Below are positions 1 to 64,000 of a stretch of DNA of 64,000 nt, one piece after another. The stretch spans positions 62,001 to 126,000 of the forward strand of contig NZ_JABBND010000010.1 of NCBI RefSeq assembly GCF_012933465.1, in the 5' to 3' direction. The notes beneath the pieces are model-generated. The model did not search any database. It saw only the letters and a list, made by a program, of their open reading frames with translations, and was not told the origin of the DNA. This stretch comes from Actinomycetospora sp. TBRC 11914. Lineage in GTDB: Bacteria; Actinomycetota; Actinomycetes; Mycobacteriales; Pseudonocardiaceae. Position 1 is the first letter of the stretch, and every line of letters begins with the position of its first letter. Position numbers and translations under genes: made by a program.

Positions 1-388
1 TGCGGGTACGGACGGCGTCGAGCGACGCCTTCCCGCAGACGCCGCACGACGACGTCGTGTAGAAGCGGCGCTCGACCGAGTCGTCGGGCGGGGCGACGCC
101 GGGCGCGAGGGCGAGGTCGAGCACGTTGTAGGTGTTGCGTCCGGTGTCGTCGACCGAGTCGCAGTAGCGGGCCGTCTCGATGTCCTCGGCCGACGTGATC
201 ACGCCCTCGGTCAGCAGGAAGCCGTGGGCGAGCTCGACGTCGTGCCCCGGCGTGCGCATCGTGACGGCGAGCGCGCGGCCGTCCACGCGGATCTCCAGCG
301 GTTCCTCGGCGGCCAGCGCGTCCGGGCGGCGGCCCACGCCCTGTTCGCGCACGCGCACCACCGGGCGGCGCACGGTGACTCGTCCCAT
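1..388 (-). CDS. fdhD: FdhD, formate dehydrogenase accessory sulfurtransferase (5' part, runs off window)
   Basis: FdhD passes sulfur from a cysteine desulfurase to the molybdenum/guanine-dinucleotide cofactor of formate dehydrogenase in the cytoplasm. The visible 129 residues include the family landmark [15 protein letters not shown] near residues 48-62 and the sulfur-carrying CGVC pair at Cys115/Cys118. The gene is cut by the left edge, so only about the first half is present. The ATG at 388-386 has a GGAGG Shine-Dalgarno at 394-398. It is divergent from folC, with only 58 bp between the two starts. The formate dehydrogenase it serves is not in the window. Confidence 0.9.
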
Positions 389-393
389 GTCGG

Positions 394-398
394 CCTCC
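394..398 (-). promoter_or_regulatory. Shine-Dalgarno of fdhD
   Basis: GGAGG on the minus strand, 5 nt before the ATG. It fixes the fdhD start. Confidence 0.7.
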
Positions 399-434
399 AC
401 CTCACGGCTCGGCCTCCATCGTCTCACCCACCCG

Positions 435-440
435 TAGGAT
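435..440 (+). promoter_or_regulatory. -10 element of folC (leaderless)
   Basis: TAGGAT ends 6 nt before the GTG of folC and no Shine-Dalgarno is present. The transcript probably begins at the start codon, which supports the start at 447. Confidence 0.55.
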
Positions 441-446
441 CGGCCG

Positions 447-2018
447 GTGATGCGGTACGAGCCCTGGGCCGTCCCCGACGGCATCTCCTCCTCCCCGGAG
501 ACCGACGCCGCCGGCGACACCGACCCCGACGAGATCGCCCAGCTCCTGGCCGCGGCGGGCGGTGACACGACGCCGGGCGGCGCGGCGATGGCCGACGCCC
601 TGGTGCGGACCGGCCCGGACCCGGACGCGGTCCCGGACGCCGAGCACGACGGCCCCGACGACCTCGCCGCGCTGCGCGAGGTGGAGGCCGAGCTCGACCA
701 GCGCTGGCCGGAGACCCGGATCGAGCCGTCGCTGGAGCGCATCCGTGCGCTGTGTGACGTGCTCGGCGAGCCGCAGCGGGCCTACCCGGTGATCCACATC
801 GCGGGGACCAACGGCAAGTCGTCCGTCACCCGCATGATCGACGCTCTGCTGACCCGCATCGGACCGCGCACCGGGCGCTACACCAGCCCGCACCTGCAGC
901 GGGTCACCGAGCGCATCGCGCTGGACGGGCGGCCGATCTCCGCGCGGCGCTACGTGGAGACCTGGCGGGAGATCGCGCCCTACGTCGGGGTGGTCGACAA
1001 GGCCCGCGACGCCGTCGACGGCGTCCACTGCTCGAAGTTCGAGGTCCTGACGGCGATGGCGTTCGCGGCCTTCGCCGACGCCCCGGTCGACGTGGCCGTC
1101 GTCGAGACCGGGCTGGGCGGCTCGTGGGACGCCACGAACGTCGCCGACGGTGCGGTCGCGGCGATCACGCCGATCGGCATGGACCACATGAACTACCTGG
1201 GCTCGGACATCACCGGGATCGCCCGGGAGAAGGCGGGCATCATCAAGCCCGGCTCGGTCGCCCTGCTCGCCCAGCAGACCCCCGAGGTCGCGCAGGTGCT
1301 GCTCGAGCGCGCGGTCGAGGTCGACGCCGAGGTGGCCCGCGCCGGCGCCGAGTTCGGGGTGCTGGAGCGCTCGGTCGCCGTCGGCGGGCAGTCGCTGCGC
1401 CTGCAGGGGCTCGCCGGCGAGTACGACGACATCTACCTCCCGCTCTTCGGCGAGCACCAGGCCGGCAACGCCGCGCTCGCCCTCGCGGCGGTCGAGGCGT
1501 TCTTCGGGGCCGGCGCGTCGCGGCGGCTCGACATCGACGCCGTCCGCGACGCCTTCGCCGCGGTCCGCGTCCCGGGCCGGCTCGAGCGGCTGCGCTCCGC
1601 GCCCACGGTCGTGGTCGACGCCGCCCACAACCCGCACGGCGCCGCCGCCGCGGCCAACGCGGTCCGCGAGGAGTTCTCCTTCCGCAAGCTCGTCGGCGTC
1701 GTCGCGGTCATGGGCGACAAGGACGCCGACGGGATCCTCGCGGCCCTCGAGCCCGTGCTCGACGAGATCGTCGTGACCGGCATGTCCTCGCCCCGGGCCC
1801 TCGACCCCGACGAGCTCGGCGGCCTCGCCGTCGGCCGCTTCGGCGCCGAGCGGGTCGTCGTCGAGACCCGCACGGACGCGGCGCTCGAGACCGCGATCAG
1901 CATGGCCGAGGAGACTTCCGACGACGACGAGCCCGTCGCCGGCGGCGGGGTGCTCGTCATCGGCTCGGTCGTCGCGGCCGGCGAGGCCCGGACGCTGCTC
2001 GGGCGGGAGCCGTCGTGA
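447..2018 (+). CDS. folC: Bifunctional folylpolyglutamate synthase / dihydrofolate synthase
   Basis: FolC adds glutamate to dihydropteroate and to folates using ATP, in the cytoplasm, making and retaining folate cofactors. The P-loop reads AGTNGKSS at about residues 119-126. The Mur-ligase-like centre and C-terminal domain follow, including DAAHNPHG near residues 390-398. Total length is 523 residues. Compared with the usual 420-470, there is an acidic, low-complexity N-terminal extension of about 70 residues. A start at the ATG at 588 would remove much of it, but the TAGGAT six bases before GTG 447 argues for the long form. The stop overlaps the start of the next gene, so the two are probably translationally coupled. 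Confidence 0.95.
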
Positions 2019-2392
2019 GCGAGCAGCAGGACGTCGCCCGCCCGCCCGACGCCCGGCGCGCCTTCCGCGGGCCCGCCAGCGCCTGTCTCGTCCTCGAGGC
2101 GATCGCGGTGCCGCTGGTGCTGCCGGTGATGGCGCGGGTGGAGGGCGGGATCACCCCGGCCAAGCTGACACTGGTCCTCGTGCTGACGGTCGGGATGATC
2201 GTCGGCTGCGTCGTGATCCTGCGGCCCTGGGGACTGGCCTTCGCCGTCGGCCTCCAGGTGCTCATGCTCGTGGGCTTCGTGCTCTCGGCGTCCCTGGGCC
2301 TGATGGGGCTGATCTTCTGCCTCGTCTGGGGGCTCATGCTCTGGATGCGCCGCGAGGTGATCCGCCGCCAGGCGGAGTGGCCGACGGACTGA
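2015..2392 (+). CDS. DUF4233 family small membrane protein
   Basis: The protein has 125 residues with a short hydrophilic N-terminus and about four hydrophobic segments, ending in a basic WMRREVIRRQAEW tail on the probable cytoplasmic side. It matches the DUF4233 proteins that sit directly after folC in many actinobacteria; their function is unknown. The GTG start overlaps the folC TGA (GTGA), so it is co-translated with folC. No catalytic motif is visible. The conserved folC-DUF4233-ndk order is the main reason for the assignment. Confidence 0.8.
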   Translation: MSEQQDVARPPDARRAFRGPASACLVLEAIAVPLVLPVMARVEGGITPAKLTLVLVLTVGMIVGCVVILRPWGLAFAVGLQVLMLVGFVLSASLGLMGLIFCLVWGLMLWMRREVIRRQAEWPTD

Positions 2393-2490
2393 CCGCCGGA
2401 GGGGCCTTGGGTGGAGGGGCCGGCTGTTGCCTCGGCGAGCCGAGCCCCACGCGGCGGTGTGGTCGCGCCGGACGATCCCGGTGCGGCGCC

Positions 2491-2555
2491 CCTAGACAGT
2501 TGATCATGTGAACCGGCACGAGCGGCGCGCCGGTTTCCATGATCAAGTGCCTAGG
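2491..2555. terminator. Long imperfect palindrome downstream of the folC operon
   Basis: Arms at 2491-2517 and 2529-2555 match at 23 of 27 positions around an 11-nt loop, with TTGATCATG in the left arm and CATGATCAA in the right. It lies about 100 bp after the DUF4233 stop, and the outer flanks (GTGCGGCGC versus GTGCGCGGCAC) partly continue the symmetry. It probably terminates the folC operon. There is no T tract, so an intergenic palindromic element is the alternative. Confidence 0.5.
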
Positions 2556-2754
2556 GTGCGCGGCACGGAGCCCGCGTCCGGCGCCGACATGGAGTCGGGC
2601 TCCGGCCGGCCGGCGTGGACCCGGCCCTCGGCGGTCGGCACGGCTCCCTGACATCGGGGAGCGGTCGGCTCGCACTCCAGCGCCGCCGGCGGAGACGACG
2701 CGATGGAGTCGGAGTCGGTGGGAACGGCCGGGCATCGCGCGCCGTCGAAGCCCT
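2556..2754. other. Non-coding stretch before the frameshifted gene
   Basis: With the palindrome to its left, this is the remainder of a 362-bp gap between DUF4233 (ends 2392) and the next gene. I see no convincing promoter, RNA structure or coding sequence in it. Confidence 0.4.
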
Positions 2755-3697
2755 GTGGACCTGCGACGCCCCTTCCGGCACACCGACGCCATCGCCTCCG
2801 GCGCCCTCACGAGGCACCACCTCGGCACCGGGGAGTACCTGCCGCTGTTCCCCGGCGTCTCGGCGGGCGCCGGGGCCGTCGTCACGATGGCGCTGCGCGC
2901 CGAGGGGGCTCAGCAGGCCCGTCCGCGGGGCGTCGTCGCGAGTGTCGCCGCGGCGGGGGTGTGGGGCGTCGAACGTCGCTCCGGCGGACGTGACGGTGGA
3001 CCTCCTGGTCGACGAGGGCGGCGTGCGGGCGTGCCCCGGCGTCCGGTTGCGCCGGGCCGGCCTCCGGGACGGTGAGACGGCCGTGGTCGACCGCACCCGG
3101 GTCACGACCCCCGCGCGCACGGCGCTGGACCTGGCGCGGTGGTTGCCGCGCGGGGAGGCCGTCGTCGTGGTCGACGCCCTGCTCCGGGTGACGGGCACGG
3201 AGCTGGACGCGGTGCGGGCGGTCGCGGATGCCCACGCGGGGGAGCGGGACGTGCGGCGCGCGGCGGAGGCGCTCGCCTGGGTGGACCCGCGGAGTCCGAC
3301 GGCGCGGGTGTCGCGGGTGCGGGTCGGGCTGCTCGCGCGGGGGCTGGAGACGCCCCTGGTGGCGCAGCGGCTGCTGGACGGGGACGGGCGGCCGGTCGCG
3401 GAGCTCGCGCTGGCGTGGCCCGGGGTGCGCACGGGGGTGGCGCACCAGCAGGGTGTCCGGGGCGCGGCCGCGGCGCTCGGCTGGGAGGTGCTCGAGGTGC
3501 GCGCGGACGTCGCGGAGGTGTGGGGCACGCGGAACGCGCCGGCCCCGATCGACGTCCTCGCCCGGGAGCTCCGGCGGGCGGCGGACCGGTGGCACCCGGC
3601 GCCCCGCCTCGGGGGCCGCAACCCGGCGCGGCTGCCGCGCCCACCGGGGCCGGACGGGGAGTGCGACGGCGGTCTCAGTAGGCTCGTGCCCGCCTGA
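2755..3697 (+). pseudogene. AbiEi-antitoxin/DUF559-like protein, interrupted by a frameshift
   Basis: Two frames together give one recognisable protein. From GTG 2755 the first frame reads VDLRRPFRHTDAIASGAL and continues to GVWGV near 2968. The family pattern then resumes one frame over at NVAPADVTVDLLVDEGG and runs through TRVTTPARTALDLARWL to the stop at 3697. Such proteins are common in actinobacteria: a winged-helix AbiEi-like N-terminal half and a DUF559/Vsr nuclease-like C-terminal half. Here the usual VEYDG nuclease motif is degraded to VAHQQG. A one-base insertion, in or next to the GGGG run near 2961-2966, would explain the break. It is either a decaying gene or an assembly error. 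No AbiEii-like partner is adjacent. Confidence 0.6.
3679..3684 (+). promoter_or_regulatory. -10 element of ndk
   Basis: TAGGCT inside the tail of the preceding broken gene. It implies a leader of roughly 35 nt that carries the ndk Shine-Dalgarno. Confidence 0.4.
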
Positions 3698-3725
3698 ACA
3701 GTGGAATCGAGGGGAGAGGAGCGCC

Positions 3726-4133
3726 GTGTCCGACGAGCGCACCCTGGTGCTGGTGAAGCCCGACGGCGTGCAGCGTGGCCTGGTGGGCGAGGTGATCTCG
3801 CGCATCGAGCGCAAGGGCCTGCGCCTGGCGTCGCTGGAGCTCAAGACCGTGGAGCGCTCGCTGGCCGAGCAGCACTACGCCGAGCACGCCGAGCGCCCGT
3901 TCTTCGGCGAGCTGATCGAGTTCATTACGTCCGGGCAGGTCGTGGCGGCGGTCGTCGAGGGGCCGCGGGCGATCGCGGCGTTCCGGCAGATCGCCGGCGG
4001 CACCGACCCGGTCGAGAAGGCCGCGCCGGGCTCGCTGCGGGGCGATCTCGCCCTGGAGACGGGGTCGAACATCGTGCACGGCTCGGACTCCCCGGAGTCG
4101 GCCGAGCGCGAGATCAAGCTCTGGTTCGGCTGA
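3726..4133 (+). CDS. ndk: Nucleoside diphosphate kinase
   Basis: Ndk transfers the terminal phosphate between nucleoside triphosphates and diphosphates through a phosphohistidine, balancing NTP/dNTP pools. The 135-residue length is typical. [15 protein letters not shown] lies near residues 9-23, and the active-site histidine is His118 in NIVHGSD. The GTG start at 3726 is preceded by a purine-rich GGAGAGGAG. It sits just before the radical-SAM pair and follows the folC-DUF4233 genes, as in related genomes. Confidence 0.96.
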
Positions 4134-4137
4134 CGCC

Positions 4138-4143
4138 TACCCT
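4138..4143 (+). promoter_or_regulatory. -10 element of the radical SAM gene (leaderless)
   Basis: TACCCT straddles the end of ndk and lies 7 nt before the ATG at 4151. No Shine-Dalgarno is visible. Confidence 0.45.
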
Positions 4144-4150
4144 GGGCCGC

Positions 4151-6174
<2,024 letters not shown>

Positions 6175-6178
<4 letters not shown>

Positions 6179-7095
6179 GCCGGGGCGGCGCGGCCGCGCA
6201 CCCGTCGGCGCCCACGGTGGCGAAGGTGCGCATGCGGTTCGCCAAGCGCGGCCGGGCGCGGTTCAGCTCGCACCGGGACGTCGCGCGGGCGATGGAGTGG
6301 GCGCTGCGCCGCGCCGGGGTGCCGGTCTCGCTCTCGCACGGCTTCAGCCCGCACCCGCGGCTCTCGTGGATCGGCGCCGCGCCGACGGGGGCCGCCAGCG
6401 AGGCCGAGTTCGTCGAGATCGGGCTCACCAGGGATCTGGAGCCCTCGACGCTGGCCCGCGAGGTGGACGCGGTGCTGCCGGAGGGCCTGTCGGTCCTCGA
6501 CGTCGTGCGGGCCGGACCCGGCGCCCTCGCCGACCGCATCGACACCTCCGTCTGGCGGATCGCGATGCCCGGGGTGGAGCCGCAGGCGCTCGTCGAGGCG
6601 GTCGCGGCCCTCGAGGCGGCGCCCGTCGTCGAGGTCGAGCGGATGACCAAGAACGGGCCACGCACCCTCGACGTCCGCGCGGCGCTCGTGCGCGTCGACG
6701 TCATGCCGCCCCTCGACGACCGTCACCCGAACGATGCACGATCGGCAGATGACGCGTCGGGAGACGACGGACGGCCGGCAGGTGACCTGCTCGGGGGCGC
6801 CTCCGACGGCGCGCCCGAGGTCTCCGACCTCCGTGACCGGCCACACGGTTCGGCGTGTGGGACACTGTCGGCGGTCGTACGGCACACCACGCCGGCCGTG
6901 CGACCCGACGACGTGGTGAGTGCGCTGCGCACCGTCGCCGGGCTGGAGCCGCCCGTCCCCGTCCTGGCGACGAGGACGGCGCAGGGCCGGCTCGGCGCGA
7001 GCGCAGAGTTGCTCGATCCGCTCGAGGAGGACCGCGCGACGACCGGTCGCGAGCCCCACCCCGAGAGGCACGTCGGCGAGGACCGCCCGGTCTGA
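6175..7095 (+). CDS. TIGR03936/DUF2344 partner of the radical SAM protein
   Basis: 306 residues. The family signature [17 protein letters not shown] occurs near residue 20, followed by [18 protein letters not shown]. The start overlaps the preceding stop (GTGA), so it is translationally coupled to the radical SAM gene. A charged, low-complexity insert of about 50 residues (roughly 185-235, rich in D, G, R and S) interrupts the domain, and the strand motif [20 protein letters not shown] resumes after it. The insert looks like a lineage-specific loop. Function unknown; it presumably forms a complex with its neighbour. Confidence 0.85.
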
Positions 7096-7260
7096 GGACG
7101 GCGCGGGGCCCGACCGGGCCGCCGCCGCCCCCAGCACCGGACGCCCGACGATTTCCGGCGGAACCCGGTACCCCGAGTACCGGAGGCCGTCAGGCGAGAC
7201 CACGCGATGCCCTCGTGTGGCCGCGACCGGGAGGTCGCGCCCGGGGGCCGAAGGAGTTGC

Positions 7261-10200
7261 ATGACCGAGAACGAGGCCCAGCTCCCCGCCTCACCCTCCT
7301 CCACGGCGCCGCCGTCGGGTCGCCCGGACGACTCGACGCTCGCGGCGCTGCCCGACAAGCTGCGGGTGCACGCACTCGCCCGACTGGTGGGCTCCTCGAG
7401 CCGCGAGGTGCTCGCCGTCCTCGCGCGGCTCGACGTGGCCGCGCGCAGCGCCCAGTCCAGCGTCGACCGCACCACGGTGTCCCGCGTGGTCGACGAGCTC
7501 TTCGGATCCGGGACCCCCGCCGACACGCCGACCCCCGTCGCCGAGGCCCCCGCGGCCGACCCGGTGGTCCTCCCCGACGCCCCGGCCCCCGAGCCGGCGG
7601 CGGCCGGGGACGGCGAGGTCACCGGGGCGATCAGCGCCGCGCCCTCCGCGCCCGCCGCGCTCTTCCTCGCGCCGGACACCAGCACGCCCGACGGGGAGTC
7701 GGGCGGGCGCCGTCGGCGTCGGGGCAGCCGGTCCGCGGGGGTCGTGACCCCCGACGAGACCGCCGAGAGCACCGAGACCGCGCCCGAGCAGGCCCCGGCC
7801 GGGTCCGGCGAGGCCGACGACCAGGACGAGTCCGACGACGTGTCGGGCAGCGAGGCGGCGGGCGGCGCCGACGCGGACGGCGACGAGGAGTCGGGCCGGC
7901 GGCGTCGTCGTCGCGGGCGCCGGGGCCGCGGCCGGGGCCGGGGCGGCGCGGACGACGAGTCCGGCGACGACTCGCCCGAGGGCTCCGACGACAACGACGC
8001 CGAGGACGCGTCGGGCTCCGCCGAGGACTCCTCGGACGACGACGAGGCGAACGACGACACGGCCGAGGGCGACTCCGCCGAGGGCGCCGAGGACGGCGAC
8101 ACGGCCGAGGGCGGCTCGTCCGGGTCCTCCCGCCGCCGCCGGCGGCGGCGCCGGCGCAGCTCGGACGACAACGGCGACGGCTCCACGAACGACGACCCGC
8201 CCAACACGGTCACCCACGTCCGCGAGAAGACCGAGGGCGAGGCCAGGAAGCGCTCGAGCGACGACGAGGTCAAGGGCGTCAAGGGCTCCACGCGCCTCGA
8301 GGCGAAGCGCCAGCGCCGCCGCGACGGGCGCGAGGCCGGCCGTCGTCGTCCGGCGATCCTCTCCGAGTCGGAGTTCCTGGCGCGCCGCGAGGCCGTCGAG
8401 CGGACGATGGTCGTGCGCCAGCAGGCCGACCGCAACCAGATCGGCGTGCTCGAGGACGGCGTGCTCGTCGAGCACTTCGTCGCCGGCAGCGGCCAGAACT
8501 CGATGGTCGGCAACGTCTACCTCGGTCGCGTGCAGAACGTGCTGCCCTCGATGGAGGCGGCGTTCGTCGACATCGGGCGTGGCCGCAACGCGGTCCTCTA
8601 CGCCGGCGAGGTCAACTGGGACGCGTCGGGCCTCGAGGGCAAGCAGCGCAAGATCGAGCAGGCGCTCTCCTCCGGCGACAGCGTCCTGGTGCAGGTCACC
8701 AAGGACCCGGTCGGCCACAAGGGCGCCCGGCTCACCACCCAGATCAGCCTGCCCGGCCGGTTCCTCGTCTATGTGCCCGGCGGCGGCGCCACCGGCATCA
8801 GCCGCAAGCTGCCCGAGACCGAGCGCAAGCGGCTCAAGGAGATCCTCAAGCGGATCGTCCCGTCCGAGGCCGGCGTGATCATCCGGACGGCCGCCGAGGG
8901 CGTCGAGGAGGCCGAGCTCGAGCGCGACGTGCGCCGGCTGGCCGCCCAGTGGGAGGTCATCGAGAAGACCGGGCGCGAGGCCGCCGAGAACAAGGGCGCC
9001 GAGGGCGGCGGCAAGGGCAAGGGCAAGGGCGCGGCCAAGGCACCGACGCTGGTGCACGAGGAGCCCGACCTGCTCATCCGGGTCGTGCGCGACATGTTCA
9101 ACGAGGACTTCTCGAAGCTCGTCATCTCCGGCGAGCAGGCGTGGGAGACCCTCGAGGGCTACATCTCCCACGTCGCGCCGGAGCTGGTCGCCCGCCTGGA
9201 GCGCCACATCGGTCCCGAGGACGTGTTCAGTGCCCACCGCATCGACGAGCAGCTGGTGAAGGCGCTCGACCGCAAGGTCTGGCTGCCCTCCGGCGGCACG
9301 CTGGTCATCGACCGCACCGAGGCGATGACGGTGGTCGACGTCAACACCGGGAAGTTCACCGGCTCCGGGGGCAACCTCGAGGAGACGGTGACCCGGAACA
9401 ACCTCGAGGCCGCCGAGGAGGTCGTGCGCCAGCTCCGGCTGCGCGACATCGGCGGCATGATCGTCATCGACTTCATCGACATGGTCCTGGAGTCCAACCG
9501 CGACCTCGTGCTGCGCCGGCTCACCGAGTGCCTCGGCCGCGACCGCACGCGCCACCAGGTCGCCGAGGTCACCTCGCTCGGGCTCGTCCAGATGACCCGC
9601 AAGCGGGTGGGACAGGGGCTGCTCGACGAGTTCTCCACGCCCTGCGAGCACTGCAAGGGCCGCGGCGTCATCGTCCACACCGAGCCGGTGATGGGCACGC
9701 ACGACCACGGGCGCGGGGGCCAGAACGGCCAGGGCGGCGGCCAGAACGGCTCGTCCGGGTCCGCGGCGTCGTCGGGCTCGTCCGGGTCCTCGGGCTCGTC
9801 CTCGGCCGCCGGCGAGTCGGCCGGCGGGAGCGCGGACCCGAACGGTTCCGGGCAGAACGGGTCGGGCCAGAACGGCTCGTCCGGTTCCGGGCGCCGTCGC
9901 GGCCGGGGCCGGCGCGGGGCGTCCTCCGAGGGCGGCTCACCGACCACGGTCGCGGCCTCGGCGGACGCCGACGCGACGTCGAACGGGACCGGCGGTCCGG
10001 TCCCGAGCCCGGCCGCCTTCGCGCACACCCGCCGGCACGCGTCCGGGGCCGAGGACGCCGTCGACGAGACGGCCGACGAGGCCGCGGAGCCCGAGGTCGC
10101 GCTCGAGGCCGAGCAGGCCGAGGAGAGCACCGGGTCCCCGGAGCCCGTCGAGGACGCGGGGGAGCAGGCCGAGGAGACGGTGGCCGAGGCCCCCGAGGAG

Positions 10201-10533
10201 ACCGCCGACGAGCCGCAGGGGACGACGACGGCCGCGGCCCCGGGGTCGCCCGGCCCCGTCGCGCCGGCCGGGGAGGAGCCCGACCAGCCGGACCTGCCCG
10301 GCGTCACGCCCGTCACCGCCGAGCCCACACCCGCCGTCGGGACCTCCACGGCCACCGACGCGGCGTCCGCACCCGCGGTCGGCCCGGCGGCGCCCGTGAG
10401 CGAGGAGCCCGACCAGCCCGAGACGCCGGCCCCGGCCGACGACGACGGCACGTCCCCGACGACGCCGGGCCGGCGCCGGCGCCGGGCCGCCTCCCGGCCC
10501 GCCGGGCCGCCCGTGGGGGTCGGCGGGAGCTGA
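7261..10533 (+). CDS. rne: Ribonuclease E/G
   Basis: Endoribonuclease for rRNA/tRNA maturation and mRNA decay; 1090 residues. The N-terminal 370 residues are low complexity with alternating acidic runs and [15 protein letters not shown]-type basic runs. The S1 domain follows ([23 protein letters not shown], split around residues 415-440). The catalytic DNase I-like region has [11 protein letters not shown] and [10 protein letters not shown] near residues 690-745 and the Zn-link CEHCKGRG near 795. The last 270 residues are Gly/Ser/Gln-rich and then acidic and Pro/Ala-rich, typical of actinobacterial RNase E. The ATG at 7261 has AAGGAG at 7251-7256; an in-frame ATG at 7207 lacks that support. 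Confidence 0.95.
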
Positions 10534-10545
10534 GCCCGTTCGGCC

Positions 10546-10574
10546 GCGGCCACCCCGGCGCCCGGGGTGGCCGC
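10546..10574 (+). terminator. Hairpin after rne
   Basis: A perfect 13-bp stem (10546-10558 with 10562-10574) around a 3-nt loop, 13 nt after the rne stop. There is no T tract, as is common in this GC range. It separates rne from the rplU-rpmA unit. Confidence 0.6.
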
Positions 10575-10600
10575 GGCGGCGGGTATCGTGGTCCCCAGCA

Positions 10601-10625
10601 GCGCAGGGGTGTCGAGCCCCTGCGC
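10601..10625 (+). promoter_or_regulatory. 5' leader hairpin upstream of rplU
   Basis: A 9-bp perfect stem GCGCAGGGG/CCCCTGCGC with a 7-nt loop lies in the 135-nt leader of rplU. A TATCGT at 10584-10589 could be the -10 hexamer. Ribosomal protein leaders are often autoregulatory, but nothing here proves binding. Confidence 0.35.
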
Positions 10626-10709
10626 GCGGTGAGGCGCCCGCTCCGCGGTGAGCGTGGGCCCTCCCGTGAACCAGACAGACGTCCAGCACGACAGGAGCCT
10701 GCGTCCGAG

Positions 10710-11009
10710 ATGTACGCGATCGTGAAGACCGGCGGCAAGCAGTACAAGGTCGCGGTCGGCGACGTCGTCGACGTGGAGCTCCTGGACGGCGACTCGGTCG
10801 ACCTCCAGCCGATCCTCGTCGTCGACGGCTCGACCGTTCTCTCCTCGGCCGACGACCTCGCGAAGGTCTCGATCACCGGCAACATCGTCGGTGAGGCCAA
10901 GGGCCCGAAGATCAAGATCCTGAAGTACAAGAACAAGACCGGCTACAAGCGGCGCGTCGGCCACCGTCAGCGCTACAGCCAGGTCGAGATCACCGGCATC
11001 TCGAAGTAA
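10710..11009 (+). CDS. rplU: 50S ribosomal protein L21
   Basis: 99 residues starting [14 protein letters not shown], with the basic C-terminal [14 protein letters not shown] motif that contacts 23S rRNA. AGGAG lies 12 nt before the ATG. It forms the usual rplU-rpmA-obgE order and is 15 nt from rpmA. Confidence 0.97.
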
Positions 11010-11024
11010 GGGGAGCGACACACC

Positions 11025-11282
11025 ATGGCTCACAAGAAGGGTGCGTCCAGCTCCCGCAACGGTCGCGACTCGAACGCCCAGCGGCTCGGGGTCAAGCGCT
11101 ACGGCGGCCAGGTCGTCAAGGCCGGCGAGATCCTGGTCCGCCAGCGTGGCACCAAGTTCCACCCGGGCGTCGGCGTCGGCCGCGGCGGGGACGACACGCT
11201 GTTCGCGCTGGTCGCGGGCGCCGTGCAGTTCGGCCACAAGGCCGGGCGCAAGAACGTCAACATCGTGCCGGTCGAGGCCTGA
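11025..11282 (+). CDS. rpmA: 50S ribosomal protein L27
   Basis: 85 residues, starting [20 protein letters not shown]; the N-terminus reaches the peptidyl-transferase centre. There is no cleavable Firmicutes-type extension. An AGGGGAGC Shine-Dalgarno precedes the ATG. It is co-transcribed with rplU and followed by a strong terminator. Confidence 0.97.
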
Positions 11283-11305
11283 GCCTCCACCAGCAGAACC
11301 ACCGG

Positions 11306-11337
11306 CGAGGGGCGGGCCCGATCGGGTCCGCCCCTCG
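11306..11337 (+). terminator. Terminator after rpmA
   Basis: An almost perfect palindrome with CGAGGGGCGG at one end and CCGCCCCTCG at the other, one G-T wobble, followed by the T-rich TCGTCTTTC. It separates rplU-rpmA from obgE. Confidence 0.8.
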
Positions 11338-11379
11338 TCGTCTTTCAGGACAGCTCGTGGCGCGGGAAGGAAGGGCCTC

Positions 11380-12948
11380 ATGGCGCGGTTCGTCGACCGC
11401 GTGACGCTGCACGTCACCGCCGGGGCGGGCGGCCACGGCTGCACCTCCGTGCGGCGGGAGAAGTTCGTGCCCCTCGGCGGCCCGGACGGCGGCAACGGCG
11501 GGCGCGGGGGAGACGTCGTGCTCGTCGTCGACCCGGGCGTCCACACGCTGCTCGACTTCCACCACCGCCCGCACGCCGTCGCCGGCAACGGCCGCCCCGG
11601 GATGGGCAGCTTCCGCAACGGGGCGAACGCCGAGGACGTCGAGCTCGCCGTCCCCGAGGGCACCGTCGTCCTCGACACCGACGGGGAGCTGCTCGGCGAC
11701 CTCACCGGCCCCGGAGCCCGCTTCGTCGCCGCCCGCGGCGGCCGCGGCGGGCTGGGCAACGCCGCCCTCGCGAGCCCCAGCCGCAAGGCGCCCGGCTTCG
11801 CGCTGCTCGGTGAGCCGGGCGAGACCCTCGACCTCGTCCTCGAGCTGCGCTCCATGGCCGACGTCGGGCTGCTCGGGTTCCCCAGCGCGGGCAAGTCCTC
11901 GCTGGTCAGCGCGTTGTCCGCCGCGAAGCCGAAGGTGGCGGACTACCCGTTCACCACCCTCACCCCGCACCTCGGGGTGGTCAGCGCGGGCGACACCACG
12001 TTCACCGTCGCCGACGTCCCGGGGCTCATCCCCGGGGCCTCCGACGGCAAGGGCCTCGGCCTGGACTTCCTGCGCCACATCGAGCGGTGCTCGGTGCTCG
12101 TGCACGTCGTCGACTGCGCGACGTTCGAGAGCGACCGCGACCCGGTCTCCGACATCCGGGCGCTCGAGCACGAGCTGGCCGAGTACACCCCGGCGCTGCG
12201 CAGCTCGGGCGTCGGCGCCGACCTCGGCTCGCGCCCCCGGATCGTCGCGCTGAACAAGGTCGACGTGCCCGACGCCGCCGAGCTCGCCGAGCTGGTGCGC
12301 CCCGACGTCGAGGCGTTCGGCTGGCCGGTCGTGGAGATCTCGACGGCGGCCCACACCGGGCTGCGCGAGCTGACGTTCCTCATGGCGGGTGCCGTCGAGG
12401 AGGCTCGGGCGAGCGCGGTGAGCACGGCCGCGGCGCAGCGGATCGTGCTGCGCCCGACCGCGGTCGACGACTCCGGCTTCACCGTCGAGGCGGACACCGC
12501 CGACGACATCGACCCGGCCGACGGGCCCGCCTGGCGCGTCCGCGGCGAGAAGCCGGAGCGGTGGGTCCGCCAGACCGACTTCGGCAACGACGAGGCCGTC
12601 GGCTACCTCGCGGACCGGCTCGCGCGTCTCGGCGTCGAGGAGGCCCTGGCCGAGGCGGGGGCGCAGCCCGGCGACATGGTCACCATCGGGGTGCACACCT
12701 TCGACTGGGAGCCCTCGACGCCGGCCGGCGTCGCCGCCCTGGGAGGCGGGGTGACGCAGGGCAACCGCGGGACCGACGCGCGAGTCGAGGCCGCCGGCTA
12801 CGCCGAGCGGATCAGCGCCGCCGAGCGCAAGGCCGCCAGGAAGGAGCGGCGCCGCCACCGCGACGACGCCGAGCTGGGCGTCCCGAGCTGGGTCGACGGC
12901 GGGGACTCCTACGAGCTCGCCGACGACGACCTCGGGGACGACGGGTGA
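11380..12948 (+). CDS. obgE: Obg-family GTPase
   Basis: 522 residues. The glycine-rich Obg fold ([14 protein letters not shown], about residues 34-47) precedes the G domain with P-loop GFPSAGKSS near 166, switch DVPGL near 213 and NKVD near 292. The OCT domain and a charged tail follow. ObgE is a ribosome-associated GTPase in 50S assembly and stress responses. The ATG at 11380 follows GAAGGAAGGG. The stop overlaps proB by 4 nt, so the pair is coupled. Confidence 0.96.
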
Positions 12949-14111
12949 CCGCGCGCGAGACCGTCGCGGGCGCGCGGCGCCTCGTGGTGAAGGTCGGGTC
13001 GTCGTCGCTGTCCAGCGTGTCGGGCGGGCTCGACGTCACGCGGCTGGACGCGCTGGTCGACGCGGTCGCCGCCCGCGTGGCGGCGGGCACGCAGGTGGTG
13101 CTGGTGTCCTCCGGCGCGATCGCCGCGGGCCTCGCCCCGCTCGGGCTGGCGCGCCGCCCGCGGGACCTGGCGACCCAGCAGGCGGCGGCGTCGGTCGGGC
13201 AGCTCCACCTCATCCGGGCCTACGCCGACGCGTTCGCCCGTCACGACCGCGTCGTCGGGCAGGTGCTGCTGACCAGCCACGACGTGGTGCGCCGCGCGCC
13301 GTACCGGAACGCCCAGCGGACCTTCGAGCGCCTGCTCGGCCTCGGCGTCGTGCCGGTGGTCAACGAGAACGACACCACGGCCACCGACGAGATCCGCTTC
13401 GGCGACAACGACCGGCTCGCGGCCCTCGTCGCCCACATCGTCGGCGCGGACGCCCTGGTGCTGCTCTCCGACGTCGACGGCGTGTACGACGACGACCCGC
13501 GCCATCCGGGCGCGTCCATGCTCGACGAGGTGCACGGGGTCGCCGACCTCGAGCAGGTGCGGGTCGTACGGCCCGGCGCGGGCAGCGTCGGGACCGGCGG
13601 GATGGCCTCCAAGCTCGCCGCCGCCGACCTCGCCTCGGGTGCCGGGGTCCCGGTCCTCGTCGCGGCGGCGTCGGCGGCCTCCACCGCGCTCGACGGGGCC
13701 GCCGTCGGGACCGTGTTCGCGCCGACCGGCCCGCGGCTCTCGGCCCGCCGGTTCTGGCTGCGGCACATGGCGGGCTCCCGCGGCCGGCTGCACCTCGACG
13801 ACGGGGCGGTGCGCGCCGTGACGTCGGGCCCCGCGACGAAGCGGCGGTCGCTCCTCGCGGCCGGGATCACCGGGTCGGACGGCGACTTCGAGGCCGGGGA
13901 CGTCGTCGAGCTGGTCGGGCCGCGCGGGGAGACGGTGGCGCGGGGCGTGGTGGCGTTCGACGCCGAGGAGATGCCGGAGCTCGTCGGGCGCAAGACCCGT
14001 GACCTGGCGCCGGAACTGCGCCGGGAGGTCGTGCACGCCGACGACCTCGTCCCGGTGCGGGGCGTCGCTCCGTCCGCCGAGGGTGCCGCGACGGTCACCT
14101 CGTCCGGCTGA
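12945..14111 (+). CDS. proB: Glutamate 5-kinase
   Basis: 388 residues. ProB phosphorylates the gamma carboxylate of glutamate, the first step of proline synthesis. The amino-acid kinase start KVGSSSL is near residues 16-22, SSGAIAAG follows, then [17 protein letters not shown] for glutamate and nucleotide binding, and [12 protein letters not shown]. The last ~100 residues form the RNA-type PUA domain. The GTG overlaps the obgE stop. Confidence 0.96.
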
Positions 14112-14150
14112 GCACCGGGGTGGGGCTCCCCTGGGTAGATGATCATGCCG

Positions 14151-14327
14151 AGGGCACCGGGTGTGCTCGTGTCGTTGATCAGAGGCACGTGGGGCAGGGC
14201 GCGGTCGGCTCGGAGCTGCGCGGTGTGCCCCTCGTGGAGGGGGACCCGGCGCCGGCCGGCGGCGCCGCCGGTGAGGGGCACGTGGGACAGGGCGCGGGCC
14301 GCTAGGAGCTGCGCGGTGTGCCCCTCG
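14151..14327. repeat. Repeat family A, locus 1 (two units)
   Basis: Two related units occur at about 14174-14233 and 14271-14327. Both contain GCACGTGGG, a CAGGGCGCGG core and GAGCTGCGCGGTGTGCCCCTC, then a G run and GACCC. Their ends are complementary (GAGGGGCAC with GTGCCCCTC), so each can fold as a hairpin. They fill most of the 293-bp gap between proB and proA. The same family recurs at 37.15-37.50 kb. Confidence 0.75.
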
Positions 14328-14392
14328 GCGGGGGGACCCGCCCACCCCACCGCACCGCACCCGCCGTCGGGAACCCGCGTGCGTGTGGTCGG

Positions 14393-14398
14393 CATACT
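14393..14398 (+). promoter_or_regulatory. -10 element of the proA-like gene (leaderless)
   Basis: CATACT, 6 nt before the ATG at 14405; no Shine-Dalgarno. Confidence 0.45.
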
Positions 14399-14404
14399 GG
14401 GCCG

Positions 14405-15676
14405 ATGACCAGCGCGGCGACCCGGACGACCCCGGCCGAGATCGTGACCGAGTGCGGCGAGCGGGCGGCGGCCGCGGCCCCGGCGATGGCGGCCGCGACG
14501 GACGACCGGATCGCGGCGGCGCTGCGCGGGATGGCCGACCTGCTCCTCGCGAAGGCCCCGAGCCTCGCGACGGCGAACGAGGCCGACGTCGCGGCGGCGC
14601 TGGACGCGGGCATGACGACGGCGCTGGTCGACCGCCTGCGCCTGGGGGAGGACCGGCTCGCGACGATGGCGCAGTCGCTGCGCGAGCTCGCCGAGGTGTC
14701 CTCGCCCCCGCGCGACACGGTGCTCGAGGAGCGTCCCGACGGGCTGCGGCTGGTCGAGCGCAGGCGTCCGGTCGGCGTGATCGGCGCGAACTTCGAGGCG
14801 CGCCCGAACGTGGTCGTGGACGTCGCGTCGCAGCTGGTGAAGTCGCGCAACGCCGGGGTGCTGCGGACGGGCGGCGCCGCGCTGTCCTCGGCGACCGCGC
14901 TGATGGCCGACGTCGTCTCCCCGGCCCTCGAGGCGGCGGGGCTGCCGGCGGACGCGGTGACGCTGGTCGGGGACCCGCGGCGGGAGTGCGCGGTCGAGCT
15001 GGTCCGCCGGCCGGGGCTGATCGGGCTGGTGATCCTGCGCGGGTCGGGGGAGACCACCCGGTCGCTGGGGCTCGAGGCCGCCCAGCACGGGGTGCGGACG
15101 CTCGCGCACGCCGACGGCGGCGGGGTGCTCTACGTCGACCGCGCCGCCGACCCGGCGCTGACCACCACCCTCGTGACGTCCTCGCTCGACCGGCTCGGGG
15201 TCTGCAACCGCCTCAACCTGCTGCTGGTCGACCGGCCGCAGTGGGACACCGTCACGCCGATCCTGGTCGAGCTGCTGCGCGACGCCGGCGTCCGGGCCTC
15301 GCTGCCGCCCCACGAGCACCCGCTCGGCCACGAGTGGGCGCTCGACGACGGCCACGAGGCGACGGTGACGGTCGCGCCGGCCGACGGCCCGGCCGACGCG
15401 GCGGCGATCGCCAACCGGGAGACCTCGGGGCTCGCCGCGACCGTGGTGACCGCCGACGAGGCGTCCGCCCGGATCTTCCTCGACACCTACGCGGGCACGG
15501 GCGCGTTCTGGAACGCCACGACCCGTCTCCTCGACGGGTTCAAGCTGCGCCGCGTGCCCGAGACCGGGATCAACGTCGACCACGTCCCCGGGCCCCGCGG
15601 ACCCGTGGTGTTCACCGACCTGTGCCTGCGCCAGTTCGTGGTGGTGCCGGCCTCGACGGCGGTCGGGTTGGCCTAG
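14405..15676 (+). CDS. proA: Gamma-glutamyl phosphate reductase-like aldehyde dehydrogenase (divergent ProA)
   Basis: 423 residues. The expected role, by family and by position after proB, is NADPH reduction of glutamyl-5-phosphate to the semialdehyde. Conserved features are RRPVGVIGANFEARPNVVVD and the catalytic cysteine in GVCNRLNLLLVD. The protein departs from standard ProA elsewhere. The IPRGG loop reads ILRGSGETTR, the Gly-Ala-Glu-Ile-Gly-Ile-Ser segment reads RVPETGIN, and the terminal RGPMGLEGL reads RGPVVFTDL. It is therefore either a fast-evolving ProA or a related aldehyde dehydrogenase with its own substrate. proB does not run directly into it: the gap holds family A repeats and the gene has its own promoter. 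Confidence 0.75.
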   Translation: MTSAATRTTPAEIVTECGERAAAAAPAMAAATDDRIAAALRGMADLLLAKAPSLATANEADVAAALDAGMTTALVDRLRLGEDRLATMAQSLRELAEVSSPPRDTVLEERPDGLRLVERRRPVGVIGANFEARPNVVVDVASQLVKSRNAGVLRTGGAALSSATALMADVVSPALEAAGLPADAVTLVGDPRRECAVELVRRPGLIGLVILRGSGETTRSLGLEAAQHGVRTLAHADGGGVLYVDRAADPALTTTLVTSSLDRLGVCNRLNLLLVDRPQWDTVTPILVELLRDAGVRASLPPHEHPLGHEWALDDGHEATVTVAPADGPADAAAIANRETSGLAATVVTADEASARIFLDTYAGTGAFWNATTRLLDGFKLRRVPETGINVDHVPGPRGPVVFTDLCLRQFVVVPASTAVGLA

Positions 15677-15738
15677 CGGCTCGTGCGTGCGTTCCCGTGC
15701 CAGGACACGGGAACGCACGCACGAGCCGTCAGGCCAAC
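15667..15738. terminator. Bidirectional terminator / palindrome C1 between convergent genes
   Basis: Arms 15667-15699 and 15706-15738 pair over 33 bp with two mismatches around a 6-nt loop; the inner 23 bp are perfect. Both convergent genes' stop codons lie inside the outer arms. The core GTTCCCGTGCCAG-NN-CACGGGAAC recurs at 46.06 kb (family C). Confidence 0.85.
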
Positions 15739-17300
15739 GGACGCCGGAAGCGGGCCGTCGCCCCGACCACCGCGGCGGCCGCACCGGCCAGGCCGGTGAC
15801 CGCGAAGCAGTACGAGCCCAGCCACACGTGCTTGGACAGCTCGTAGTAGCCGTCGCCGAGGACGGCCAGGGTGACGACGCCGAGGCCGAGCAGCGCCGCG
15901 CCGGCCGCGACCCGCAGCAGCCCGACGGCCAGCGGATCCGCCCGGCGCACGCGCGGCAGGAGCGTCGCCGTCCCCGCCGTCAGGCCCAGCAGCACCGTCA
16001 CCAGGGGCAGCCACCCGGCCCCGATGCCCGCGAGCCAGCCGAGCAGCATCGCGGTCTGCGGGCCCGCCTCGGGGTAGGCGGTGCGGCCCTCGAAGTGCTC
16101 CGGGGCTGTCCCGCGGGGCGCCGAGGGCAGGTAGGTCAGCTGGGGGCGCATCGTCGCGGTCAGACCCCGGCCGACCATCGTCGCGAGCGCGGCCGGGTGC
16201 TCGGCCAGCAGTGTGTGCGCGGTGGCGGCGGCCTCCTGCGGCCGGTCGCCGATCGCGGGCGTCCAGCCCGGGATGTCGAACCCGCCCGCCCAGTAGAAGC
16301 CCTCCCCGGAGTGCGCCGCGGCGGCCGGGGGCAGCCCGACGGCCTGCGCGACGGTGTCGGGGCCGATCGCGGGCATGAGCGCGGTGAAGAGCAGGTTGTG
16401 GGCGTTCACGGCGCCGTAGCTGCGGTCCTGGCCGGCGATGCCCTCGGCGACCGGGGTCGCCGCCCCGGCGAGCAGGGCGAGTGCCACGAGTGGGCCGGCG
16501 AGGCGGGTGAGCACCCGGCGGCGGCGCCCGGTCGACTCCGGGGCGCGCACCACGACCAGCGCGCAGCAGACCAGCGCCACCCCGCCGACCGGGATGAAGC
16601 CGGGCTTGGCGGTGGCGGCGACCAGCCCGCCGAGGGAGAGCAGGCCGAGCGCGACGACGCGCGGCAGCCGCTGGGTGGGGCGTGTCGCGGCGACGACGAG
16701 CAGGCCGGTGACCACCCACACCGTCCCGATCAGCGCCGTCGGCTCCGCGTAGAGCGAGACGAGGAACCGCGACCACCAGGAGACGACCAGCAGCGGCAGC
16801 AGCGGGATCGCCACCAGGGCGGCCCGCGCGGGCCGCACCGACGCCAGGGTCGCGGCGCCGAGCCCGACGCCGAGTGCCGCGATCCCGGCGAAGAGCCAGG
16901 CGTAGCTGGTGAGCGACCACATCCCGGGTCCGCCGGGCACGACGAGCCCGAGCAGCGTCGCCGACGACGACGGCGCGGCGGTGCAGGGCTTCGCGCCGGT
17001 GGTGAACGCGGTGACGACGACGCCGCGCCAGAGCGCGAAGCGGCTCGGGGTGTCGGGGGTGAGGCCCGCCGTGCAGAACAGCCGGTAGGCGTCGCCGTTG
17101 TCGCCCACCCCGATGAGGCCGCCGCCGAGCAGCGGCACCCGGAGCAGCCCGATGCGCAGCGCGAGCCCCAGCACCGTGACGGCGGCGGCGAGCCCGCCCG
17201 CGGCGGCCGGGACCGCGACCCGGCGCGGGACCGCCAGGGCACGCAGGTCCTCGGCGGCGTTCGTCAGGGCCCCGGGGAGGCCGGCGACCGCGGCGAGCAC
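15729..17300 (-). CDS. Polytopic membrane protein, possibly GT-C-type glycosyltransferase
   Basis: 523 residues with about 11-12 hydrophobic segments. After the first membrane helix comes an extracytoplasmic loop with GVGDNGDAYRLFCTAGL, an acidic motif in the place where GT-C glycosyltransferases carry a catalytic acidic pair. A second long loop (about residues 300-390, containing SGEGFYWAGGFDIPGWTP) is also predicted outside. This architecture resembles WsfD-like glycan-assembly proteins, but I cannot assign a substrate. The start codon is GTG at 17300. Its last codons and stop lie in the shared palindrome with proA. Confidence 0.6.
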   Translation of the reverse strand: MLAAVAGLPGALTNAAEDLRALAVPRRVAVPAAAGGLAAAVTVLGLALRIGLLRVPLLGGGLIGVGDNGDAYRLFCTAGLTPDTPSRFALWRGVVVTAFTTGAKPCTAAPSSSATLLGLVVPGGPGMWSLTSYAWLFAGIAALGVGLGAATLASVRPARAALVAIPLLPLLVVSWWSRFLVSLYAEPTALIGTVWVVTGLLVVAATRPTQRLPRVVALGLLSLGGLVAATAKPGFIPVGGVALVCCALVVVRAPESTGRRRRVLTRLAGPLVALALLAGAATPVAEGIAGQDRSYGAVNAHNLLFTALMPAIGPDTVAQAVGLPPAAAAHSGEGFYWAGGFDIPGWTPAIGDRPQEAAATAHTLLAEHPAALATMVGRGLTATMRPQLTYLPSAPRGTAPEHFEGRTAYPEAGPQTAMLLGWLAGIGAGWLPLVTVLLGLTAGTATLLPRVRRADPLAVGLLRVAAGAALLGLGVVTLAVLGDGYYELSKHVWLGSYCFAVTGLAGAAAAVVGATARFRRPLA

Positions 17301-17411
17301 ACGGTCCCGTCGTGCAGCGCCGCGCCGCGAACGGGGGAGCGAAGTGAGCGGATCGATCCAGCGACGCTAGCGTCCCCCGTTCGTGGCGCACGCCACCGGG
17401 GTGGGGATCCG

Positions 17412-18092
17412 CTAGAGGACGACGCCGTGGTCGCGGACCCGGTCCCACACCTCGACGGGCAGATCGGCCCAGGAGAAGACGTCGTCGACCGCGACGAAGC
17501 GGCCGGCCGCGTGCCGGGCCGCGAGGATGCCCGCCGCGTGGGCGGGCTCGAGCCCGCAGACCGCCGCGACCACCGGGGCGGGCGCGGAGTTCAGGTCGAC
17601 GAGCCCGCCGTCGTCGTACTCGCGAGGCAGGTCGGGGCGCCCGATCCGCAGCTCGCGGGCGAGCAGCGGGTCGGTGGCGGCGAGCCGGCGGGCCTCGTCG
17701 CGCCGGGTCCGCGCGGCCAGCGCGCGGGCGACGGCGGGGTGCGGCACCGACGACGCCGGCCGCGGCCCGTACACCTGCTGGCGCACGACGACGAGGCCCA
17801 CGAGCCCGCCGAGCAGGACCAGCACCATCAGCGCGCCCCCGAGCCCGGCGACGAACCCCTCGGGCTGCCCGGCCGCGTCCTTCGCCCCGGCGCCGAGGAA
17901 CGCGAACCCCAGGAGGGTGGCGACGAGGACCGCGGCCGCCAGCACGCCGTGCCCGATGCGCCGCGACACGACCGCGGCGTGGGTGTAGGGGACCGCCGCG
18001 AGGATCCCGAAGCTGGCCACGTGGAGCAGGAACCACCAGCCGCCACGCGTGAACCAGTTCCCCTGCGTCGGCGGGACGGGCGCGGCGGCCAT
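17412..18092 (-). CDS. Membrane protein with C-terminal helix-hairpin-helix (ComEA-like) domain
   Basis: 226 residues. Three hydrophobic segments occupy the first ~125 residues. The C-terminus reads LVDLNSAPAPVVAAVCGL followed by AGILAARHAAGRFVAVDDV, the pattern of a tandem HhH DNA-binding unit. Family usage is unknown; it is not the competence ComEA, which is at 31.1 kb. Its ATG is 2 nt after the acyl-CoA synthetase stop, so the two form an operon. The HhH may bind DNA near the membrane or serve as a structural module. Confidence 0.7.
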   Translation of the reverse strand: MAAAPVPPTQGNWFTRGGWWFLLHVASFGILAAVPYTHAAVVSRRIGHGVLAAAVLVATLLGFAFLGAGAKDAAGQPEGFVAGLGGALMVLVLLGGLVGLVVVRQQVYGPRPASSVPHPAVARALAARTRRDEARRLAATDPLLARELRIGRPDLPREYDDGGLVDLNSAPAPVVAAVCGLEPAHAAGILAARHAAGRFVAVDDVFSWADLPVEVWDRVRDHGVVL

Positions 18093-18094
18093 CG

Positions 18095-19615
18095 TCAGAC
18101 CTTCTCGCGCAGGACGCGCTTGAGGAGCTTGCCGGACTGGTTGCGCGGCAGCTCGTCGATGAGGTGGACCGATTTGGGGACCTTGTACTTCGCGAGCCGG
18201 CCCTTGGCGTGGGTGATCAGCTCGGCGGTGTCGAAGCCGCCGGCGTCCTGGCCGTCGCGGAGGACCACGAACGCCGTCACGGCCTCGATCCACCGGTCGT
18301 CGGGGGTGCCGATGACGGCGACCTCGGCGACCGCCGGGTGCGTGTACAGCGCGTCCTCCACCTCGCGGGAGGCGACGAGGATGCCGCCGGTGTTGATGAC
18401 GTCCTTGATGCGGTCGACGACGGTGATGAAGCCTTCCTCGTCGAGGCGCACCAGGTCCCCGGAGTGGAACCAGCCGTCCCGGAACGCCTCGGCGGTCTCC
18501 TCGGGCTTGTCCCAGTAGCCCTCGCAGAGCTGGGGCGAGCGGTACACGACCTCGCCCGACCCGCCCGGCTCGACGTCGTCGCCCTGGTCGTCGATCACGC
18601 GGAGCTCGACGAACAGGACGGGGCGCCCGCAGGAGTCCGGGCGCTCGTCGTGCTCCTCGGGCTGCAGCACCGTCGCCAGCGGACCGATCTCGGACTGGCC
18701 GAAGCAGTTGTAGACCCCGAGGGCGGGCAGGTGCTCGCGGAGCCGCTGGAGGATCGGGCCCGGCATGATCGACGCGCCGTAGAAGGCCTTGCGCAGGCTG
18801 GTCAGGTCGCGGGTGGCGAAGTCGGGGTGGTTGACCGCCGGCACCCAGACGGTCGGGGCGAGGAAGAGCGCCCCGATGTGGTCGGCCTCGATCCGCCGGA
18901 GGATCTCCGGGACGTCGGGGACCTCCATGAGGTGGTTGGTGGCCCCCACCGCGAGGTAGGGGAGCATGAACAGCTGCATCCCGGCCGAGTGGTACAGCGG
19001 CATGGCGTGCAGCGGCTCGTCGTCCTGGCCCATCCCGAGCGCGTGGATGCCCGAGACGTACTCGTGCACCAGCCCGCGGTGGGTCATCATCGCGCCCTTG
19101 GGCTTCGACGTGGTGCCGCTGGTGTAGAGCAGCTGGACCAGGTCGGAGTCGGCCACCGTGATGTCGTCGAGGTCGGGGACCTCGCCGGTGCGGGCGGCGT
19201 CGAGGAGGCTGCCGGGGGCGTCGCGCATCGGGACGACCTGGCTCGGCCGGGTGGCCAGCGCGTCGACGTGGACGGCCAGCTTCGGGTCGACGACGAGGAC
19301 CTTGCTGCCCGACTGCTCGATCAGGTACGCGAGCTCCTCGCCGGTGAGCGCGTAGTTGATCGGCACGTGGACCGCGCCCAGCCGGGCCGCGCCGAGGAAG
19401 CCCAGGAGGTAGGCGTCGGAGTTCTGGCCGTAGGCGGCCACCCGGTCGCCCTGCGCGACGCCGAGGCCGCGCAGCCAGCCCGCGGTCCGGCTCGTGGCCT
19501 CGTCGAGCTCGCGGTAGGTCCACGAGCGGTCGGCGAAGACGAGGGCGGTGCGGTCGGGCGTGCGGCGGGCGCTGCGGCGCACGACGCCGTCGACGGTGTT
19601 GGCGCGGGTGTCCAC
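18095..19615 (-). CDS. AMP-forming acyl-CoA synthetase
   Basis: 506 residues of the ANL superfamily. It activates a carboxylic acid as acyl-AMP and transfers it to CoA. Visible motifs are YTSGTTSKPKG (residues 164-174), NCFGQSE, GWFHSGD and the C-terminal lysine motif NQSGKLLKR. The substrate is probably a medium or long fatty acid, judged only from overall similarity to FadD-type enzymes. The GTG start has GGAGG a few bases upstream. The gene ends 2 nt before the HhH membrane protein. Confidence 0.88.
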   Translation of the reverse strand: MDTRANTVDGVVRRSARRTPDRTALVFADRSWTYRELDEATSRTAGWLRGLGVAQGDRVAAYGQNSDAYLLGFLGAARLGAVHVPINYALTGEELAYLIEQSGSKVLVVDPKLAVHVDALATRPSQVVPMRDAPGSLLDAARTGEVPDLDDITVADSDLVQLLYTSGTTSKPKGAMMTHRGLVHEYVSGIHALGMGQDDEPLHAMPLYHSAGMQLFMLPYLAVGATNHLMEVPDVPEILRRIEADHIGALFLAPTVWVPAVNHPDFATRDLTSLRKAFYGASIMPGPILQRLREHLPALGVYNCFGQSEIGPLATVLQPEEHDERPDSCGRPVLFVELRVIDDQGDDVEPGGSGEVVYRSPQLCEGYWDKPEETAEAFRDGWFHSGDLVRLDEEGFITVVDRIKDVINTGGILVASREVEDALYTHPAVAEVAVIGTPDDRWIEAVTAFVVLRDGQDAGGFDTAELITHAKGRLAKYKVPKSVHLIDELPRNQSGKLLKRVLREKV

Positions 19616-19717
19616 GGTCCTCCGGACTCTCGGGCTCGGGCGGGCGGGTGCTCCGGGTCACTCTCGCCGGTCGGTCGGGCGGCGTCCAGTTGTGCGATGG
19701 GGGAGTCGGCGCTCCGG

Positions 19718-21871
19718 TCAGTTCGTCGTCGCGAGCGTGAGGGGCAGGACGGCCGACGCGCCGGCCCGGCGGAGCAGCAGCGCGGCGACCGTGAGCGTCC
19801 AGCCGGAGTCGGTGACGTCGTCGACGAGCAGCACCGGGCCGGTGGGGCCGAGCTCCGGCGGCACCGACAGCCGCCGGTACACCTCGGCGAGGCGCTGGGC
19901 GGAGTTCGGCGGTTCCGGCTCGGAGTCGTCCTCCGGGTCGGTGAACACCGGCGGAGCGGAGTCGGCCAGCGCCCCGAGCAGCGGCAGCCGCCCGATGGAG
20001 GCGATCCGCTGCGCGAAGCTCTCGACCAGCGCCGGGCGGGTCCGGCTCGGCAGCCACACCACGCCGGCCGGCCGCTCCGCCCAGTCCCACGCCTTGAGGA
20101 CCTCGACGGCGGCGTCGACCACCGCGTCGGGCGCCAGGTCGTCGGAGCGCAGCAGGGGACGCAGCCGCGGGCCCCACCCGACGTCGGTCAGCCGCCCGAT
20201 CGCCCGGCCCTCCTCGGCGGCCTCCTCCGGCTTGATCTTCCCCTTGAGCGGCACGTCGAGGGCGTCCATCCCGCTCGGCCACTGCTTGCGCGGCGCGAGG
20301 GGGACGCCGGGCCGGTCGAGCACCTCCTGGGCCCGGACCCGGACGTCCTCGCCGATCGTCGGGTCGTGGTGGTGGCCGGTGCAGTTGTCGCAGCGCCCGC
20401 ACGGGGCGGCGCCCGGGTCGTCGAGCTGGCGGCGCAGGAACTCCATCCGGCAGCCGTCGGTGGCGATGTAGTCGAGCATCGCCTGCTGCTCCGCGCGCCG
20501 GGCCTTCGCGAGGCCGGTGTAGCGGGCACCGTCGTACTCCCAGGGCTGCCCCGTCGCCTCCCAGCCGCCCTTGACCCGGCGGACCGCGCCGTCGGTGTCG
20601 AGGACCTTGAGCATCATCTCGAGGCGTCCCCGCGACAGTTCCACGCGCGGCTCGAGCGCCGCGGTCGACAGGGGGCGCCCGGCGTCGCCCAGCACCGAGA
20701 GCGCCACCCGCACCTGCGGCTCGGCGGGGAAGGCGAGCGAGGCGAAGTACGCCCAGATGTCGCGGTCCTCCGGCCCGGGGAGCAGCAGGACCTCGGCGCG
20801 CTCCACGCCGCGGCCCGCACGGCCGATCTGCTGGTAGTAGGCCACCGGCGACTGCGGGGCCCCGAGGTGCACGACGAACCCGAGGTCGGGCTTGTCGAAC
20901 CCCATCCCCAGCGCCGAGGTGGCCACCAGCGCCTTGACGCGGTTGGCCAGGAGGTCGTCCTCCGCCCGTTCGCGCTCGGCCGGGTCGGTCTTGCCGGTGT
21001 ACGCCGCCACGGCGTGCCCCCGCTCGCGCAGGAACGCGGCGAGCTCGTCGGCGGCCGACACCGTCAGCGTGTAGACGATGCCCGAGCCCGGCAGGTCGTC
21101 GAGGTGCTGGGCGAGCCACGCGAACCGGTCGGCGCCCTTCGGCAGGGCGAGGACCCCGAGGTGCAGGGAGTCGCGGTCGAGCTCGCCGCGCAGCACCAGG
21201 GCGCCGTCGCCCTGCCCGGACACGCCGAGCTGGTCGGCCACGTCGGTGGTCACGCGGTCGTTCGCCGTCGCCGTGGTCGCCAGGACCGGCACGCCCTCGG
21301 GGAGCTCGGAGATGAGGGTGCGCAGCCGGCGGTAGTCGGGCCGGAAGTCGTGCCCCCAGTCGGAGATGCAGTGCGCCTCGTCGACCACCAGCAGGCCCGC
21401 GGTGCGCGAGAGCTCGGGGAGCACCTGGTCGCGGAACTCCGGGTTGTTCAGCCGCTCGGGGCTGACCAGCAGGACGTCGACCTGGCCGGCACGCACCTGG
21501 TCGTACACGAGCTGCCAGTCGTCGGTGTTGGCCGAGTTGACCGTCACCGCGTGGATGCCGGCGCGCCCGGCCGCCTCGATCTGGTTGCGCATCAGGGCGA
21601 GCAGCGGGCTGACGATGACCGTCGGCCCCCGCCCGCGGGCGCGCAGCAGCGCGGTGGCGACGAAGTACACCGCCGACTTGCCCCACCCGGTGCGCTGCAC
21701 GACGAGCGCCCGCCGACCGTGGGCGACCAGCGCCTCGATCGCCCGCCACTGGTCCTCGCGCAGCGCCGCATCGGGGCCCGCGAGGTTGCGCAGGGTGGCC
21801 TCGGCGTCGTCGCGGAGTCGTTCGGCGTTGGGGTCGGTGGAGGCGCCGGGATCGGTCACGGCCGTCGTCAT
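19718..21871 (-). CDS. RecQ-family helicase fused to a C-terminal phosphoribosyltransferase-like domain
   Basis: 717 residues. The helicase core has TGWGKS (61-66), DEAHCISDWGHDFRP (about 164-178) and QIGRAGRG, followed by a Cys-rich zinc segment ending CGRCDNC. This defines an ATP-dependent 3'-5' DNA helicase. The last ~120 residues end in GPVLLVDDVTDSGWTLTVA, a PRPP-loop of the phosphoribosyltransferase/ComF type. This fusion is known in actinobacteria; the role of the PRTase part is unclear. The ATG at 21871 is preferred because the longer frame adds a low-complexity N-terminus. Confidence 0.88.
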   Translation of the reverse strand: MTTAVTDPGASTDPNAERLRDDAEATLRNLAGPDAALREDQWRAIEALVAHGRRALVVQRTGWGKSAVYFVATALLRARGRGPTVIVSPLLALMRNQIEAAGRAGIHAVTVNSANTDDWQLVYDQVRAGQVDVLLVSPERLNNPEFRDQVLPELSRTAGLLVVDEAHCISDWGHDFRPDYRRLRTLISELPEGVPVLATTATANDRVTTDVADQLGVSGQGDGALVLRGELDRDSLHLGVLALPKGADRFAWLAQHLDDLPGSGIVYTLTVSAADELAAFLRERGHAVAAYTGKTDPAERERAEDDLLANRVKALVATSALGMGFDKPDLGFVVHLGAPQSPVAYYQQIGRAGRGVERAEVLLLPGPEDRDIWAYFASLAFPAEPQVRVALSVLGDAGRPLSTAALEPRVELSRGRLEMMLKVLDTDGAVRRVKGGWEATGQPWEYDGARYTGLAKARRAEQQAMLDYIATDGCRMEFLRRQLDDPGAAPCGRCDNCTGHHHDPTIGEDVRVRAQEVLDRPGVPLAPRKQWPSGMDALDVPLKGKIKPEEAAEEGRAIGRLTDVGWGPRLRPLLRSDDLAPDAVVDAAVEVLKAWDWAERPAGVVWLPSRTRPALVESFAQRIASIGRLPLLGALADSAPPVFTDPEDDSEPEPPNSAQRLAEVYRRLSVPPELGPTGPVLLVDDVTDSGWTLTVAALLLRRAGASAVLPLTLATTN

Positions 21872-21977
21872 GGGTCCCACCGTGGCACAGCGGTCCGACA
21901 CCGTGGGCCGCCTCGGGACGGGACGGGGGCCGGCCGGCCGCTTGTGACCACGCTCACGGCGGACGGACGATGCCGGG

Positions 21978-22766
21978 ATGAGCACGGAGGTCCTCACCAC
22001 CGGGTGGGAGCCCGGGGTCCCCGCCGACGACACGATCACCCGGCGCTTCGTCCTCGCCTACGCCGACCGGATCGCGGCCATGGCGAGCCGCACCGGCGGC
22101 CGGCAGAAGTGGGTGGACGGGGCCCGCATGGCCGACCTGCGCTCGCCGTTCGGCTACGACAACGCCGTCGTCGTGACCCGCCCGCTCGCCGAGGCCGAGT
22201 GGCCCGGCCTCCTCGAGGCGGCCGGCGCGTTCTTCCCGCCGTCGCGGTGGTGGGTCGTGCTCTCGGTGTTCGCGACGCCGGACCTCACCGGCCTCGGCCT
22301 CGTCCGGGTCGGGCACCCGCCGCTCATGCTCCGGCCGCCCGGCCCCGTCCCGCCGCCGGCGCCCGGCCTGGAGGTCCGCGCCGTCACCGACGAGGCCACG
22401 CTCGCGGACTTCGGCTCGGTGCTCGTCGCGGCCTACGGGCTGGCCGACGTCGGCGTTCCCGCGATCGCCGACCTCGCCCTCGCGCGGTCGCTGCTGCACC
22501 TGCGCGTCGGCTACGTCGACGGGGTGCCGGTGGCGACGGCGGGCGCGGTGGTCCACCACGGGATCGTCGAGGTCGACTGGGTGGCGACGCTGCCCGGCCT
22601 GCGGCGGCGCGGCTACGGCGCCGCGGTCACGTCGGCGGTGGTGGACCTGGCGCCGGAGCTCCCGTCGGTCCTCGTCGCCAGCGACGACGGGCAGGGGGTG
22701 TACCGGCGGCTGGGCTACCTCGACCTGTTCCGCACGACGATGTGGGAGCACCCGCCGTCGTGGTGA
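21978..22766 (+). CDS. GNAT-family N-acetyltransferase
   Basis: 262 residues. The C-terminal half carries the acetyl-CoA motif WVATLPGLRRRGYGAAVTSAVV (split around residues 200-221) and the closing GVYRRLGYLDL. The N-terminal half is a divergent GNAT-like or family-specific domain. It presumably acetylates an amine on a small molecule or protein, with unknown substrate. It is divergent from recQ and convergent with a small membrane protein 9 bp away. Confidence 0.8.
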   Translation: MSTEVLTTGWEPGVPADDTITRRFVLAYADRIAAMASRTGGRQKWVDGARMADLRSPFGYDNAVVVTRPLAEAEWPGLLEAAGAFFPPSRWWVVLSVFATPDLTGLGLVRVGHPPLMLRPPGPVPPPAPGLEVRAVTDEATLADFGSVLVAAYGLADVGVPAIADLALARSLLHLRVGYVDGVPVATAGAVVHHGIVEVDWVATLPGLRRRGYGAAVTSAVVDLAPELPSVLVASDDGQGVYRRLGYLDLFRTTMWEHPPSW

Positions 22767-22775
22767 CCCCGACCG

Positions 22776-23033
22776 CTACGCGACCTCCTCCATCGCCTCG
22801 CCCAGCCGGCGGGCGCCCCGGTTGCTGCGGTCGGCGGCGAGCAGGTGCCCGGCGCCCATCACGAGCGCGATCGGCCACTCGAGCAGCCCGAGCACGCCCA
22901 GCGCGGCGATGCCGCCGACGAACACCAGGTCGGGGCGCGACAGCTCGATGCTGCCGAGCCCGGGAACGGGCACGCGGGTGGTCGGCGGGTCGTCGGGGTG
23001 CGCGGGAAGCGGCGGGGTGTCGGTGGTGGTCAT
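22776..23033 (-). CDS. Small membrane protein, unknown function
   Basis: 85 residues. A proline-rich hydrophilic N-terminus is followed by two hydrophobic stretches (LVFVGGIAALGVLGLLEWPIA and onward) and a basic then acidic tail. No family recognised. It is divergent from the MoxR/VWA operon. Confidence 0.55.
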   Translation of the reverse strand: MTTTDTPPLPAHPDDPPTTRVPVPGLGSIELSRPDLVFVGGIAALGVLGLLEWPIALVMGAGHLLAADRSNRGARRLGEAMEEVA

Positions 23034-23157
23034 CCGGTGGGGATGGGCGGTCGCGGCGCCGTCCACACCGCGGGTGGCGCGGGGATCCTGACGCGAGCTG
23101 TCAGCGGCGGCACGCGCCCGACGTCCCACAGCCCGGGACAGATGGACGATCAGCGGG

Positions 23158-23163
23158 CAGGAT
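23158..23163 (+). promoter_or_regulatory. -10 element of the MoxR gene (leaderless)
   Basis: CAGGAT, 8 nt before GTG 23172. It supports that start over an ATG at 23142. Confidence 0.35.
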
Positions 23164-23171
23164 GCGGTTCC

Positions 23172-24053
23172 GTGGGCAGCGACTCGACCGGCCGGGCGAC
23201 GTTCTTCGACTCCGTCGACGACGTCGTGACCCGGCTTGCCGACGTCGGGTACCTCGCCTCCACCGCCGTCGCGACCACCGTGTTCCTGGCCGACCGGCTC
23301 GGGAAGCCGCTGCTCGTGGAGGGCCCGGCGGGCGTCGGGAAGACCGAGCTGGCCCGCGCGGTCGCGGAGTCGACCGGGGCCGGGCTGGTCCGGCTGCAGT
23401 GCTACGAGGGCATCGACGAGGCCCGCGCGCTCTACGAGTGGAACCACGCCAAGCAGCTGCTGCGCATCCAGGCCAGCCAGGGAGAGACCTGGGACGACGC
23501 CCGCGACGACGTCTTCTCCGAGGAGTTCCTGCTCACCCGCCCGCTGCTCACCGCGATCCGGCGGGACTCCCCGACGGTGCTGCTCGTCGACGAGACCGAC
23601 AAGGCCGACGTCGAGGTGGAGGGCCTGCTCCTGGAGGTCCTCGGCGACTTCCAGGTCACCGTCCCCGAGCTCGGCACGATCACCGCCACCCAGCGCCCGT
23701 TCACGCTGCTGACCTCCAATGCGACCCGCGAGCTCTCCGAGGCGCTCAAGCGCCGGTGCCTGTTCCTGCACCTGGACTTCCCCGACGCCGAGCTGGAGCG
23801 CCGGATCGTCGCGGCCCGCGTCCCGCAGCTGGGCGAGGCGCTGGCCGAGGAGCTGGTGCGGATCATCGGGGTGCTGCGCGGGCTGGAGCTGCGCAAGGCG
23901 CCGTCGGTGTCGGAGACGATCGACTGGGCGCGCACGCTGGTCGCGCTCGGCCTCGACACCCTCGACGACGACGCCGTCCGGACCAGCCTCGGCGTCGTGC
24001 TCAAGCACCGCTCCGACCTGGTCAAGGCGTCCTCCGAGCTGCGTCTGAACTGA
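23172..24053 (+). CDS. MoxR-type AAA+ ATPase
   Basis: 293 residues. Walker A GPAGVGKT (51-58), Walker B LLVDETDKAD and a sensor region TSNATRELSEALKRRC identify a MoxR/CoxD-like chaperone ATPase. Such proteins work with the VWA protein encoded next to insert metal or remodel an enzyme complex. The next gene starts 4 nt after this stop. No client enzyme (CO dehydrogenase, methanol dehydrogenase, nitric oxide reductase) is adjacent. Confidence 0.88.
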   Translation: MGSDSTGRATFFDSVDDVVTRLADVGYLASTAVATTVFLADRLGKPLLVEGPAGVGKTELARAVAESTGAGLVRLQCYEGIDEARALYEWNHAKQLLRIQASQGETWDDARDDVFSEEFLLTRPLLTAIRRDSPTVLLVDETDKADVEVEGLLLEVLGDFQVTVPELGTITATQRPFTLLTSNATRELSEALKRRCLFLHLDFPDAELERRIVAARVPQLGEALAEELVRIIGVLRGLELRKAPSVSETIDWARTLVALGLDTLDDDAVRTSLGVVLKHRSDLVKASSELRLN

Positions 24054-24057
24054 GCGG

Positions 24058-25506
24058 ATGAGCACCCCCACGCGCGGCCTGCCCGCCCACCTCGTCGACT
24101 TCGTCCAGGCCCTGCGCGCCCACCACGTCGACGTCGGACCGGGCGAGACGGTCGACGCCGCGGCGGTCGTCGCCGAGCTCGACCTGCTGCGCCGCGACCA
24201 GCTGCGCGAGGGCCTCGCGGCCGCGCTGCTGCGCCGCTCCGGACAGCGGGCGACGTTCGACGCGCTGTTCGACCTGTGGTGGCCCCTGGGGCAGGGCGCC
24301 GCGCTCGGGGAGGTGGCGCTGCCCTACACCGACGACGGGTCGGTCGACGTCGACGCGCTGCGCGACCTGCTCGCCCAGCTCCTCGCCGACGGCGACACCG
24401 CGGCGCTCTCCGAGCTCGCCCGCGCCGTCGTGGACGGACTGGGCGCGCTCGGCGTCGGGAACGGCCGGGGCGCCGGGTCGGGCGGGTCCGGCTCCGGGCA
24501 GGACGGCGGTGGCGGATCCCCCTCGGGCTTCTCGTCCTACCAGGCGCTCAACAGCGTGCGGCCCGAGACGCTGCTCGCGCGGGTGCTCTCCGACCTGCGG
24601 GGACGTCGCGAGGGGGACGCCGAGAGCCCGTTCGCCGAGGAGGTCGCGCGCCGCGAGACACGCGCGCGGATCGCGGAGTTCCGCCGGATGGTGCAGGCCG
24701 AGACGGCGCGGCGCGGCTCGGAGATCCGCGGTCGGGAGGCGGCGGCGCGGACCGGGGTCCGGCGCCAGGCCGAGCAGACCGACTTCCTCTCCGCCGGCGC
24801 CGACACGCTGGCCGACCTGCGACGGCGGGTCGCCCCGCTGGGCCGCCACCTCGCCACGCGACTCGCCGCCCGCCGTCGTCGGGCCCACCGCGGACCGATC
24901 GACATGCGGCGCACCCTGCGCCGCTCGATGTCCACCGGCGGCGTGCCCGTCGAGCTGGTGCACCGCCGCCCGCGGCCGGGCCGCCCGGAACTGGTGCTGC
25001 TGTGCGACGTGTCCGGCTCCGTGGCCGGGTTCAGCCACTTCACGATGATGCTGGTCCAGGCGCTGCGCGAGCAGTTCTCCCGCATCCGGATCTTCTGCTT
25101 CGTCGACGGGTGCGTCGAGGTCACCGACCTGTTCACCCCGGGGGCGGACCTCGCGCAGGTGATGACCGAGGTGCACTCCCGGCCCGGGCTGGTCGCCTGG
25201 AGCGGGCACTCCGACTACGGCCGGGCGTTCGAGCGCTTCGCCGAGCGCTGGCCGGACGCGGTGACCGAGCGCAGCTCGCTGCTCGTGCTCGGCGACGCCC
25301 GCACCAACCACCAGGACCCGGCGCTCGGGGTGCTCTCCGGCATCGTCGGGCGCGCCCGGCACGCGCACTGGCTCAACCCGGAACCGCAGCGGCAGTGGGG
25401 GACCGGCGACTCCGCGGCCCGCGAGTACGGGCGGGTGATGCCGATGCACGAGTGCCGGACGGCGGCCCAGCTGGCGGGGGTCGTCGGCGGGCTGCTGCCC
25501 GTCTGA
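24058..25506 (+). CDS. CoxE-like VWA domain protein
   Basis: 482 residues. An N-terminal helical domain is followed by a Gly/Ser-rich linker near 140-160, a charged helical region, and a C-terminal von Willebrand A domain with MIDAS DVSGS at about Asp317. It is the partner of the upstream MoxR ATPase. Typical action is metal-dependent protein-protein contact during complex maturation. The operon ends before nadD, 13 nt downstream. Confidence 0.88.
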
Positions 25507-25519
25507 GAGGAGGCTGGCG

Positions 25520-26155
25520 ATGACCACACAGCGTCGGCGGAGTCGGCGGATCGGTGTCATGGGCGGGACCTTCGACCCGATCCACCACGGGCACCTCGTC
25601 GCGGCGAGCGAGGCCGCGAGCCGGTTCTCCCTCGACGAGGTGGTGTTCGTCCCGACCGGCCAACCGTGGCAGAAGTCGAAGTCCGACGTCACCGCCGCCG
25701 AGGACCGCTACCTCATGACGGTGATCGCGACGGCGTCCAACCCGCGCTTCGGGGTCAGCCGGGTCGACGTCGACCGCGACGGGCCCACCTACACCGTCGA
25801 CACCCTGCACGACCTCGCCGCGATCTTCCCCGACGCCGAGCTGTACTTCATCACCGGCGCCGACGCCCTCGAGCAGATCCTCTCCTGGCATCGGGCGTCC
25901 GAGATGTTCGACGTCGCGCACTTCGTGGGGGTGACCCGGCCGGGCTTCACCCTGGACGCCAAGCACCTCCCGCAGGGGGCGGTCTCGCTGGTCGAGGTCC
26001 CCGCCATGGCGATCTCCTCGACCGACTGCCGCGCGCGCGTCGCCAAGGGGGAGCCGGTCTGGTACCTGGTGCCCGACGGCGTCGTGCAGTACATCGCCAA
26101 GCGGGGGCTCTACCGGGACGGCGTGAGCCCGTCGCGGCTCGAGCACCTGAGCTGA
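25520..26155 (+). CDS. nadD: Nicotinate-nucleotide adenylyltransferase
   Basis: 211 residues. It makes nicotinate adenine dinucleotide from NaMN and ATP in NAD synthesis. [12 protein letters not shown] at 15-26 holds the nucleotidyl-transfer histidines, and [10 protein letters not shown] near the C-terminus is the second ATP motif (usually ISST-x-IR). GAGAGGAGG precedes the ATG. In relatives nadD is followed by rsfS and gpgP; here about 3 kb with five other genes is inserted between them. Confidence 0.95.
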
Positions 26156-26748
26156 TGCCCGAGCAGCCCGAGCTGCTGGTGCCCGACGCGGCCGCGTGGC
26201 GGGCCTGGCTGGCGGCGAACCACACCGACCCGACGGGCGTCTGGCTGGTGCTCGCGAAGAAGGCGGCGCTCGCCCTCGCGGAGCCGCCGACCACGCTCAC
26301 CTACGACGAGGCCCTCGACGAGGCCCTGTGCCACGGCTGGATCGACGGGCAGACCCACCGTCGCGACGAGCTCACGATGTTCCAGCGGTACACCCCGCGG
26401 CGGGCGCGCAGCCCGTGGTCGGCCCGCAACGTCGGGCACGTCGCGCGGCTGGTGGCCGAGGGGCGGATGCAGCCGGCGGGGGCGGCCGAGGTGGAGCGGG
26501 CGAAGGCCGACGGGCGCTGGGACGCCGCCTACGCGGGGCCGGCGACGGCGGTCGTGCCCGACGACCTGGCGGCCGCGCTGGCCGCGTCGCCCGAGGCCGC
26601 GGCGATGTTCGAGCGGCTGACCAGCCAGAACCGGTACGCGATCCTGCACCGGCTCGGGCAGCTCAAGCGGGCGCAGACGCGGGAGCGCCGGATCGGGGAG
26701 TACGTCGCGATGCTCGGGCGCGGGGAGACGATCTACCCGCAGCGGTAG
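26155..26748 (+). CDS. YdeI/OmpD-associated family protein
   Basis: 197 residues with the family motifs YDEALDEALCHGWIDGQ near residues 56-72 and FTPRRARSPWSARN-like YTPRRARSPWSARN. The biochemical role is unknown; family members have been linked to bacteriocin tolerance. The ATG overlaps the nadD stop by one base, so the pair is coupled. Confidence 0.82.
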   Translation: MPEQPELLVPDAAAWRAWLAANHTDPTGVWLVLAKKAALALAEPPTTLTYDEALDEALCHGWIDGQTHRRDELTMFQRYTPRRARSPWSARNVGHVARLVAEGRMQPAGAAEVERAKADGRWDAAYAGPATAVVPDDLAAALAASPEAAAMFERLTSQNRYAILHRLGQLKRAQTRERRIGEYVAMLGRGETIYPQR

Positions 26749-26753
26749 GAGCC

Positions 26754-26883
26754 GGCGGCCACCGAGTGGACGTCCATGGCTGCCGGGGCAGCCGTGGGAG
26801 TCCACTCGCCGGTGGTGGTCGGCCCTGGCGGCCACCGAGTGGGCGCTCAGGGCTCCGGCGGCAGCCGTGGGAGTCCACTCAGC
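26754..26883. repeat. Repeat family B, locus 1 (two tandem units)
   Basis: Two ~57-bp units (26754-26810 and 26827-26883) begin GGCGGCCACCGAGTGG and end GCAGCCGTGGGAGTCCACTC. Each has complementary ends (GAGTGG with CCACTC). A third, inverted copy lies at about 50425-50474. They fill the gap between the YdeI gene and the NTF2-like gene. Confidence 0.75.
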
Positions 26884-26910
26884 GCGCGGCCGGCGACCAA
26901 GGAGCGCATG

Positions 26911-27312
26911 TCACCTCGGGGCCCCGGCGTGGTCCCGCGAGTCCACGATCAGCCCGTCGCGCACCCGGACGACGAACACGCAGGGGATGGTCGACGTCGT
27001 GCCGTGGCGCGTGACCGCGTAGTGGAAATCGGCGACGACGACCTCGGGGTCGGTGGTGCGGTGCACGACGACGTCGGCCGGCGCGAACCCGTCCGGCCGT
27101 CCCACCTGCGACTCGGCCGCCGCGAAGTGGGCCCGCAGGTCATCGCGGCTCCGGAGCGGCGGGATGGCCGGGTTCATGGGGTGCACGACGTGGGTCGGCT
27201 CGGCGTACAGGGCGACCAGGCGCTCGACCTGGGAGACGTCGCCGAGGACGAGCCGGCTCACCCCGTCCATGACGGCCCGGACGACGGCTTCGGGGGAGGA
27301 TGGCTCGACCAT
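26911..27312 (-). CDS. NTF2/SnoaL-like protein
   Basis: 133 residues with a cone-fold pattern: an N-terminal helix, VERLVALYAEPTHVVHPM, RDDLRAHFAAAE and the closing strand FVVRVRDGLIVDSRDHAG. Members include isomerases, hydrolases and binding proteins; the substrate is unknown. It is divergent from the TetR gene with palindromic operators between them, so it is the likely target of that repressor. Confidence 0.8.
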   Translation of the reverse strand: MVEPSSPEAVVRAVMDGVSRLVLGDVSQVERLVALYAEPTHVVHPMNPAIPPLRSRDDLRAHFAAAESQVGRPDGFAPADVVVHRTTDPEVVVADFHYAVTRHGTTSTIPCVFVVRVRDGLIVDSRDHAGAPR

Positions 27313-27322
27313 CGCGGACCTC

Positions 27323-27388
27323 GTTCCGTGGACGGAACCGGAGTGATGGCTCCGGTTGGCCGCCGAGACTAGCGGAGTCGTCGCTCCG
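27323..27388. promoter_or_regulatory. Cluster of three palindromic operator-like sites
   Basis: GTTCCG-TGGA-CGGAAC (27323-27338), AACCGGAG-TGATGG-CTCCGGTT (27336-27357) and CGGAG-TCGTCG-CTCCG (27373-27388). The last two share CGGAG-N6-CTCCG, with centres 34 bp apart. They lie between the divergent NTF2-like and TetR genes, as expected for a TetR operator. Confidence 0.65.
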
Positions 27389-27404
27389 TTTCCAGGGAGG
27401 TGCC

Positions 27405-27959
27405 GTGCGCGCGGACGCCGTCGCGAACCGTCGTCGGGTGCTGGCGGCCGCCCGGGAGGTGTTCGCCGAGCAGGGCGTGGAGGCCTCGACCGAGGAGATC
27501 GCGCGGCGGGCCGGGGTCGGCGCGGGCACCGTCTTCCGGCACTTCCCGACCAAGCGAGACCTCGTCGAGCACGCCCTCGTCGCCCATTTCGACGATCTGG
27601 CCGAGAGCGCCCGCGCCGCCGCCGGCGGGGACGACCCGGTCGCCGCGCTGGGCGGACTCGTCACCGAGATGGCCGAGCAGGCGCCGACGAAGCTCGCGAT
27701 GGCGGGGCACCTGCTCGACGACGGCGGGTTCGGCGAGGTGGTGGGCGAGGCGTCGGCGCGGGTCCGCGCGGTCGTCGCCGAGATCCTCGAGCGGGCGCGG
27801 GCGACCGGCCGGGTCCGTGACGACGTGGGCGTCGACGAGATCTACTTCCTGGTGCGCGGGGTCGCGCAGGCGCAGGCCTTCCTGCCCGTCGACCCCGAGG
27901 TGCGGCACCGCGCGGTGCGGGTGCTGGTGGACGGCCTGAGGTGGCCTCCGGCCCCGTGA
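27405..27959 (+). CDS. TetR-family transcriptional regulator
   Basis: 184 residues. The helix-turn-helix reads STEEIARRAGVGAGTVFRHFPTKRDL near residues 27-52 (split here by nothing but shown as IARRAGVGAGTVFRHFPTK). The C-terminal ligand domain resembles the AcrR/SbtR-type. The GTG at 27405 has GGAGG 5 nt upstream, although the frame stays open further up. It probably represses itself and the divergent NTF2-like gene through the CGGAG-N6-CTCCG sites. Confidence 0.85.
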   Translation: MRADAVANRRRVLAAAREVFAEQGVEASTEEIARRAGVGAGTVFRHFPTKRDLVEHALVAHFDDLAESARAAAGGDDPVAALGGLVTEMAEQAPTKLAMAGHLLDDGGFGEVVGEASARVRAVVAEILERARATGRVRDDVGVDEIYFLVRGVAQAQAFLPVDPEVRHRAVRVLVDGLRWPPAP

Positions 27960-27995
27960 GCAGAAAGTGTCGCTATACCGACCTTTTCTGCTCAC
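27956..27995. terminator. Bidirectional terminator between TetR and FIST genes
   Basis: GTGAGCAGAAA at 27956-27966 pairs perfectly with TTTCTGCTCAC at 27985-27995. Runs of A and T adjoin the stem, so both convergent genes could use it. The left arm overlaps the tetR stop codon. Confidence 0.75.
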
Positions 27996-28010
27996 GTGCG
28001 CGCAGCGCAC

Positions 28011-29213
28011 CTATTCGAACGCGAGCACCGACGCGGTGAAGCCGTGGAGGTGGTTCTTCGAGACCACCGGGCCGATCTCGCCGTCGGCGAAGAACCCGGC
28101 CACCCGGGGCGCCAACCCGCGGCGGACCGCGCGCACGTCGTGGCTCGCGCCGCCGTGGACGGAGTCGGGCTCGCCGAACATGATCCGCCCACGGCCGGTG
28201 CAGGTGAACAGCAGCGCCCCGCCGACCGGGCCGTCGTCGCCGCCCGCGGCCATGAGCGCGTCGAGGTCCTCACCCGCCGTCGTCGCGTCCCGCACGTGGA
28301 AGCGCACGGTGCGGCCGACCTCGACGACGTCGCCCACGGTCACCGTCCCGGTGTCCTCGTCGGCCCCGACGACGCCGCGGATGAGGAAGTCGCCCCGGCC
28401 GTGGGAGTCGGCGTACTCGTCGATCGCGACCCCGAGGTGCAGGCCCTGCAGGGCGAGCCGGCGGTCGGTCTCGGAGAGGTCGCGGAGGATCTCCTCGAGC
28501 TTGCGGTAGGCGGGCATCCCGGCCAGGGCGTGGAGCTCGGAGCCGCCGGCCGCGGTCACCGTCATCGTCGGGCCGATGGGGCGGCAGCCCTGGCTGACCA
28601 GCGTCCGCACCGCCACGTTCCCGCCGAGCAGCACCCCGATCGCCCCGCGCTCGTGGACCTCGCCGTCGAGGAAGAGCCGGGCGCCGCCCGGGGCCGGCCG
28701 GGCCGGCCCGAGCGCCGAGCTCCCGACGGGTGCGGTCGCCAGACCCCCGATCAGCGGCAGCCCGCCCAGCGCGGTGTCGGACTGCTCGACGAAGCCCTGT
28801 GCCGGGAAGGTGAACGGGTCCGCGAGGAGCACCGCCACCGCGTCGTCGTCGGCGGGCACCGGCATCCCGCCCACCGAGATCCCGCCCTCGCTGCGGGCGG
28901 CCTGCAGCCGGAACGGGGTGACGCGCACGTCGGGCAGCGTCGCCGCCCACACCGAGACCGCGGGGGTGTCCTCGACGCCGCGGCCGTCCCCGATGACCCC
29001 GGAGGCCCGGCACCCGAACGCCGTGGTCGCCCCCGCGACCTCCATGGCCCGCTGCCCCGCGCTCGCCGCGGTGTCGGGGTCGGGGTGGGACACGAAGACG
29101 CCGAGCAGGTCCGGACGGCGCCCGTGCAGCGGCGCGGTGGCGGCGGCGACCGCGGTCTCCGCCGCCGCGAGGAGGTCGGGTCCCTGGGCCAGTCCGTCGC
29201 CGAAGTCCGCCAT
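28011..29213 (-). CDS. FIST N/C-domain sensory protein
   Basis: 400 residues: an N-terminal FIST domain (LGVFVSHPD, TAFGCRASGVIGDGRG) followed by FIST_C with GVVGADEDTGTVTVGD and the closing FTCTGRGRIMFGEPD. FIST domains are small-ligand sensors. No output domain is fused. A CATACT -10 lies 6 nt before the ATG, so the mRNA is likely leaderless. Confidence 0.85.
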   Translation of the reverse strand: MADFGDGLAQGPDLLAAAETAVAAATAPLHGRRPDLLGVFVSHPDPDTAASAGQRAMEVAGATTAFGCRASGVIGDGRGVEDTPAVSVWAATLPDVRVTPFRLQAARSEGGISVGGMPVPADDDAVAVLLADPFTFPAQGFVEQSDTALGGLPLIGGLATAPVGSSALGPARPAPGGARLFLDGEVHERGAIGVLLGGNVAVRTLVSQGCRPIGPTMTVTAAGGSELHALAGMPAYRKLEEILRDLSETDRRLALQGLHLGVAIDEYADSHGRGDFLIRGVVGADEDTGTVTVGDVVEVGRTVRFHVRDATTAGEDLDALMAAGGDDGPVGGALLFTCTGRGRIMFGEPDSVHGGASHDVRAVRRGLAPRVAGFFADGEIGPVVSKNHLHGFTASVLAFE

Positions 29214-29219
29214 CCCCCG

Positions 29220-29225
29220 AGTATG
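29220..29225 (-). promoter_or_regulatory. -10 element of the FIST gene (leaderless)
   Basis: CATACT on the minus strand, 6 nt before the ATG at 29213. Confidence 0.45.
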
Positions 29226-29260
29226 GAGCCCGGGGCCCGGACCGACCCGTCGCGGCCCGG

Positions 29261-29266
29261 TAGACT
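29261..29266 (+). promoter_or_regulatory. -10 element of rsfS (leaderless)
   Basis: TAGACT, 8 nt before the ATG at 29275; no Shine-Dalgarno. It would drive the rsfS-gpgP-octT operon. Confidence 0.55.
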
Positions 29267-29274
29267 GGACCCCG

Positions 29275-29661
29275 ATGGCCGCCACCGACAGTGCGCGGCG
29301 CCTGGCCGACGTCGCGGCCCTGGCCGCCGCCGACAAGCTCGCCCAGGACGTGGTCGCGATCGACGTCTCCGAGCGCCTCCCCCTCACCGACGTCTTCGTC
29401 ATCGCCTCGGCGCCCAACGAGCGGCAGGTGCAGGCCGTCGTCGACGAGGTCGAGGAGAAGCTGCGCGCCGAGGATGTCAAGGCGGTGCGCCGGGAGGGCC
29501 GGCAGGAGGCCCGCTGGGTGCTCCTCGACTTCGGCGACGTCGTGGTGCACGTCCTGCACACCGACGAGCGCGAGTTCTACGGCCTCGAGCGGCTGTGGAA
29601 GGACTGCCCGCGCCTCGAGCTGCCGGCCGAGGTCAGCGGCCCCGTCCGCGCCGGCGACTGA
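29275..29661 (+). CDS. rsfS: Ribosome silencing factor RsfS
   Basis: 128 residues. RsfS binds L14 and blocks subunit joining when nutrients are short. Motifs are DVVAIDVSERLPLTDVFVI, REGRQEARWVLLDFGDVVVH and FYGLERLWKD. It is the first gene of rsfS-gpgP-octT, the same order as in mycobacteria. Five bases separate it from gpgP. Confidence 0.94.
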   Translation: MAATDSARRLADVAALAAADKLAQDVVAIDVSERLPLTDVFVIASAPNERQVQAVVDEVEEKLRAEDVKAVRREGRQEARWVLLDFGDVVVHVLHTDEREFYGLERLWKDCPRLELPAEVSGPVRAGD

Positions 29662-29666
29662 CCGCG

Positions 29667-30278
29667 GTGATCACCCGACTCGTCCTGCTCCGCCACGGCC
29701 GGACCGCCTGGAACGCCGAGCGCCGCATGCAGGGCCGGCTGGACCCGCCGCTGGACGGGACCGGTCTCGCACATGCGCAGGCCGTGGCGCCCGTGGTCGC
29801 CGGGTTCGCGCCGACGGTGCTGCTGTGCTCCGACCAGTCACGGGCGCTGCAGACCGCGCTCGCGGTCGCCGAGGCCACCGGTCTCGAACCGCGCAAGGAG
29901 CCGCGGCTGCGGGAGGCCGACGTCGGGCAGTGGCAGGGCCTGGTCGACACCGAGGTGGAGCAGGGCTGGCCCGGTCAGCTGGACCGGTGGCACGTCGACC
30001 CCACCGCGACGCCCCCCGGCGGGGAGTCGCGGGTGGACGCGGCGCAGCGGGCGCTCCCGGTGCTGCGCGAGCTGGTCGGGACCCCCGGGCCCGGCACCGT
30101 CGGCGACACCGCGGTCCTCGTCGCGCACGGGGCGGTGATCTCGGCGACGACCAGTGCCTTCCTCGGCTGGCCGGTCGAGCAGTGGCCGTCGCTGGGCCCG
30201 CTCGGCAACTGCCGGTGGTCGCTGCTGGAGTTCCGTCCCGACCGCTGGCGGCTCGTGCAGTGGAACGCCGGGGCGTGA
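29667..30278 (+). CDS. gpgP: Histidine phosphatase, probable glucosyl-3-phosphoglycerate phosphatase
   Basis: 203 residues of the phosphoglycerate-mutase superfamily. RHGRTAWN at 9-16 has the phosphorylated His10, and the second histidine is in VLVAHGAV. The position between rsfS and octT is that of the mycobacterial GpgP, which dephosphorylates glucosyl-3-phosphoglycerate in methylglucose lipopolysaccharide synthesis. The substrate is inferred from context; another phosphatase activity is possible. The start is GTG at 29667. Confidence 0.82.
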   Translation: MITRLVLLRHGRTAWNAERRMQGRLDPPLDGTGLAHAQAVAPVVAGFAPTVLLCSDQSRALQTALAVAEATGLEPRKEPRLREADVGQWQGLVDTEVEQGWPGQLDRWHVDPTATPPGGESRVDAAQRALPVLRELVGTPGPGTVGDTAVLVAHGAVISATTSAFLGWPVEQWPSLGPLGNCRWSLLEFRPDRWRLVQWNAGA

Positions 30279-31138
30279 CGCCGGACGGCCGCGTCGCGCC
30301 CCACCTGCTGGTGCTCGGCGACTCGCTGGCCTTCCACGGCCCCCGCACGGCCCACCCCGCCGACGAGCCGCGCCTCTGGCCGCACGTCGCCGCGGCGGCG
30401 CTGGGCGGGACCGCCGACCTGCACGCGGGTCTCGGCTGGACCGCGCGCCACGCGTGGTCGGCGGTGCGGACCGACCCCCGGGTGTGGGCGTCGGTGCGGC
30501 ACACCGACGTCCTCGTGCTCGGCGTCGGCGGCATGGACTCGCTGCCCTCGCCCCTCCCGACCGCCCTGCGCGAGCTGATCCCCGTGCTGCGCCCCGCCGG
30601 GCTGCGGGCCCGGGTGCGCGCCGGCTACCGCGCGGGGCACGCCGCGGCGGCGACGGCCGGCGCGCGGTGGGCCGGTGGGTGGCCGACAGCGCTCTCCGCG
30701 GCCGAGACCGTGCGCTGTCTGGAGCAGTGCCGGGTGGCGGTGACGGCGCTGCGGCCCCACGCGCCGGTCGTCCTGCTGCTGCCCCCGGTGCACCGGTCAC
30801 CGCTCTACGGCGGGGTGCACCGGCGGCGGTCGGGGCACGTGGCCGCCTTGCGGGCCTGGGCGGCGGGGCACGGGGTGGTGACCGTCGAGGCGGCCGGGCT
30901 GGTGGCCGAGCACGTGCTCACCGGGCACGGCAACCCCGACGGCATCCACTGGGGCTGGCCGGGGCACCGGGCGGTGGGGGAGGCGGTGGCCGCGGCCGTC
31001 GCGGGGGAGCTGCCTGCGCCGCGCGGCGGAGGGCCGGCGGTCCGGGAGGAGCAGCCGGCCATCCCCACCGGCAGCGGGACCCCGGGTGGTCCCCAGGCCC
31101 GGTCGCAGCGCTCGGAGGAGACGCCGGTCCGTCCCTAG
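30275..31138 (+). CDS. octT: SGNH-fold acyltransferase/hydrolase, OctT-like
   Basis: 287 residues. The nucleophile block is LVLGDSLAF with Ser17, the oxyanion Gly is in VLGVGGMDS, and the C-terminal Asp-His pair is in NPDGIHWGWPGH. In mycobacteria the gene at this position encodes the octanoyltransferase that acylates glucosylglycerate. The last ~40 residues are a Pro/Gly-rich tail. The GTG overlaps the gpgP stop (GTGA). The name rests on synteny plus the SGNH motifs. Confidence 0.7.
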   Translation: MTPDGRVAPHLLVLGDSLAFHGPRTAHPADEPRLWPHVAAAALGGTADLHAGLGWTARHAWSAVRTDPRVWASVRHTDVLVLGVGGMDSLPSPLPTALRELIPVLRPAGLRARVRAGYRAGHAAAATAGARWAGGWPTALSAAETVRCLEQCRVAVTALRPHAPVVLLLPPVHRSPLYGGVHRRRSGHVAALRAWAAGHGVVTVEAAGLVAEHVLTGHGNPDGIHWGWPGHRAVGEAVAAAVAGELPAPRGGGPAVREEQPAIPTGSGTPGGPQARSQRSEETPVRP

Positions 31139-31141
31139 CGT
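31136..31141 (+). promoter_or_regulatory. -10 element of comEA (leaderless)
   Basis: TAGCGT, beginning in the octT stop codon and ending 7 nt before GTG 31149. Confidence 0.4.
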
Positions 31142-31148
31142 CCGCGGC

Positions 31149-32153
31149 GTGGTCCCCGACGACGCCCGCCTGCGGCTGCAGACCCTCGCCGCCCCGCCCG
31201 GTCCGCCTGCTCCTGGCGGGGGATGGCCGGCGGCGCCGGCGGGCACGCCGGGAGCGCGGCTGGGTCCCGGCGACGGCGGGTGGGGCCAGGGTCCCGACGG
31301 CGGGTGGGGGCAGGGTTCCGACAGCGGGTGGGGGCAGGTTCCCGACGGCGGGTGGGGGCAGGTTCCCGACGGCGGGTGCGGGCAGGGTCCCGACGACGGC
31401 GGGTGGCCGGCCCGGGCCGCGGGGCCGGTGCCCGCGCGCGGCGCCTGGGACGAGCCGCGGACCGGTCCGGGGCGCTGGCTGCCGGCCTCGTGGCTGGCGG
31501 CGCGGTGGGACCCCGGCGGGTGGGGCGCGATCGGGCTGGCGGTGGTCGCCGCGCTGGCGGCCGTGGTGGCGGCGGTCGGGGTGTGGGCGGGGCGGCCGGT
31601 GGCCGAGCCGGTGCCGGCCCTGCCTGCGGTGTCCGCGGGCCCCGCGGCGGCACCGTCCGGTGTGGTGCCCGCGGTGGCGCCGGCACCGGGCGGGCCGGTG
31701 GTGGTGAACGTCGCCGGGAAGGTCCGCCGGCCGGGGCTGGTGACCCTCCGGGAGGGCGCGCGGGTCGGCGAGGCGCTCGAGGACGCGGGCGGGGCGCTCC
31801 CCGGGGTGGACCTCACCCCGCTCAACCTCGCCGCCCGGGTGGTGGACGGGCAGCAGATCCTCGTGGGGGTCGCGGCGCCGGCCGGGTCGGCGCCGGCAGC
31901 GCCCGTCACGGCGGGGGCCGCCCCTGCGGCTGGTGCGGCGCCCGGCGGGGCGGCCCCGGGCGGGAAGCTCGACCTCAACGCCGCGACGCTCGAGCAGCTC
32001 GACGGCCTGCCCGGGGTCGGGCCGGTCACCGCGAAGAAGATCCTGGACTGGCGCACGCAGAACGGCCGGTTCTCGGCGGTCGAGCAGCTGCGGGAGATCC
32101 CGGGGATCGGCGACGCCCGGTTCGGCACCCTGCGCGACCTGGTGCGGGTGTGA
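31149..32153 (+). CDS. comEA: ComEA-like DNA-binding competence protein
   Basis: 334 residues: a Gly/Trp/Gln-rich N-terminal region of five near-identical 8-residue repeats (GWGQGPDG type, about residues 43-84), one membrane helix near 125-150, an SLBB domain (VVVNVAGKVRRPGLVTL) and a C-terminal helix-hairpin-helix (LDLNAATLEQLDGLPGVGP). ComEA receives double-stranded DNA outside the membrane and hands it to ComEC. The intracellular repeat region is unusual. comEC starts in the stop codon. Confidence 0.9.
   Translation: MVPDDARLRLQTLAAPPGPPAPGGGWPAAPAGTPGARLGPGDGGWGQGPDGGWGQGSDSGWGQVPDGGWGQVPDGGCGQGPDDGGWPARAAGPVPARGAWDEPRTGPGRWLPASWLAARWDPGGWGAIGLAVVAALAAVVAAVGVWAGRPVAEPVPALPAVSAGPAAAPSGVVPAVAPAPGGPVVVNVAGKVRRPGLVTLREGARVGEALEDAGGALPGVDLTPLNLAARVVDGQQILVGVAAPAGSAPAAPVTAGAAPAAGAAPGGAAPGGKLDLNAATLEQLDGLPGVGPVTAKKILDWRTQNGRFSAVEQLREIPGIGDARFGTLRDLVRV
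31275..31398 (+). repeat. 24-bp tandem repeat inside comEA
   Basis: Five copies of a unit like GGCGGGTGGGGGCAGG followed by TTCCCGAC, in frame. It encodes the GWGQ repeats and could change copy number by slippage. Confidence 0.8.
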
Positions 32154-34552
32154 CCGCCCCCCGCGACGACGAGCCCCGTCCCCGCTGGGACGGCCGGCTC
32201 GTCCCGCCGGCGCTGGCGGCGTGGGCGGCTGCGCTCGTGGCGCTCGCGCTGGGATGGGGCCCGGGGGCGCTGCTCACGGTCCTGGCGCTGGTCGCGGTGG
32301 TCCTCGGCGGGCGGCGCCTGCTCGGGGCCCGGCGCGCGGGTGGCGCGGCGCCGCGGTGGGCGGCCGGGCTGCTGGCGGCCGGGATCAGCGCCGCGGCGGT
32401 GGGCGGGCTCGCGACGGTCGCGGCGCACCAGGTGGCGGGGCACCCGCTGCGGGCGGCGGCCTCGGCGGGATCGGCCGCCACGCTCGAGGTGGTCCTCACC
32501 GACGACCCCGCGCCGCTGCGCACCACCGGCCTCGGCGGGCCCCGCGTGGTGGTCCGCGCCGAGCTCGTCGCCGCGTCGGCCGCGGGGGCTCGGTGGCGCG
32601 GGGACGGGAGCGTGGTGCTCCTCGCGCCGGCCGCGGGGTGGACGGGCCTGCTCCCGGGCCAGCACGCCACCGCCAGCGGCACGCTCGGGCCGTCCACCCG
32701 CGGCGACCTCACCGTGGCGGTCCTGCGCACCCGCGGCCCGCCCCGCGACGTCGGGCCGCCGCCGGGCGTCCAGGTCGCCGCCGGTGTCCTGCGGGCCGGG
32801 CTGCGCGACGCCTCCCGAGCCGTGCTCGGCGAGGAGCCGGCCGCGCTGCTGCCGGGGCTCGTCGTCGGGGACACGTCCGCGGTCGGCGCGGACCTCGACC
32901 GCGACTTCCGGACGGCGGGCCTCACGCACCTGCTGGCGGTGAGCGGCTCGAACGTCGCGTTCGTTCTCGGCGCGGTCCTGCTCCTCGCCCGGGCCGTCCG
33001 GCTCGGACCGCGGACGGTGGCGGTGCTCGCGCTCCTCGCGCTGGTCGGGTTCGTGGTGCTCGCCCGGCCGTCGCCCAGCGTGCTGCGAGCGGGCGCGATG
33101 GGGGTGGTCGCGATCCTCGCGCTGGCCCTCGGGCGCTCCCGCTCGGTGCTGCCCGCGCTCGCGGCGACGGTGGTGGCCCTGCTACTGGTCGACCCGGCGC
33201 TCGCGGTGGACGCGGGGTTCGCGCTCTCGGTGCTGGCCACCGGTGCGCTCGTGCTGCTCGCCCCGGCGGTCGTCACGGCGCTGCGCCGGCGCGGGGTGCC
33301 GCCCGGGATCGCCGAGGCACTGGCGGTGCCGCTGGCCGCGCACGTGGTCACCGCCCCGGTGGTGGCCGGGCTGTCCGGCGAGGTCAGCCTCGTCGCGGTC
33401 CTCGCGAACCTCCTCGCCGCGCCCGTCGTCGCGCCCGCGACGGTCCTCGGGGTGCTCGCGTCCGTCCTCGCCCCGTGGTGGACCGGCGGCGCCCACGCCG
33501 CGGTGTGGCTGGCCGGGCCCGAGGTGTCCTGGCTCGTGTGGGTCGCGCACCGGTGCGCGGCGGTGCCGGGCGCGACGCTGTCCTGGCCGGGCGGGGTGAC
33601 CGGCGGGCTGCTGCTCGCCGGCCTGGTGCTGCTCGGCCTCGTCGCCCTGCGGTGGCGCCGGGTCCGGCTGCTGTCCCTCGCCGTCGTCGTCGGGCTGCTG
33701 CTCGTGCTGGTGCCGACCCGGGTGGTCCCGGTCGGGTGGCCGCCGCCGGGCTGGGCGTTCGTCGTGTGCGACGTCGGGCAGGGCGACGGGCTCGTCCTCG
33801 CCACGGGCGAGCCCGGGCGGGCCGTGCTGCTCGACGCGGGACCCGACGGCAGCGCGATCGACGGCTGCCTCTCCCGGCTCGGGGTGCGCTCGTTCGCCCT
33901 CGTCGTGCTCTCGCACCTGCACGCCGACCACGTCGACGGGCTCGCCGGGGCGCTGCGCGGGCGACCGGCCGGGGCGGTGGCGATCGGTCCGGTGCACGAG
34001 CCGGTCGGGGCTCTCGCGCAGGTCACCGGGCGGGCCCGGCGGGCGGGGGCGGCCGTCGTCGGGCTCGCCCCCGGCACCACGCTGCGCTGGCCGGCGCTCC
34101 AGCTCGACGTCCTCGGCCCGCTCCACCCGCGCACCCACGTCGACCCCGACGACGGCACCGAGGTCAACGACACGTCACTGGTCCTGCGCGCGACCACCCC
34201 GCTCGGGCGGATCCTGCTGCCCGGCGACGCCGAGGCCTCGTCCCAGGAGGAGCTGCTGGCGTCCGGGGCGGACCTGGGCGCCGACGTGCTCAAGGTGCCC
34301 CACCACGGCTCGCGGTCGTCGCTGCCGGCGTTCGTGACGGCCGCGCACGCCCGGCTCGCGCTGGTCAGCGTCGGGAAGGGCAACAGCTACGGCCACCCGA
34401 ACCCGGCGATGATGGGCCTGCTCGCCGGCACCGGCGCGCTGGTGCGCCGCACCGACCAGAGCGGGGACCTCGCCGTGGTCCCCGGCGCGGGCGGGGGCGC
34501 CGCGGTCGTCGCGCGTGGCGATCCCCGCCCCGATCCGAGGACGGGCCGGTGA
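32150..34552 (+). CDS. comEC: ComEC/Rec2 DNA-uptake channel
   Basis: 800 residues. Several N-terminal helices are followed by the competence domain (LTHLLAVSGSNVAFVLG near 255-272) with many helices, then a C-terminal metallo-beta-lactamase-like nuclease domain: CDVGQGDG, LSHLHADHVDG (about 588-598) and VPHHGSRSS. It transports single-stranded DNA into the cytoplasm. The GTG overlaps the comEA stop. The holA gene that usually follows is displaced by thrC on the other strand. Confidence 0.94.
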   Translation: MTAPRDDEPRPRWDGRLVPPALAAWAAALVALALGWGPGALLTVLALVAVVLGGRRLLGARRAGGAAPRWAAGLLAAGISAAAVGGLATVAAHQVAGHPLRAAASAGSAATLEVVLTDDPAPLRTTGLGGPRVVVRAELVAASAAGARWRGDGSVVLLAPAAGWTGLLPGQHATASGTLGPSTRGDLTVAVLRTRGPPRDVGPPPGVQVAAGVLRAGLRDASRAVLGEEPAALLPGLVVGDTSAVGADLDRDFRTAGLTHLLAVSGSNVAFVLGAVLLLARAVRLGPRTVAVLALLALVGFVVLARPSPSVLRAGAMGVVAILALALGRSRSVLPALAATVVALLLVDPALAVDAGFALSVLATGALVLLAPAVVTALRRRGVPPGIAEALAVPLAAHVVTAPVVAGLSGEVSLVAVLANLLAAPVVAPATVLGVLASVLAPWWTGGAHAAVWLAGPEVSWLVWVAHRCAAVPGATLSWPGGVTGGLLLAGLVLLGLVALRWRRVRLLSLAVVVGLLLVLVPTRVVPVGWPPPGWAFVVCDVGQGDGLVLATGEPGRAVLLDAGPDGSAIDGCLSRLGVRSFALVVLSHLHADHVDGLAGALRGRPAGAVAIGPVHEPVGALAQVTGRARRAGAAVVGLAPGTTLRWPALQLDVLGPLHPRTHVDPDDGTEVNDTSLVLRATTPLGRILLPGDAEASSQEELLASGADLGADVLKVPHHGSRSSLPAFVTAAHARLALVSVGKGNSYGHPNPAMMGLLAGTGALVRRTDQSGDLAVVPGAGGGAAVVARGDPRPDPRTGR

Positions 34553-34558
34553 CGGCGC

Positions 34559-35842
34559 TTACAGGCCGAGGGCCTCGCGGACCGCCTTCGACGACGCGGG
34601 CACCGTCGCCGTCGGGCCGACCTGGCCCTCGATGGCGTCGAGGGTCTTGAGGCCGTCGCCGGTGATCAGCAGCACCGTGTCGGCGTCCGGGTCGAGCCGG
34701 CCCTGCTCCACGAGCTTCTTCGCGTTCGCGACCGTGACCCCGCCCGCGGTCTCGGCGAAGATGCCCTCGGTGCGGGCGAGCAGGCGCATGCCCTCGCGGA
34801 CCTCGTCGTCGTCGACGTCGGTGACCGCACCGCCGCAGCGGCGCACGGTGTCGAGCACGTAGGGGCCGTCGGCGGGGTTGCCGATCGCGAGGGAGCGCGC
34901 GATGGTGTCCGGCTTCTGCGGCCGGACGACGTCGGTGCCCTCGGCGAACGCCGTCGACACCGGGGAGCACCCGGCGGCCTGCGCGCCGAAGACCTTCCAC
35001 CCGGCCTCGTCGACGAGCCCGAGCGACACCAGCTCGCCGTAGGCCTTGTCGACCTTGGTGAGCTGCGAGCCGGACGCCACCGGGATGACCGTCTGCGCCG
35101 GGATGCGCCAGCCGAGCTGCTCGGCGATCTCGTAGCCCAGCGACTTCGAGCCCTCGGCGTAGTAGGGCCGGACGTTGACGTTGACGAACGCCCAGTCCTC
35201 CTGCTCGAAGGCGAGCTCGGTGGCCAGGCGGTTGACGTCGTCGTAGGTGCCGTCGACGGCGAGCAGCGAGGTCTCGTAGACCGCCGTCATGAGGATCTTC
35301 GCCCGCTCGAGCGACGAGGGGATGAGCACGACGGAGTCCCACCCGGCGCGGGCCGCGGCGGCTGCCGTCGCGTTGGCGAGGTTCCCGGTGGAGGGGCAGG
35401 CCAGCACCGTGAAGCCGAGCTCACGGGCGGCCGCCAGGGCGACGGCGACCACGCGGTCCTTGAAGGAGTGGGTCGGGTTGCCGGTGTCGTCCTTGACCCA
35501 CAGGTTGCGGATGCCCAGCTCGGCGCCCAGCCGGTCGGCCTTCACGAGGCGGGTGAACCCGGGCTCGGTGTTCGGGTGGTCCTCGACGGTGCTCGGCACC
35601 GGCAGCAGGTCCTTGTACCGCCAGATCGACTTCGGGCCGCGCTCGATCTGCTCGCGGGTGACGCGGCCGAAGTCGTAGGCGACCTCGAGCGGGCCGAAGC
35701 ACTGGGGACACGCGAACTCGGCCGCGAGGTCGAGGCGGTGGCCGCACGCCCGACACGCCAGGGCGGCCGCGGGGCCGAGGTCGAGAGACGAGCCGGCGGA
35801 CCCGGAGGCGGTGCTCGACGGGCCGGGGGCAGTCAGCGTCAT
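34559..35842 (-). CDS. thrC: Threonine synthase
   Basis: 427 residues. It converts O-phosphohomoserine to threonine with PLP. A zinc ribbon (Cys30, Cys33, Cys45, Cys48) precedes the PLP fold. The Schiff-base lysine is Lys128 in HSFKDR. SxGN-type CPSTGNLANA follows, with GDGLKTLD near the end. It is convergent with comEC, 6 bp apart. A SAM-I riboswitch overlaps its ribosome-binding site, so high SAM should reduce its translation. Threonine and methionine share phosphohomoserine as a precursor in actinobacteria. Confidence 0.96.
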   Translation of the reverse strand: MTLTAPGPSSTASGSAGSSLDLGPAAALACRACGHRLDLAAEFACPQCFGPLEVAYDFGRVTREQIERGPKSIWRYKDLLPVPSTVEDHPNTEPGFTRLVKADRLGAELGIRNLWVKDDTGNPTHSFKDRVVAVALAAARELGFTVLACPSTGNLANATAAAAARAGWDSVVLIPSSLERAKILMTAVYETSLLAVDGTYDDVNRLATELAFEQEDWAFVNVNVRPYYAEGSKSLGYEIAEQLGWRIPAQTVIPVASGSQLTKVDKAYGELVSLGLVDEAGWKVFGAQAAGCSPVSTAFAEGTDVVRPQKPDTIARSLAIGNPADGPYVLDTVRRCGGAVTDVDDDEVREGMRLLARTEGIFAETAGGVTVANAKKLVEQGRLDPDADTVLLITGDGLKTLDAIEGQVGPTATVPASSKAVREALGL

Positions 35843-35851
35843 GAAAGGATT

Positions 35852-35857
35852 CTCCTC
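35852..35857 (-). promoter_or_regulatory. Shine-Dalgarno of thrC, overlapping the riboswitch P1 helix
   Basis: GAGGAG on the minus strand, 9 nt before the ATG. Its first three bases are the last three of the P1 3' strand. Confidence 0.75.
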
Positions 35858-35970
35858 ATCTTCCCCGCGGGCTCGCGGGTCGGAATTGGCACCGGTCTTG
35901 CCTGCCGCGTGCGGCGGGCCGCCGGTTGCCGGGGTGTCGTCGGGCCGGTCCCTCTACCCCTCTGGATGAG
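35855..35970 (-). promoter_or_regulatory. SAM-I (S-box) riboswitch of thrC
   Basis: On the minus strand the aptamer begins CTCATCCAGAGGGGTAGAGG, then GACCGGCCC, CCCGGCAACC, GGTGCCAATTCC and closes with GATGAG. This is the S-box consensus in order. P1 pairs CTCATC with GATGAG. The closing strand runs straight into the Shine-Dalgarno GAGGAG, and no terminator stem lies between aptamer and gene. Control is therefore probably at translation initiation. Confidence 0.9.
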
Positions 35971-36117
35971 CCGTATTCGGTTGTCGGTGACGACTCGGAT
36001 CGGTCTCGACCCCTGCGCGCACGCTACGGGCACGTTACGGCACCACATGGTCACCCGGCCACCGCGCGAGGACGTTGTCCACGCCACGCTGTCGGGGGTT
36101 GCTGGGAGGATGGCCGC

Positions 36118-37137
36118 GTGCCACCGCGAGCCCGTCCCGCCTCGAACCGCTCCTCCGGCGCCCCCGCCGAGGTGGAGGACGCGCCGGTGCGCCTCGTCGT
36201 CGGTGACGAGGGGCTGCTGGTGGAGCGCGCGGTCACCGCCTCGGTCGCCGCCGCCCGCCGTCGGGACCCCGATCTCGAGGTCCGCACGCTGCGGACCTCG
36301 GAGATCACCGCGGGGCTGCTGGCCGAGCTGGTGAGCCCGTCGCTGTTCGCCGAGGCGCGCGTGGTGGTGCTCGAGGCGGCGCAGGACGCGAACGCCGAGG
36401 TGACCACGGTGCTCGTCGACTACGCGAAGGCGCCCACCGAGGGGGTCTCGCTCGTCGTCGTCCACGCCGGCGGCGCGAAGGGCAAGGCGCTCGTCGACGG
36501 GCTGAAGAAGGCGGGCGCCGCGGTCACCGAGGCCGCCAAGCTCCAGAAGTACGACCAGCGGGTCGAGTTCGTGCGCACCGAGGTCCGTCTCGCGGGCGGC
36601 AGCATCACCGGCGAGGCGCTGGGGCTGCTGCTCGACGCGGTCGGTTCCGACCTGCGCGAGCTCGCGTCGGCCTCGTCGCAGCTGGTGAGCGACTCGGCGG
36701 GGCAGGTCGACGCCGAGGCCGTCCGGCGCTTCCACCGCGGGCGCGCCGAGGTGACCGGGTTCGCCGTGGCCGAGCGCGCGGTGACCGGCGACCGGGCGGG
36801 CGCACTGGAGGCGCTGCGCTGGGCACTCGACACCGGGGTGGCGCACGTGCTGGTGGCCGACGCGCTCGCCGACGCGGTGCGCACCATCGCCCGGGTCTCC
36901 GCCGCGGGCCGGGGCGACCCGTACCGGATGGCCTCCGAGCTGAAGATGCCGCCGTGGAAGGTCAAGAAGGCGCAGGGCCAGGCGCGGGGCTGGGACGGGC
37001 CGGGGCTCACCCGCGCCATGTCGCTGGTGGCCGACGTGAACGCCGACGTGAAGGGCGCCGCGGCCGACCCGTCCTACGCGCTGGAGCGGGCCACGGTGGA
37101 GCTGGCCGCGCTCGCGGGTCACGCCCGCCGTCGGTGA
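36118..37137 (+). CDS. holA: DNA polymerase III delta subunit
   Basis: 339 residues. The delta subunit opens the sliding clamp within the clamp loader. The AAA+-like N-terminal region has LVVGDEGLLVERAV near 30, and the central and C-terminal helical domains follow (TGFAVAERAVTGDRAGALEAL and PPWKVKKAQGQARGW). GGGAGGA precedes GTG 36118. It is normally directly downstream of comEC; thrC separates them here. Confidence 0.92.
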   Translation: MPPRARPASNRSSGAPAEVEDAPVRLVVGDEGLLVERAVTASVAAARRRDPDLEVRTLRTSEITAGLLAELVSPSLFAEARVVVLEAAQDANAEVTTVLVDYAKAPTEGVSLVVVHAGGAKGKALVDGLKKAGAAVTEAAKLQKYDQRVEFVRTEVRLAGGSITGEALGLLLDAVGSDLRELASASSQLVSDSAGQVDAEAVRRFHRGRAEVTGFAVAERAVTGDRAGALEALRWALDTGVAHVLVADALADAVRTIARVSAAGRGDPYRMASELKMPPWKVKKAQGQARGWDGPGLTRAMSLVADVNADVKGAAADPSYALERATVELAALAGHARRR

Positions 37138-37155
37138 CGGGACCGGTCGCGGGTC

Positions 37156-37503
37156 GGGGGGCACGTGGGGCGTTGCGGGCTGCGTGGGGTGAGCCCGGCG
37201 GACACGGGGCTTGATCACGGGTACGTGAGGCACGTCGGCAGGTGCGCGGGCTGCGTGGTGTGCCCGTGGCCGGCAGGCAGGGTCCCCCAAGCTTGATCAC
37301 GGGTACGTGAGGCACGCCGGACAGGTGCGCGGGCTGCCTGGTGTGCCCGTGGCCGCCGGGCCGGCCGACGTGGGGCGCCGCGAGCGCGTGCGCAGGCTTC
37401 GTACGGTGCTCGTCGCCGGGAGTCCGGCCGGGCGCGGCGTGATCACGGGCACGTCAGGCATCGAATGCGGGCCCAGGACCTGCGCGGTGTGCCCCTCACC
37501 GAG
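37156..37503. repeat. Repeat family A, locus 2 (four clear units and one degenerate)
   Basis: Units lie at about 37156-37200, 37209-37273, 37291-37355 and 37437-37503, with a degenerate copy near 37368-37425. The clearest two are 82 bp apart and share GCTTGATCACGGGTACGTG, AGGCACG, CAGGTGCGCGGGCTGC and TGGTGTGCCCGTGGCCG. They match the proB-proA copies (GTTGATCA, GGCACGTG, GGTGTGCCCCTC). They occupy the 481-bp gap between the convergent holA and rpsT genes, which holds no gene. Confidence 0.75.
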
Positions 37504-37565
37504 CCGACCCGGCCCGACCCCGGCCCCGGCCCGGACCCCGGCCCGACCGGCCCCGGACACGACGA

Positions 37566-37594
37566 AAGGGCACCCCATGAGCAGGGGTGCCCTT
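37566..37594 (-). terminator. Terminator of rpsT
   Basis: AAGGGCACCCC and GGGGTGCCCTT pair over 11 bp around a 7-nt loop. On the rpsT strand TTTCGTC follows the stem, a short T tract. Confidence 0.8.
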
Positions 37595-37618
37595 CGACGA
37601 ACGAGAGGGAGTCCGACC

Positions 37619-37912
37619 TCAGGCCGGGGTCTTGCCGCCCTTGGCGTCGACCGTGAAGCGCACCGCACGGTGGGCCATGCGCGACTTCTTGTTCGCGGCC
37701 TGGTTCTTGTGGATGACGCCCTTGCTCACGGCCTTGTCGAGCAGGCGGCCGGCCTCGCGGCGGCGCTCGTCGGCGGCGGCGGTGTCGCCGGCCTCGAGGG
37801 TCTCGCGGTAGCGGCGGATCGCGGTCTTGATCCGCGACTTGACCGCCTTGTTCCGCTGGCGGGCCTCCTCGTTCTTGCGGTTGCGCTTGACCTGCTGCTT
37901 GATGTTCGCCAC
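37619..37912 (-). CDS. rpsT: 30S ribosomal protein S20
   Basis: 97 residues, starting [20 protein letters not shown], lysine/arginine-rich and all-helical; it binds the 5' domain of 16S rRNA. The GTG start at 37912 has a GAAGG upstream. A TAATCT -10 at 38008-38013 gives a leader of about 90 nt. It is divergent from lepA, as usual in actinobacteria. Confidence 0.95.
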
Positions 37913-38007
37913 GGGGCCTTCGAACCTCTGGTAGTCGTCGAGTTCTGCGTGCGGACGCGCCCGGGAGCAGACACAGGCGTCAGGCCCGCACGGCGCAGTG
38001 GCCGCCA

Positions 38008-38013
38008 GATTAC
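38008..38013 (-). promoter_or_regulatory. -10 element of rpsT
   Basis: TAATCT on the minus strand, about 95 nt upstream of GTG 37912. Confidence 0.4.
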
Positions 38014-38102
38014 CAATGCCCCACATCGCCGGTCCCGCTCGGGGGCCGTGGGACCATGGGGGAGCAGGACACGCCCGCGCACGAGCAGGAACGAGGACCT
38101 CG

Positions 38103-40025
38103 TTGACCGAGACCACCACGACGCAGCAGTCGGCCCAGGCCCCTGGCCGACCCGGCACCGTGGGCTACGCCGACGAGACGTTCACGCCGCCGGAGCGGAT
38201 CCGCAACTTCTGCATCATCGCCCACATCGACCACGGCAAGTCGACGCTGGCCGACCGGATGCTGCAGCTCACCGGCGTGCTGGGGGAGCGGGCCTACCGC
38301 GCCCAGTACCTCGACCGCATGGACATCGAGCGCGAGCGCGGCATCACGATCAAGGCGCAGAACGTCCGTCTGCCCTGGTACGCGGCCGGGCCCGACGGCG
38401 AGCAGCGCGACCACGTCCTGCACCTCATCGACACCCCGGGCCACGTCGACTTCACCTACGAGGTCAGCCGGTCGCTGGCCGCGTGCGAGGGCGCGATCCT
38501 GCTGGTCGACGCCGCGCAGGGCATCGAGGCGCAGACCCTCGCCAACCTCTACCTCGCGCTCGACCACGACCTCGAGATCATCCCGGTCCTCAACAAGATC
38601 GACCTGCCGGCGGCGGAGCCCGAGAAGTACGCGGGCGAGATCGCGCACCTCATCGGCTGCGAGCCCGAGGACGTGCTGCGCATCTCCGCCAAGACCGGCG
38701 ACGGCGTGGCGGCGGTGCTCGACGAGGTCGTCAAGCGCGTCCCGGCCCCGGTCGGCGACCCCGACGCCCCCGCCCGCGCGATGATCTTCGACTCGGTCTA
38801 CGACACCTACCGCGGCGTGGTGACCTACATCCGCGTCGTCGACGGGAAGATCACCCCGCGCGAGCGCATCCGGATGATGTCGACGGGCGCCGTCCACGAG
38901 CTGCTCGAGGTCGGGATCATCTCGCCCGACCAGAAGCCCGCGCAGGGCCTCGGCGTCGGTGAGGTCGGCTACCTGATGACCGGCGTGAAGGACGTGCGCC
39001 AGTCCCGCGTCGGCGACACCGTGACCACCGAGCGGAAGGGCGCCCAGGAGGCGCTGGGCGGTTACCAGGACCCGCAGCCCATGGTGTTCTCCGGGCTCTA
39101 CCCCATCGACGGCAGCGACTACCCGCTGCTGCGCGACGCGCTGGACAAGCTGCGCCTCAACGACGCCGCCCTGTCCTACGAGCCCGAGACGTCGGCCGCG
39201 CTCGGCTTCGGATTCCGCTGCGGCTTCCTCGGTCTGCTCCACCTCGAGATCACGCGCGACCGGCTCGAGCGCGAGTACGGCCTCGACCTGATCTCGACGG
39301 CGCCGAACACCGTCTACCGGGTCGAGCTCGACGACGGCGGGGAGGTCGAGGTCACCAACCCCGCCGAGTGGCCCGAGGGCAAGGTCTCGACGATCTACGA
39401 GCCGATCACCAAGGTCTCGGTGCTCGCCCCGGCCGACTTCGTCGGCGCGATCATGGAGCTCTGCCAGTCGCGGCGCGGGTCGCTCGACGGCATGGACTAC
39501 CTGTCCGACAGCCGCGTCGAGCTGCGCTACACGATGCCGCTCGCCGAGATCATCTTCGACTTCTTCGACGTGCTGAAGTCCAAGACCCGCGGGTACGCCT
39601 CGCTGAACTACGAGCCGGCGGGCGAGCAGGCGGCCGACCTGGTGAAGGTCGACATCCTGCTGCAGGGCGAGCCGGTCGACGCGTTCTCCGCGATCGTGCA
39701 CAAGGACGCCGCCTACGCCTACGGCAACACCATGGCGGGCAAGCTGCGCGAGCTGATCCCGCGCCAGCAGTTCGAGGTGCCGATCCAGGCCGCGATCGGC
39801 TCGCGGATCATCGCCCGCGAGACGATCCGCGCGATCCGCAAGGACGTCCTCTCCAAGTGCTACGGCGGCGACATCACCCGCAAGCGCAAGCTGCTCGAGA
39901 AGCAGAAGGAGGGCAAGAAGCGGATGAAGACGATCGGCCGGGTCGACGTCCCGCAGGAGGCCTTCGTCGCCGCGCTGTCCACCGACCAGAACGCCGTGGA
40001 CAAGGCGAAGTCCGGCAAGAAGTGA
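38103..40025 (+). CDS. lepA: Elongation factor 4
   Basis: 640 residues. It is a ribosome-bound GTPase acting in back-translocation/initiation. G1 is AHIDHGKST (40-48), G2/G3 include RGITIKAQ and DTPGHVDF, G4 is NKIDL. The unique C-terminal domain ends in [16 protein letters not shown]. The start is TTG at 38103 with GAGGA upstream; no ATG or GTG lies close before the conserved region. Confidence 0.95.
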
Positions 40026-40057
40026 CCCGGCGCAAGATCGCACGCGTCCGGCTCGCG

Positions 40058-40063
40058 TAGACT
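40058..40063 (+). promoter_or_regulatory. -10 element of the DEAD-box helicase gene
   Basis: TAGACT, 100 nt upstream of the GTG at 40164, so a structured 5' leader of about 90 nt is expected. Confidence 0.45.
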
Positions 40064-40077
40064 GGACGAGCAGGTGC

Positions 40078-40128
40078 CGAGCTGTCGGCCTGGGAAGGAC
40101 CCCGTGCGAGGAGGTCCGCGGACAGCTC
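40078..40128 (+). promoter_or_regulatory. Structured 5' leader of the DEAD-box helicase mRNA
   Basis: GAGCTGTC and GACAGCTC can close a long stem, with GGACC and GGTCC pairing inside it. Long leaders are typical of cold-induced helicase genes. Whether this one responds to temperature or to the helicase itself cannot be seen. Confidence 0.4.
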
Positions 40129-40163
40129 CAACCGTCCGCCGTACCCCTCTCCGAAAGAGTTCT

Positions 40164-42065
40164 GTGACCGACGCTGCTGTCCTGTCCGATCCCGATCTCC
40201 CGCTCGACCCGTTCCTCCCCGACGACCCCGAGGCCGACTCCGCGGACGACGCCGAGGCGCCCGAGGCCGACGCGCACGATGACGCGTCCGACGACGCCGC
40301 GCCCGACGAGGCCGACGACGAGCCCACCAACGGCTTCGCGCCGCTGGGTCTCGACGAGCGCGTGCTCGCCACCCTGGTCGAGCAGGGCTTCCACACCCCG
40401 ACCCCGATCCAGACCGAGACGATCCCGCTGCTGCTCGCCGGCCGCGACGTCCTCGGCCTGGCCCAGACCGGCACCGGCAAGACCGCCGCGTTCGCGCTGC
40501 CGCTGCTCTCCCGGATCGACCCGGCCGTCCGCGCCCCGCAGGCGCTGATCCTCACGCCGACGCGCGAGCTCGCGATCCAGGTCGCCGAGGCCATCGAGTC
40601 GTTCTCGGCCGGCCTCTCGCACGTCCACGTGGTGCAGCTCTACGGCGGCGCGCCCTACGGCCCGCAGCTCTCCGCGCTGCGCCGGGGCGCGCAGATCGTC
40701 GTCGGGACGCCGGGGCGCGTCGCCGACCACCTCGAGAAGGGCACGCTCGACCTCACCGACGTCGGGTACTTCGTGCTCGACGAGGCCGACGAGATGCTGC
40801 AGATGGGCTTCCTCGACGAGGTCGAGCACATCTTCGGCCTGCTCCCGGCCGACCGTCAGGTGGCGCTGTTCTCGGCGACGATGCCCGCGGCGATCCGCGA
40901 GGTCAGCCGCAAGCACCTGAACGCCCCCGAAGAGGTCTCGATCAAGGGCAAGACGACGACGGTGGCGAACACCCGCCAGCGCTACGTCGTGCTCCCCGAG
41001 CGGCTCAAGGCCGACGCCCTCGCCCGGGTCCTGCAGGTCGAGGACTTCGACGCCGCCCTGGTGTTCGTCCGCACCCGGCAGAACACCACCGACGTCACCG
41101 ACGCCCTCAACCGGCGCGGGTTCGCCGCCGTCGCGATCTCCGGGGACCTCTCGCAGGCCCAGCGCGAGAAGACGATCGCCGATCTGCGGTCCGGGAAGAT
41201 CGACGTGCTGGTCGCCACCGACGTAGCCGCCCGCGGGCTCGACGTCGAGCGCATCAGCCTCGTCGTCAACCACGACCTGCCCACCGACCCCGAGTCCTAC
41301 GTGCACCGCATCGGGCGCACCGGGCGCGCGGGCCGCTCCGGCGACGCGATCTCGTTCGTCACCCGCGGCCAGATCCGGCTGCTCCGCGCGATCGAGAACA
41401 CCACCCGGCAGAAGGCCGAGGAGATGTCGGTGCCCGGCACCGACGAGGTCAACGACCGCCGCCGCGCCCGGTTCGCCGAGCGCATCACCGCGGCGCTCGA
41501 GGGCACCGACGACGGCGGCGACCCCCTGGCGGTCTTCCGCAAGGTCGTCGACGACTACGTCGCCGAGCACGACGTCGACCCGCTCGCGCTCGCCGCGGCG
41601 CTCGCCAAGATGGTCCAGGGCGGCAAGCCGCTGCTCGTCGAGGACCTGCCCGCCCCGCCGCCGCGCGGGGAGAAGCGTCCCCGCGACGACAAGCCCGGCC
41701 GCGGCCAGGGCAAGCGGCCCGCGGCACCGTCGTGGACGGTCGGCTCCGGCACCGACACCTACCGCATCGAGGTCGGCCACAACCAGCGGGTGAAGCCGGG
41801 CGCGATCGTCGGCGCCATCGCCAACGAGGCCGGTCTCGACTCCGCGCACATCGGCCACATCGACATCCGGCCCGACCACACGCTGGTCGAGCTCCCCGCC
41901 GACGTGCCCGGCCCGGTGGTCAAGCGACTGCAGCGGGCCCGCGTCGCGGGGCGGCCGATGGGGCTGCGCCGGGCGTCGGAGGCGCCGTCGTCGGGCCCGC
42001 GTCCCGACAAGCGCGGCCGCGACCGCGGTGGCCGTCCGGAGCGGCGGGAGCGCGCCCCGCGCTGA
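40164..42065 (+). CDS. deaD: DEAD-box ATP-dependent RNA helicase (DeaD/CsdA type)
   Basis: 633 residues. An acidic N-terminal tail of ~55 residues precedes the helicase core: AQTGTGKT (100-107), PTRELAIQ, VLDEADEML, SAT, and HRIGRTGRAGR. A DbpA-type RNA-binding domain (YRIEVGHNQRVKPGAIVGAI) and a basic RGR-rich tail follow. It unwinds structured RNA in ribosome assembly and cold adaptation. GTG 40164 has GAAAGAG upstream. A 19-bp terminator ends the gene. Confidence 0.92.
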   Translation: MTDAAVLSDPDLPLDPFLPDDPEADSADDAEAPEADAHDDASDDAAPDEADDEPTNGFAPLGLDERVLATLVEQGFHTPTPIQTETIPLLLAGRDVLGLAQTGTGKTAAFALPLLSRIDPAVRAPQALILTPTRELAIQVAEAIESFSAGLSHVHVVQLYGGAPYGPQLSALRRGAQIVVGTPGRVADHLEKGTLDLTDVGYFVLDEADEMLQMGFLDEVEHIFGLLPADRQVALFSATMPAAIREVSRKHLNAPEEVSIKGKTTTVANTRQRYVVLPERLKADALARVLQVEDFDAALVFVRTRQNTTDVTDALNRRGFAAVAISGDLSQAQREKTIADLRSGKIDVLVATDVAARGLDVERISLVVNHDLPTDPESYVHRIGRTGRAGRSGDAISFVTRGQIRLLRAIENTTRQKAEEMSVPGTDEVNDRRRARFAERITAALEGTDDGGDPLAVFRKVVDDYVAEHDVDPLALAAALAKMVQGGKPLLVEDLPAPPPRGEKRPRDDKPGRGQGKRPAAPSWTVGSGTDTYRIEVGHNQRVKPGAIVGAIANEAGLDSAHIGHIDIRPDHTLVELPADVPGPVVKRLQRARVAGRPMGLRRASEAPSSGPRPDKRGRDRGGRPERRERAPR

Positions 42066-42083
42066 GCCCCACCCTGTGTTGAC

Positions 42084-42128
42084 CGAAGGGCCCCCTCGCT
42101 CGATCTACCCGAGCGAGGGGGCCCTTCG
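42084..42128 (+). terminator. Terminator after the DEAD-box helicase
   Basis: Perfect 19-bp arms, CGAAGGGCCCCCTCGCTCG and its complement, around a 7-nt loop. A second, weaker copy of the loop plus right arm (ATCTACTCGAGCGAGGGCGC) follows at 42179-42204. Confidence 0.9.
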
Positions 42129-42279
42129 TTCGTTGCGGGGGCGGGTTCGGCGTTCCGGCGGTGGGCACCCCTGGCCCATCTACTCGAGCGAGGGCGCCCA
42201 TCGCTCGGATCAGGGCCGCGGGGAATGCCGGCGCACCCCGACGCGTCACACCCGGTGGCCGGGTGCGTCGTCGCGCGCC

Positions 42280-42285
42280 TACCGT
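42280..42285 (+). promoter_or_regulatory. -10 element of the FAD/NAD(P)-binding protein gene
   Basis: TACCGT, about 26 nt upstream of the ATG, with GGGAGGGCGG as Shine-Dalgarno between. Confidence 0.35.
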
Positions 42286-42311
42286 CGAGGGACGAGCGAA
42301 GGGGAGGGCGG

Positions 42312-44297
42312 ATGGCGCGCTCGATCGTGATCGTCGGTGGGGGGCCGCGCGGGACCGGGATCCTGGAGCGCCTCGCCGCCTCCGCCCCGGAGCACGGCGT
42401 CGACGCCGAGCACCCCCTCGACGTGCACTTGGTCGACCCCTACCCGCCTGGCGCGGGCCGCATCTGGCGCACCGCCCAGTCCGAGCTGCTGTGGATGAAC
42501 TCCATGGCCGCCGACGTCACGATGTACACCGACGACACCGTCCGCTGCACCGGACCGGTCGTCCCCGGTCCGAGCCTCATCGAGTGGGCCGAGCAGGTCC
42601 GCGACGGCGAGCTCCCCGGCGAGTCGGTGCCCGAGGGCCGCGTCGGCGACGAGGTCCGTGCGCTGCGTCCCGACACCTTCCCCACTCGCCAACTGCAGAG
42701 CCACTACCTCGACTTCGTGCTGCGCCGCGTCCTGGACACGCTCCCCGAGGGTCTGCGGGTGCACGTGCACCGGGGGCGCGCGACGGACGTCGTCGACGGC
42801 GACGTACGCCGGGTCCGGATCGACGACGCGGACGGGACCTCGATCGTGGTCGACGCGGACGCCGTCGTGCTCGCCTCCGGCCACCTCGACGCGACGCCCT
42901 CCGACGACGAGGCCGCGATCGTCGAGACCGCCGGCCGGCTGGGCCTGCAGTACTTCCCGCCCGAGCAGACCACCGACTCCGACCTCGACGCCATCCCCGC
43001 CGGCCGCACCGTCATCGCGCGCGGCATGGGGCTCGCGTTCGTCGACCTGATGGTGCTGCTCTACGAGGGTCGTGGCGGCCGCTTCGTCGAGGACCCCGAC
43101 GGTGACGATGACGGGTCCGGGCGCGGCCGGCTCGACTACGTCCCGTCCGGCCGCGAGGTCCACCTGCAGGTCGGCTCCGGCCGCGGCGTGCCCTACCACG
43201 CGAAGACCGAGTACACGCTGCGCGGCCCGCGCCCCCCGCTGCCGCGCTTCTTCGGCCCGGACCAGGTCGAGGAGCTGCTCGGCCACGGTGAGGTGAGCCT
43301 GCGCGAGGACGTGTGGCCACTGATCGCCAAGGAGGTCGGCTGGGGCTGGTACCACGAGCTCCACCACGGCCACCCCGACCGCGTCACCACCACGTGGGAC
43401 GACTTCGCCGAGCGCTACGCCGCGCTGGACTGGTACTCCGCCGAGCGCGAGGCGCTGGTCGCCGAGGCGGTCCCCGCGGAGTCCGACCGGCTGGACTTCG
43501 AGCGCCTCGACCGCCCGCTCGACGGCGTGTGCGCCGACCTCGACACGCTGCAGAAGCACCTGCGGGAGTACGTCGCCGACGACCTCGCGCGCCACGTCGA
43601 CCCGGCGCACACGGCCGAGCTCGGGGCGTTCACCGCGCTGCTGTCGGCGTACATGACCTCGGGGGAGCTCTCGAGCCGCGGCGGTCTGACCCAGCGCTCC
43701 CGGGCCTACGACCTGACCTGGTGGCAGAACCTGTTCTCGTCGATGGCCAGTGGCCCGCCCGGGCCGCGGCTGCGCCAGCTGCTGGCGCTCTCCCGCGCCG
43801 GCTTCGTCACGTTCCTCGGGGCCGGGCTGCAGGTCGAGATCGACGAGGGGGCGCGGGAGTTCGTCGCCACCGGCGCGTCGCTGCAGGGAGAGGTGCGGGC
43901 CACCACGTTCGTCGACGCCCGCCTCGCGTCGGCGAGCGTGCGCCGCACGCTGGACCCGATGCTCGCCTCGCTGGTGCACCACGGCGTGCTCGACGAGGAG
44001 ACGCTGCGCTTCGAGGAGCGCGCCACGCCCTGTTCGCTCGACGCGGTCGCCGAGCGGGTGGAGGGGCGTGACGCCCCCGTCGTCGTGCACTCCACCGGGC
44101 TGGTGCCGGTCCGGGCCTCGGACTTCCGCGTGCTGACCGGGCCGGACGAACAGCCGCACCCGCGGCTGTTCGCGGCCGGCCCGCACACGACGGTGCGGTT
44201 GCCGGGTGCGTTCACCCGGCCCCGCACCAACAGCATGAGTTTCCGCGCCAACGACGCGGTCGCTCAGGCGCTGCTGGCCACCGCCAGCGACCGCTGA
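42312..44297 (+). CDS. FAD/NAD(P)-binding protein (FAD-NAD_binding_9 type)
   Basis: 661 residues. The dinucleotide-binding motif VIVGGGPRGTG lies at 5-15 and a second Rossmann-like stretch DADAVVLASGHLDATPS near 190-206. This matches the large FAD/NAD(P)-binding proteins of actinobacteria, some of which are amine or ornithine hydroxylase-like; the reaction here is unknown. Its last 34 bp overlap the 3' end of the convergent sigma-factor gene, so the two transcripts are complementary at their ends. Confidence 0.82.
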   Translation: MARSIVIVGGGPRGTGILERLAASAPEHGVDAEHPLDVHLVDPYPPGAGRIWRTAQSELLWMNSMAADVTMYTDDTVRCTGPVVPGPSLIEWAEQVRDGELPGESVPEGRVGDEVRALRPDTFPTRQLQSHYLDFVLRRVLDTLPEGLRVHVHRGRATDVVDGDVRRVRIDDADGTSIVVDADAVVLASGHLDATPSDDEAAIVETAGRLGLQYFPPEQTTDSDLDAIPAGRTVIARGMGLAFVDLMVLLYEGRGGRFVEDPDGDDDGSGRGRLDYVPSGREVHLQVGSGRGVPYHAKTEYTLRGPRPPLPRFFGPDQVEELLGHGEVSLREDVWPLIAKEVGWGWYHELHHGHPDRVTTTWDDFAERYAALDWYSAEREALVAEAVPAESDRLDFERLDRPLDGVCADLDTLQKHLREYVADDLARHVDPAHTAELGAFTALLSAYMTSGELSSRGGLTQRSRAYDLTWWQNLFSSMASGPPGPRLRQLLALSRAGFVTFLGAGLQVEIDEGAREFVATGASLQGEVRATTFVDARLASASVRRTLDPMLASLVHHGVLDEETLRFEERATPCSLDAVAERVEGRDAPVVVHSTGLVPVRASDFRVLTGPDEQPHPRLFAAGPHTTVRLPGAFTRPRTNSMSFRANDAVAQALLATASDR

Positions 44298-45085
44298 GGC
44301 GCGTGCGACGAGCTCGTCGCGTCCCGCACGCGGGCCCGCTCCCGGAGCCGCTCGAGGGTCTGGCTGAGCAGCCGGGAGACGTGCATCTGCGAGATGCCGA
44401 GCTGCCCGGCGATCTCGGACTGCGTCTGCTCGTGGACGAAGCGCAGCACGAGGATGCGGCGCTCCCGCTCGGGCAGGCTGCCGACGAGGTCGCGGACGAG
44501 CGCCCGGCTCTCGACGTGGTCGAGGTCCGGGTCGGTCGTCCCGATGACGTCGGCCATCGTCGTCTCGGTCGACTCGGTGAGCGTCGAGTCCAGCGAGTCC
44601 GGCCGGTAGGAGTGGTGCGCCGCGATGGCCTCGATGACCTCCTCGCGGTCGATCCCGAGGTACTCCGAGATCTCGGTGGCCGTGGGCGCGCGGCCCAGCT
44701 GCTGGCTCAGCGTGGTCGACGCGGTGCCGACCTGCAGGTAGCGGTCCTTGACCCCGCGCGGGGTACGGACGGTCCACGCGGCGTCGCGGAAGTGCCGGCG
44801 GACCTCGCCCATCATCGTGGGCACCGCGTAGGACAGGAAGTCGCGTCCCTGCGTCGGGTCGTACCGCCGCAGCGCGTGCAGCAGACCGATGGCGGCGACC
44901 TGCTCCAGGTCGTCGACGGCCTCGCCGCGCCGAGAGAACCGTCGGGCGATGTTGTGGGCCACCGGCCGGTAGGCGTCCACCAGCTCCGAGACGAGCTGGT
45001 CCCGTCGCGGGTCGGTGTCGGTGCAGGCGGCCAGTTCTTCGAGGAGGGGCGCGTACTGGTCGTACGCGCTCGTGCGCTCGCTCAT
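44264..45085 (-). CDS. SigB/SigF/SigG-family RNA polymerase sigma factor
   Basis: 273 residues. Region 2 reads AVDDLEQVAAIGLLHALRRYD and FLSYAVPTMMGEVRRHFRD, region 3 ATEISEYLGIDREEVIEAI, and region 4.2 TQSEIAGQLGISQMHVSRLL. These are group 3 stress/development factors, often held by an anti-sigma factor; none is adjacent. ATG 45085 has GGAGG upstream. A SigF-type promoter, GTTT-N16-GGGCAT, lies about 195 nt upstream, suggesting autoregulation. The C-terminal ~15 residues are extra and overlap the FAD protein gene. Confidence 0.9.
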   Translation of the reverse strand: MSERTSAYDQYAPLLEELAACTDTDPRRDQLVSELVDAYRPVAHNIARRFSRRGEAVDDLEQVAAIGLLHALRRYDPTQGRDFLSYAVPTMMGEVRRHFRDAAWTVRTPRGVKDRYLQVGTASTTLSQQLGRAPTATEISEYLGIDREEVIEAIAAHHSYRPDSLDSTLTESTETTMADVIGTTDPDLDHVESRALVRDLVGSLPERERRILVLRFVHEQTQSEIAGQLGISQMHVSRLLSQTLERLRERARVRDATSSSHAPQRSLAVASSA

Positions 45086-45278
45086 GCAGACCTCCGAGGC
45101 GTGCCGAGACCACGGCACAGGGGTGGCCCGCGGTGGCTTGCCGGATGAACCACATCGCGGTGGCGTGCGAATGTCAGGGCACGACGGAGAGGGATCCGCG
45201 GAAGAAGAGATCGAAGAGGGGATGCGGACGTCTCTGGTGCCGGACCGGGACTGTGCGCTCAACCCTCGGACCATCGGC

Positions 45279-45304
45279 ATGCCCAGCCCCGGACAAGATC
45301 AAAC
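45279..45304 (-). promoter_or_regulatory. SigF/SigB-type promoter upstream of the sigma-factor gene
   Basis: On the minus strand GTTT (45304-45301), a 16-nt spacer and GGGCAT (45284-45279). The consensus is GTTT-N14-17-GGGTAT. The -35 element overlaps the stop codon of the upstream SDR gene. Confidence 0.5.
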
Positions 45305-46057
45305 GTCCGGGATTCCGCGTGATGCGAGCCAGTCGTCGAACTCCGTGGCCACGAGGCGCTCGTCGTGCACACCGGCCGCCGCCGGGGAGCACAGCCAGCG
45401 CAGCGGGCGCACCATGACCTCCGGGTCGAGGAGGCCCTCGACGGGGGCGTCGTCGGGCACCATGCCCGTCCGCGTCGCCCCGCCCGGCAACAGCAGGTTG
45501 ACGGTGACGCCGCTGTCGGCGAGGTCGGCGGCCATGATGCGGGCCAGCGCCTCCGCCCCGGCGCGGGACGGGCCGTACGGGACGAAGCCGCGCCGCACCA
45601 TCGTCGTGTGGTTCATCGAGACCACCACGAGGCGCCCGCCGCCGTCGCGCAGCGCGGGGAGCACGGCGCGGGCGGTGAGGAAGTAGCCGGTGAGGTTGGT
45701 GTCCACCACGGCCCGGAACGCGTCCGGGTCGACCTCCCAGAACGGCTGCGGCGCGGTGAGGAAGCGCGGGTTCACCGTGCGCATCCCGATGCCGGCGTTG
45801 AGGACGACGACGTCGAGCCCGCCGAGCAGCGCGACCGCGCGCTCGCTGCCCGCCGCCACCGCCTCGGCGTCGCGGACGTCGACGCCCAGGCCGTGCGCGG
45901 TCCCCGGGCCGTCGAGCCCGGCGGCGACGGCGGCCGCCCGGTCCGCGTCGCGCCCGGTGAGCACGACGTGGGCCCCGTCGTCGACCAGGGCGCGGGCCAT
46001 GGCGAGCCCGAGCCCGCTGGTGCCGCCGGTGAGCAGGACGCGGTTGGCCTTCGGCAT
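45299..46057 (-). CDS. Short-chain dehydrogenase/reductase family protein
   Basis: 252 residues. The cofactor motif is TGGTSGLGLA near residues 10-19, NAG follows near 90, and NLLLPGG near the C-terminus. The catalytic tetrad is changed: the expected Tyr-x3-Lys reads YGPSR, with Arg in place of Lys, which usually weakens or alters SDR activity. The substrate is unknown. The ATG at 46057 lies inside the 3' arm of a 21-bp hairpin (palindrome C2) without a clear Shine-Dalgarno. It is downstream of the zinc-type dehydrogenase on the same strand. Confidence 0.8.
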   Translation of the reverse strand: MPKANRVLLTGGTSGLGLAMARALVDDGAHVVLTGRDADRAAAVAAGLDGPGTAHGLGVDVRDAEAVAAGSERAVALLGGLDVVVLNAGIGMRTVNPRFLTAPQPFWEVDPDAFRAVVDTNLTGYFLTARAVLPALRDGGGRLVVVSMNHTTMVRRGFVPYGPSRAGAEALARIMAADLADSGVTVNLLLPGGATRTGMVPDDAPVEGLLDPEVMVRPLRWLCSPAAAGVHDERLVATEFDDWLASRGIPDV

Positions 46058-46101
46058 GTGCGTGTGTTCCCGTGCCAGAGCACGGGAACGCACGCACACG
46101 C
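46054..46101. repeat. Palindrome C2 (repeat family C)
   Basis: Arms 46054-46074 and 46081-46101 match at 19 of 21 positions around CCAGAG. The core GTTCCCGTGCCAG-x2-CACGGGAAC is the same as in palindrome C1 at 15.7 kb. Here it covers the whole gap between two same-strand genes and includes the SDR start codon. Confidence 0.8.
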
Positions 46102-46106
46102 GAGCG

Positions 46107-47072
46107 TCAGCGAGTAAAGACGATCTTCCCGGCGGTCTCGCCGTCGAGCATCGACTGGAAGCCCTTGGTCGCCTCGGTCATCGGCAGCTCCTGGCCGATC
46201 TCGGGGCTGATGCCGGTGGTGGCGACGAAGTCGAGCAGGTCGCGCAGCTCGGAGAGCGTGCCCATCGTCGAGCCGACGAGGTTCTTCTGGAGGAAGAACA
46301 TCTGGGCGAGCTCGGCGGGGGGCTGGTTGCCCGAGGTGGCGCCGGAGCACACGATCGTGCCGCCGGGCACCAGGGCGCGGACCGAGTGCTTCCAGGTGGC
46401 CTCGCCGACGGTCTCGAACACCGCCTGGACCTTCCCCGGCAGCTTCGCGTTGGACTCGAAGACCTGGTGGGCGCCCAGGCGCAGGGCCAGCTCGCGCTTC
46501 TCGTCGGTGCGCCCCGTGACCCAGACCTGCATGCCCGCGGCGCGCCCGAGCGCGATCAGCGCGGTCGACACCCCGCCCGACGCGCCCTGCACCAGCATCG
46601 TCTGCCCGCCGCGCAGCCCGGACTTGGTGAAGAGCATCCGGTAGGCGGTCAACCACGCGGTGCCCATGACGGCGCCCGCGACGGCGCTCATGCCCTCCGG
46701 ACGGGGCAGGGCGTTGCGCTTCGGGACGACGACGTAGTCGGCGAAGCTGCCCTGGGCCCACTCGGTGAGCATCTTGCGCTTCGGGTCGAGGGTCTCGTCC
46801 TCCTTCCAGTCGGGGTCACCCATGAGCGAGTGCAGGACCACCGGGGTGCCGTCGTCGAGGGTCCCGGCGCCGTCACAGCCGAGGATCATGGGGAACTGGT
46901 CCTCGGAGATCCCGACGCCGCGCAGGGTCCACAGGTCGTGCATGTTGAGGCTCGCGGCCTCGACCTTGACCCGCACCCACCCGTCGGGGACCTCCGGGTC
47001 GGGGCGCTCACCCACCACCAGCGAGGCGAGGGGGTCGTCGGCGTTGGGCTCGGACGCATAGACGGCGAACAT
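46107..47072 (-). CDS. Zinc-type alcohol dehydrogenase/quinone reductase family protein (MDR)
   Basis: 321 residues. It has the GroES-like start (WVRVKVEAASLNMHDLW), GCDGAGT, and the cofactor segment MLVQGASGGVSTALIALGRA. No clear structural-zinc cysteine cluster is seen, so it is probably a zinc-free MDR reductase. The substrate is unknown. A TAGGTT -10 ends 7 nt before the ATG (leaderless). Confidence 0.85.
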   Translation of the reverse strand: MFAVYASEPNADDPLASLVVGERPDPEVPDGWVRVKVEAASLNMHDLWTLRGVGISEDQFPMILGCDGAGTLDDGTPVVLHSLMGDPDWKEDETLDPKRKMLTEWAQGSFADYVVVPKRNALPRPEGMSAVAGAVMGTAWLTAYRMLFTKSGLRGGQTMLVQGASGGVSTALIALGRAAGMQVWVTGRTDEKRELALRLGAHQVFESNAKLPGKVQAVFETVGEATWKHSVRALVPGGTIVCSGATSGNQPPAELAQMFFLQKNLVGSTMGTLSELRDLLDFVATTGISPEIGQELPMTEATKGFQSMLDGETAGKIVFTR

Positions 47073-47079
47073 GCGCCCG

Positions 47080-47085
47080 AACCTA
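47080..47085 (-). promoter_or_regulatory. -10 element of the MDR dehydrogenase gene (leaderless)
   Basis: TAGGTT on the minus strand, 7 nt before the ATG. Confidence 0.5.
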
Positions 47086-47133
47086 ACGCCGACGCGGTGA
47101 CCGGGCGACCGAGCCGGTACCGGTCGGGCGGGC

Positions 47134-48261
47134 TCAGGCCGCGACGGCCGCCAGCCCGCGCGGCCGGCCCTCGGCCTCCCGCTTCGCGACCTCCTCGCGC
47201 ACGATCGGGATCACCTCGCGGCCGAACTCGGCGGCGTCGCAAAGCAGGTCGTAGCCGCGGGCCGACAGGATGTCGACGCCGAGGTCCCAGTAGTCCAGCA
47301 GCGCCGCCGCCACCGTCTCGGGGGTCCCGACGAGGGCCGTCGAGTTGCCCCCGCCCCCGGTCGCCTTCGCGGTCACCGTCCAGAGTGCGCGGTCGAAACG
47401 CTCGCCGCGCTCGGCGACGGCGAGCAGGCGCTGCGACCCGGCGTTCTCGGGGTCGGTGAGCCGGTGGCGGTTGGTCAGCGGCTTCGTGCCGCCCTCGGTG
47501 CGCTCCTCGATGCGCGCGACGGTCGCGTACGCCTTCTCCCACGCGGCCTCCTCGGTCGCGCCGAGGATCGGGCGGAACGCGACCTGGATGCGCGGCAGCG
47601 TGGTGCGCCCGGCCGCCCGAGCCGCCGCGTGCACCGTCGCGATCTGGCCCGCGGTGTCCGTCAGCGGCTCGCCCCACAGCGCGTAGATGTCGGCCTCGGC
47701 GCCGCCGGTGGCGTAGGCGGCGTCGGAGGAGCCGCCGAACGACAGCCGGATGCGCGGCTGCTGCAGGGGCTTGATGTCCGCGCGGAAGTCCTCGAAGGCG
47801 TAGTGCTCGCCGGCGAAGTCCCACGGCTCGTCGCGGGTCCAGGCCTGCTTGAGGATCTGCATGTACTCGCGGGTGCGGCCGTAGCGGGCGTCCTTGGTGA
47901 GCGTGTCGCCCTCGCGGCGCTGCTCGTGGTCGTTGCCGCCGGTGATGACGTGCACGGTGACCCGGCCCCCGGACATGTGGTCCAGCGTGGCGAAGGTCTT
48001 GGCGGCGAACGTCGGGATCGACAGGTTCGGGCGGTGGGCGACCAGCAGCTGCAGCCCGTCGACGTGGTCGGCGATCCAGGCGGCGGCCTGCGCCGGGTCC
48101 GGGCTGCCCGAGGAGTAGGCGGTCAGGACGCGGTCCCAGCCGTTCTCGGCGTGGGTGGCGGCGAGGCGCAGGGTGTAGTCGGGGTCGAAGGGGCCACCGG
48201 AACGGGGCTGGGTCTCCGACCCGTCGTTGGTGGCGGCGATGCCGAGGAACTCGACGGGCAC
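47134..48261 (-). CDS. LLM-class alkanesulfonate monooxygenase-like flavoprotein
   Basis: 375 residues. Motifs match SsuD-type enzymes: FAAKTFATLDHMSGGRVTVH, ITGGNDHEQRREGD, and FGGSSDAAYATGGAEADIY followed by WGEPL. SsuD uses FMNH2 and O2 to release sulfite from alkanesulfonates, feeding sulfur assimilation. No SsuE reductase or SsuABC transporter is adjacent. GTG 48261 lies 38 nt after the stop of a 28-codon leader peptide of the cysteine-attenuator type, which supports a sulfur role independently of homology. Confidence 0.88.
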   Translation of the reverse strand: MPVEFLGIAATNDGSETQPRSGGPFDPDYTLRLAATHAENGWDRVLTAYSSGSPDPAQAAAWIADHVDGLQLLVAHRPNLSIPTFAAKTFATLDHMSGGRVTVHVITGGNDHEQRREGDTLTKDARYGRTREYMQILKQAWTRDEPWDFAGEHYAFEDFRADIKPLQQPRIRLSFGGSSDAAYATGGAEADIYALWGEPLTDTAGQIATVHAAARAAGRTTLPRIQVAFRPILGATEEAAWEKAYATVARIEERTEGGTKPLTNRHRLTDPENAGSQRLLAVAERGERFDRALWTVTAKATGGGGNSTALVGTPETVAAALLDYWDLGVDILSARGYDLLCDAAEFGREVIPIVREEVAKREAEGRPRGLAAVAA

Positions 48262-48299
48262 GGCGGTCTCCGGGTGGGTGTGCGGTCGGTGGTGGGGTG

Positions 48300-48386
48300 T
48301 CAGTCGCGCTCGGGGCGACGACAGCCCGCGGACCACACCCGCCCGAGGTCGACGTGTCGCCGACGCACCAGGATGCCCACGTCCAC
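48300..48386 (-). CDS. Putative cysteine-responsive leader peptide of the sulfonate monooxygenase gene
   Basis: A 28-codon frame from GTG 48386 to TGA 48300, with GGGGAG 8 nt before the start. The product contains RRRHVDLGRVWSAGCRR. It shares RRH-VDL-x4-SA-x-C with the second leader at 50.68 kb, on the opposite strand. This is the pattern of the short leader peptides found before sulfur-metabolism genes in actinobacteria, where ribosome stalling at Cys codons controls the downstream gene. The stop is 38 nt before the monooxygenase start. Confidence 0.75.
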   Translation of the reverse strand: MDVGILVRRRHVDLGRVWSAGCRRPERD

Positions 48387-48447
48387 CCACGCTGCTCCCC
48401 GCGGCGGGGTCGGTCAACCTCCCACCGGCACGTCACGGGCCCGCGCG

Positions 48448-48453
48448 TACCCT
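48448..48453 (+). promoter_or_regulatory. -10 element of the small membrane gene pair (leaderless)
   Basis: TACCCT, 7 nt before GTG 48461. Confidence 0.4.
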
Positions 48454-48460
48454 CTCCCGC

Positions 48461-48661
48461 GTGCTGCACGCGGTCGCGACCTGGTGGGACGGGGTCGAGC
48501 TGTGGCTGACCCAGCTCGACTTCACGCTCCAGGTGATCCTCGTCGTCGGCGTCCTCGGCCCGTTGTGCTGGGGGATCGCCGCGGCCGTCGACTCGGTGGT
48601 GGAGCGGACCGTCGCGTGGCGTCTCGCGGCCCTCGAGCGGCGCCGCGCCACCGGGGACTGA
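48461..48661 (+). CDS. Small single-pass membrane protein, unknown function
   Basis: 66 residues with one clear membrane helix (LQVILVVGVLGPLCWGIAAA) and an amphipathic, positively charged C-terminal helix (RTVAWRLAALERRRA). No family recognised. It is preceded by a leaderless promoter and followed 4 nt later by a second tiny membrane frame. Confidence 0.6.
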   Translation: MLHAVATWWDGVELWLTQLDFTLQVILVVGVLGPLCWGIAAAVDSVVERTVAWRLAALERRRATGD

Positions 48662-48665
48662 GGCG

Positions 48666-48749
48666 GTGGACCGCCGCTACGCCCGGCTCTGGGTGACCGG
48701 CACCCTCGTCGTGCTCATCGTGCTGGTGATCGTGCTCAACCTGCGCTGA
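48666..48749 (+). CDS. 27-residue membrane peptide
   Basis: GTG 48666 to TGA 48749 encodes a basic N-terminus (VDRRYARLW) followed by an uninterrupted hydrophobic stretch (VVLIVLVIVL) ending NLR. It begins 4 nt after the preceding stop, with GAGGCG between, so it would be made by re-initiation. This is the layout of a small regulatory membrane protein. Confidence 0.45.
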   Translation: MDRRYARLWVTGTLVVLIVLVIVLNLR

Positions 48750-48767
48750 GCGCCGGGGCCCCTGGGC

Positions 48768-49553
48768 TCAGCGGACCACGCCGGCGCGCATCGCGAGCAC
48801 GACCATCCGGGCGCGGTCGCCGGTGCCGAGCTTGCGGCCGATGCGCGAGAGGTGGCTCTTCACGGTGAGCGCGGAGAGCCCGAGCTCCTCGCCGATCTCG
48901 TGGTTGGACTGCCCGTCGGCCACCGACTGCAGCACCTGGACCTCGCGGGTGGAGAGCTCGCAGGGGGTGTCGTCGACGCCGGGGACGCGGGCGCCGCCGG
49001 ACGGGCGCCCGCCCGCGGCCGGGCCCGGCTCGAGGAAGCGGCGGGCGGCTCCGCCGATGCCCGTCGAGGACGACGTCAGCAGGTAGGCCAGCGCGCCGGC
49101 CTCGAAGGCGGCACGGGCGGCCCCGGGGTCGTCGGGGCCGCCGGACACGACGGTGCGCCAGCCCTGCCCGCGCAGCTCGCCGATCAGGGCGAGGGCGCCG
49201 CCGTCGGGGAGGTCGAGGTCGACGACCGCGAGCTCGCACGGCGGGCCGGACAGCGCGCGGGCCCGGGCCTCCTCCGAGGACGCGGCCTCCATCACGTGGC
49301 CGGCCCCCGCACCGACGAGGGAGTGCGCGACGACCTCGCGGCGCGCCGCGTCGGCGTCGACCAGCAGTACCGAGATCGGCTCGCCGGAGGTGTCCAGCCC
49401 GTGCGCGGGGGTGAACAGCGCGCCGGCGGGGCGCTCCGGGTGCGGGGAGCGCGCGGCCGGGACGGCGGGGACGCTCCCTCGGGTGACGCCGCGCCCCGAC
49501 AGCGTCGGGGCGTCCGGCCGGACGAACGACTGACGGTCCATGAGCGGGAACAC
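48768..49553 (-). CDS. LuxR-family response regulator with atypical receiver domain
   Basis: 261 residues. A 50-residue low-complexity N-terminus precedes a receiver domain (SVLLVDADAARREVVAHSL, LAVVDLDLP). The C-terminus is a LuxR helix-turn-helix (LSTREVQVLQSVADGQSN, LTVKSHLSRIGRKL). The receiver keeps a possible phospho-acceptor Asp in VVDLDLP but has Thr where the conserved Lys belongs (AYLLTSS) and Gly-rich changes around the Thr/Ser switch. It is likely an atypical, kinase-independent regulator; no histidine kinase is nearby. The start is GTG at 49553, or ATG at 49541. Confidence 0.82.
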   Translation of the reverse strand: MFPLMDRQSFVRPDAPTLSGRGVTRGSVPAVPAARSPHPERPAGALFTPAHGLDTSGEPISVLLVDADAARREVVAHSLVGAGAGHVMEAASSEEARARALSGPPCELAVVDLDLPDGGALALIGELRGQGWRTVVSGGPDDPGAARAAFEAGALAYLLTSSSTGIGGAARRFLEPGPAAGGRPSGGARVPGVDDTPCELSTREVQVLQSVADGQSNHEIGEELGLSALTVKSHLSRIGRKLGTGDRARMVVLAMRAGVVR

Positions 49554-49612
49554 ACCACTCCATCGGCGGACCCCCGATCAGGCTTGAGGGCCCGACCCGA
49601 CTTTTTCCGTGA

Positions 49613-50401
49613 TCAGTTCTCCGGCACCCACCGCGGCGGTCGCATCTCGGCGAAGGCGGTCATCCCCTCCTGGCCCTCCTCGGAGGCGAAGAACTCCGCG
49701 GAGAGGCGGAGCATGGCGTCGAGGTCGGCGGCCATGTCGGGGGCCGGGGTGCGCCGCAGCATCGCCTTGGTCGCCGCCAGCGCCCGCGGGCCGCCCCGGG
49801 CGAGCATGTCGGCGTAGCGGTCCACCTCGGTGTCGAGGGCGGCCGGTTCGACGGCGCGGTTGAGCAGGCCGATCTCGGCGGCCCGGTCGGCGTCGAAGGT
49901 CTCCCCGGTGAGCATCAGCTCCTCGGCGGCCCGGGGGAGCAGGCGCGGCACGACGGTCACCGAGATGACGGCCGGCACCACCCCGATCCGGACCTCGCTG
50001 AACGCGAACGTGGCGCCCTTCTCGTCGCCGCCGGCACGGGACGCGATGGCGATGTCGCAGGCGGCGACGAGGCCGACCCCGCCGGCGCGCGCCGGGCCGG
50101 AGAGCCGGGCGATGACCGGCTTGGGGGAGTGCCAGAGCGTCTGCAGGAGGCCGGGGAACTCCTGGACGCCCTGGTCCCCGGCCCCCGCGCCCCGGGACTC
50201 CCGCAGGTCCATGCCGGAGCAGAAGACGGTCCCGGTGTGCGTGAGGACGACGACGCGGACCGCGTCGTCGGCGAGCGCGGCGTCGAGGTGGTCCCGCAGC
50301 TCGCGACGCAGCTGGGCCGAGAGCGCGTTGCGGTTCGACGGCGAGTCGAGGGTGATGGTCGCGCGGCCGGACCCGACGTCGAGGTGCACCAGTTCGCTCA
50401 T
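49613..50401 (-). CDS. Enoyl-CoA hydratase/isomerase family protein
   Basis: 262 residues of the crotonase fold: GTVFCSGMDLRE near 60-71 (oxyanion hole), ARAGGVGLVAACDIAIA near 105-121 and FAFSEVRIGVVPAVIS near 132-147 with a catalytic-type glutamate. It hydrates or isomerises an acyl-CoA; the precise substrate is unknown. Its promoter region adjoins an inverted family B repeat copy. Confidence 0.87.
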   Translation of the reverse strand: MSELVHLDVGSGRATITLDSPSNRNALSAQLRRELRDHLDAALADDAVRVVVLTHTGTVFCSGMDLRESRGAGAGDQGVQEFPGLLQTLWHSPKPVIARLSGPARAGGVGLVAACDIAIASRAGGDEKGATFAFSEVRIGVVPAVISVTVVPRLLPRAAEELMLTGETFDADRAAEIGLLNRAVEPAALDTEVDRYADMLARGGPRALAATKAMLRRTPAPDMAADLDAMLRLSAEFFASEEGQEGMTAFAEMRPPRWVPEN

Positions 50402-50424
50402 GGTCGACGACCCTAGGGTCCCGT

Positions 50425-50474
50425 CGAGTGGGCTCCCACGGCTCCCGGTGGAGCCCTCACGGACCACTCGGCGG
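50425..50474 (-). repeat. Repeat family B, locus 2 (single inverted copy)
   Basis: On the minus strand CCGCCGAGTGG, GAGGGCTCC, GGGAGCCGTGGGAG and CCACTC occur in the same order as in the 26.8-kb units. Confidence 0.65.
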
Positions 50475-50677
50475 GTGGGGCGGCCGCTGCGTCCCCACCC
50501 CAACGGGTGGATACGGCTCTGTGATCTGGACGACATGCGTCCGTTCGGCCCAGCAGGGGACCTCGCAGGTAAAGCGCCTGTGACGTGGGGCAGGTCACGG
50601 GAACCGGACCGCGCTCCGTGACGACGCGGGTACTCCGGGTTTTGACGCCCGATGTTTCGTCATGGTCGAGTTCGGCC

Positions 50678-50764
50678 ATGCACACCGCCCGGCGATTCGC
50701 GATGCGACGCCACGTCGACCTGCGTCTGCAGGCGAGCGCGCTGTGTGCCGGGTCGGCCGGCTGA
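50678..50764 (+). CDS. Putative cysteine-responsive leader peptide of the SBP56 operon
   Basis: ATG 50678 to TGA 50764, 28 codons. The peptide ends MRRHVDLRLQASALC-AGSAG; an internal ATG at 50702 gives a 20-residue version. It is the same length as, and identical at 9 of 14 motif positions to, the leader upstream of the sulfonate monooxygenase. It lies in the 650-bp gap between the enoyl-CoA hydratase gene and the operon. Strong hairpins follow, as expected for attenuation. A TTGACG at 50642-50647 may be a -35 element; the -10 is unclear. Confidence 0.75.
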   Translation: MHTARRFAMRRHVDLRLQASALCAGSAG

Positions 50765-50846
50765 GCTCCCCACTCCCTCCGGCCGACTCCCGCCGGGTCC
50801 TCGTGGCCCGCTGACGGCCCGGTCGCACGACCGGCGCTCCGTCTCC

Positions 50847-51015
50847 CCGGGCGGCCCCACCGCCCGGACCTCTCCCTCCTCGTCAACCCCGCCCCGGGCG
50901 GGGTGGCGGTGCCCCGCGTCCACGTGTGACGACGCGGTCGCGGGGCACCGCCGTCGAGGTGGGCCGGGGTGCTCTCCGACGTCCTCCCTGGCAGGCGTGG
51001 CGTCGAGGAGCACCC
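50847..51015 (+). promoter_or_regulatory. Hairpin series in the leader of the SBP56 operon
   Basis: After the leader peptide come CCGGGCGG/CCGCCCGG (50847-50867), a CCCCGCCCC/GGGCGGGG palindrome (50887-50903), a perfect 13-bp stem (50906-50918 with 50939-50951) and a 15-bp stem with two mismatches (50967-50981 with 51001-51015). The rest of 50765-51052 is pyrimidine-rich and has no gene. An AGAGAGG Shine-Dalgarno at 51038-51044 serves the first operon gene. The stems are candidates for a terminator and its competitors. Confidence 0.55.
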
Positions 51016-51052
51016 GTGCTCGACCCGTTCCCCGACCAGAGAGGTTCCCGCA

Positions 51053-51592
51053 GTGTCCTCCTCCACACCAGCGGCGCGCCGTACGCGCGCCGTCCTCGGT
51101 GGGCTCGCCGGCTCGCTCGCCGCGCTCGCCGTCCTCCCCGGCCTCGCCGGGGCCGCGTTCGCCGACACCCCGTCCACCGGCGCCACCCGGTCCGACGCAG
51201 CCCCGCAGGACGCGGCCCCACAGAACGGCGCCGCCCAGTCCTACGGCGCGGGCCAGTCCTCCGGCGCCGCCCCGTCCGACGGTGCCGCCCAGCCCGGCCT
51301 CGGGCTGCCCACCCTCCCGACGCTGCCGAAGGTCCCGGGCCTGCCCACCGCGGCCCTGCTCGGCGGTTCCGACCCGGTCGCCGAGGGCGTCGGCGGCGCG
51401 CTGTCGGCGTCCAGCCTGCTGGGCACCGACGGAGCACCGTCGGCCGACGACCCGACCCCGGCGCCCCAGGGCGCCCAGTACGGCGCGAAGCCCGAGACCG
51501 TGGTCGGCGGGGTGCCCGTCGAGGGCCTCCTGAACTCCGTCGCCGGCGCCCAGGCGATCGTGCCCGGCTCGGGTCCGAAGGACTACGCGTGA
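51053..51592 (+). CDS. Secreted Ala/Pro/Gly-rich protein, first gene of the SBP56 operon
   Basis: 179 residues. A twin-arginine-free signal peptide (basic start, then LGGLAGSLAALAVLPGLAGAA, ending AFADT) is followed by low-complexity repeats of the type AAPQNGAAQS. The C-terminal half holds LPTLPTLPKVPGLP and a VEGLLNSVAGAQ segment. It has no cysteines. No function is recognised; it could be a cell-wall or carrier protein for the exported SBP56 homologue, whose GTG overlaps this stop. A second small secreted protein lies at 56.8 kb in the same operon. Confidence 0.7.
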   Translation: MSSSTPAARRTRAVLGGLAGSLAALAVLPGLAGAAFADTPSTGATRSDAAPQDAAPQNGAAQSYGAGQSSGAAPSDGAAQPGLGLPTLPTLPKVPGLPTAALLGGSDPVAEGVGGALSASSLLGTDGAPSADDPTPAPQGAQYGAKPETVVGGVPVEGLLNSVAGAQAIVPGSGPKDYA

Positions 51593-53448
51593 GCGGCGGC
51601 CGGCACCGCCGGCTGCTGGACCGGCTCTCGCTGCGCGCGAAGATCGCCACCGTCGTCGCCGCGCTCGCGGTGATCGCCGGGGGCGTCGTCATCCCGACGG
51701 CGTTCTCCGCGCAGGCCGACATCGTCCCCCAGCGGCAGACGATCAAGGGGTCCGACGGCAAGGACTACTGGGTCGAGAACCACGTCGTCCCCGGGGCGCA
51801 GCAGGCGTCGGAGGACGCCGCCGCGGGCATCGGGAAGCGGCCGGAGTATCTGGTGGTCTGGGCCGGCGACGAGAACGTCGCCGACACCGCCGTCCCGCAG
51901 GTCAAGAAGCTGCCGGGCTCGCTCGCCAAGCCGCTGGACGCGGTCCGCAACGCCGCGCCCGGCCCGGACTTCCTGGCCGTCATCGACGCCACGAAGGGCT
52001 CGCCGGCCTACGGGAAGGTCGTCAACACCGCGACCGTCGGGCCGCTGGTGGAGAACGAGCCGCACCACATGCAGTACGCGTGGCACAAGGGCAACACGAT
52101 CTTCGCGGGCGGCCTGTTCTCGGCCGCCACCTACATGTTCGACGTGAGCAAGCTGCCCGCGGTGGGCCTCAAGGGCATCAGCCTCCCGACGCAGACCGCG
52201 TGCGGCTCGGTGCCCGACGCCTTCTGGGTCAACAAGGACGGCACGGCCTACGGCACGTACATGGGCGGCCCCGTCGCCCCGGGCCCGTGCCGCTACACCC
52301 ACGGCGAGGTGCGCTCCGGCAACGGGTTCGCCGGCTCCCCGGGCGAGGTCGTGAAGTTCGCCCCGAACGGCGACCTGATCGACCAGTCCCCGGCCGCGAC
52401 CACCACGCCCGAGGACCCGCAGCAGTGCCTCGACATGCCGGCGCTGTCGTCGCCGACGTGCGCCAACCCGCACGGCATCCAGGTCCGCGAGGACCTCAAG
52501 ACGATGGTGACCAGCGACTACGCCGAGCCGCGCAACATCATCCTCGACCCGGTCAAGGCCCCGTCGCCGCAGCTGCGCCGCACCACCCTGCGGACCTGGG
52601 ACATCTCCGACCCGGACCACCCGGTGGTCAGGTCGGTGAAGTACATGCCGGTCGGACCGCGGTCGGGCGCGGAGGACCCGCTGCACAACGAGAACCGGGC
52701 GATGATGGAGACCACGGTCACCAACCAGCCCGCGCACAAGGGCGCCTTCACGATGTCCATGCAGGGCGGCGCGATCTACTACACGCCGGACATCACCGCG
52801 AAGGACCCGGTCTGGCGTGAGGTCTACGACCTGACCGCCCTCGTGAAGAAGCTCGACCCGGCCGCCACGTCCGGGGCGGGACTCAACGGCGGCTGGCTGC
52901 AGACCAGCCCGGACGACACGACGCTCTACCACGCGGTGATGGGGCGCCAGCCCGGCGCGCTCGGCAAGAACGACAAGGGCACCGCGGGCGGCGTGATCGC
53001 GCTCGACATCTCGAAGCTCGTCGGCGCGGGCACGGGCACGACCTGCTCGATCGACACCCCCGCGCAGGAGACGGACCCGGGTCCGGGCTGCCCGTCCGCG
53101 AAGAGCGTGCTGCCGATCAACGGGGACGAGAAGGCCGGGGGCCCGCACTGGGGCGCCCTGGACAACCTCGCCCTCGGCCAGGACGGCTTCTACCACGAGA
53201 CCGAGCAGCCCCAGCGGCTCTCGACGGCGAACTACTTCGTCTCCCGCACCGGTCTCGACGGTGACCACAAGGTGTGCATGGAGGACATCGCCAAGAACGG
53301 CCAGCTCTCCCTGGACACCGACTTCAAGGACGAGCTCACCGGCGAGCCGTGCGTCGACTTCAACCGTGCCGACTGGCCCCACGGGCCGTTCGGCAACGCG
53401 AAGCCGCACTCGCAGCTGTTCGTGACCGCCGATGGTGACGTCAAGTAG
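51589..53448 (+). CDS. Exported SBP56 (selenium-binding / methanethiol oxidase) family protein
   Basis: 619 residues with an N-terminal signal (hydrophobic 19-38, SAQA cleavage site near 43). The mature part follows SBP56 proteins: PDFLAVIDATKGSPAYGKVV near 126-145, EPHH (157-160), NPHGIQV with His295, VTSDYAEPRN, and PLHNEN with His366. The histidines fall where SBP56/methanethiol oxidase proteins have proposed copper ligands. Methanethiol oxidase turns CH3SH and O2 into formaldehyde, H2S and H2O2. The selenium-linked CSSC of animal SELENBP1 is absent. The gene is coupled to the neighbours on both sides (overlaps of 4 and 17 nt). Confidence 0.75.
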   Translation: MSGGRHRRLLDRLSLRAKIATVVAALAVIAGGVVIPTAFSAQADIVPQRQTIKGSDGKDYWVENHVVPGAQQASEDAAAGIGKRPEYLVVWAGDENVADTAVPQVKKLPGSLAKPLDAVRNAAPGPDFLAVIDATKGSPAYGKVVNTATVGPLVENEPHHMQYAWHKGNTIFAGGLFSAATYMFDVSKLPAVGLKGISLPTQTACGSVPDAFWVNKDGTAYGTYMGGPVAPGPCRYTHGEVRSGNGFAGSPGEVVKFAPNGDLIDQSPAATTTPEDPQQCLDMPALSSPTCANPHGIQVREDLKTMVTSDYAEPRNIILDPVKAPSPQLRRTTLRTWDISDPDHPVVRSVKYMPVGPRSGAEDPLHNENRAMMETTVTNQPAHKGAFTMSMQGGAIYYTPDITAKDPVWREVYDLTALVKKLDPAATSGAGLNGGWLQTSPDDTTLYHAVMGRQPGALGKNDKGTAGGVIALDISKLVGAGTGTTCSIDTPAQETDPGPGCPSAKSVLPINGDEKAGGPHWGALDNLALGQDGFYHETEQPQRLSTANYFVSRTGLDGDHKVCMEDIAKNGQLSLDTDFKDELTGEPCVDFNRADWPHGPFGNAKPHSQLFVTADGDVK

Positions 53449-55453
53449 CACCGCCGCGGCGCCCACGCCGGAGGCGCCGGCCCTCCCGGACCCGTCACCC
53501 GACGGGCCCGGGAGGGCCGGGCCCCCGGCCGGCGGCCGCGGGACCCTGCTGATCGCGGGCGCCCTGGCGCTCGCGACCGTGGTCGGCCTCGTCGTGCTGA
53601 TCACCACCGGCGTCACGGCCACCCCCGACGTGGGCCCGGTCGTGCTGTCGTTCGTCGCCCCGGAGGCCTCCCCGACCTCCGTCGTGGTCCGTGTCGTGCT
53701 CGTCGTCGCGAGCTCCCTCGTCGCCGGGCTCGGCCTGGCGCGCGGGGTGGGCGGGCCCGCGGCGACCGCGGTTCTCCGGGGGGCCGCGGTCGCCGCGGGT
53801 GTCGCCGTCGTCGTCGCCGGGATCCTCGGCGACGCCGGGTGGCCCGCGGTCGCGGGCCACGTGCTGCTCGTCGCCGCGGTGGCGACGCTGCCGCGCCGGT
53901 CCGCCGCGGTCGCCGGTGCGCTCCTCGCGGGGACCGTCGCGCTCGAGGTGGCCCTGGTGGGCTGGGGCGCGGCCGCGGTGGTCGAGCTGCTCGCCGCGGT
54001 GGTGCTCACCACGGCGTCCGGTCTCGCCGCGGTCGCCGCGTCACGGCTCGGGGACGGTCCCGACGCCGGGTCGGTGCGGGTGGCGCGGCTCGGCGTGGCG
54101 GTCGCGCTCGCGGGCGCCGTGCCGGGGGCCGTCGCCCTGGTCGTCGACGGTCCGGGGCTCGCCGACCTGACCGGCAGCGTGCGCGGTCCGGTCACCGTCG
54201 CCCTCGTCGCGCTGCCGCTCGCGGCCGCCGGGCTGCTGGCGCCGGGCCTGCGTGCCCGCACGTCGTCGGGAGCCCGGCAGCGTCGGGAGCTGGCCCGGTG
54301 GGCGTCGGGAGGGCTGGCCCTCGCGCTGGGCGCGCTCGCGGTGCTGGGCGCGCTGCCCAGCGCGCCCCAACCGCCGCAGGCGGGGCGGGCGCTGCTGCGC
54401 CCGATGTCCCTCGGCACCCAGCGGGCGGCGGTGCTCGTCGCGCCGACGGCCGGTGGCCCGACCCTCGTCCGACTCTCCGACGGCGCGGACCCCGCGCCCG
54501 GGGGCGGCAGGGACGGCATGGACGGCATGGACATGGGCGGGATGGACGGCATGGACATGGGCGGGACGGCCGGCGCTCCCGACGCCGGCGCCTACACCGT
54601 CTCCGCGGGCGGGGCACCGGTCCCGTTCGCCACGCGTCCGGGCGCGCCCGGACGGTGGGCGGTCGTCGACGTGCCGGCGGGCACCGACGCGCTCACCCTC
54701 ACCGGGCCGCACGGCTCGGCGACGGTGCCGGTGACGACGGGACCGTCCGCGGCCGACCCGGCCGTGCTCGCCGGCCCGGACGGGCCGGAGTGCGCGGACG
54801 CGCTGCTCGGCGACCTGCTCGGCGGCGGCTCCGGGACGGCGTGCCCGTCGACGCTGCTCACCCCGGCGCAGGCCGGCATCCTGACCGCGGCGGTGACCGA
54901 CCTGCACGCCCGGGGGCTGACCTCGCTCTTCCTGGTCGGCGACGACTCGGCCCGCTCGCGGGCCGCCGTCGCGGCCGTGCGGGCCACCGCGGCGCGCCTC
55001 GGGCTGGCGATCTCCGACGCCCCGCGCCCCGAGGACGGGCTGCTGGTCCTGTCCGGGTGGGACCGGGCGCACGCCGAGCTGACCGACGTCACGGCCGCGG
55101 CGACGCGGACCCGGACGTTCACGGGCGGGGTCTTCCTCGCGCCGTGGCTGGTCGCCCCGGACGTGCTCGCGGCCGGGTCGTCGACGATGTTCCCGCTGCC
55201 GTTCACCCCACAGGACGCCACGCCCCGCGGGTACGCCGCCCTGCTCACGACGATCTCGGCGGACGCCGCCCCGACGTCGTCGGGCTACCTCGCCTGGGCG
55301 CACGCCCGCGGGCTGCCCGACGCCCCGCCCCGGCTCTACGCGGCCGCGGCGATCGACGTCATGCCCGGCATGCCCGGGATGGGCCACGGCGGCCAGCCCG
55401 GGGCCTGGTTCCCCGGCGGCGGGATCGTCCCGCTCTCCGGGCCGCTGTCGTGA
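53432..55453 (+). CDS. Polytopic membrane protein with Met-rich metal-binding motifs
   Basis: 673 residues. About nine membrane helices (residues 38-310) give a CopD-like core. A linker with DGMDGMDMGGMDGMDMGG (361-378) follows, then a soluble extracytoplasmic domain with two cysteines and a tail MPGMPGMGHGG near 644-654. Met/His-rich repeats are typical sites for Cu(I). The gene starts within the last codons of the SBP56 gene, which strongly couples their production. I infer copper delivery to the SBP56 protein, as SCO-type chaperones do for methanethiol oxidase; there is no direct evidence of metal identity. Confidence 0.65.
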   Translation: MVTSSSTAAAPTPEAPALPDPSPDGPGRAGPPAGGRGTLLIAGALALATVVGLVVLITTGVTATPDVGPVVLSFVAPEASPTSVVVRVVLVVASSLVAGLGLARGVGGPAATAVLRGAAVAAGVAVVVAGILGDAGWPAVAGHVLLVAAVATLPRRSAAVAGALLAGTVALEVALVGWGAAAVVELLAAVVLTTASGLAAVAASRLGDGPDAGSVRVARLGVAVALAGAVPGAVALVVDGPGLADLTGSVRGPVTVALVALPLAAAGLLAPGLRARTSSGARQRRELARWASGGLALALGALAVLGALPSAPQPPQAGRALLRPMSLGTQRAAVLVAPTAGGPTLVRLSDGADPAPGGGRDGMDGMDMGGMDGMDMGGTAGAPDAGAYTVSAGGAPVPFATRPGAPGRWAVVDVPAGTDALTLTGPHGSATVPVTTGPSAADPAVLAGPDGPECADALLGDLLGGGSGTACPSTLLTPAQAGILTAAVTDLHARGLTSLFLVGDDSARSRAAVAAVRATAARLGLAISDAPRPEDGLLVLSGWDRAHAELTDVTAAATRTRTFTGGVFLAPWLVAPDVLAAGSSTMFPLPFTPQDATPRGYAALLTTISADAAPTSSGYLAWAHARGLPDAPPRLYAAAAIDVMPGMPGMGHGGQPGAWFPGGGIVPLSGPLS

Positions 55454-55472
55454 TCCCCGAACCCCCCTTCCC

Positions 55473-55487
55473 CATGGAGACTCCATG
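55473..55487 (+). promoter_or_regulatory. Palindrome over the YeeE/YedE start site
   Basis: CATGGAG-A-CTCCATG covers the Shine-Dalgarno GGAGA and the ATG. It could form a small hairpin (5-bp stem) that lowers initiation. Confidence 0.3.
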
Positions 55488-56762
55488 ACCACCGTCCCCG
55501 ACCTCACCTGGCCGCGACGCCTCCTCGGCGGCCCCGGCCACCAGTTCGAGCCCGTGTTCACCCCGGCCCCGGCGGCGCCGCCGGCCAACCGGGTCGTGGT
55601 CGCGATCGGGCTGGTCATCTGGGTCGCCCTGGCGGCCGCGGTGTGGGCGACCGCCGGGCCCCGCATGGCCGGCGTGCTCGGCCTCGGCCTCGCGCTCGGC
55701 GTCACGCTCTTCCACTCCCGGTTCGGGTTCACCGGGGCGTGGCGCCAGCTCGTCGCCGTGGGGCAGGGGGCCGCGCTGCGGGCCCACATGCTGATGCTCG
55801 CCGTCGCGGCCGTGCTGTTCTCGATCATCCTGCCGTTCGGGCTGAGCGTGACCGGGTCCGCGAGCCCGCAGCTCGGCCCCGTCGGGATCCCGCTGTTCGT
55901 CGGCTCCTTCCTGTTCGGCGTCGGGATGCAGCTCGGCGGGTCGTGTGCCTCGGGCACGCTGTTCTCGGTCGGGTCCGGGCAGACCTCGATCCTCTACACG
56001 CTGGTCGGGTTCGTCCTCGGGTCGATGGCGTCCATCGGCACCTTCACGTTCTGGACGAGGACCGTCCCCCAGGGGCCGGTCGTGAACCTGGCCGCGATCC
56101 TGGGCTACCCGGGCGCGCTCGCGGTCTCGCTGGTGGTCATGGGCGGGATCGTCGCGGTGACCGTCGTGGTGGGCCGGCGCCGCAACCCGCCGCCGATCGA
56201 CGCCCCGCCGACCGAGCGCGGGCTGCGGCGCGTGCTGCGCGGCTCGTGGCCGCTCTGGGTCGGGGCGGTGCTGCTCGGCGTGCTCAACGCGGCCGTGCTC
56301 GTCGTCTCCGGGCAGCCCTGGGGCGTCACGTCGGCGTTCGGGCTCTGGGGCTCGAAGATCGCCGCGCTGTTCGGTGCCCACCCCGCCGGATGGGCCTACT
56401 TCCAGGTGCCCGCGAACGCGAGGTCGCTGGCCGGGTCGGTCCTCGCCGACCGCGTCTCGGTCCTCGACTTCGGGATCATGGCCGGCGCCCTGGTGGCCTC
56501 GGCGCTCGGTGGGGCGTTCGTGCTCCACCGGGCGGTGCCGTGGCGCACGGTCGTCGCCGCCCTGCTCGGCGGCGTCCTCATGGGCTACGGCGCCCGTCTC
56601 GCCGGCGGCTGCAACATCGGCGCCTACTTCTCCGGCATCGCCTCCTTCAGCCTCCACGGCTGGCTGTGGGGCCTCACGGCCATCGTCGGGACCGTCGCCG
56701 GTCTCGCGCTGCGCCCCGTCTTCGGGCTCGCCAACCCGAAGCCCTCCGACTCCCGCTGCTGA
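55485..56762 (+). CDS. YeeE/YedE (TsuA-like) sulfur-species transporter
   Basis: 425 residues with about 9-10 membrane helices and both family cysteine motifs: GGSCASGTLFSVGSGQ with Cys154 and AGGCNIGAYFSGIASFS with Cys376. Members move thiosulfate through a relay of conserved cysteines, and some are annotated as selenium transporters. It lies 31 bp after the Met-rich membrane protein and 12 bp before a small secreted protein. In this operon it would import sulfide- or thiosulfate-level sulfur released outside the membrane. Confidence 0.87.
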   Translation: MTTVPDLTWPRRLLGGPGHQFEPVFTPAPAAPPANRVVVAIGLVIWVALAAAVWATAGPRMAGVLGLGLALGVTLFHSRFGFTGAWRQLVAVGQGAALRAHMLMLAVAAVLFSIILPFGLSVTGSASPQLGPVGIPLFVGSFLFGVGMQLGGSCASGTLFSVGSGQTSILYTLVGFVLGSMASIGTFTFWTRTVPQGPVVNLAAILGYPGALAVSLVVMGGIVAVTVVVGRRRNPPPIDAPPTERGLRRVLRGSWPLWVGAVLLGVLNAAVLVVSGQPWGVTSAFGLWGSKIAALFGAHPAGWAYFQVPANARSLAGSVLADRVSVLDFGIMAGALVASALGGAFVLHRAVPWRTVVAALLGGVLMGYGARLAGGCNIGAYFSGIASFSLHGWLWGLTAIVGTVAGLALRPVFGLANPKPSDSRC

Positions 56763-56774
56763 AAGGGATCCGTC

Positions 56775-57143
56775 ATGAACACCCTCACCCGTCTCGTCGC
56801 CGGCACCCTCGGCGCCGGCGTGCTCGCCGTGTCCGGCGCCGGGCTCGCCTCGGCCGCTCCGTCCGACACCGGGACCGCCGACACCGGGACCGCCGGCACC
56901 GGCGCGGCCACCGGCGCGGCCACCGGCTCCGGCACCGGCCACCTCGCGCCCGAGCCCGGCGGCACCGCGACCTACGTCCTGCCCGGGGTGGCCGCCCCGC
57001 TGCCCGACCCGACCCTCGGCGTGCCCGACCTCCTGCGCGTCGCGGTGACGCCCCTCGGCCTGCTCGCCGACGCCGCGGGCGAGAGCGGCGGCCAGGCGGC
57101 GCCGCAGGGCGCGCAGGCCGGCCCCGGCTCGGCCGAGAGCTGA
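56775..57143 (+). CDS. Small secreted low-complexity protein
   Basis: 122 residues: a signal peptide (LVAGTLGAGVLAVSGAGLASA) and a Thr/Gly/Ala-rich mature part containing GTADTGTAGTGAATG and LPDPTLGVPDLLRVAVTPLG. No cysteines. The architecture is like the first gene of the operon and its leucine-containing segment is similar in style. Function unknown. The stop overlaps the ATG of the next gene. Confidence 0.7.
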   Translation: MNTLTRLVAGTLGAGVLAVSGAGLASAAPSDTGTADTGTAGTGAATGAATGSGTGHLAPEPGGTATYVLPGVAAPLPDPTLGVPDLLRVAVTPLGLLADAAGESGGQAAPQGAQAGPGSAES

Positions 57144-58444
57144 TGGCGGGCTCCCGCCCCCACCCCGGGCGTGGACCGCTCGCGGGGGCGGGGGCCCTCC
57201 TGCTCGCCGTGGGACTCACCGCGGCGTGCCTGCGCTCCCCGGTCACCGCCGTCGGTGCCGTGCTCGGCGCGTTGCGGGCCCCCGTCGCCTCGGGCGGGCT
57301 CGGGCTCGGCGGCCTCGGTGCCGGGGTGCTCACCGCGATGCCGCTGGCGGTGTTCGCCGCCGGCGGCATCGCGGCGCCCGCGGTGACCCGTCGTCTCGGT
57401 GCCCGGGCGGTCGTGCTCGGCGGCCTGGCCGTGATCGCGGTCGCGCTGCTCGCGCGGGCCGCGTCCGGGTCGGTGACGACGCTGCTCGCGACGAGTGCCG
57501 TGGCCCTGGTCGCGGTCTCCTGGATCAACGTCGTGCTCCCGCCGCTGGTGGCGCCGCGCTCGCCCTGGGCGACCGGCGTGTTCTCCACCGGCGTGCTCGT
57601 CGGGATCGCGGCGCCGGCCGCGCTGGCGGTGCCGGTCGGGTCGGCGACCGGCCTGGGCTGGCGCGGCGGGCTCGGCGTCTGGGCCCTGCTCGCGGTGGCG
57701 GCCGCGGCGTCGTGGGCGGGCACGCCGGTCGAGGCGGGCCCGGTGGCGACCCGGCGACCGGCCGCCGTCGAGGGTCGGCGCCCGGTCGCGCTCGCGGCCT
57801 TCTTCGGGGCTCAGAGCCTCGGCGCGTTCGCGGTGATGGGCTGGCTCCCCCAGGTCTACCGCGACGCCGGGCTGGCGTCGGGCACGGCGTCGGTGCTGCT
57901 CGCGGTCACCGTCGTCCCCGCGCTGCCCGCGGCCCTGCTGCTGCCCGCCCTGGTGCGCCGCGGCCACGGCACGGCCCTCGTCGCCGGGGTCGGGGCCGCG
58001 CAGGTCCTCGGCCTCGCCGGCCTGGCGCTCGCCCCCGCCCGGGGTGCGTGGCTCTGGGCGGTGCTGCTCACCACCGCGCACTGGGGCTTCCCGCTCGCGA
58101 TGGCCCTGGTCGCCCGACGGTCCGCGGGCGATCCCACCCGGCTCTCCGCGCAGGTGCAGGGGACCGGCTACGCGCTCGCCGTCGCCGGGCCGCTGCTCCT
58201 CGGCCCGCTGCACGACGCCAGCGGCGCGTGGATCCTGCCGCTCTCCCTGCTGCTCCTCGTCGCGCTCGGCCAGGTCGTCGCGGGCCTGCGCGTCACGCTC
58301 ACCGACCCCGGTCGGGCGGCCGACACCGAGCCGCCGACCGCGCCGCTGGTGCCGGCACCCGTCGTCGGGACCCCTCCCGAGCCGACGGGGCCGTGCGCGC
58401 CGACGGCCCCGCTCCCCGTCCGTTCCCCGGAGGACACCGCATGA
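57143..58444 (+). CDS. MFS transporter, CynX/NimT type
   Basis: 433 residues with 12 predicted helices. The first reads LLLAVGLTAACLRSPVTAVG, the CynX/NimT subgroup start (LRP-like R in helix 1), and QGTGYALAVAGPLLLGPLHD is in helix 11. Family members move cyanate, nitroimidazoles or small anions. No cyanate lyase is present. In the operon it may export or import a small organosulfur or anionic product. It overlaps both neighbours by 1-4 nt. Confidence 0.8.
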   Translation: MAGSRPHPGRGPLAGAGALLLAVGLTAACLRSPVTAVGAVLGALRAPVASGGLGLGGLGAGVLTAMPLAVFAAGGIAAPAVTRRLGARAVVLGGLAVIAVALLARAASGSVTTLLATSAVALVAVSWINVVLPPLVAPRSPWATGVFSTGVLVGIAAPAALAVPVGSATGLGWRGGLGVWALLAVAAAASWAGTPVEAGPVATRRPAAVEGRRPVALAAFFGAQSLGAFAVMGWLPQVYRDAGLASGTASVLLAVTVVPALPAALLLPALVRRGHGTALVAGVGAAQVLGLAGLALAPARGAWLWAVLLTTAHWGFPLAMALVARRSAGDPTRLSAQVQGTGYALAVAGPLLLGPLHDASGAWILPLSLLLLVALGQVVAGLRVTLTDPGRAADTEPPTAPLVPAPVVGTPPEPTGPCAPTAPLPVRSPEDTA

Positions 58445-59802
58445 GCCTCGCCACCGCCCCGCCCGCCGCCCTGCCCCGCGTGTTCGACGCCGGGGGCCCG
58501 GTCGCCCTGCCCGACGGGCGCCTCGTGCCGGTCGCGGCGCTGAACAACGCGGCGACGACGCCGCCGCTGGCGGTCGTGGTCGACGCCGTCGTCGGGATGC
58601 TGGGGGAGTACGGCGCGCTGCACCGCGGCTCCGGGCCGCGGGCGCGGGCCACCGTGGAGGCGGTCGAGGGCGCCGTCGCGGCGATCGAGCGCTTCCTCGG
58701 CCAGCCCGCCGACAACGCGCTGCTCTTCACGACCAACACCAGCGCGGCGATCAACCACCTGGCCCGGCTGCTCGCACTCGGACCCGACGACGTCGTCGTC
58801 ACCTCGGAGATCGAGCACACCAGCAACAACCTGCCGTGGCGCCACCAGAGCGCGGCGCGGGTGGCGGAGGTGCGCGCCGACGACGCGGGCGCGCTCGACG
58901 TCGCCCACCTCGCCGAGGTGCTCGACGCCCATCGGGGCCGGGTGCGCCTGGTGGCGGTGACCGGGGCGTCCAACCTCACCGGCCACCGGCCCGACCTCGC
59001 GACGCTGGCGGACCTCGCCCACGACGCCGGCGCGCTGCTGTTCGCCGACGCCGCGCAGCTCGCGCCGCACCGACAGATCGACATGGCCGCGAGCGGGGTG
59101 GACGCGCTCGCGTTCTCGGCGCACAAGGTCTACGCGCCGTTCGGGCTGGGGGTGCTGTCGTTGCCCCGGGCGGTGCTGGACCGGACGCCGGTGGACCCCG
59201 GCGGCGGGTCGATCGACATGCTCGCGGCCGACGGCGCGGTGCTGTGGGCGCCGCCGGCCGAACGGCACCAGACGGGGACGTGGAACGCCACCGGCATCGT
59301 CGCGCTCGGGGCGGCGGCCGACGCGCTGCTCGACGCCGGGTGGGGCCTGGTCGAGGCGCACGAGCGGGCGCTGACCGCGGTGCTGGTGGACCGGCTGTCG
59401 GCGGTCGAGGGCGTGACGCCGGCCGTGGACCCGGACCGCTACCGGACCGAGGACCGGATCGGCGCCGTGCCGTTCCGGGTGGCCGGGCTGCACCACGCGC
59501 TGGTCGCGTCGGCACTCGAGGCCGAGCACGGGGTCGAGGTCCGCGCGGGGACGATCTGCAACCACCGGCTCGTGCGCCGCTGGGTGGGCGCCGACGACGC
59601 CGAGCAGGCGCGGGTGGAGGCCGCGATCGCCGGCGGCGACCGGCTCGCGAGCTACGGCGTGGTGCGGGCGAGCCTGGGCCTGCAGAACACGGTCGACGAC
59701 GTCGAGCGGCTCGTGGCGGGGCTCGCCGCGCTGGCGAGCGAGGGCCCGCGGTTGCGCTACCGGCCGTCCCCGGCACAGGAGTGCTGGGTGCCGTCGGCCT
59801 GA
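58441..59802 (+). CDS. Class V aminotransferase, cysteine desulfurase-like
   Basis: 453 residues. The PLP lysine is Lys229 in SAHKVYAP; NNAATTPP starts the fold and ITSEIEHTSNNLPW-like VTSEIEHTSNNLPW follows. Near the C-terminus RAGTIC keeps a cysteine (Cys373) where class II desulfurases have RAGHHC. A desulfurase or selenocysteine-lyase-type reaction on a cysteine-like substrate is therefore plausible; an isopenicillin-epimerase-like racemase is an alternative. ATG overlaps the MFS stop (ATGA). It is the last gene of the operon. Confidence 0.82.
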   Translation: MSLATAPPAALPRVFDAGGPVALPDGRLVPVAALNNAATTPPLAVVVDAVVGMLGEYGALHRGSGPRARATVEAVEGAVAAIERFLGQPADNALLFTTNTSAAINHLARLLALGPDDVVVTSEIEHTSNNLPWRHQSAARVAEVRADDAGALDVAHLAEVLDAHRGRVRLVAVTGASNLTGHRPDLATLADLAHDAGALLFADAAQLAPHRQIDMAASGVDALAFSAHKVYAPFGLGVLSLPRAVLDRTPVDPGGGSIDMLAADGAVLWAPPAERHQTGTWNATGIVALGAAADALLDAGWGLVEAHERALTAVLVDRLSAVEGVTPAVDPDRYRTEDRIGAVPFRVAGLHHALVASALEAEHGVEVRAGTICNHRLVRRWVGADDAEQARVEAAIAGGDRLASYGVVRASLGLQNTVDDVERLVAGLAALASEGPRLRYRPSPAQECWVPSA

Positions 59803-59821
59803 CGGCCTCCTGGCGGGCGTC

Positions 59822-60880
59822 CTACGACCACCCCCACCGCCGCGCCACGTCCGGGTGCGAGCGCACCCACCCGCGGACGGCGTTCTCGCCGTAGGCGGCG
59901 TGCAGGGGGTTGGCGGGGTCGTGGGTCGGGTCGTAGGCGTCGGGGTCGTACGCCTCGCCGAGCTCGGCGACGAGGTCCGCGGGCAGCGTCAGCGGTTCGA
60001 CGACGGCGTCCAGGCGCGGGCCCAGGAAGAACGCCACCGAGAAGCGGTCGACGCCGGCCGGCGGGCTGGTGACGCGGTGGCGGGTCGCGGTGAGGTAGCC
60101 GCGGGTCGCGATCTCGAGCATCTCGCCGATGTTGACGACGTAGCCGCCCGGCACCGGGGTGGCGTCGATCCACGCGCCGGGGGAACCGTCGGCGGTGTCG
60201 GGGAGCTGGACCTGCAGGCCCCCGACGGTGTCCTGGTGGAGCAGCGCGAGGAACCCGTAGTCCTTGTGCGCGCCGACGCCCTGGCGGCTGGCGGTCCCGC
60301 CCGGGTAGTGGATGACTTTGAGGTGCAGGTGGGACTCGTCGTCGAACCACCGGTCGAAGTGGTCCGGGGCCTGGCCGAGCGACTCCGCGAGCGCGCGCAG
60401 GATCTCGCGGCTCACCCGCAGCGCCTCGGCCTGCCACGCGAGGACCGCGGTCCGGAGCCCGGGGAGGGTGGTCGGCCACCGGTTGGGCCCGACGAGACCG
60501 GTCCAGGCCGGGTCGCCGGGGTGGCGGGGCAGCGGCTCGCGCTCCGGCCCGACGTCGATCTGCTCGCGCTGGTCGGCCGCCCCGGCGGTCTGCTCGGTCC
60601 CGACGCGGCTGTACCCGCGGAAGTGCGGCGAGCCGGTGTTCTCGATGGCGCGCCGCTCGGCGACCGGGAGCGCGAAGAAGCGGCGGACCCCGTCGTCGAG
60701 GGAGGCCTCGAGCGCCGGGTCGACGCCGTGGCCGGTGACGACGAAGAACCCGACGTCGCGCGCCGCGCGGCGCAGCTCGTCGAGCAGGGCCGGCCGGTCG
60801 GGACCGTGCAGCCGGCGCAGGTCGAGCACCGGGAGGCCGGTCGAGGAGCCGGGCGCGGCGGGGGAGAGGGTCTCGCTCAT
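59822..60880 (-). CDS. 2-oxoglutarate/Fe(II) oxygenase, isopenicillin N synthase family
   Basis: 352 residues. The N-terminal DIOX_N part has GFFVVTGHGV. The iron triad is His and Asp in VGAHKDYG and His in TRHRV; the 2-oxoglutarate arginine is in RFSVAFFLGP. It hydroxylates or desaturates a small molecule. It is convergent with the operon's last gene, 19 bp away, without an obvious terminator. A link to the operon is not shown. Confidence 0.87.
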   Translation of the reverse strand: MSETLSPAAPGSSTGLPVLDLRRLHGPDRPALLDELRRAARDVGFFVVTGHGVDPALEASLDDGVRRFFALPVAERRAIENTGSPHFRGYSRVGTEQTAGAADQREQIDVGPEREPLPRHPGDPAWTGLVGPNRWPTTLPGLRTAVLAWQAEALRVSREILRALAESLGQAPDHFDRWFDDESHLHLKVIHYPGGTASRQGVGAHKDYGFLALLHQDTVGGLQVQLPDTADGSPGAWIDATPVPGGYVVNIGEMLEIATRGYLTATRHRVTSPPAGVDRFSVAFFLGPRLDAVVEPLTLPADLVAELGEAYDPDAYDPTHDPANPLHAAYGENAVRGWVRSHPDVARRWGWS

Positions 60881-61017
60881 CGGCTCCGAGTCTGCGCTCG
60901 GCCGTAGCTCGGATCCCGCCGCCGGTGATCCCGGTCACGGGCTCGTGTGGTCACCGGGACCGGGTGGTCGTCCGGGGACCGCCCGGCAGCGATGGCGTCC
61001 CCGTGATCGTCGGGCTC

Positions 61018-61084
61018 CATGATCAACAGACCTGGGTGGTCGTCGGGAGGAGCTCGTGGCCGCCACCCAGGGCTGGTGATCATG
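61018..61084 (-). terminator. Terminator-like hairpin after the DHA2 exporter
   Basis: Arms 61018-61039 and 61063-61084 match at 20 of 22 positions around a 23-nt loop, 18 bp after the exporter stop. The arms begin CATGATCA, the same word as in the palindrome at 2.5 kb. Confidence 0.65.
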
Positions 61085-61101
61085 TGGGGTCGACGGGGCG
61101 G

Positions 61102-63315
61102 TCAGCTCCCGGCGACCGGGGTGCGCGCGGGCCGGCCCGACGGCTCGAGCACGACGTCGTGGCGCACGCCGCCGGCGCCGATCGTCACCGACTCGGCCCG
61201 CGGCCGGTACCCGGGTGCGGAGCAGATGAGCAGCGCCGCCCCCGGTCGGGCCCGCAGCGTGAACGAGCCCTCGGAGTCGGTGCGGGCCCGCCCGAGCTGG
61301 CGCCCGCTCGGGTCGGTCGCGGTGAGCGTGGCGCCCACCGGGCTCCCGTCGGTCGCGGTCACCCGACCCGTGACCGTCCCGCCGGGCTCACCGGCCGGGC
61401 CGGCACTGACCGGAGCCGCCGGCCGCGTCGGGACTCCGTGGCCGTTGCCGTGGCCGTTGCCGTGGCCGTTGCCGTTCCCGTTGCCGGTGCCCGTCACGGC
61501 GGGCGCGGGTCCCGACGGTGCCCCGTGCTGGTCCAGGTGCCCGACGGTCGGCGCCGGGAGCGCCGGGCCGGCCGGGTCGCCCTCGGCGGGCTCGACGCGG
61601 GCCTGTGCCGGGACGTCCTGGTGGACGTACTTGCCGCCGCGGAAGAGCGAGGCGATGGCGCCGATGAGGCAGACCCCGATGGCGACCGCGAACACGACGA
61701 CGAGCCCGTCGTGGAAGGCCCCGGTGACGAGGTTCGGGAAGAACTGCTTGCCGATCAGCGTCGCGGCGTTCCCCGGCGGCAGCGAGCCGAGCACCTGCGG
61801 GCCGAGGACCTCCTGCATCGGGTTGTAGCCCAGGAACGCCGCGAACAGCGTCCCGACCGGGGGCAGGTTGGCCACCTCGTGCGCGATGTTCGCGGGCACG
61901 TTCTGGGCGGTCAGCCCGGAGAACAGCGCCGTGGGCATCGACGAGGCGAGGCCTGCGATGAGCATCGAGAAGAAGATGCCGATCGAGAGCGCCATGCCCG
62001 AGTTCTGCAGCGTCGACATCATGCCGCTGCCGGCCCCGCGCTGGTCGGCCGGCAGCGAGTTCATGATCCCGGTCATGTTCGGGGAGATGAACAGGCCCGA
62101 GCCGACGCCGTTGACGAAGAGGATGACCGCGAAGACCCAGTAGTTGAAGTCGGTCGGCACCAGGAGCAGCCCGACGAAGGTCAGCGCGACGATGACGAGC
62201 CCGCCGGTGGCGAACAGGCGCGCGCCGAACCGGTCGGAGAGCACGCCGGAGATCGGCGCCGAGACCAGGAAGCCGATGGTCAGCGGCAGCATGTAGATCG
62301 CCGACCAGAGCGGGGTCTGCTCGTACTCGTAGCCGTGCAGCGGCAGCCAGATGCCCTGCAGCCAGATGATCAGCATGAACTGCAGGCCGCCGCGGGAGAG
62401 CGCGCTCATCAGCGTGGCGACCAGGCCCGACGTGAACGCCCGGATCCGGAACAGCTTCAGGTTGAACATCGGCTGGGAGACGCGCGTCTCCACGAAGCAG
62501 AAGATCACGAGGACGACGACGCCCGCGATGAGGCAGGACAGGACGAACGGGCTCGTCCAGCCCTCGGCGTGGTTCCCGTAGGGCTGGATGGCGTAGATGA
62601 CGCCGACGAGCAGCAGGATCAGCCCGACCCCGAAGGTGAGGTTGCCCCACCAGTCGATCTTGTGGGCGCGACGGCCGGCCGGGTCGCGCAGCGTCTTGTA
62701 GGCCCAGACGGTGCCGATGACGCCGAACGGGACGCTCACCCAGAACACGAGACGCCAGTCGACCTCGGAGAGCACGCCGCCGACGAGCAGACCGATGAAC
62801 GACCCGCCGATCGCGGCCACCGAGTTGGTGCCGATCGCGAAGCCGCGGCGCTCGGCCGGGAAGGCGTCGGTGAGGATCGCGGTGGAGTTCGCCATGAGCA
62901 TGGCGCCGCCGATGCCCTGCACGACGCGGATGAGGATCAGCCACAGCGCCCCGCCGCCCCCGGAGAAGGGGTCGAGCGCGAGCGCGATCGAGGCGACCGA
63001 GAAGACCGCGAAGCCGGCGTTGTAGATCTTCGCGCGGCCGTACATGTCGCCGAAGCGGCCCAGCGTGACCACCAGCACCGCGGTGACCAGCATGTAGCCC
63101 ATGATCATCCACAGCAGGTAGCTGATGTTGCCGGCCTGCAGCGGGTTGATGCCGATGCCGCGGAAGATCGCGGGGAGCGAGATCAGGACGATGGAGGAGT
63201 TCATCGTCGCCATCAGCACGCCGAGCGTGGTGTTCGACAGGGCGAGCCACTTGTACCCGGGGTGGTCCGGGTGGGCGCGCGAGACGGGCGCGGAGGCGGT
63301 CGCCGTCGTCGTCAT
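61102..63315 (-). CDS. DHA2-family MFS exporter with a C-terminal carboxypeptidase-regulatory-like domain
   Basis: 737 residues. About 14 helices span residues 20-560, with the motif A region [15 protein letters not shown] near 85-100, as in drug/H+ antiporters of the EmrB/QacA type. A linker with (GN)n(GH)n runs follows, then a ~75-residue beta-sandwich of the carboxypeptidase regulatory type ([34 protein letters not shown]). Such a cytoplasmic or extracytoplasmic add-on is unusual for this family. TACAAT at 63355-63360 is a good -10. The next gene (DoxX) is divergent. Confidence 0.85.
61438..61500 (-). repeat. Short tandem repeat in the exporter linker
   Basis: Repeats of GGCAACGGCCAC on the gene strand encode the alternating Gly-Asn-Gly-His linker. 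Confidence 0.7.
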
Positions 63316-63324
63316 GGGCCGTCC

Positions 63325-63360
63325 GATTCGTTAGTGAGAGCAACGAGCAGAACGATTGTA
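63325..63360 (-). promoter_or_regulatory. Promoter and possible operator of the DHA2 exporter
   Basis: TACAAT (63360-63355) is followed, towards the gene, by TCGTT and AACGA in inverted arrangement. This is where a MarR/TetR repressor would bind; no regulator gene is adjacent in the window. Confidence 0.35.
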
Positions 63361-63436
63361 GTGTGCACCTATCTGGGACCCAGGCACATGTGACCCTCGT
63401 CCGACTCCCCGCGGCGCGCACCTCTCGACCGAGGGT

Positions 63437-63442
63437 TAGGTT
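63437..63442 (+). promoter_or_regulatory. -10 element of the DoxX gene
   Basis: TAGGTT, 37 nt upstream of GTG 63480, leaving a short leader with GGGAG as Shine-Dalgarno. Confidence 0.4.
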
Positions 63443-63479
63443 GACGAGACAACTGTTCGAGCACGGGACGGGAGCCCTC

Positions 63480-63968
63480 GTGAAGATCGGGATGCTGGTG
63501 CTGCGGCTGGTGGTCGGGCTGCTGTTCTTCGGCCACGGCATGCAGAAGCTGGCCGGGTGGTTCGGCGGTGGCGGCATCGAGGGCACCGCGCAGGGCTTCG
63601 AGGGCATGGGCCTCAAGCCGGGGCGCGACAACGCCGTCGCGGCGGGCCTGTCCGAGGCCGGCGGCGGGGCGCTCCTCGCGGCCGGGCTGGCCACCCCGCT
63701 GGCCGCGACGATGATCACCGGGGCGATGGGCTCGGCCGTGTTCCACGTGCACAAGGCCAACGGCCCGTGGGTGACCAAGGGCGGCTGGGAGTACAACGCG
63801 GTCCTGACGGCGGCCGCCCTCGCGGTGGCGGCCGAGGGGCCCGGCGACCTGTCGCTGGACCACGCGCTGGGCACCGAGCGCTCGGGGGCCGGGGTCGCGC
63901 TCGCCGCGCTCGGCGCCGGGCTGGCGGGGTCGGCCGGGGTGGCGGCGCGGGCTCGCGCGCTGGCCTGA
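63480..63968 (+). CDS. DoxX-family membrane protein
   Basis: 162 residues with four predicted helices. VLRLVVGLLFFGHGMQKLAGWFGG at the N-terminus (split near residues 7-30) is the DoxX signature. DoxX-like proteins take part in redox stress membrane complexes or thiosulfate:quinone oxidoreduction; no subunit partner is visible. GTG 63480 is preferred since the homology begins there and GGGAG precedes it. Only 32 bp remain to the window end, with nothing in them. Confidence 0.85.
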   Translation: MKIGMLVLRLVVGLLFFGHGMQKLAGWFGGGGIEGTAQGFEGMGLKPGRDNAVAAGLSEAGGGALLAAGLATPLAATMITGAMGSAVFHVHKANGPWVTKGGWEYNAVLTAAALAVAAEGPGDLSLDHALGTERSGAGVALAALGAGLAGSAGVAARARALA

Positions 63969-64000
63969 CGACGGGGCTTTCCTGCCACACCGCGCGCCGA

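Follow-up and report, generated by a model that had tools for sequence, protein, structure and literature searches.

Organization of the locus

The window analysed here is a stretch of 64,000 nucleotides from Actinomycetospora sp. TBRC 11914. On its forward strand lies an operon composed of a short leader ORF (50678-50764) and seven tightly packed genes (g1 to g7, 51053-59802); the gene coordinates bear out the positions, packing and overlaps given in an earlier, sequence-only reading of this DNA. Adjacent genes overlap by 4 nt (g1/g2), 17 nt (g2/g3), 1 nt (g5/g6) and 4 nt (g6/g7), and gaps of 31 and 12 nt separate g3 from g4 and g4 from g5, respectively. The first and fifth genes, g1 (51053-51592) and g5 (56775-57143), encode small proteins with an exported-type N-terminus and no assigned family; they carry small-protein motifs A and B, respectively, which were picked after the sequences had been inspected. 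No part of the operon was found between its two flanks in the three same-genus genomes in which both flanks could be placed. Gene calls and neighbourhood clusters were made with custom scripts, and the genes, homologies, motif changes, co-occurrence and leader conservation described below were computed directly.

The leader peptide

The leader ORF encodes a 28-residue peptide, MHTARRFAMRRHVDLRLQASALCAGSAG, with the pattern RRHVDL..ASALC and a single cysteine near its end. This peptide is kept upstream of the copies of close relatives, and a cysteine leader motif stands ahead of 17 of the 70 g2 homologues, against 0/70 in the antisense control and 1/788 for other genes; the divergent copy L100 is also preceded by the leader. 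What had been read as a putative leader peptide is thus a conserved cysteine leader, and it is likely to sense cysteine. The 53 homologues (of 70) without a leader by the motif pattern used, and the concentration of 13 of the 17 leader-bearing homologues in two genera, were counted against the sulfur-scavenging function proposed below. Folding analysis of the spacer between the leader and g1 (50765-51052) showed that positions 50765-51060 fold more strongly than shuffled sequences (z -3.63). A search of this region downstream of the leader gave no U-tract terminator, the sole terminator-like site (50636-50651) being upstream of it. The leader resembles the known cysteine-responsive leaders of actinobacteria (NF042934; mycobacterial polycysteine ORFs) in being a short ORF with cysteine near its end and sulfur-related genes downstream. 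However, it has only one cysteine and scores 12.6 bits against the NCBIfam model NF042934 ('putative leader peptide'), below the cut-off of 27, and attenuation is here predicted from the sequence.

A remote SBP56 relative with a modified histidine pattern

The second gene, g2 (51589-53448), had been interpreted as an exported SBP56 protein, and methanethiol oxidases had been named among SBP56 homologues. It scores 16.3 bits against PF05694 (SBP56; cut-off 34), a failure which the earlier reading had itself set as refuting and which speaks against strict membership, and 26.8 bits against NF052453 (methanethiol oxidase, MtoX/SELENBP1; cut-off 650). The weak SBP56 match nevertheless recurs in 11/11 g2 homologues scanned. 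Profile alignment of the g2 family with SBP56, from a set that left out members shorter than 500 aa or below 300 bits, covers most of both families; the probability is 93.6 for the global alignment (406 columns) and 71.5 for the local one (264 columns), the template comprising only three sequences. Compared alone with the sequences of solved structures, g2 gave two chance-like matches; the family profile found 2ece, an SBP56, at E 0.28. The same protein was the best solved-fold match (E 6.1e-7, TM 0.34/0.44, rmsd 12.1) of a structure model built from eight sequences; this model is weak (mean pLDDT 44.8, pTM 0.54), and therefore only the identity of its best match was used. A single-sequence model (pLDDT 34.8) was discarded. 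On these comparisons g2 is a predicted remote relative of SBP56 and not a strict member, forming a separate branch of propellers within the superfamily; the homology claimed in the sequence-only reading stands, the membership does not. A true SBP56 is encoded elsewhere in the same genome (G000:C12:201155-202543, 585 bits).

The N-terminus of g2 is of the exported type. The twin-arginine (Tat) pattern occurs in only 13 of 73 family members and is absent from the g2 of the window, and export by the Sec route was therefore assumed. Across these 73 members, which may include L012, a copy matching in two frames, as read in one frame, the paired histidines of the copper site, H159-H160, are invariant (73/73) and align with the ELHH of SBP56, E374 is kept in 72/73 and other histidines are near-invariant. 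According to the published description, human SELENBP1 needs an HxxH motif (H137, H140), and its paired histidines are H73-H74. HxxH is present in 3/3 true SBP56 proteins, whereas it occurs in 0/73 members of the g2 family (190-230 block) and nowhere in the g2 of the window.

Because the curated cut-offs are missed and HxxH is lost throughout the family, g2 is called neither SBP56 nor methanethiol oxidase. It could still be a divergent yet ordinary methanethiol oxidase which, like MtoX, yields formaldehyde and either reduced or sulfane sulfur from methanethiol: the superfamily is shared over most of the protein, the paired histidines are retained, MtoX is described as exported and adjoining copper-chaperone genes, much as g2 is predicted to be exported and adjoins a copper-protein-related gene, and the sulfane sulfur that some of these oxidases are reported to release would suit the transporter g4. 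This reading seems unlikely to us, given not only the missed cut-offs and the absent motif but also a CopCD-type partner in place of SCO1/MauG and the separate true SBP56 of the same genome. Additional near-invariant histidines and the cysteine leader further distinguish g2 from MtoX and SELENBP1.

The partner protein g3

The g3 gene (53432-55453) encodes a membrane protein with a Met-rich insert. A Pfam scan gave no match, hence no CopC or CopD domain over cut-off, and in the g3 member of locus L087 CopD reaches 24 bits (cut-off 32.1). Distant partner genes, however, carry CopC, CopD and Peripla_BP_6 domains; among the fusion-family partners scanned by Pfam, CopC was passed by 2/2 and CopD by 1/2. 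When aligned to this CopC-CopD fusion family, g3 gave a probability of 98.2 (E 3.2e-14). It is thus, as judged from profile alignment, a worn version of a CopC-CopD-binding-protein fusion, and the Met-rich, copper-type membrane protein proposed earlier would indeed descend from copper proteins. The partner family differs from ordinary CopC-CopD proteins by its fused periplasmic-binding-protein domain, and g3 itself by its lack of a Pfam match. Copper-protein genes are described as adjoining mtoX and the thiocyanate dehydrogenase gene as well.

The transporters and the desulfurase-like enzyme

The product of g4 (55485-56762) passes PF04143 with 234.2 bits (cut-off 27), in agreement with its earlier assignment as a YeeE/YedE transporter, and its two cysteine motifs line up with those of a solved TsuA/YeeE protein. 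In contrast to these likenesses to the TsuA/YeeE thiosulfate transporter, it stays far under the cut-offs of the NCBIfam TsuA equivalogs (81.8 and 49.5 bits, cut-offs 400 and 645). The MFS protein g6 (57143-58444) had no match in a Pfam scan and is of the CynX/NimT type by TIGR00896, albeit with 179 bits for a cut-off of 406; its likely start is the ATG at 57143, and the Pfam and NCBIfam scans used the CTG at 57140. The last gene, g7 (58441-59802), encodes a SufS-like PLP enzyme (PF00266, 245 bits; TIGR01979, 225.4 bits, below the cut-off of 475) in which the PLP lysine and catalytic cysteine of solved desulfurases are aligned, as expected of the desulfurase-like enzyme recognized earlier.

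Distribution and gene neighbourhoods

Of 297 genomes sampled from the taxonomic family to which the window belongs, 111 carry a member of the g2 family, and homologues in the six plasmid records found are annotated as 'hypothetical protein'. Neighbourhoods were compared at 71 places chosen non-randomly (roughly one to a few for each genus) from the 111 carriers, a class search and named loci, with tandem copies counted twice; rows L005, L006 and L007 (duplicates of L053, L052 and L054) and L013-L051 (short flanks) were excluded. A CopCD-type partner lies at most two genes downstream of g2 in 59/71 places. A YedE-type transporter is found within five genes in 31/71, the other 40 being counted against our main reading. 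The SufS-like cluster occurs near 13/71 places and the MFS cluster of g6 in five neighbourhood rows representing four distinct genomes; the desulfurase and the CynX-type MFS protein are therefore considered accessories. Of the gene set expected to recur in relatives, the g2/g3 pair is thus maintained, whereas the desulfurase and the MFS protein are not constant.

Three of the six plasmid records were opened, all from Streptomyces. One copy shares a strand run with sulfite reductase and adjoins cysC, cysD and PAPS reductase, a second adjoins cysD, and no sulfur gene was found near the third. Together with the YedE association, these sulfate-assimilation genes beside 2/3 copies uphold the sulfur context of the operon. 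Since the most constant feature of the neighbourhoods is g2 with its CopCD-derived partner, the pair might instead serve mainly in copper capture or sensing, or g2 might be a redox tailoring enzyme of natural-product pathways, the link to sulfur being secondary. SARP regulators near all three Streptomyces copies would fit such roles, as would the sugar or redox genes that some copies have as neighbours (an NDP-hexose 2,3-dehydratase cluster, a [2Fe-2S] protein cluster). We nonetheless regard them as rather unlikely, as the leader, which also precedes the divergent copy L100, the association with YedE and the strand run shared with sulfite reductase speak against them.

A further alternative is suggested by thiocyanate dehydrogenase of Thioalkalivibrio. 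Published accounts describe this enzyme as an exported copper propeller of seven blades, encoded close to copCD, whose three-copper centre converts thiocyanate to cyanate and sulfur. If g2 acted likewise outside the cell, g6 would import the cyanate and g4 the sulfur. The CynX type of g6 and the presence of a g2-family copy in a MAG named 'SCN 73-27' are in line with this scheme. However, g6 is below its model cut-off and its cluster is confined to four genomes, and thiocyanate dehydrogenase is absent among the 50 fold matches listed for the weak g2 model. Tested by co-occurrence with cyanase, the scheme found no convincing link: with the window's genus excluded, cyanase is present in 38/108 carriers and 40/171 non-carriers (p 0.04), but the figures for all genomes are 41/111 and 55/186 (p 0.20), and 18/18 genomes of the window's genus have cyanase, g2 carried or not. 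Cyanase thus does not clearly track g2 carriage, and we hold this alternative to be unlikely.

Proposed function

The operon joins a likely cysteine-sensing leader to genes for an exported SBP56 relative, its copper-protein-derived partner and a sulfur transporter, and therefore looks like an undescribed means of collecting sulfur under cysteine scarcity. In the open-access literature, no work was found that joins selenium-binding protein with CopD, actinobacteria and sulfur, or with CopC and actinomycetes. We favour, by a modest measure, a sulfur-scavenging system that is exported, depends on copper and is turned on when cysteine runs short. At low levels of charged tRNA-Cys, ribosomes would stall shortly before the leader ends, and expression of the genes behind it would follow. 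The exported g2 protein may hold copper in a remodelled histidine-rich centre, as its conserved residues suggest; g3 would supply this copper and might also bind the substrate. The propeller would then oxidize a small extracellular sulfur compound, cleaving a bond to sulfur, with small thiols or other reduced organosulfur as the likeliest substrate class. The sulfur species released would be imported by g4, in keeping with the known function of its family, and presumably join cysteine and persulfide metabolism, with g7 as an accessory in this genus. The loss of HxxH throughout the g2 family, the weakness of the structure model, the Streptomyces copy with no sulfur gene close by and the copies with sugar or redox neighbours weigh against this reading.

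More tentatively, g2 could stand for a class of exported copper enzymes that is new. It would be a propeller of the SBP56 superfamily whose copper site has been rebuilt, with HxxH lost and other histidines fixed, and its CopC-CopD-binding-protein partner would mature it. Controlled by cysteine, the enzyme would mine sulfur from an extracellular sulfur compound, and its reaction would differ from both methanethiol oxidation and thiocyanate dehydrogenation in their known forms. We see this as possible rather than probable. If the proposed function is true, a family of 'hypothetical proteins' would become an extracellular copper-dependent system of sulfur acquisition, and the SBP56 superfamily would be extended by a branch that is exported and has a dedicated copper partner. 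The SBP56 copper centre would also be shown to be capable of rebuilding, and there would be testable substrates for the use of sulfur by soil actinobacteria.

Operon layout and distribution

The window (G000:C2:62001-126000, from a source genome of 6.5 Mb in 63 contigs) contains a leader ORF of 28 aa (50678-50764) and seven genes, g1 to g7 (51053-59802), all on one strand; these genes overlap or lie at most 31 nt apart, which bears out the sequence-only reading of seven tightly packed, mostly overlapping genes behind a leader. The closest named relative by the protein of g2, the SBP56-like propeller gene, is Actinomycetospora endophytica (89% identity), and g2 is carried by 3 of the 18 sampled genomes of this genus. 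The flanking genes were searched in 11 of the 15 same-genus genomes devoid of g2. In three of them both flanks were closely matched on one contig (separations of 3.4, 3.2 and 5.0 kb), and tblastn, which a 28-aa peptide could escape, recovered both flanks in these regions but neither the leader nor any of g1-g7 between them; in the other eight, the best match to the 2OG-oxygenase flank did not exceed 48% identity. The operon interval behaves as a single block, all present or all absent.

Relatives of g2 occur in 111/297 genomes of the window's family (Pseudonocardiaceae, as inferred from named relatives), 15/394 of the class and 4/296 of the phylum, the own genome being included each time. Six Streptomyces plasmid records also carry a relative (45-49% identity), annotated as a hypothetical protein. 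At L012 (MAG Pseudonocardia sp. SCN 73-27), the homologue matches as two overlapping pieces, likely through a frameshift or an assembly error. Elsewhere in the window, positions 30001-34000 differ from most of the sequence in G+C (0.80-0.82) and in a strongly negative AT skew (-0.19, -0.40).

A remote SBP56 branch with a modified putative metal site

The protein encoded by g2 had been called an SBP56 protein, and in the strict sense it is not one: it scores 16.3 bits against the PF05694 cut-off of 34, and 26.8 against 650 for the methanethiol oxidase model. A true SBP56 is present in the genome outside the window. The remote kinship nevertheless stands, as SBP56 was matched by all 11 aligned g2 homologues (best E 2.1e-5) and the 73-member family alignment matched the SBP56 profile in global (probability 93.6, 406 columns) and local mode (71.5, 264 columns), numbers that are rough given a thin template of only three true actinobacterial SBP56 proteins. 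The best fold match of a weak predicted g2 structure model is SBP56 2ece, followed by many other propellers including nitrous oxide reductase. We conclude that g2 is a remote branch of the SBP56 superfamily.

Within this family H159 and H160 are kept in 73/73 members, H295, E374, H520 and H607 each in 72/73, and H560 in 71/73. E374 and H295 probably correspond to E252 and D189 of human SELENBP1. Changing H73, H74, H137, H140, D189 or E252 is reported to suppress the human activity strongly (PMC10362175), and His89, His90, His140 and His412 are the copper ligands proposed for MtoX (PMC5739008). In contrast to true SBP56 (3/3), no g2 member (0/73) has an HxxH in the 190-230 block. The histidine pair is kept, HxxH is gone and other histidines are nearly fixed, so the copper site of g2 would appear, from residue conservation, to be partly retained and partly rebuilt; we infer that it holds copper.

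A CopC-CopD-related partner

The g3 protein has no Pfam match. Its family (55 members) aligns with a set of five CopC-CopD-periplasmic-binding fusions (probability 98.2, E 3.2e-14, 260 columns). Of the two fusions scanned with Pfam, each exceeds the CopC cut-off (63 and 61.6 bits); CopD and Peripla_BP_6 also score above cut-off in one of them, and in the other CopD falls just short (29.1 vs 32.1). NCBIfam models for CopC and CopD match a third fusion, both below cut-off. Proteins of 925-953 aa adjoin divergent g2-like genes (L103:10800-13658; L104:4541-7318; L115:1921-4782; L116:5754-8600), those scanned having CopC and CopD domains and one also a periplasmic-binding-protein domain.

The expected co-occurrence of g2 and g3 in relatives was found: in 59 of the 71 neighbourhoods, one of the first two genes downstream of g2 belongs to the g3 or fusion family and has the same orientation; among the 12 misses are 4 where one side has fewer than five called genes. 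Beyond these 71, the pairing recurs at the phylum loci L115 and L116, judging from gene position and N-terminal sequence; no partner gene of this kind was seen at L117. A copper-protein gene, SCO1/SenC, is also described beside mtoX (PMC5739008).

A putative cysteine leader and small, probably exported proteins

The leader pattern was found within 1 kb upstream, on the sense strand, of 17/70 g2 homologues, against 0/70 on the opposite strand and 1/788 upstream of other genes. Actinomycetospora and Pseudonocardia-type loci account for 13 of the 17, the remaining four being L062, L064, L088 and the divergent L100; L011 has a near-variant missed by the pattern. The sole control gene with the pattern (L052 gene index 2, Actinomycetospora soli) lies near the operon copy of that genome and starts like what we take to be a taurine dioxygenase. 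Between the leader and g1, the spacer is predicted to fold more strongly than shuffled sequence (z -3.63), and no U-tract terminator was found in it. Cysteine-responsive polycysteine ORFs are described in mycobacteria (PMC13236596).

Of 144 small proteins encoded near g2 homologues on the same strand, 22 have the first and 20 the second of two motif types, which were selected after the sequences had been seen; among 226 other small proteins from these loci, the counts are 2 and 0. On visual inspection, g1 has the first type and g5 the second.

Sulfur context and proposed function

A YedE-type transporter gene lies within five genes of g2 in 31/71 neighbourhoods, and a SufS-like gene in 13/71. 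On one Streptomyces plasmid the g2-partner pair and a nitrite/sulfite reductase gene belong to a single strand run, next to cysC, cysD and PAPS reductase, an arrangement also found, by gene clusters, at L091. A second plasmid copy has cysD nearby; a third has no annotated sulfur gene within 9 kb. Another sulfur link is found at L092, where the gene for a metallo-beta-lactamase/rhodanese protein (11105-12469) shares a strand run with those for g2, its partner and YedE.

Other copies have different surroundings. At L070 and L085 (each with two tandem copies), L068, L069 and L082, the g2-like genes lie among a gene cluster in which the member scanned is an NDP-hexose 2,3-dehydratase; this gives the impression of recruitment to a sugar or natural-product cluster. 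At L073, L074, L097 and L101 they are close to a [2Fe-2S] protein cluster and a second recurrent large-protein cluster.

A thiocyanate route is attractive on paper, and copCD is reported to adjoin the thiocyanate dehydrogenase gene (PMC5328954) as the CopCD-related partner adjoins g2. However, its link to cyanase carriage is not clear: cyanase occurs in 41/111 g2 carriers vs 55/186 non-carriers (p 0.20) and, without the window's genus, in 38/108 vs 40/171 (p 0.04), related genomes not being independent in either comparison. Release of sulfane sulfur, as reported for some methanethiol oxidases (PMC10936201), would by analogy suit a YeeE-type importer.

The operon parts all belong to known kinds, and no description of the g2 branch, the rebuilt site or the gene combination was found among the open-access papers searched. 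Copies in sugar or redox gene clusters suggest that some g2 branches may do other jobs; for the operon itself, the reading we prefer is that of an exported, copper-dependent enzyme which, when cysteine is limiting, would release sulfur from a small compound.
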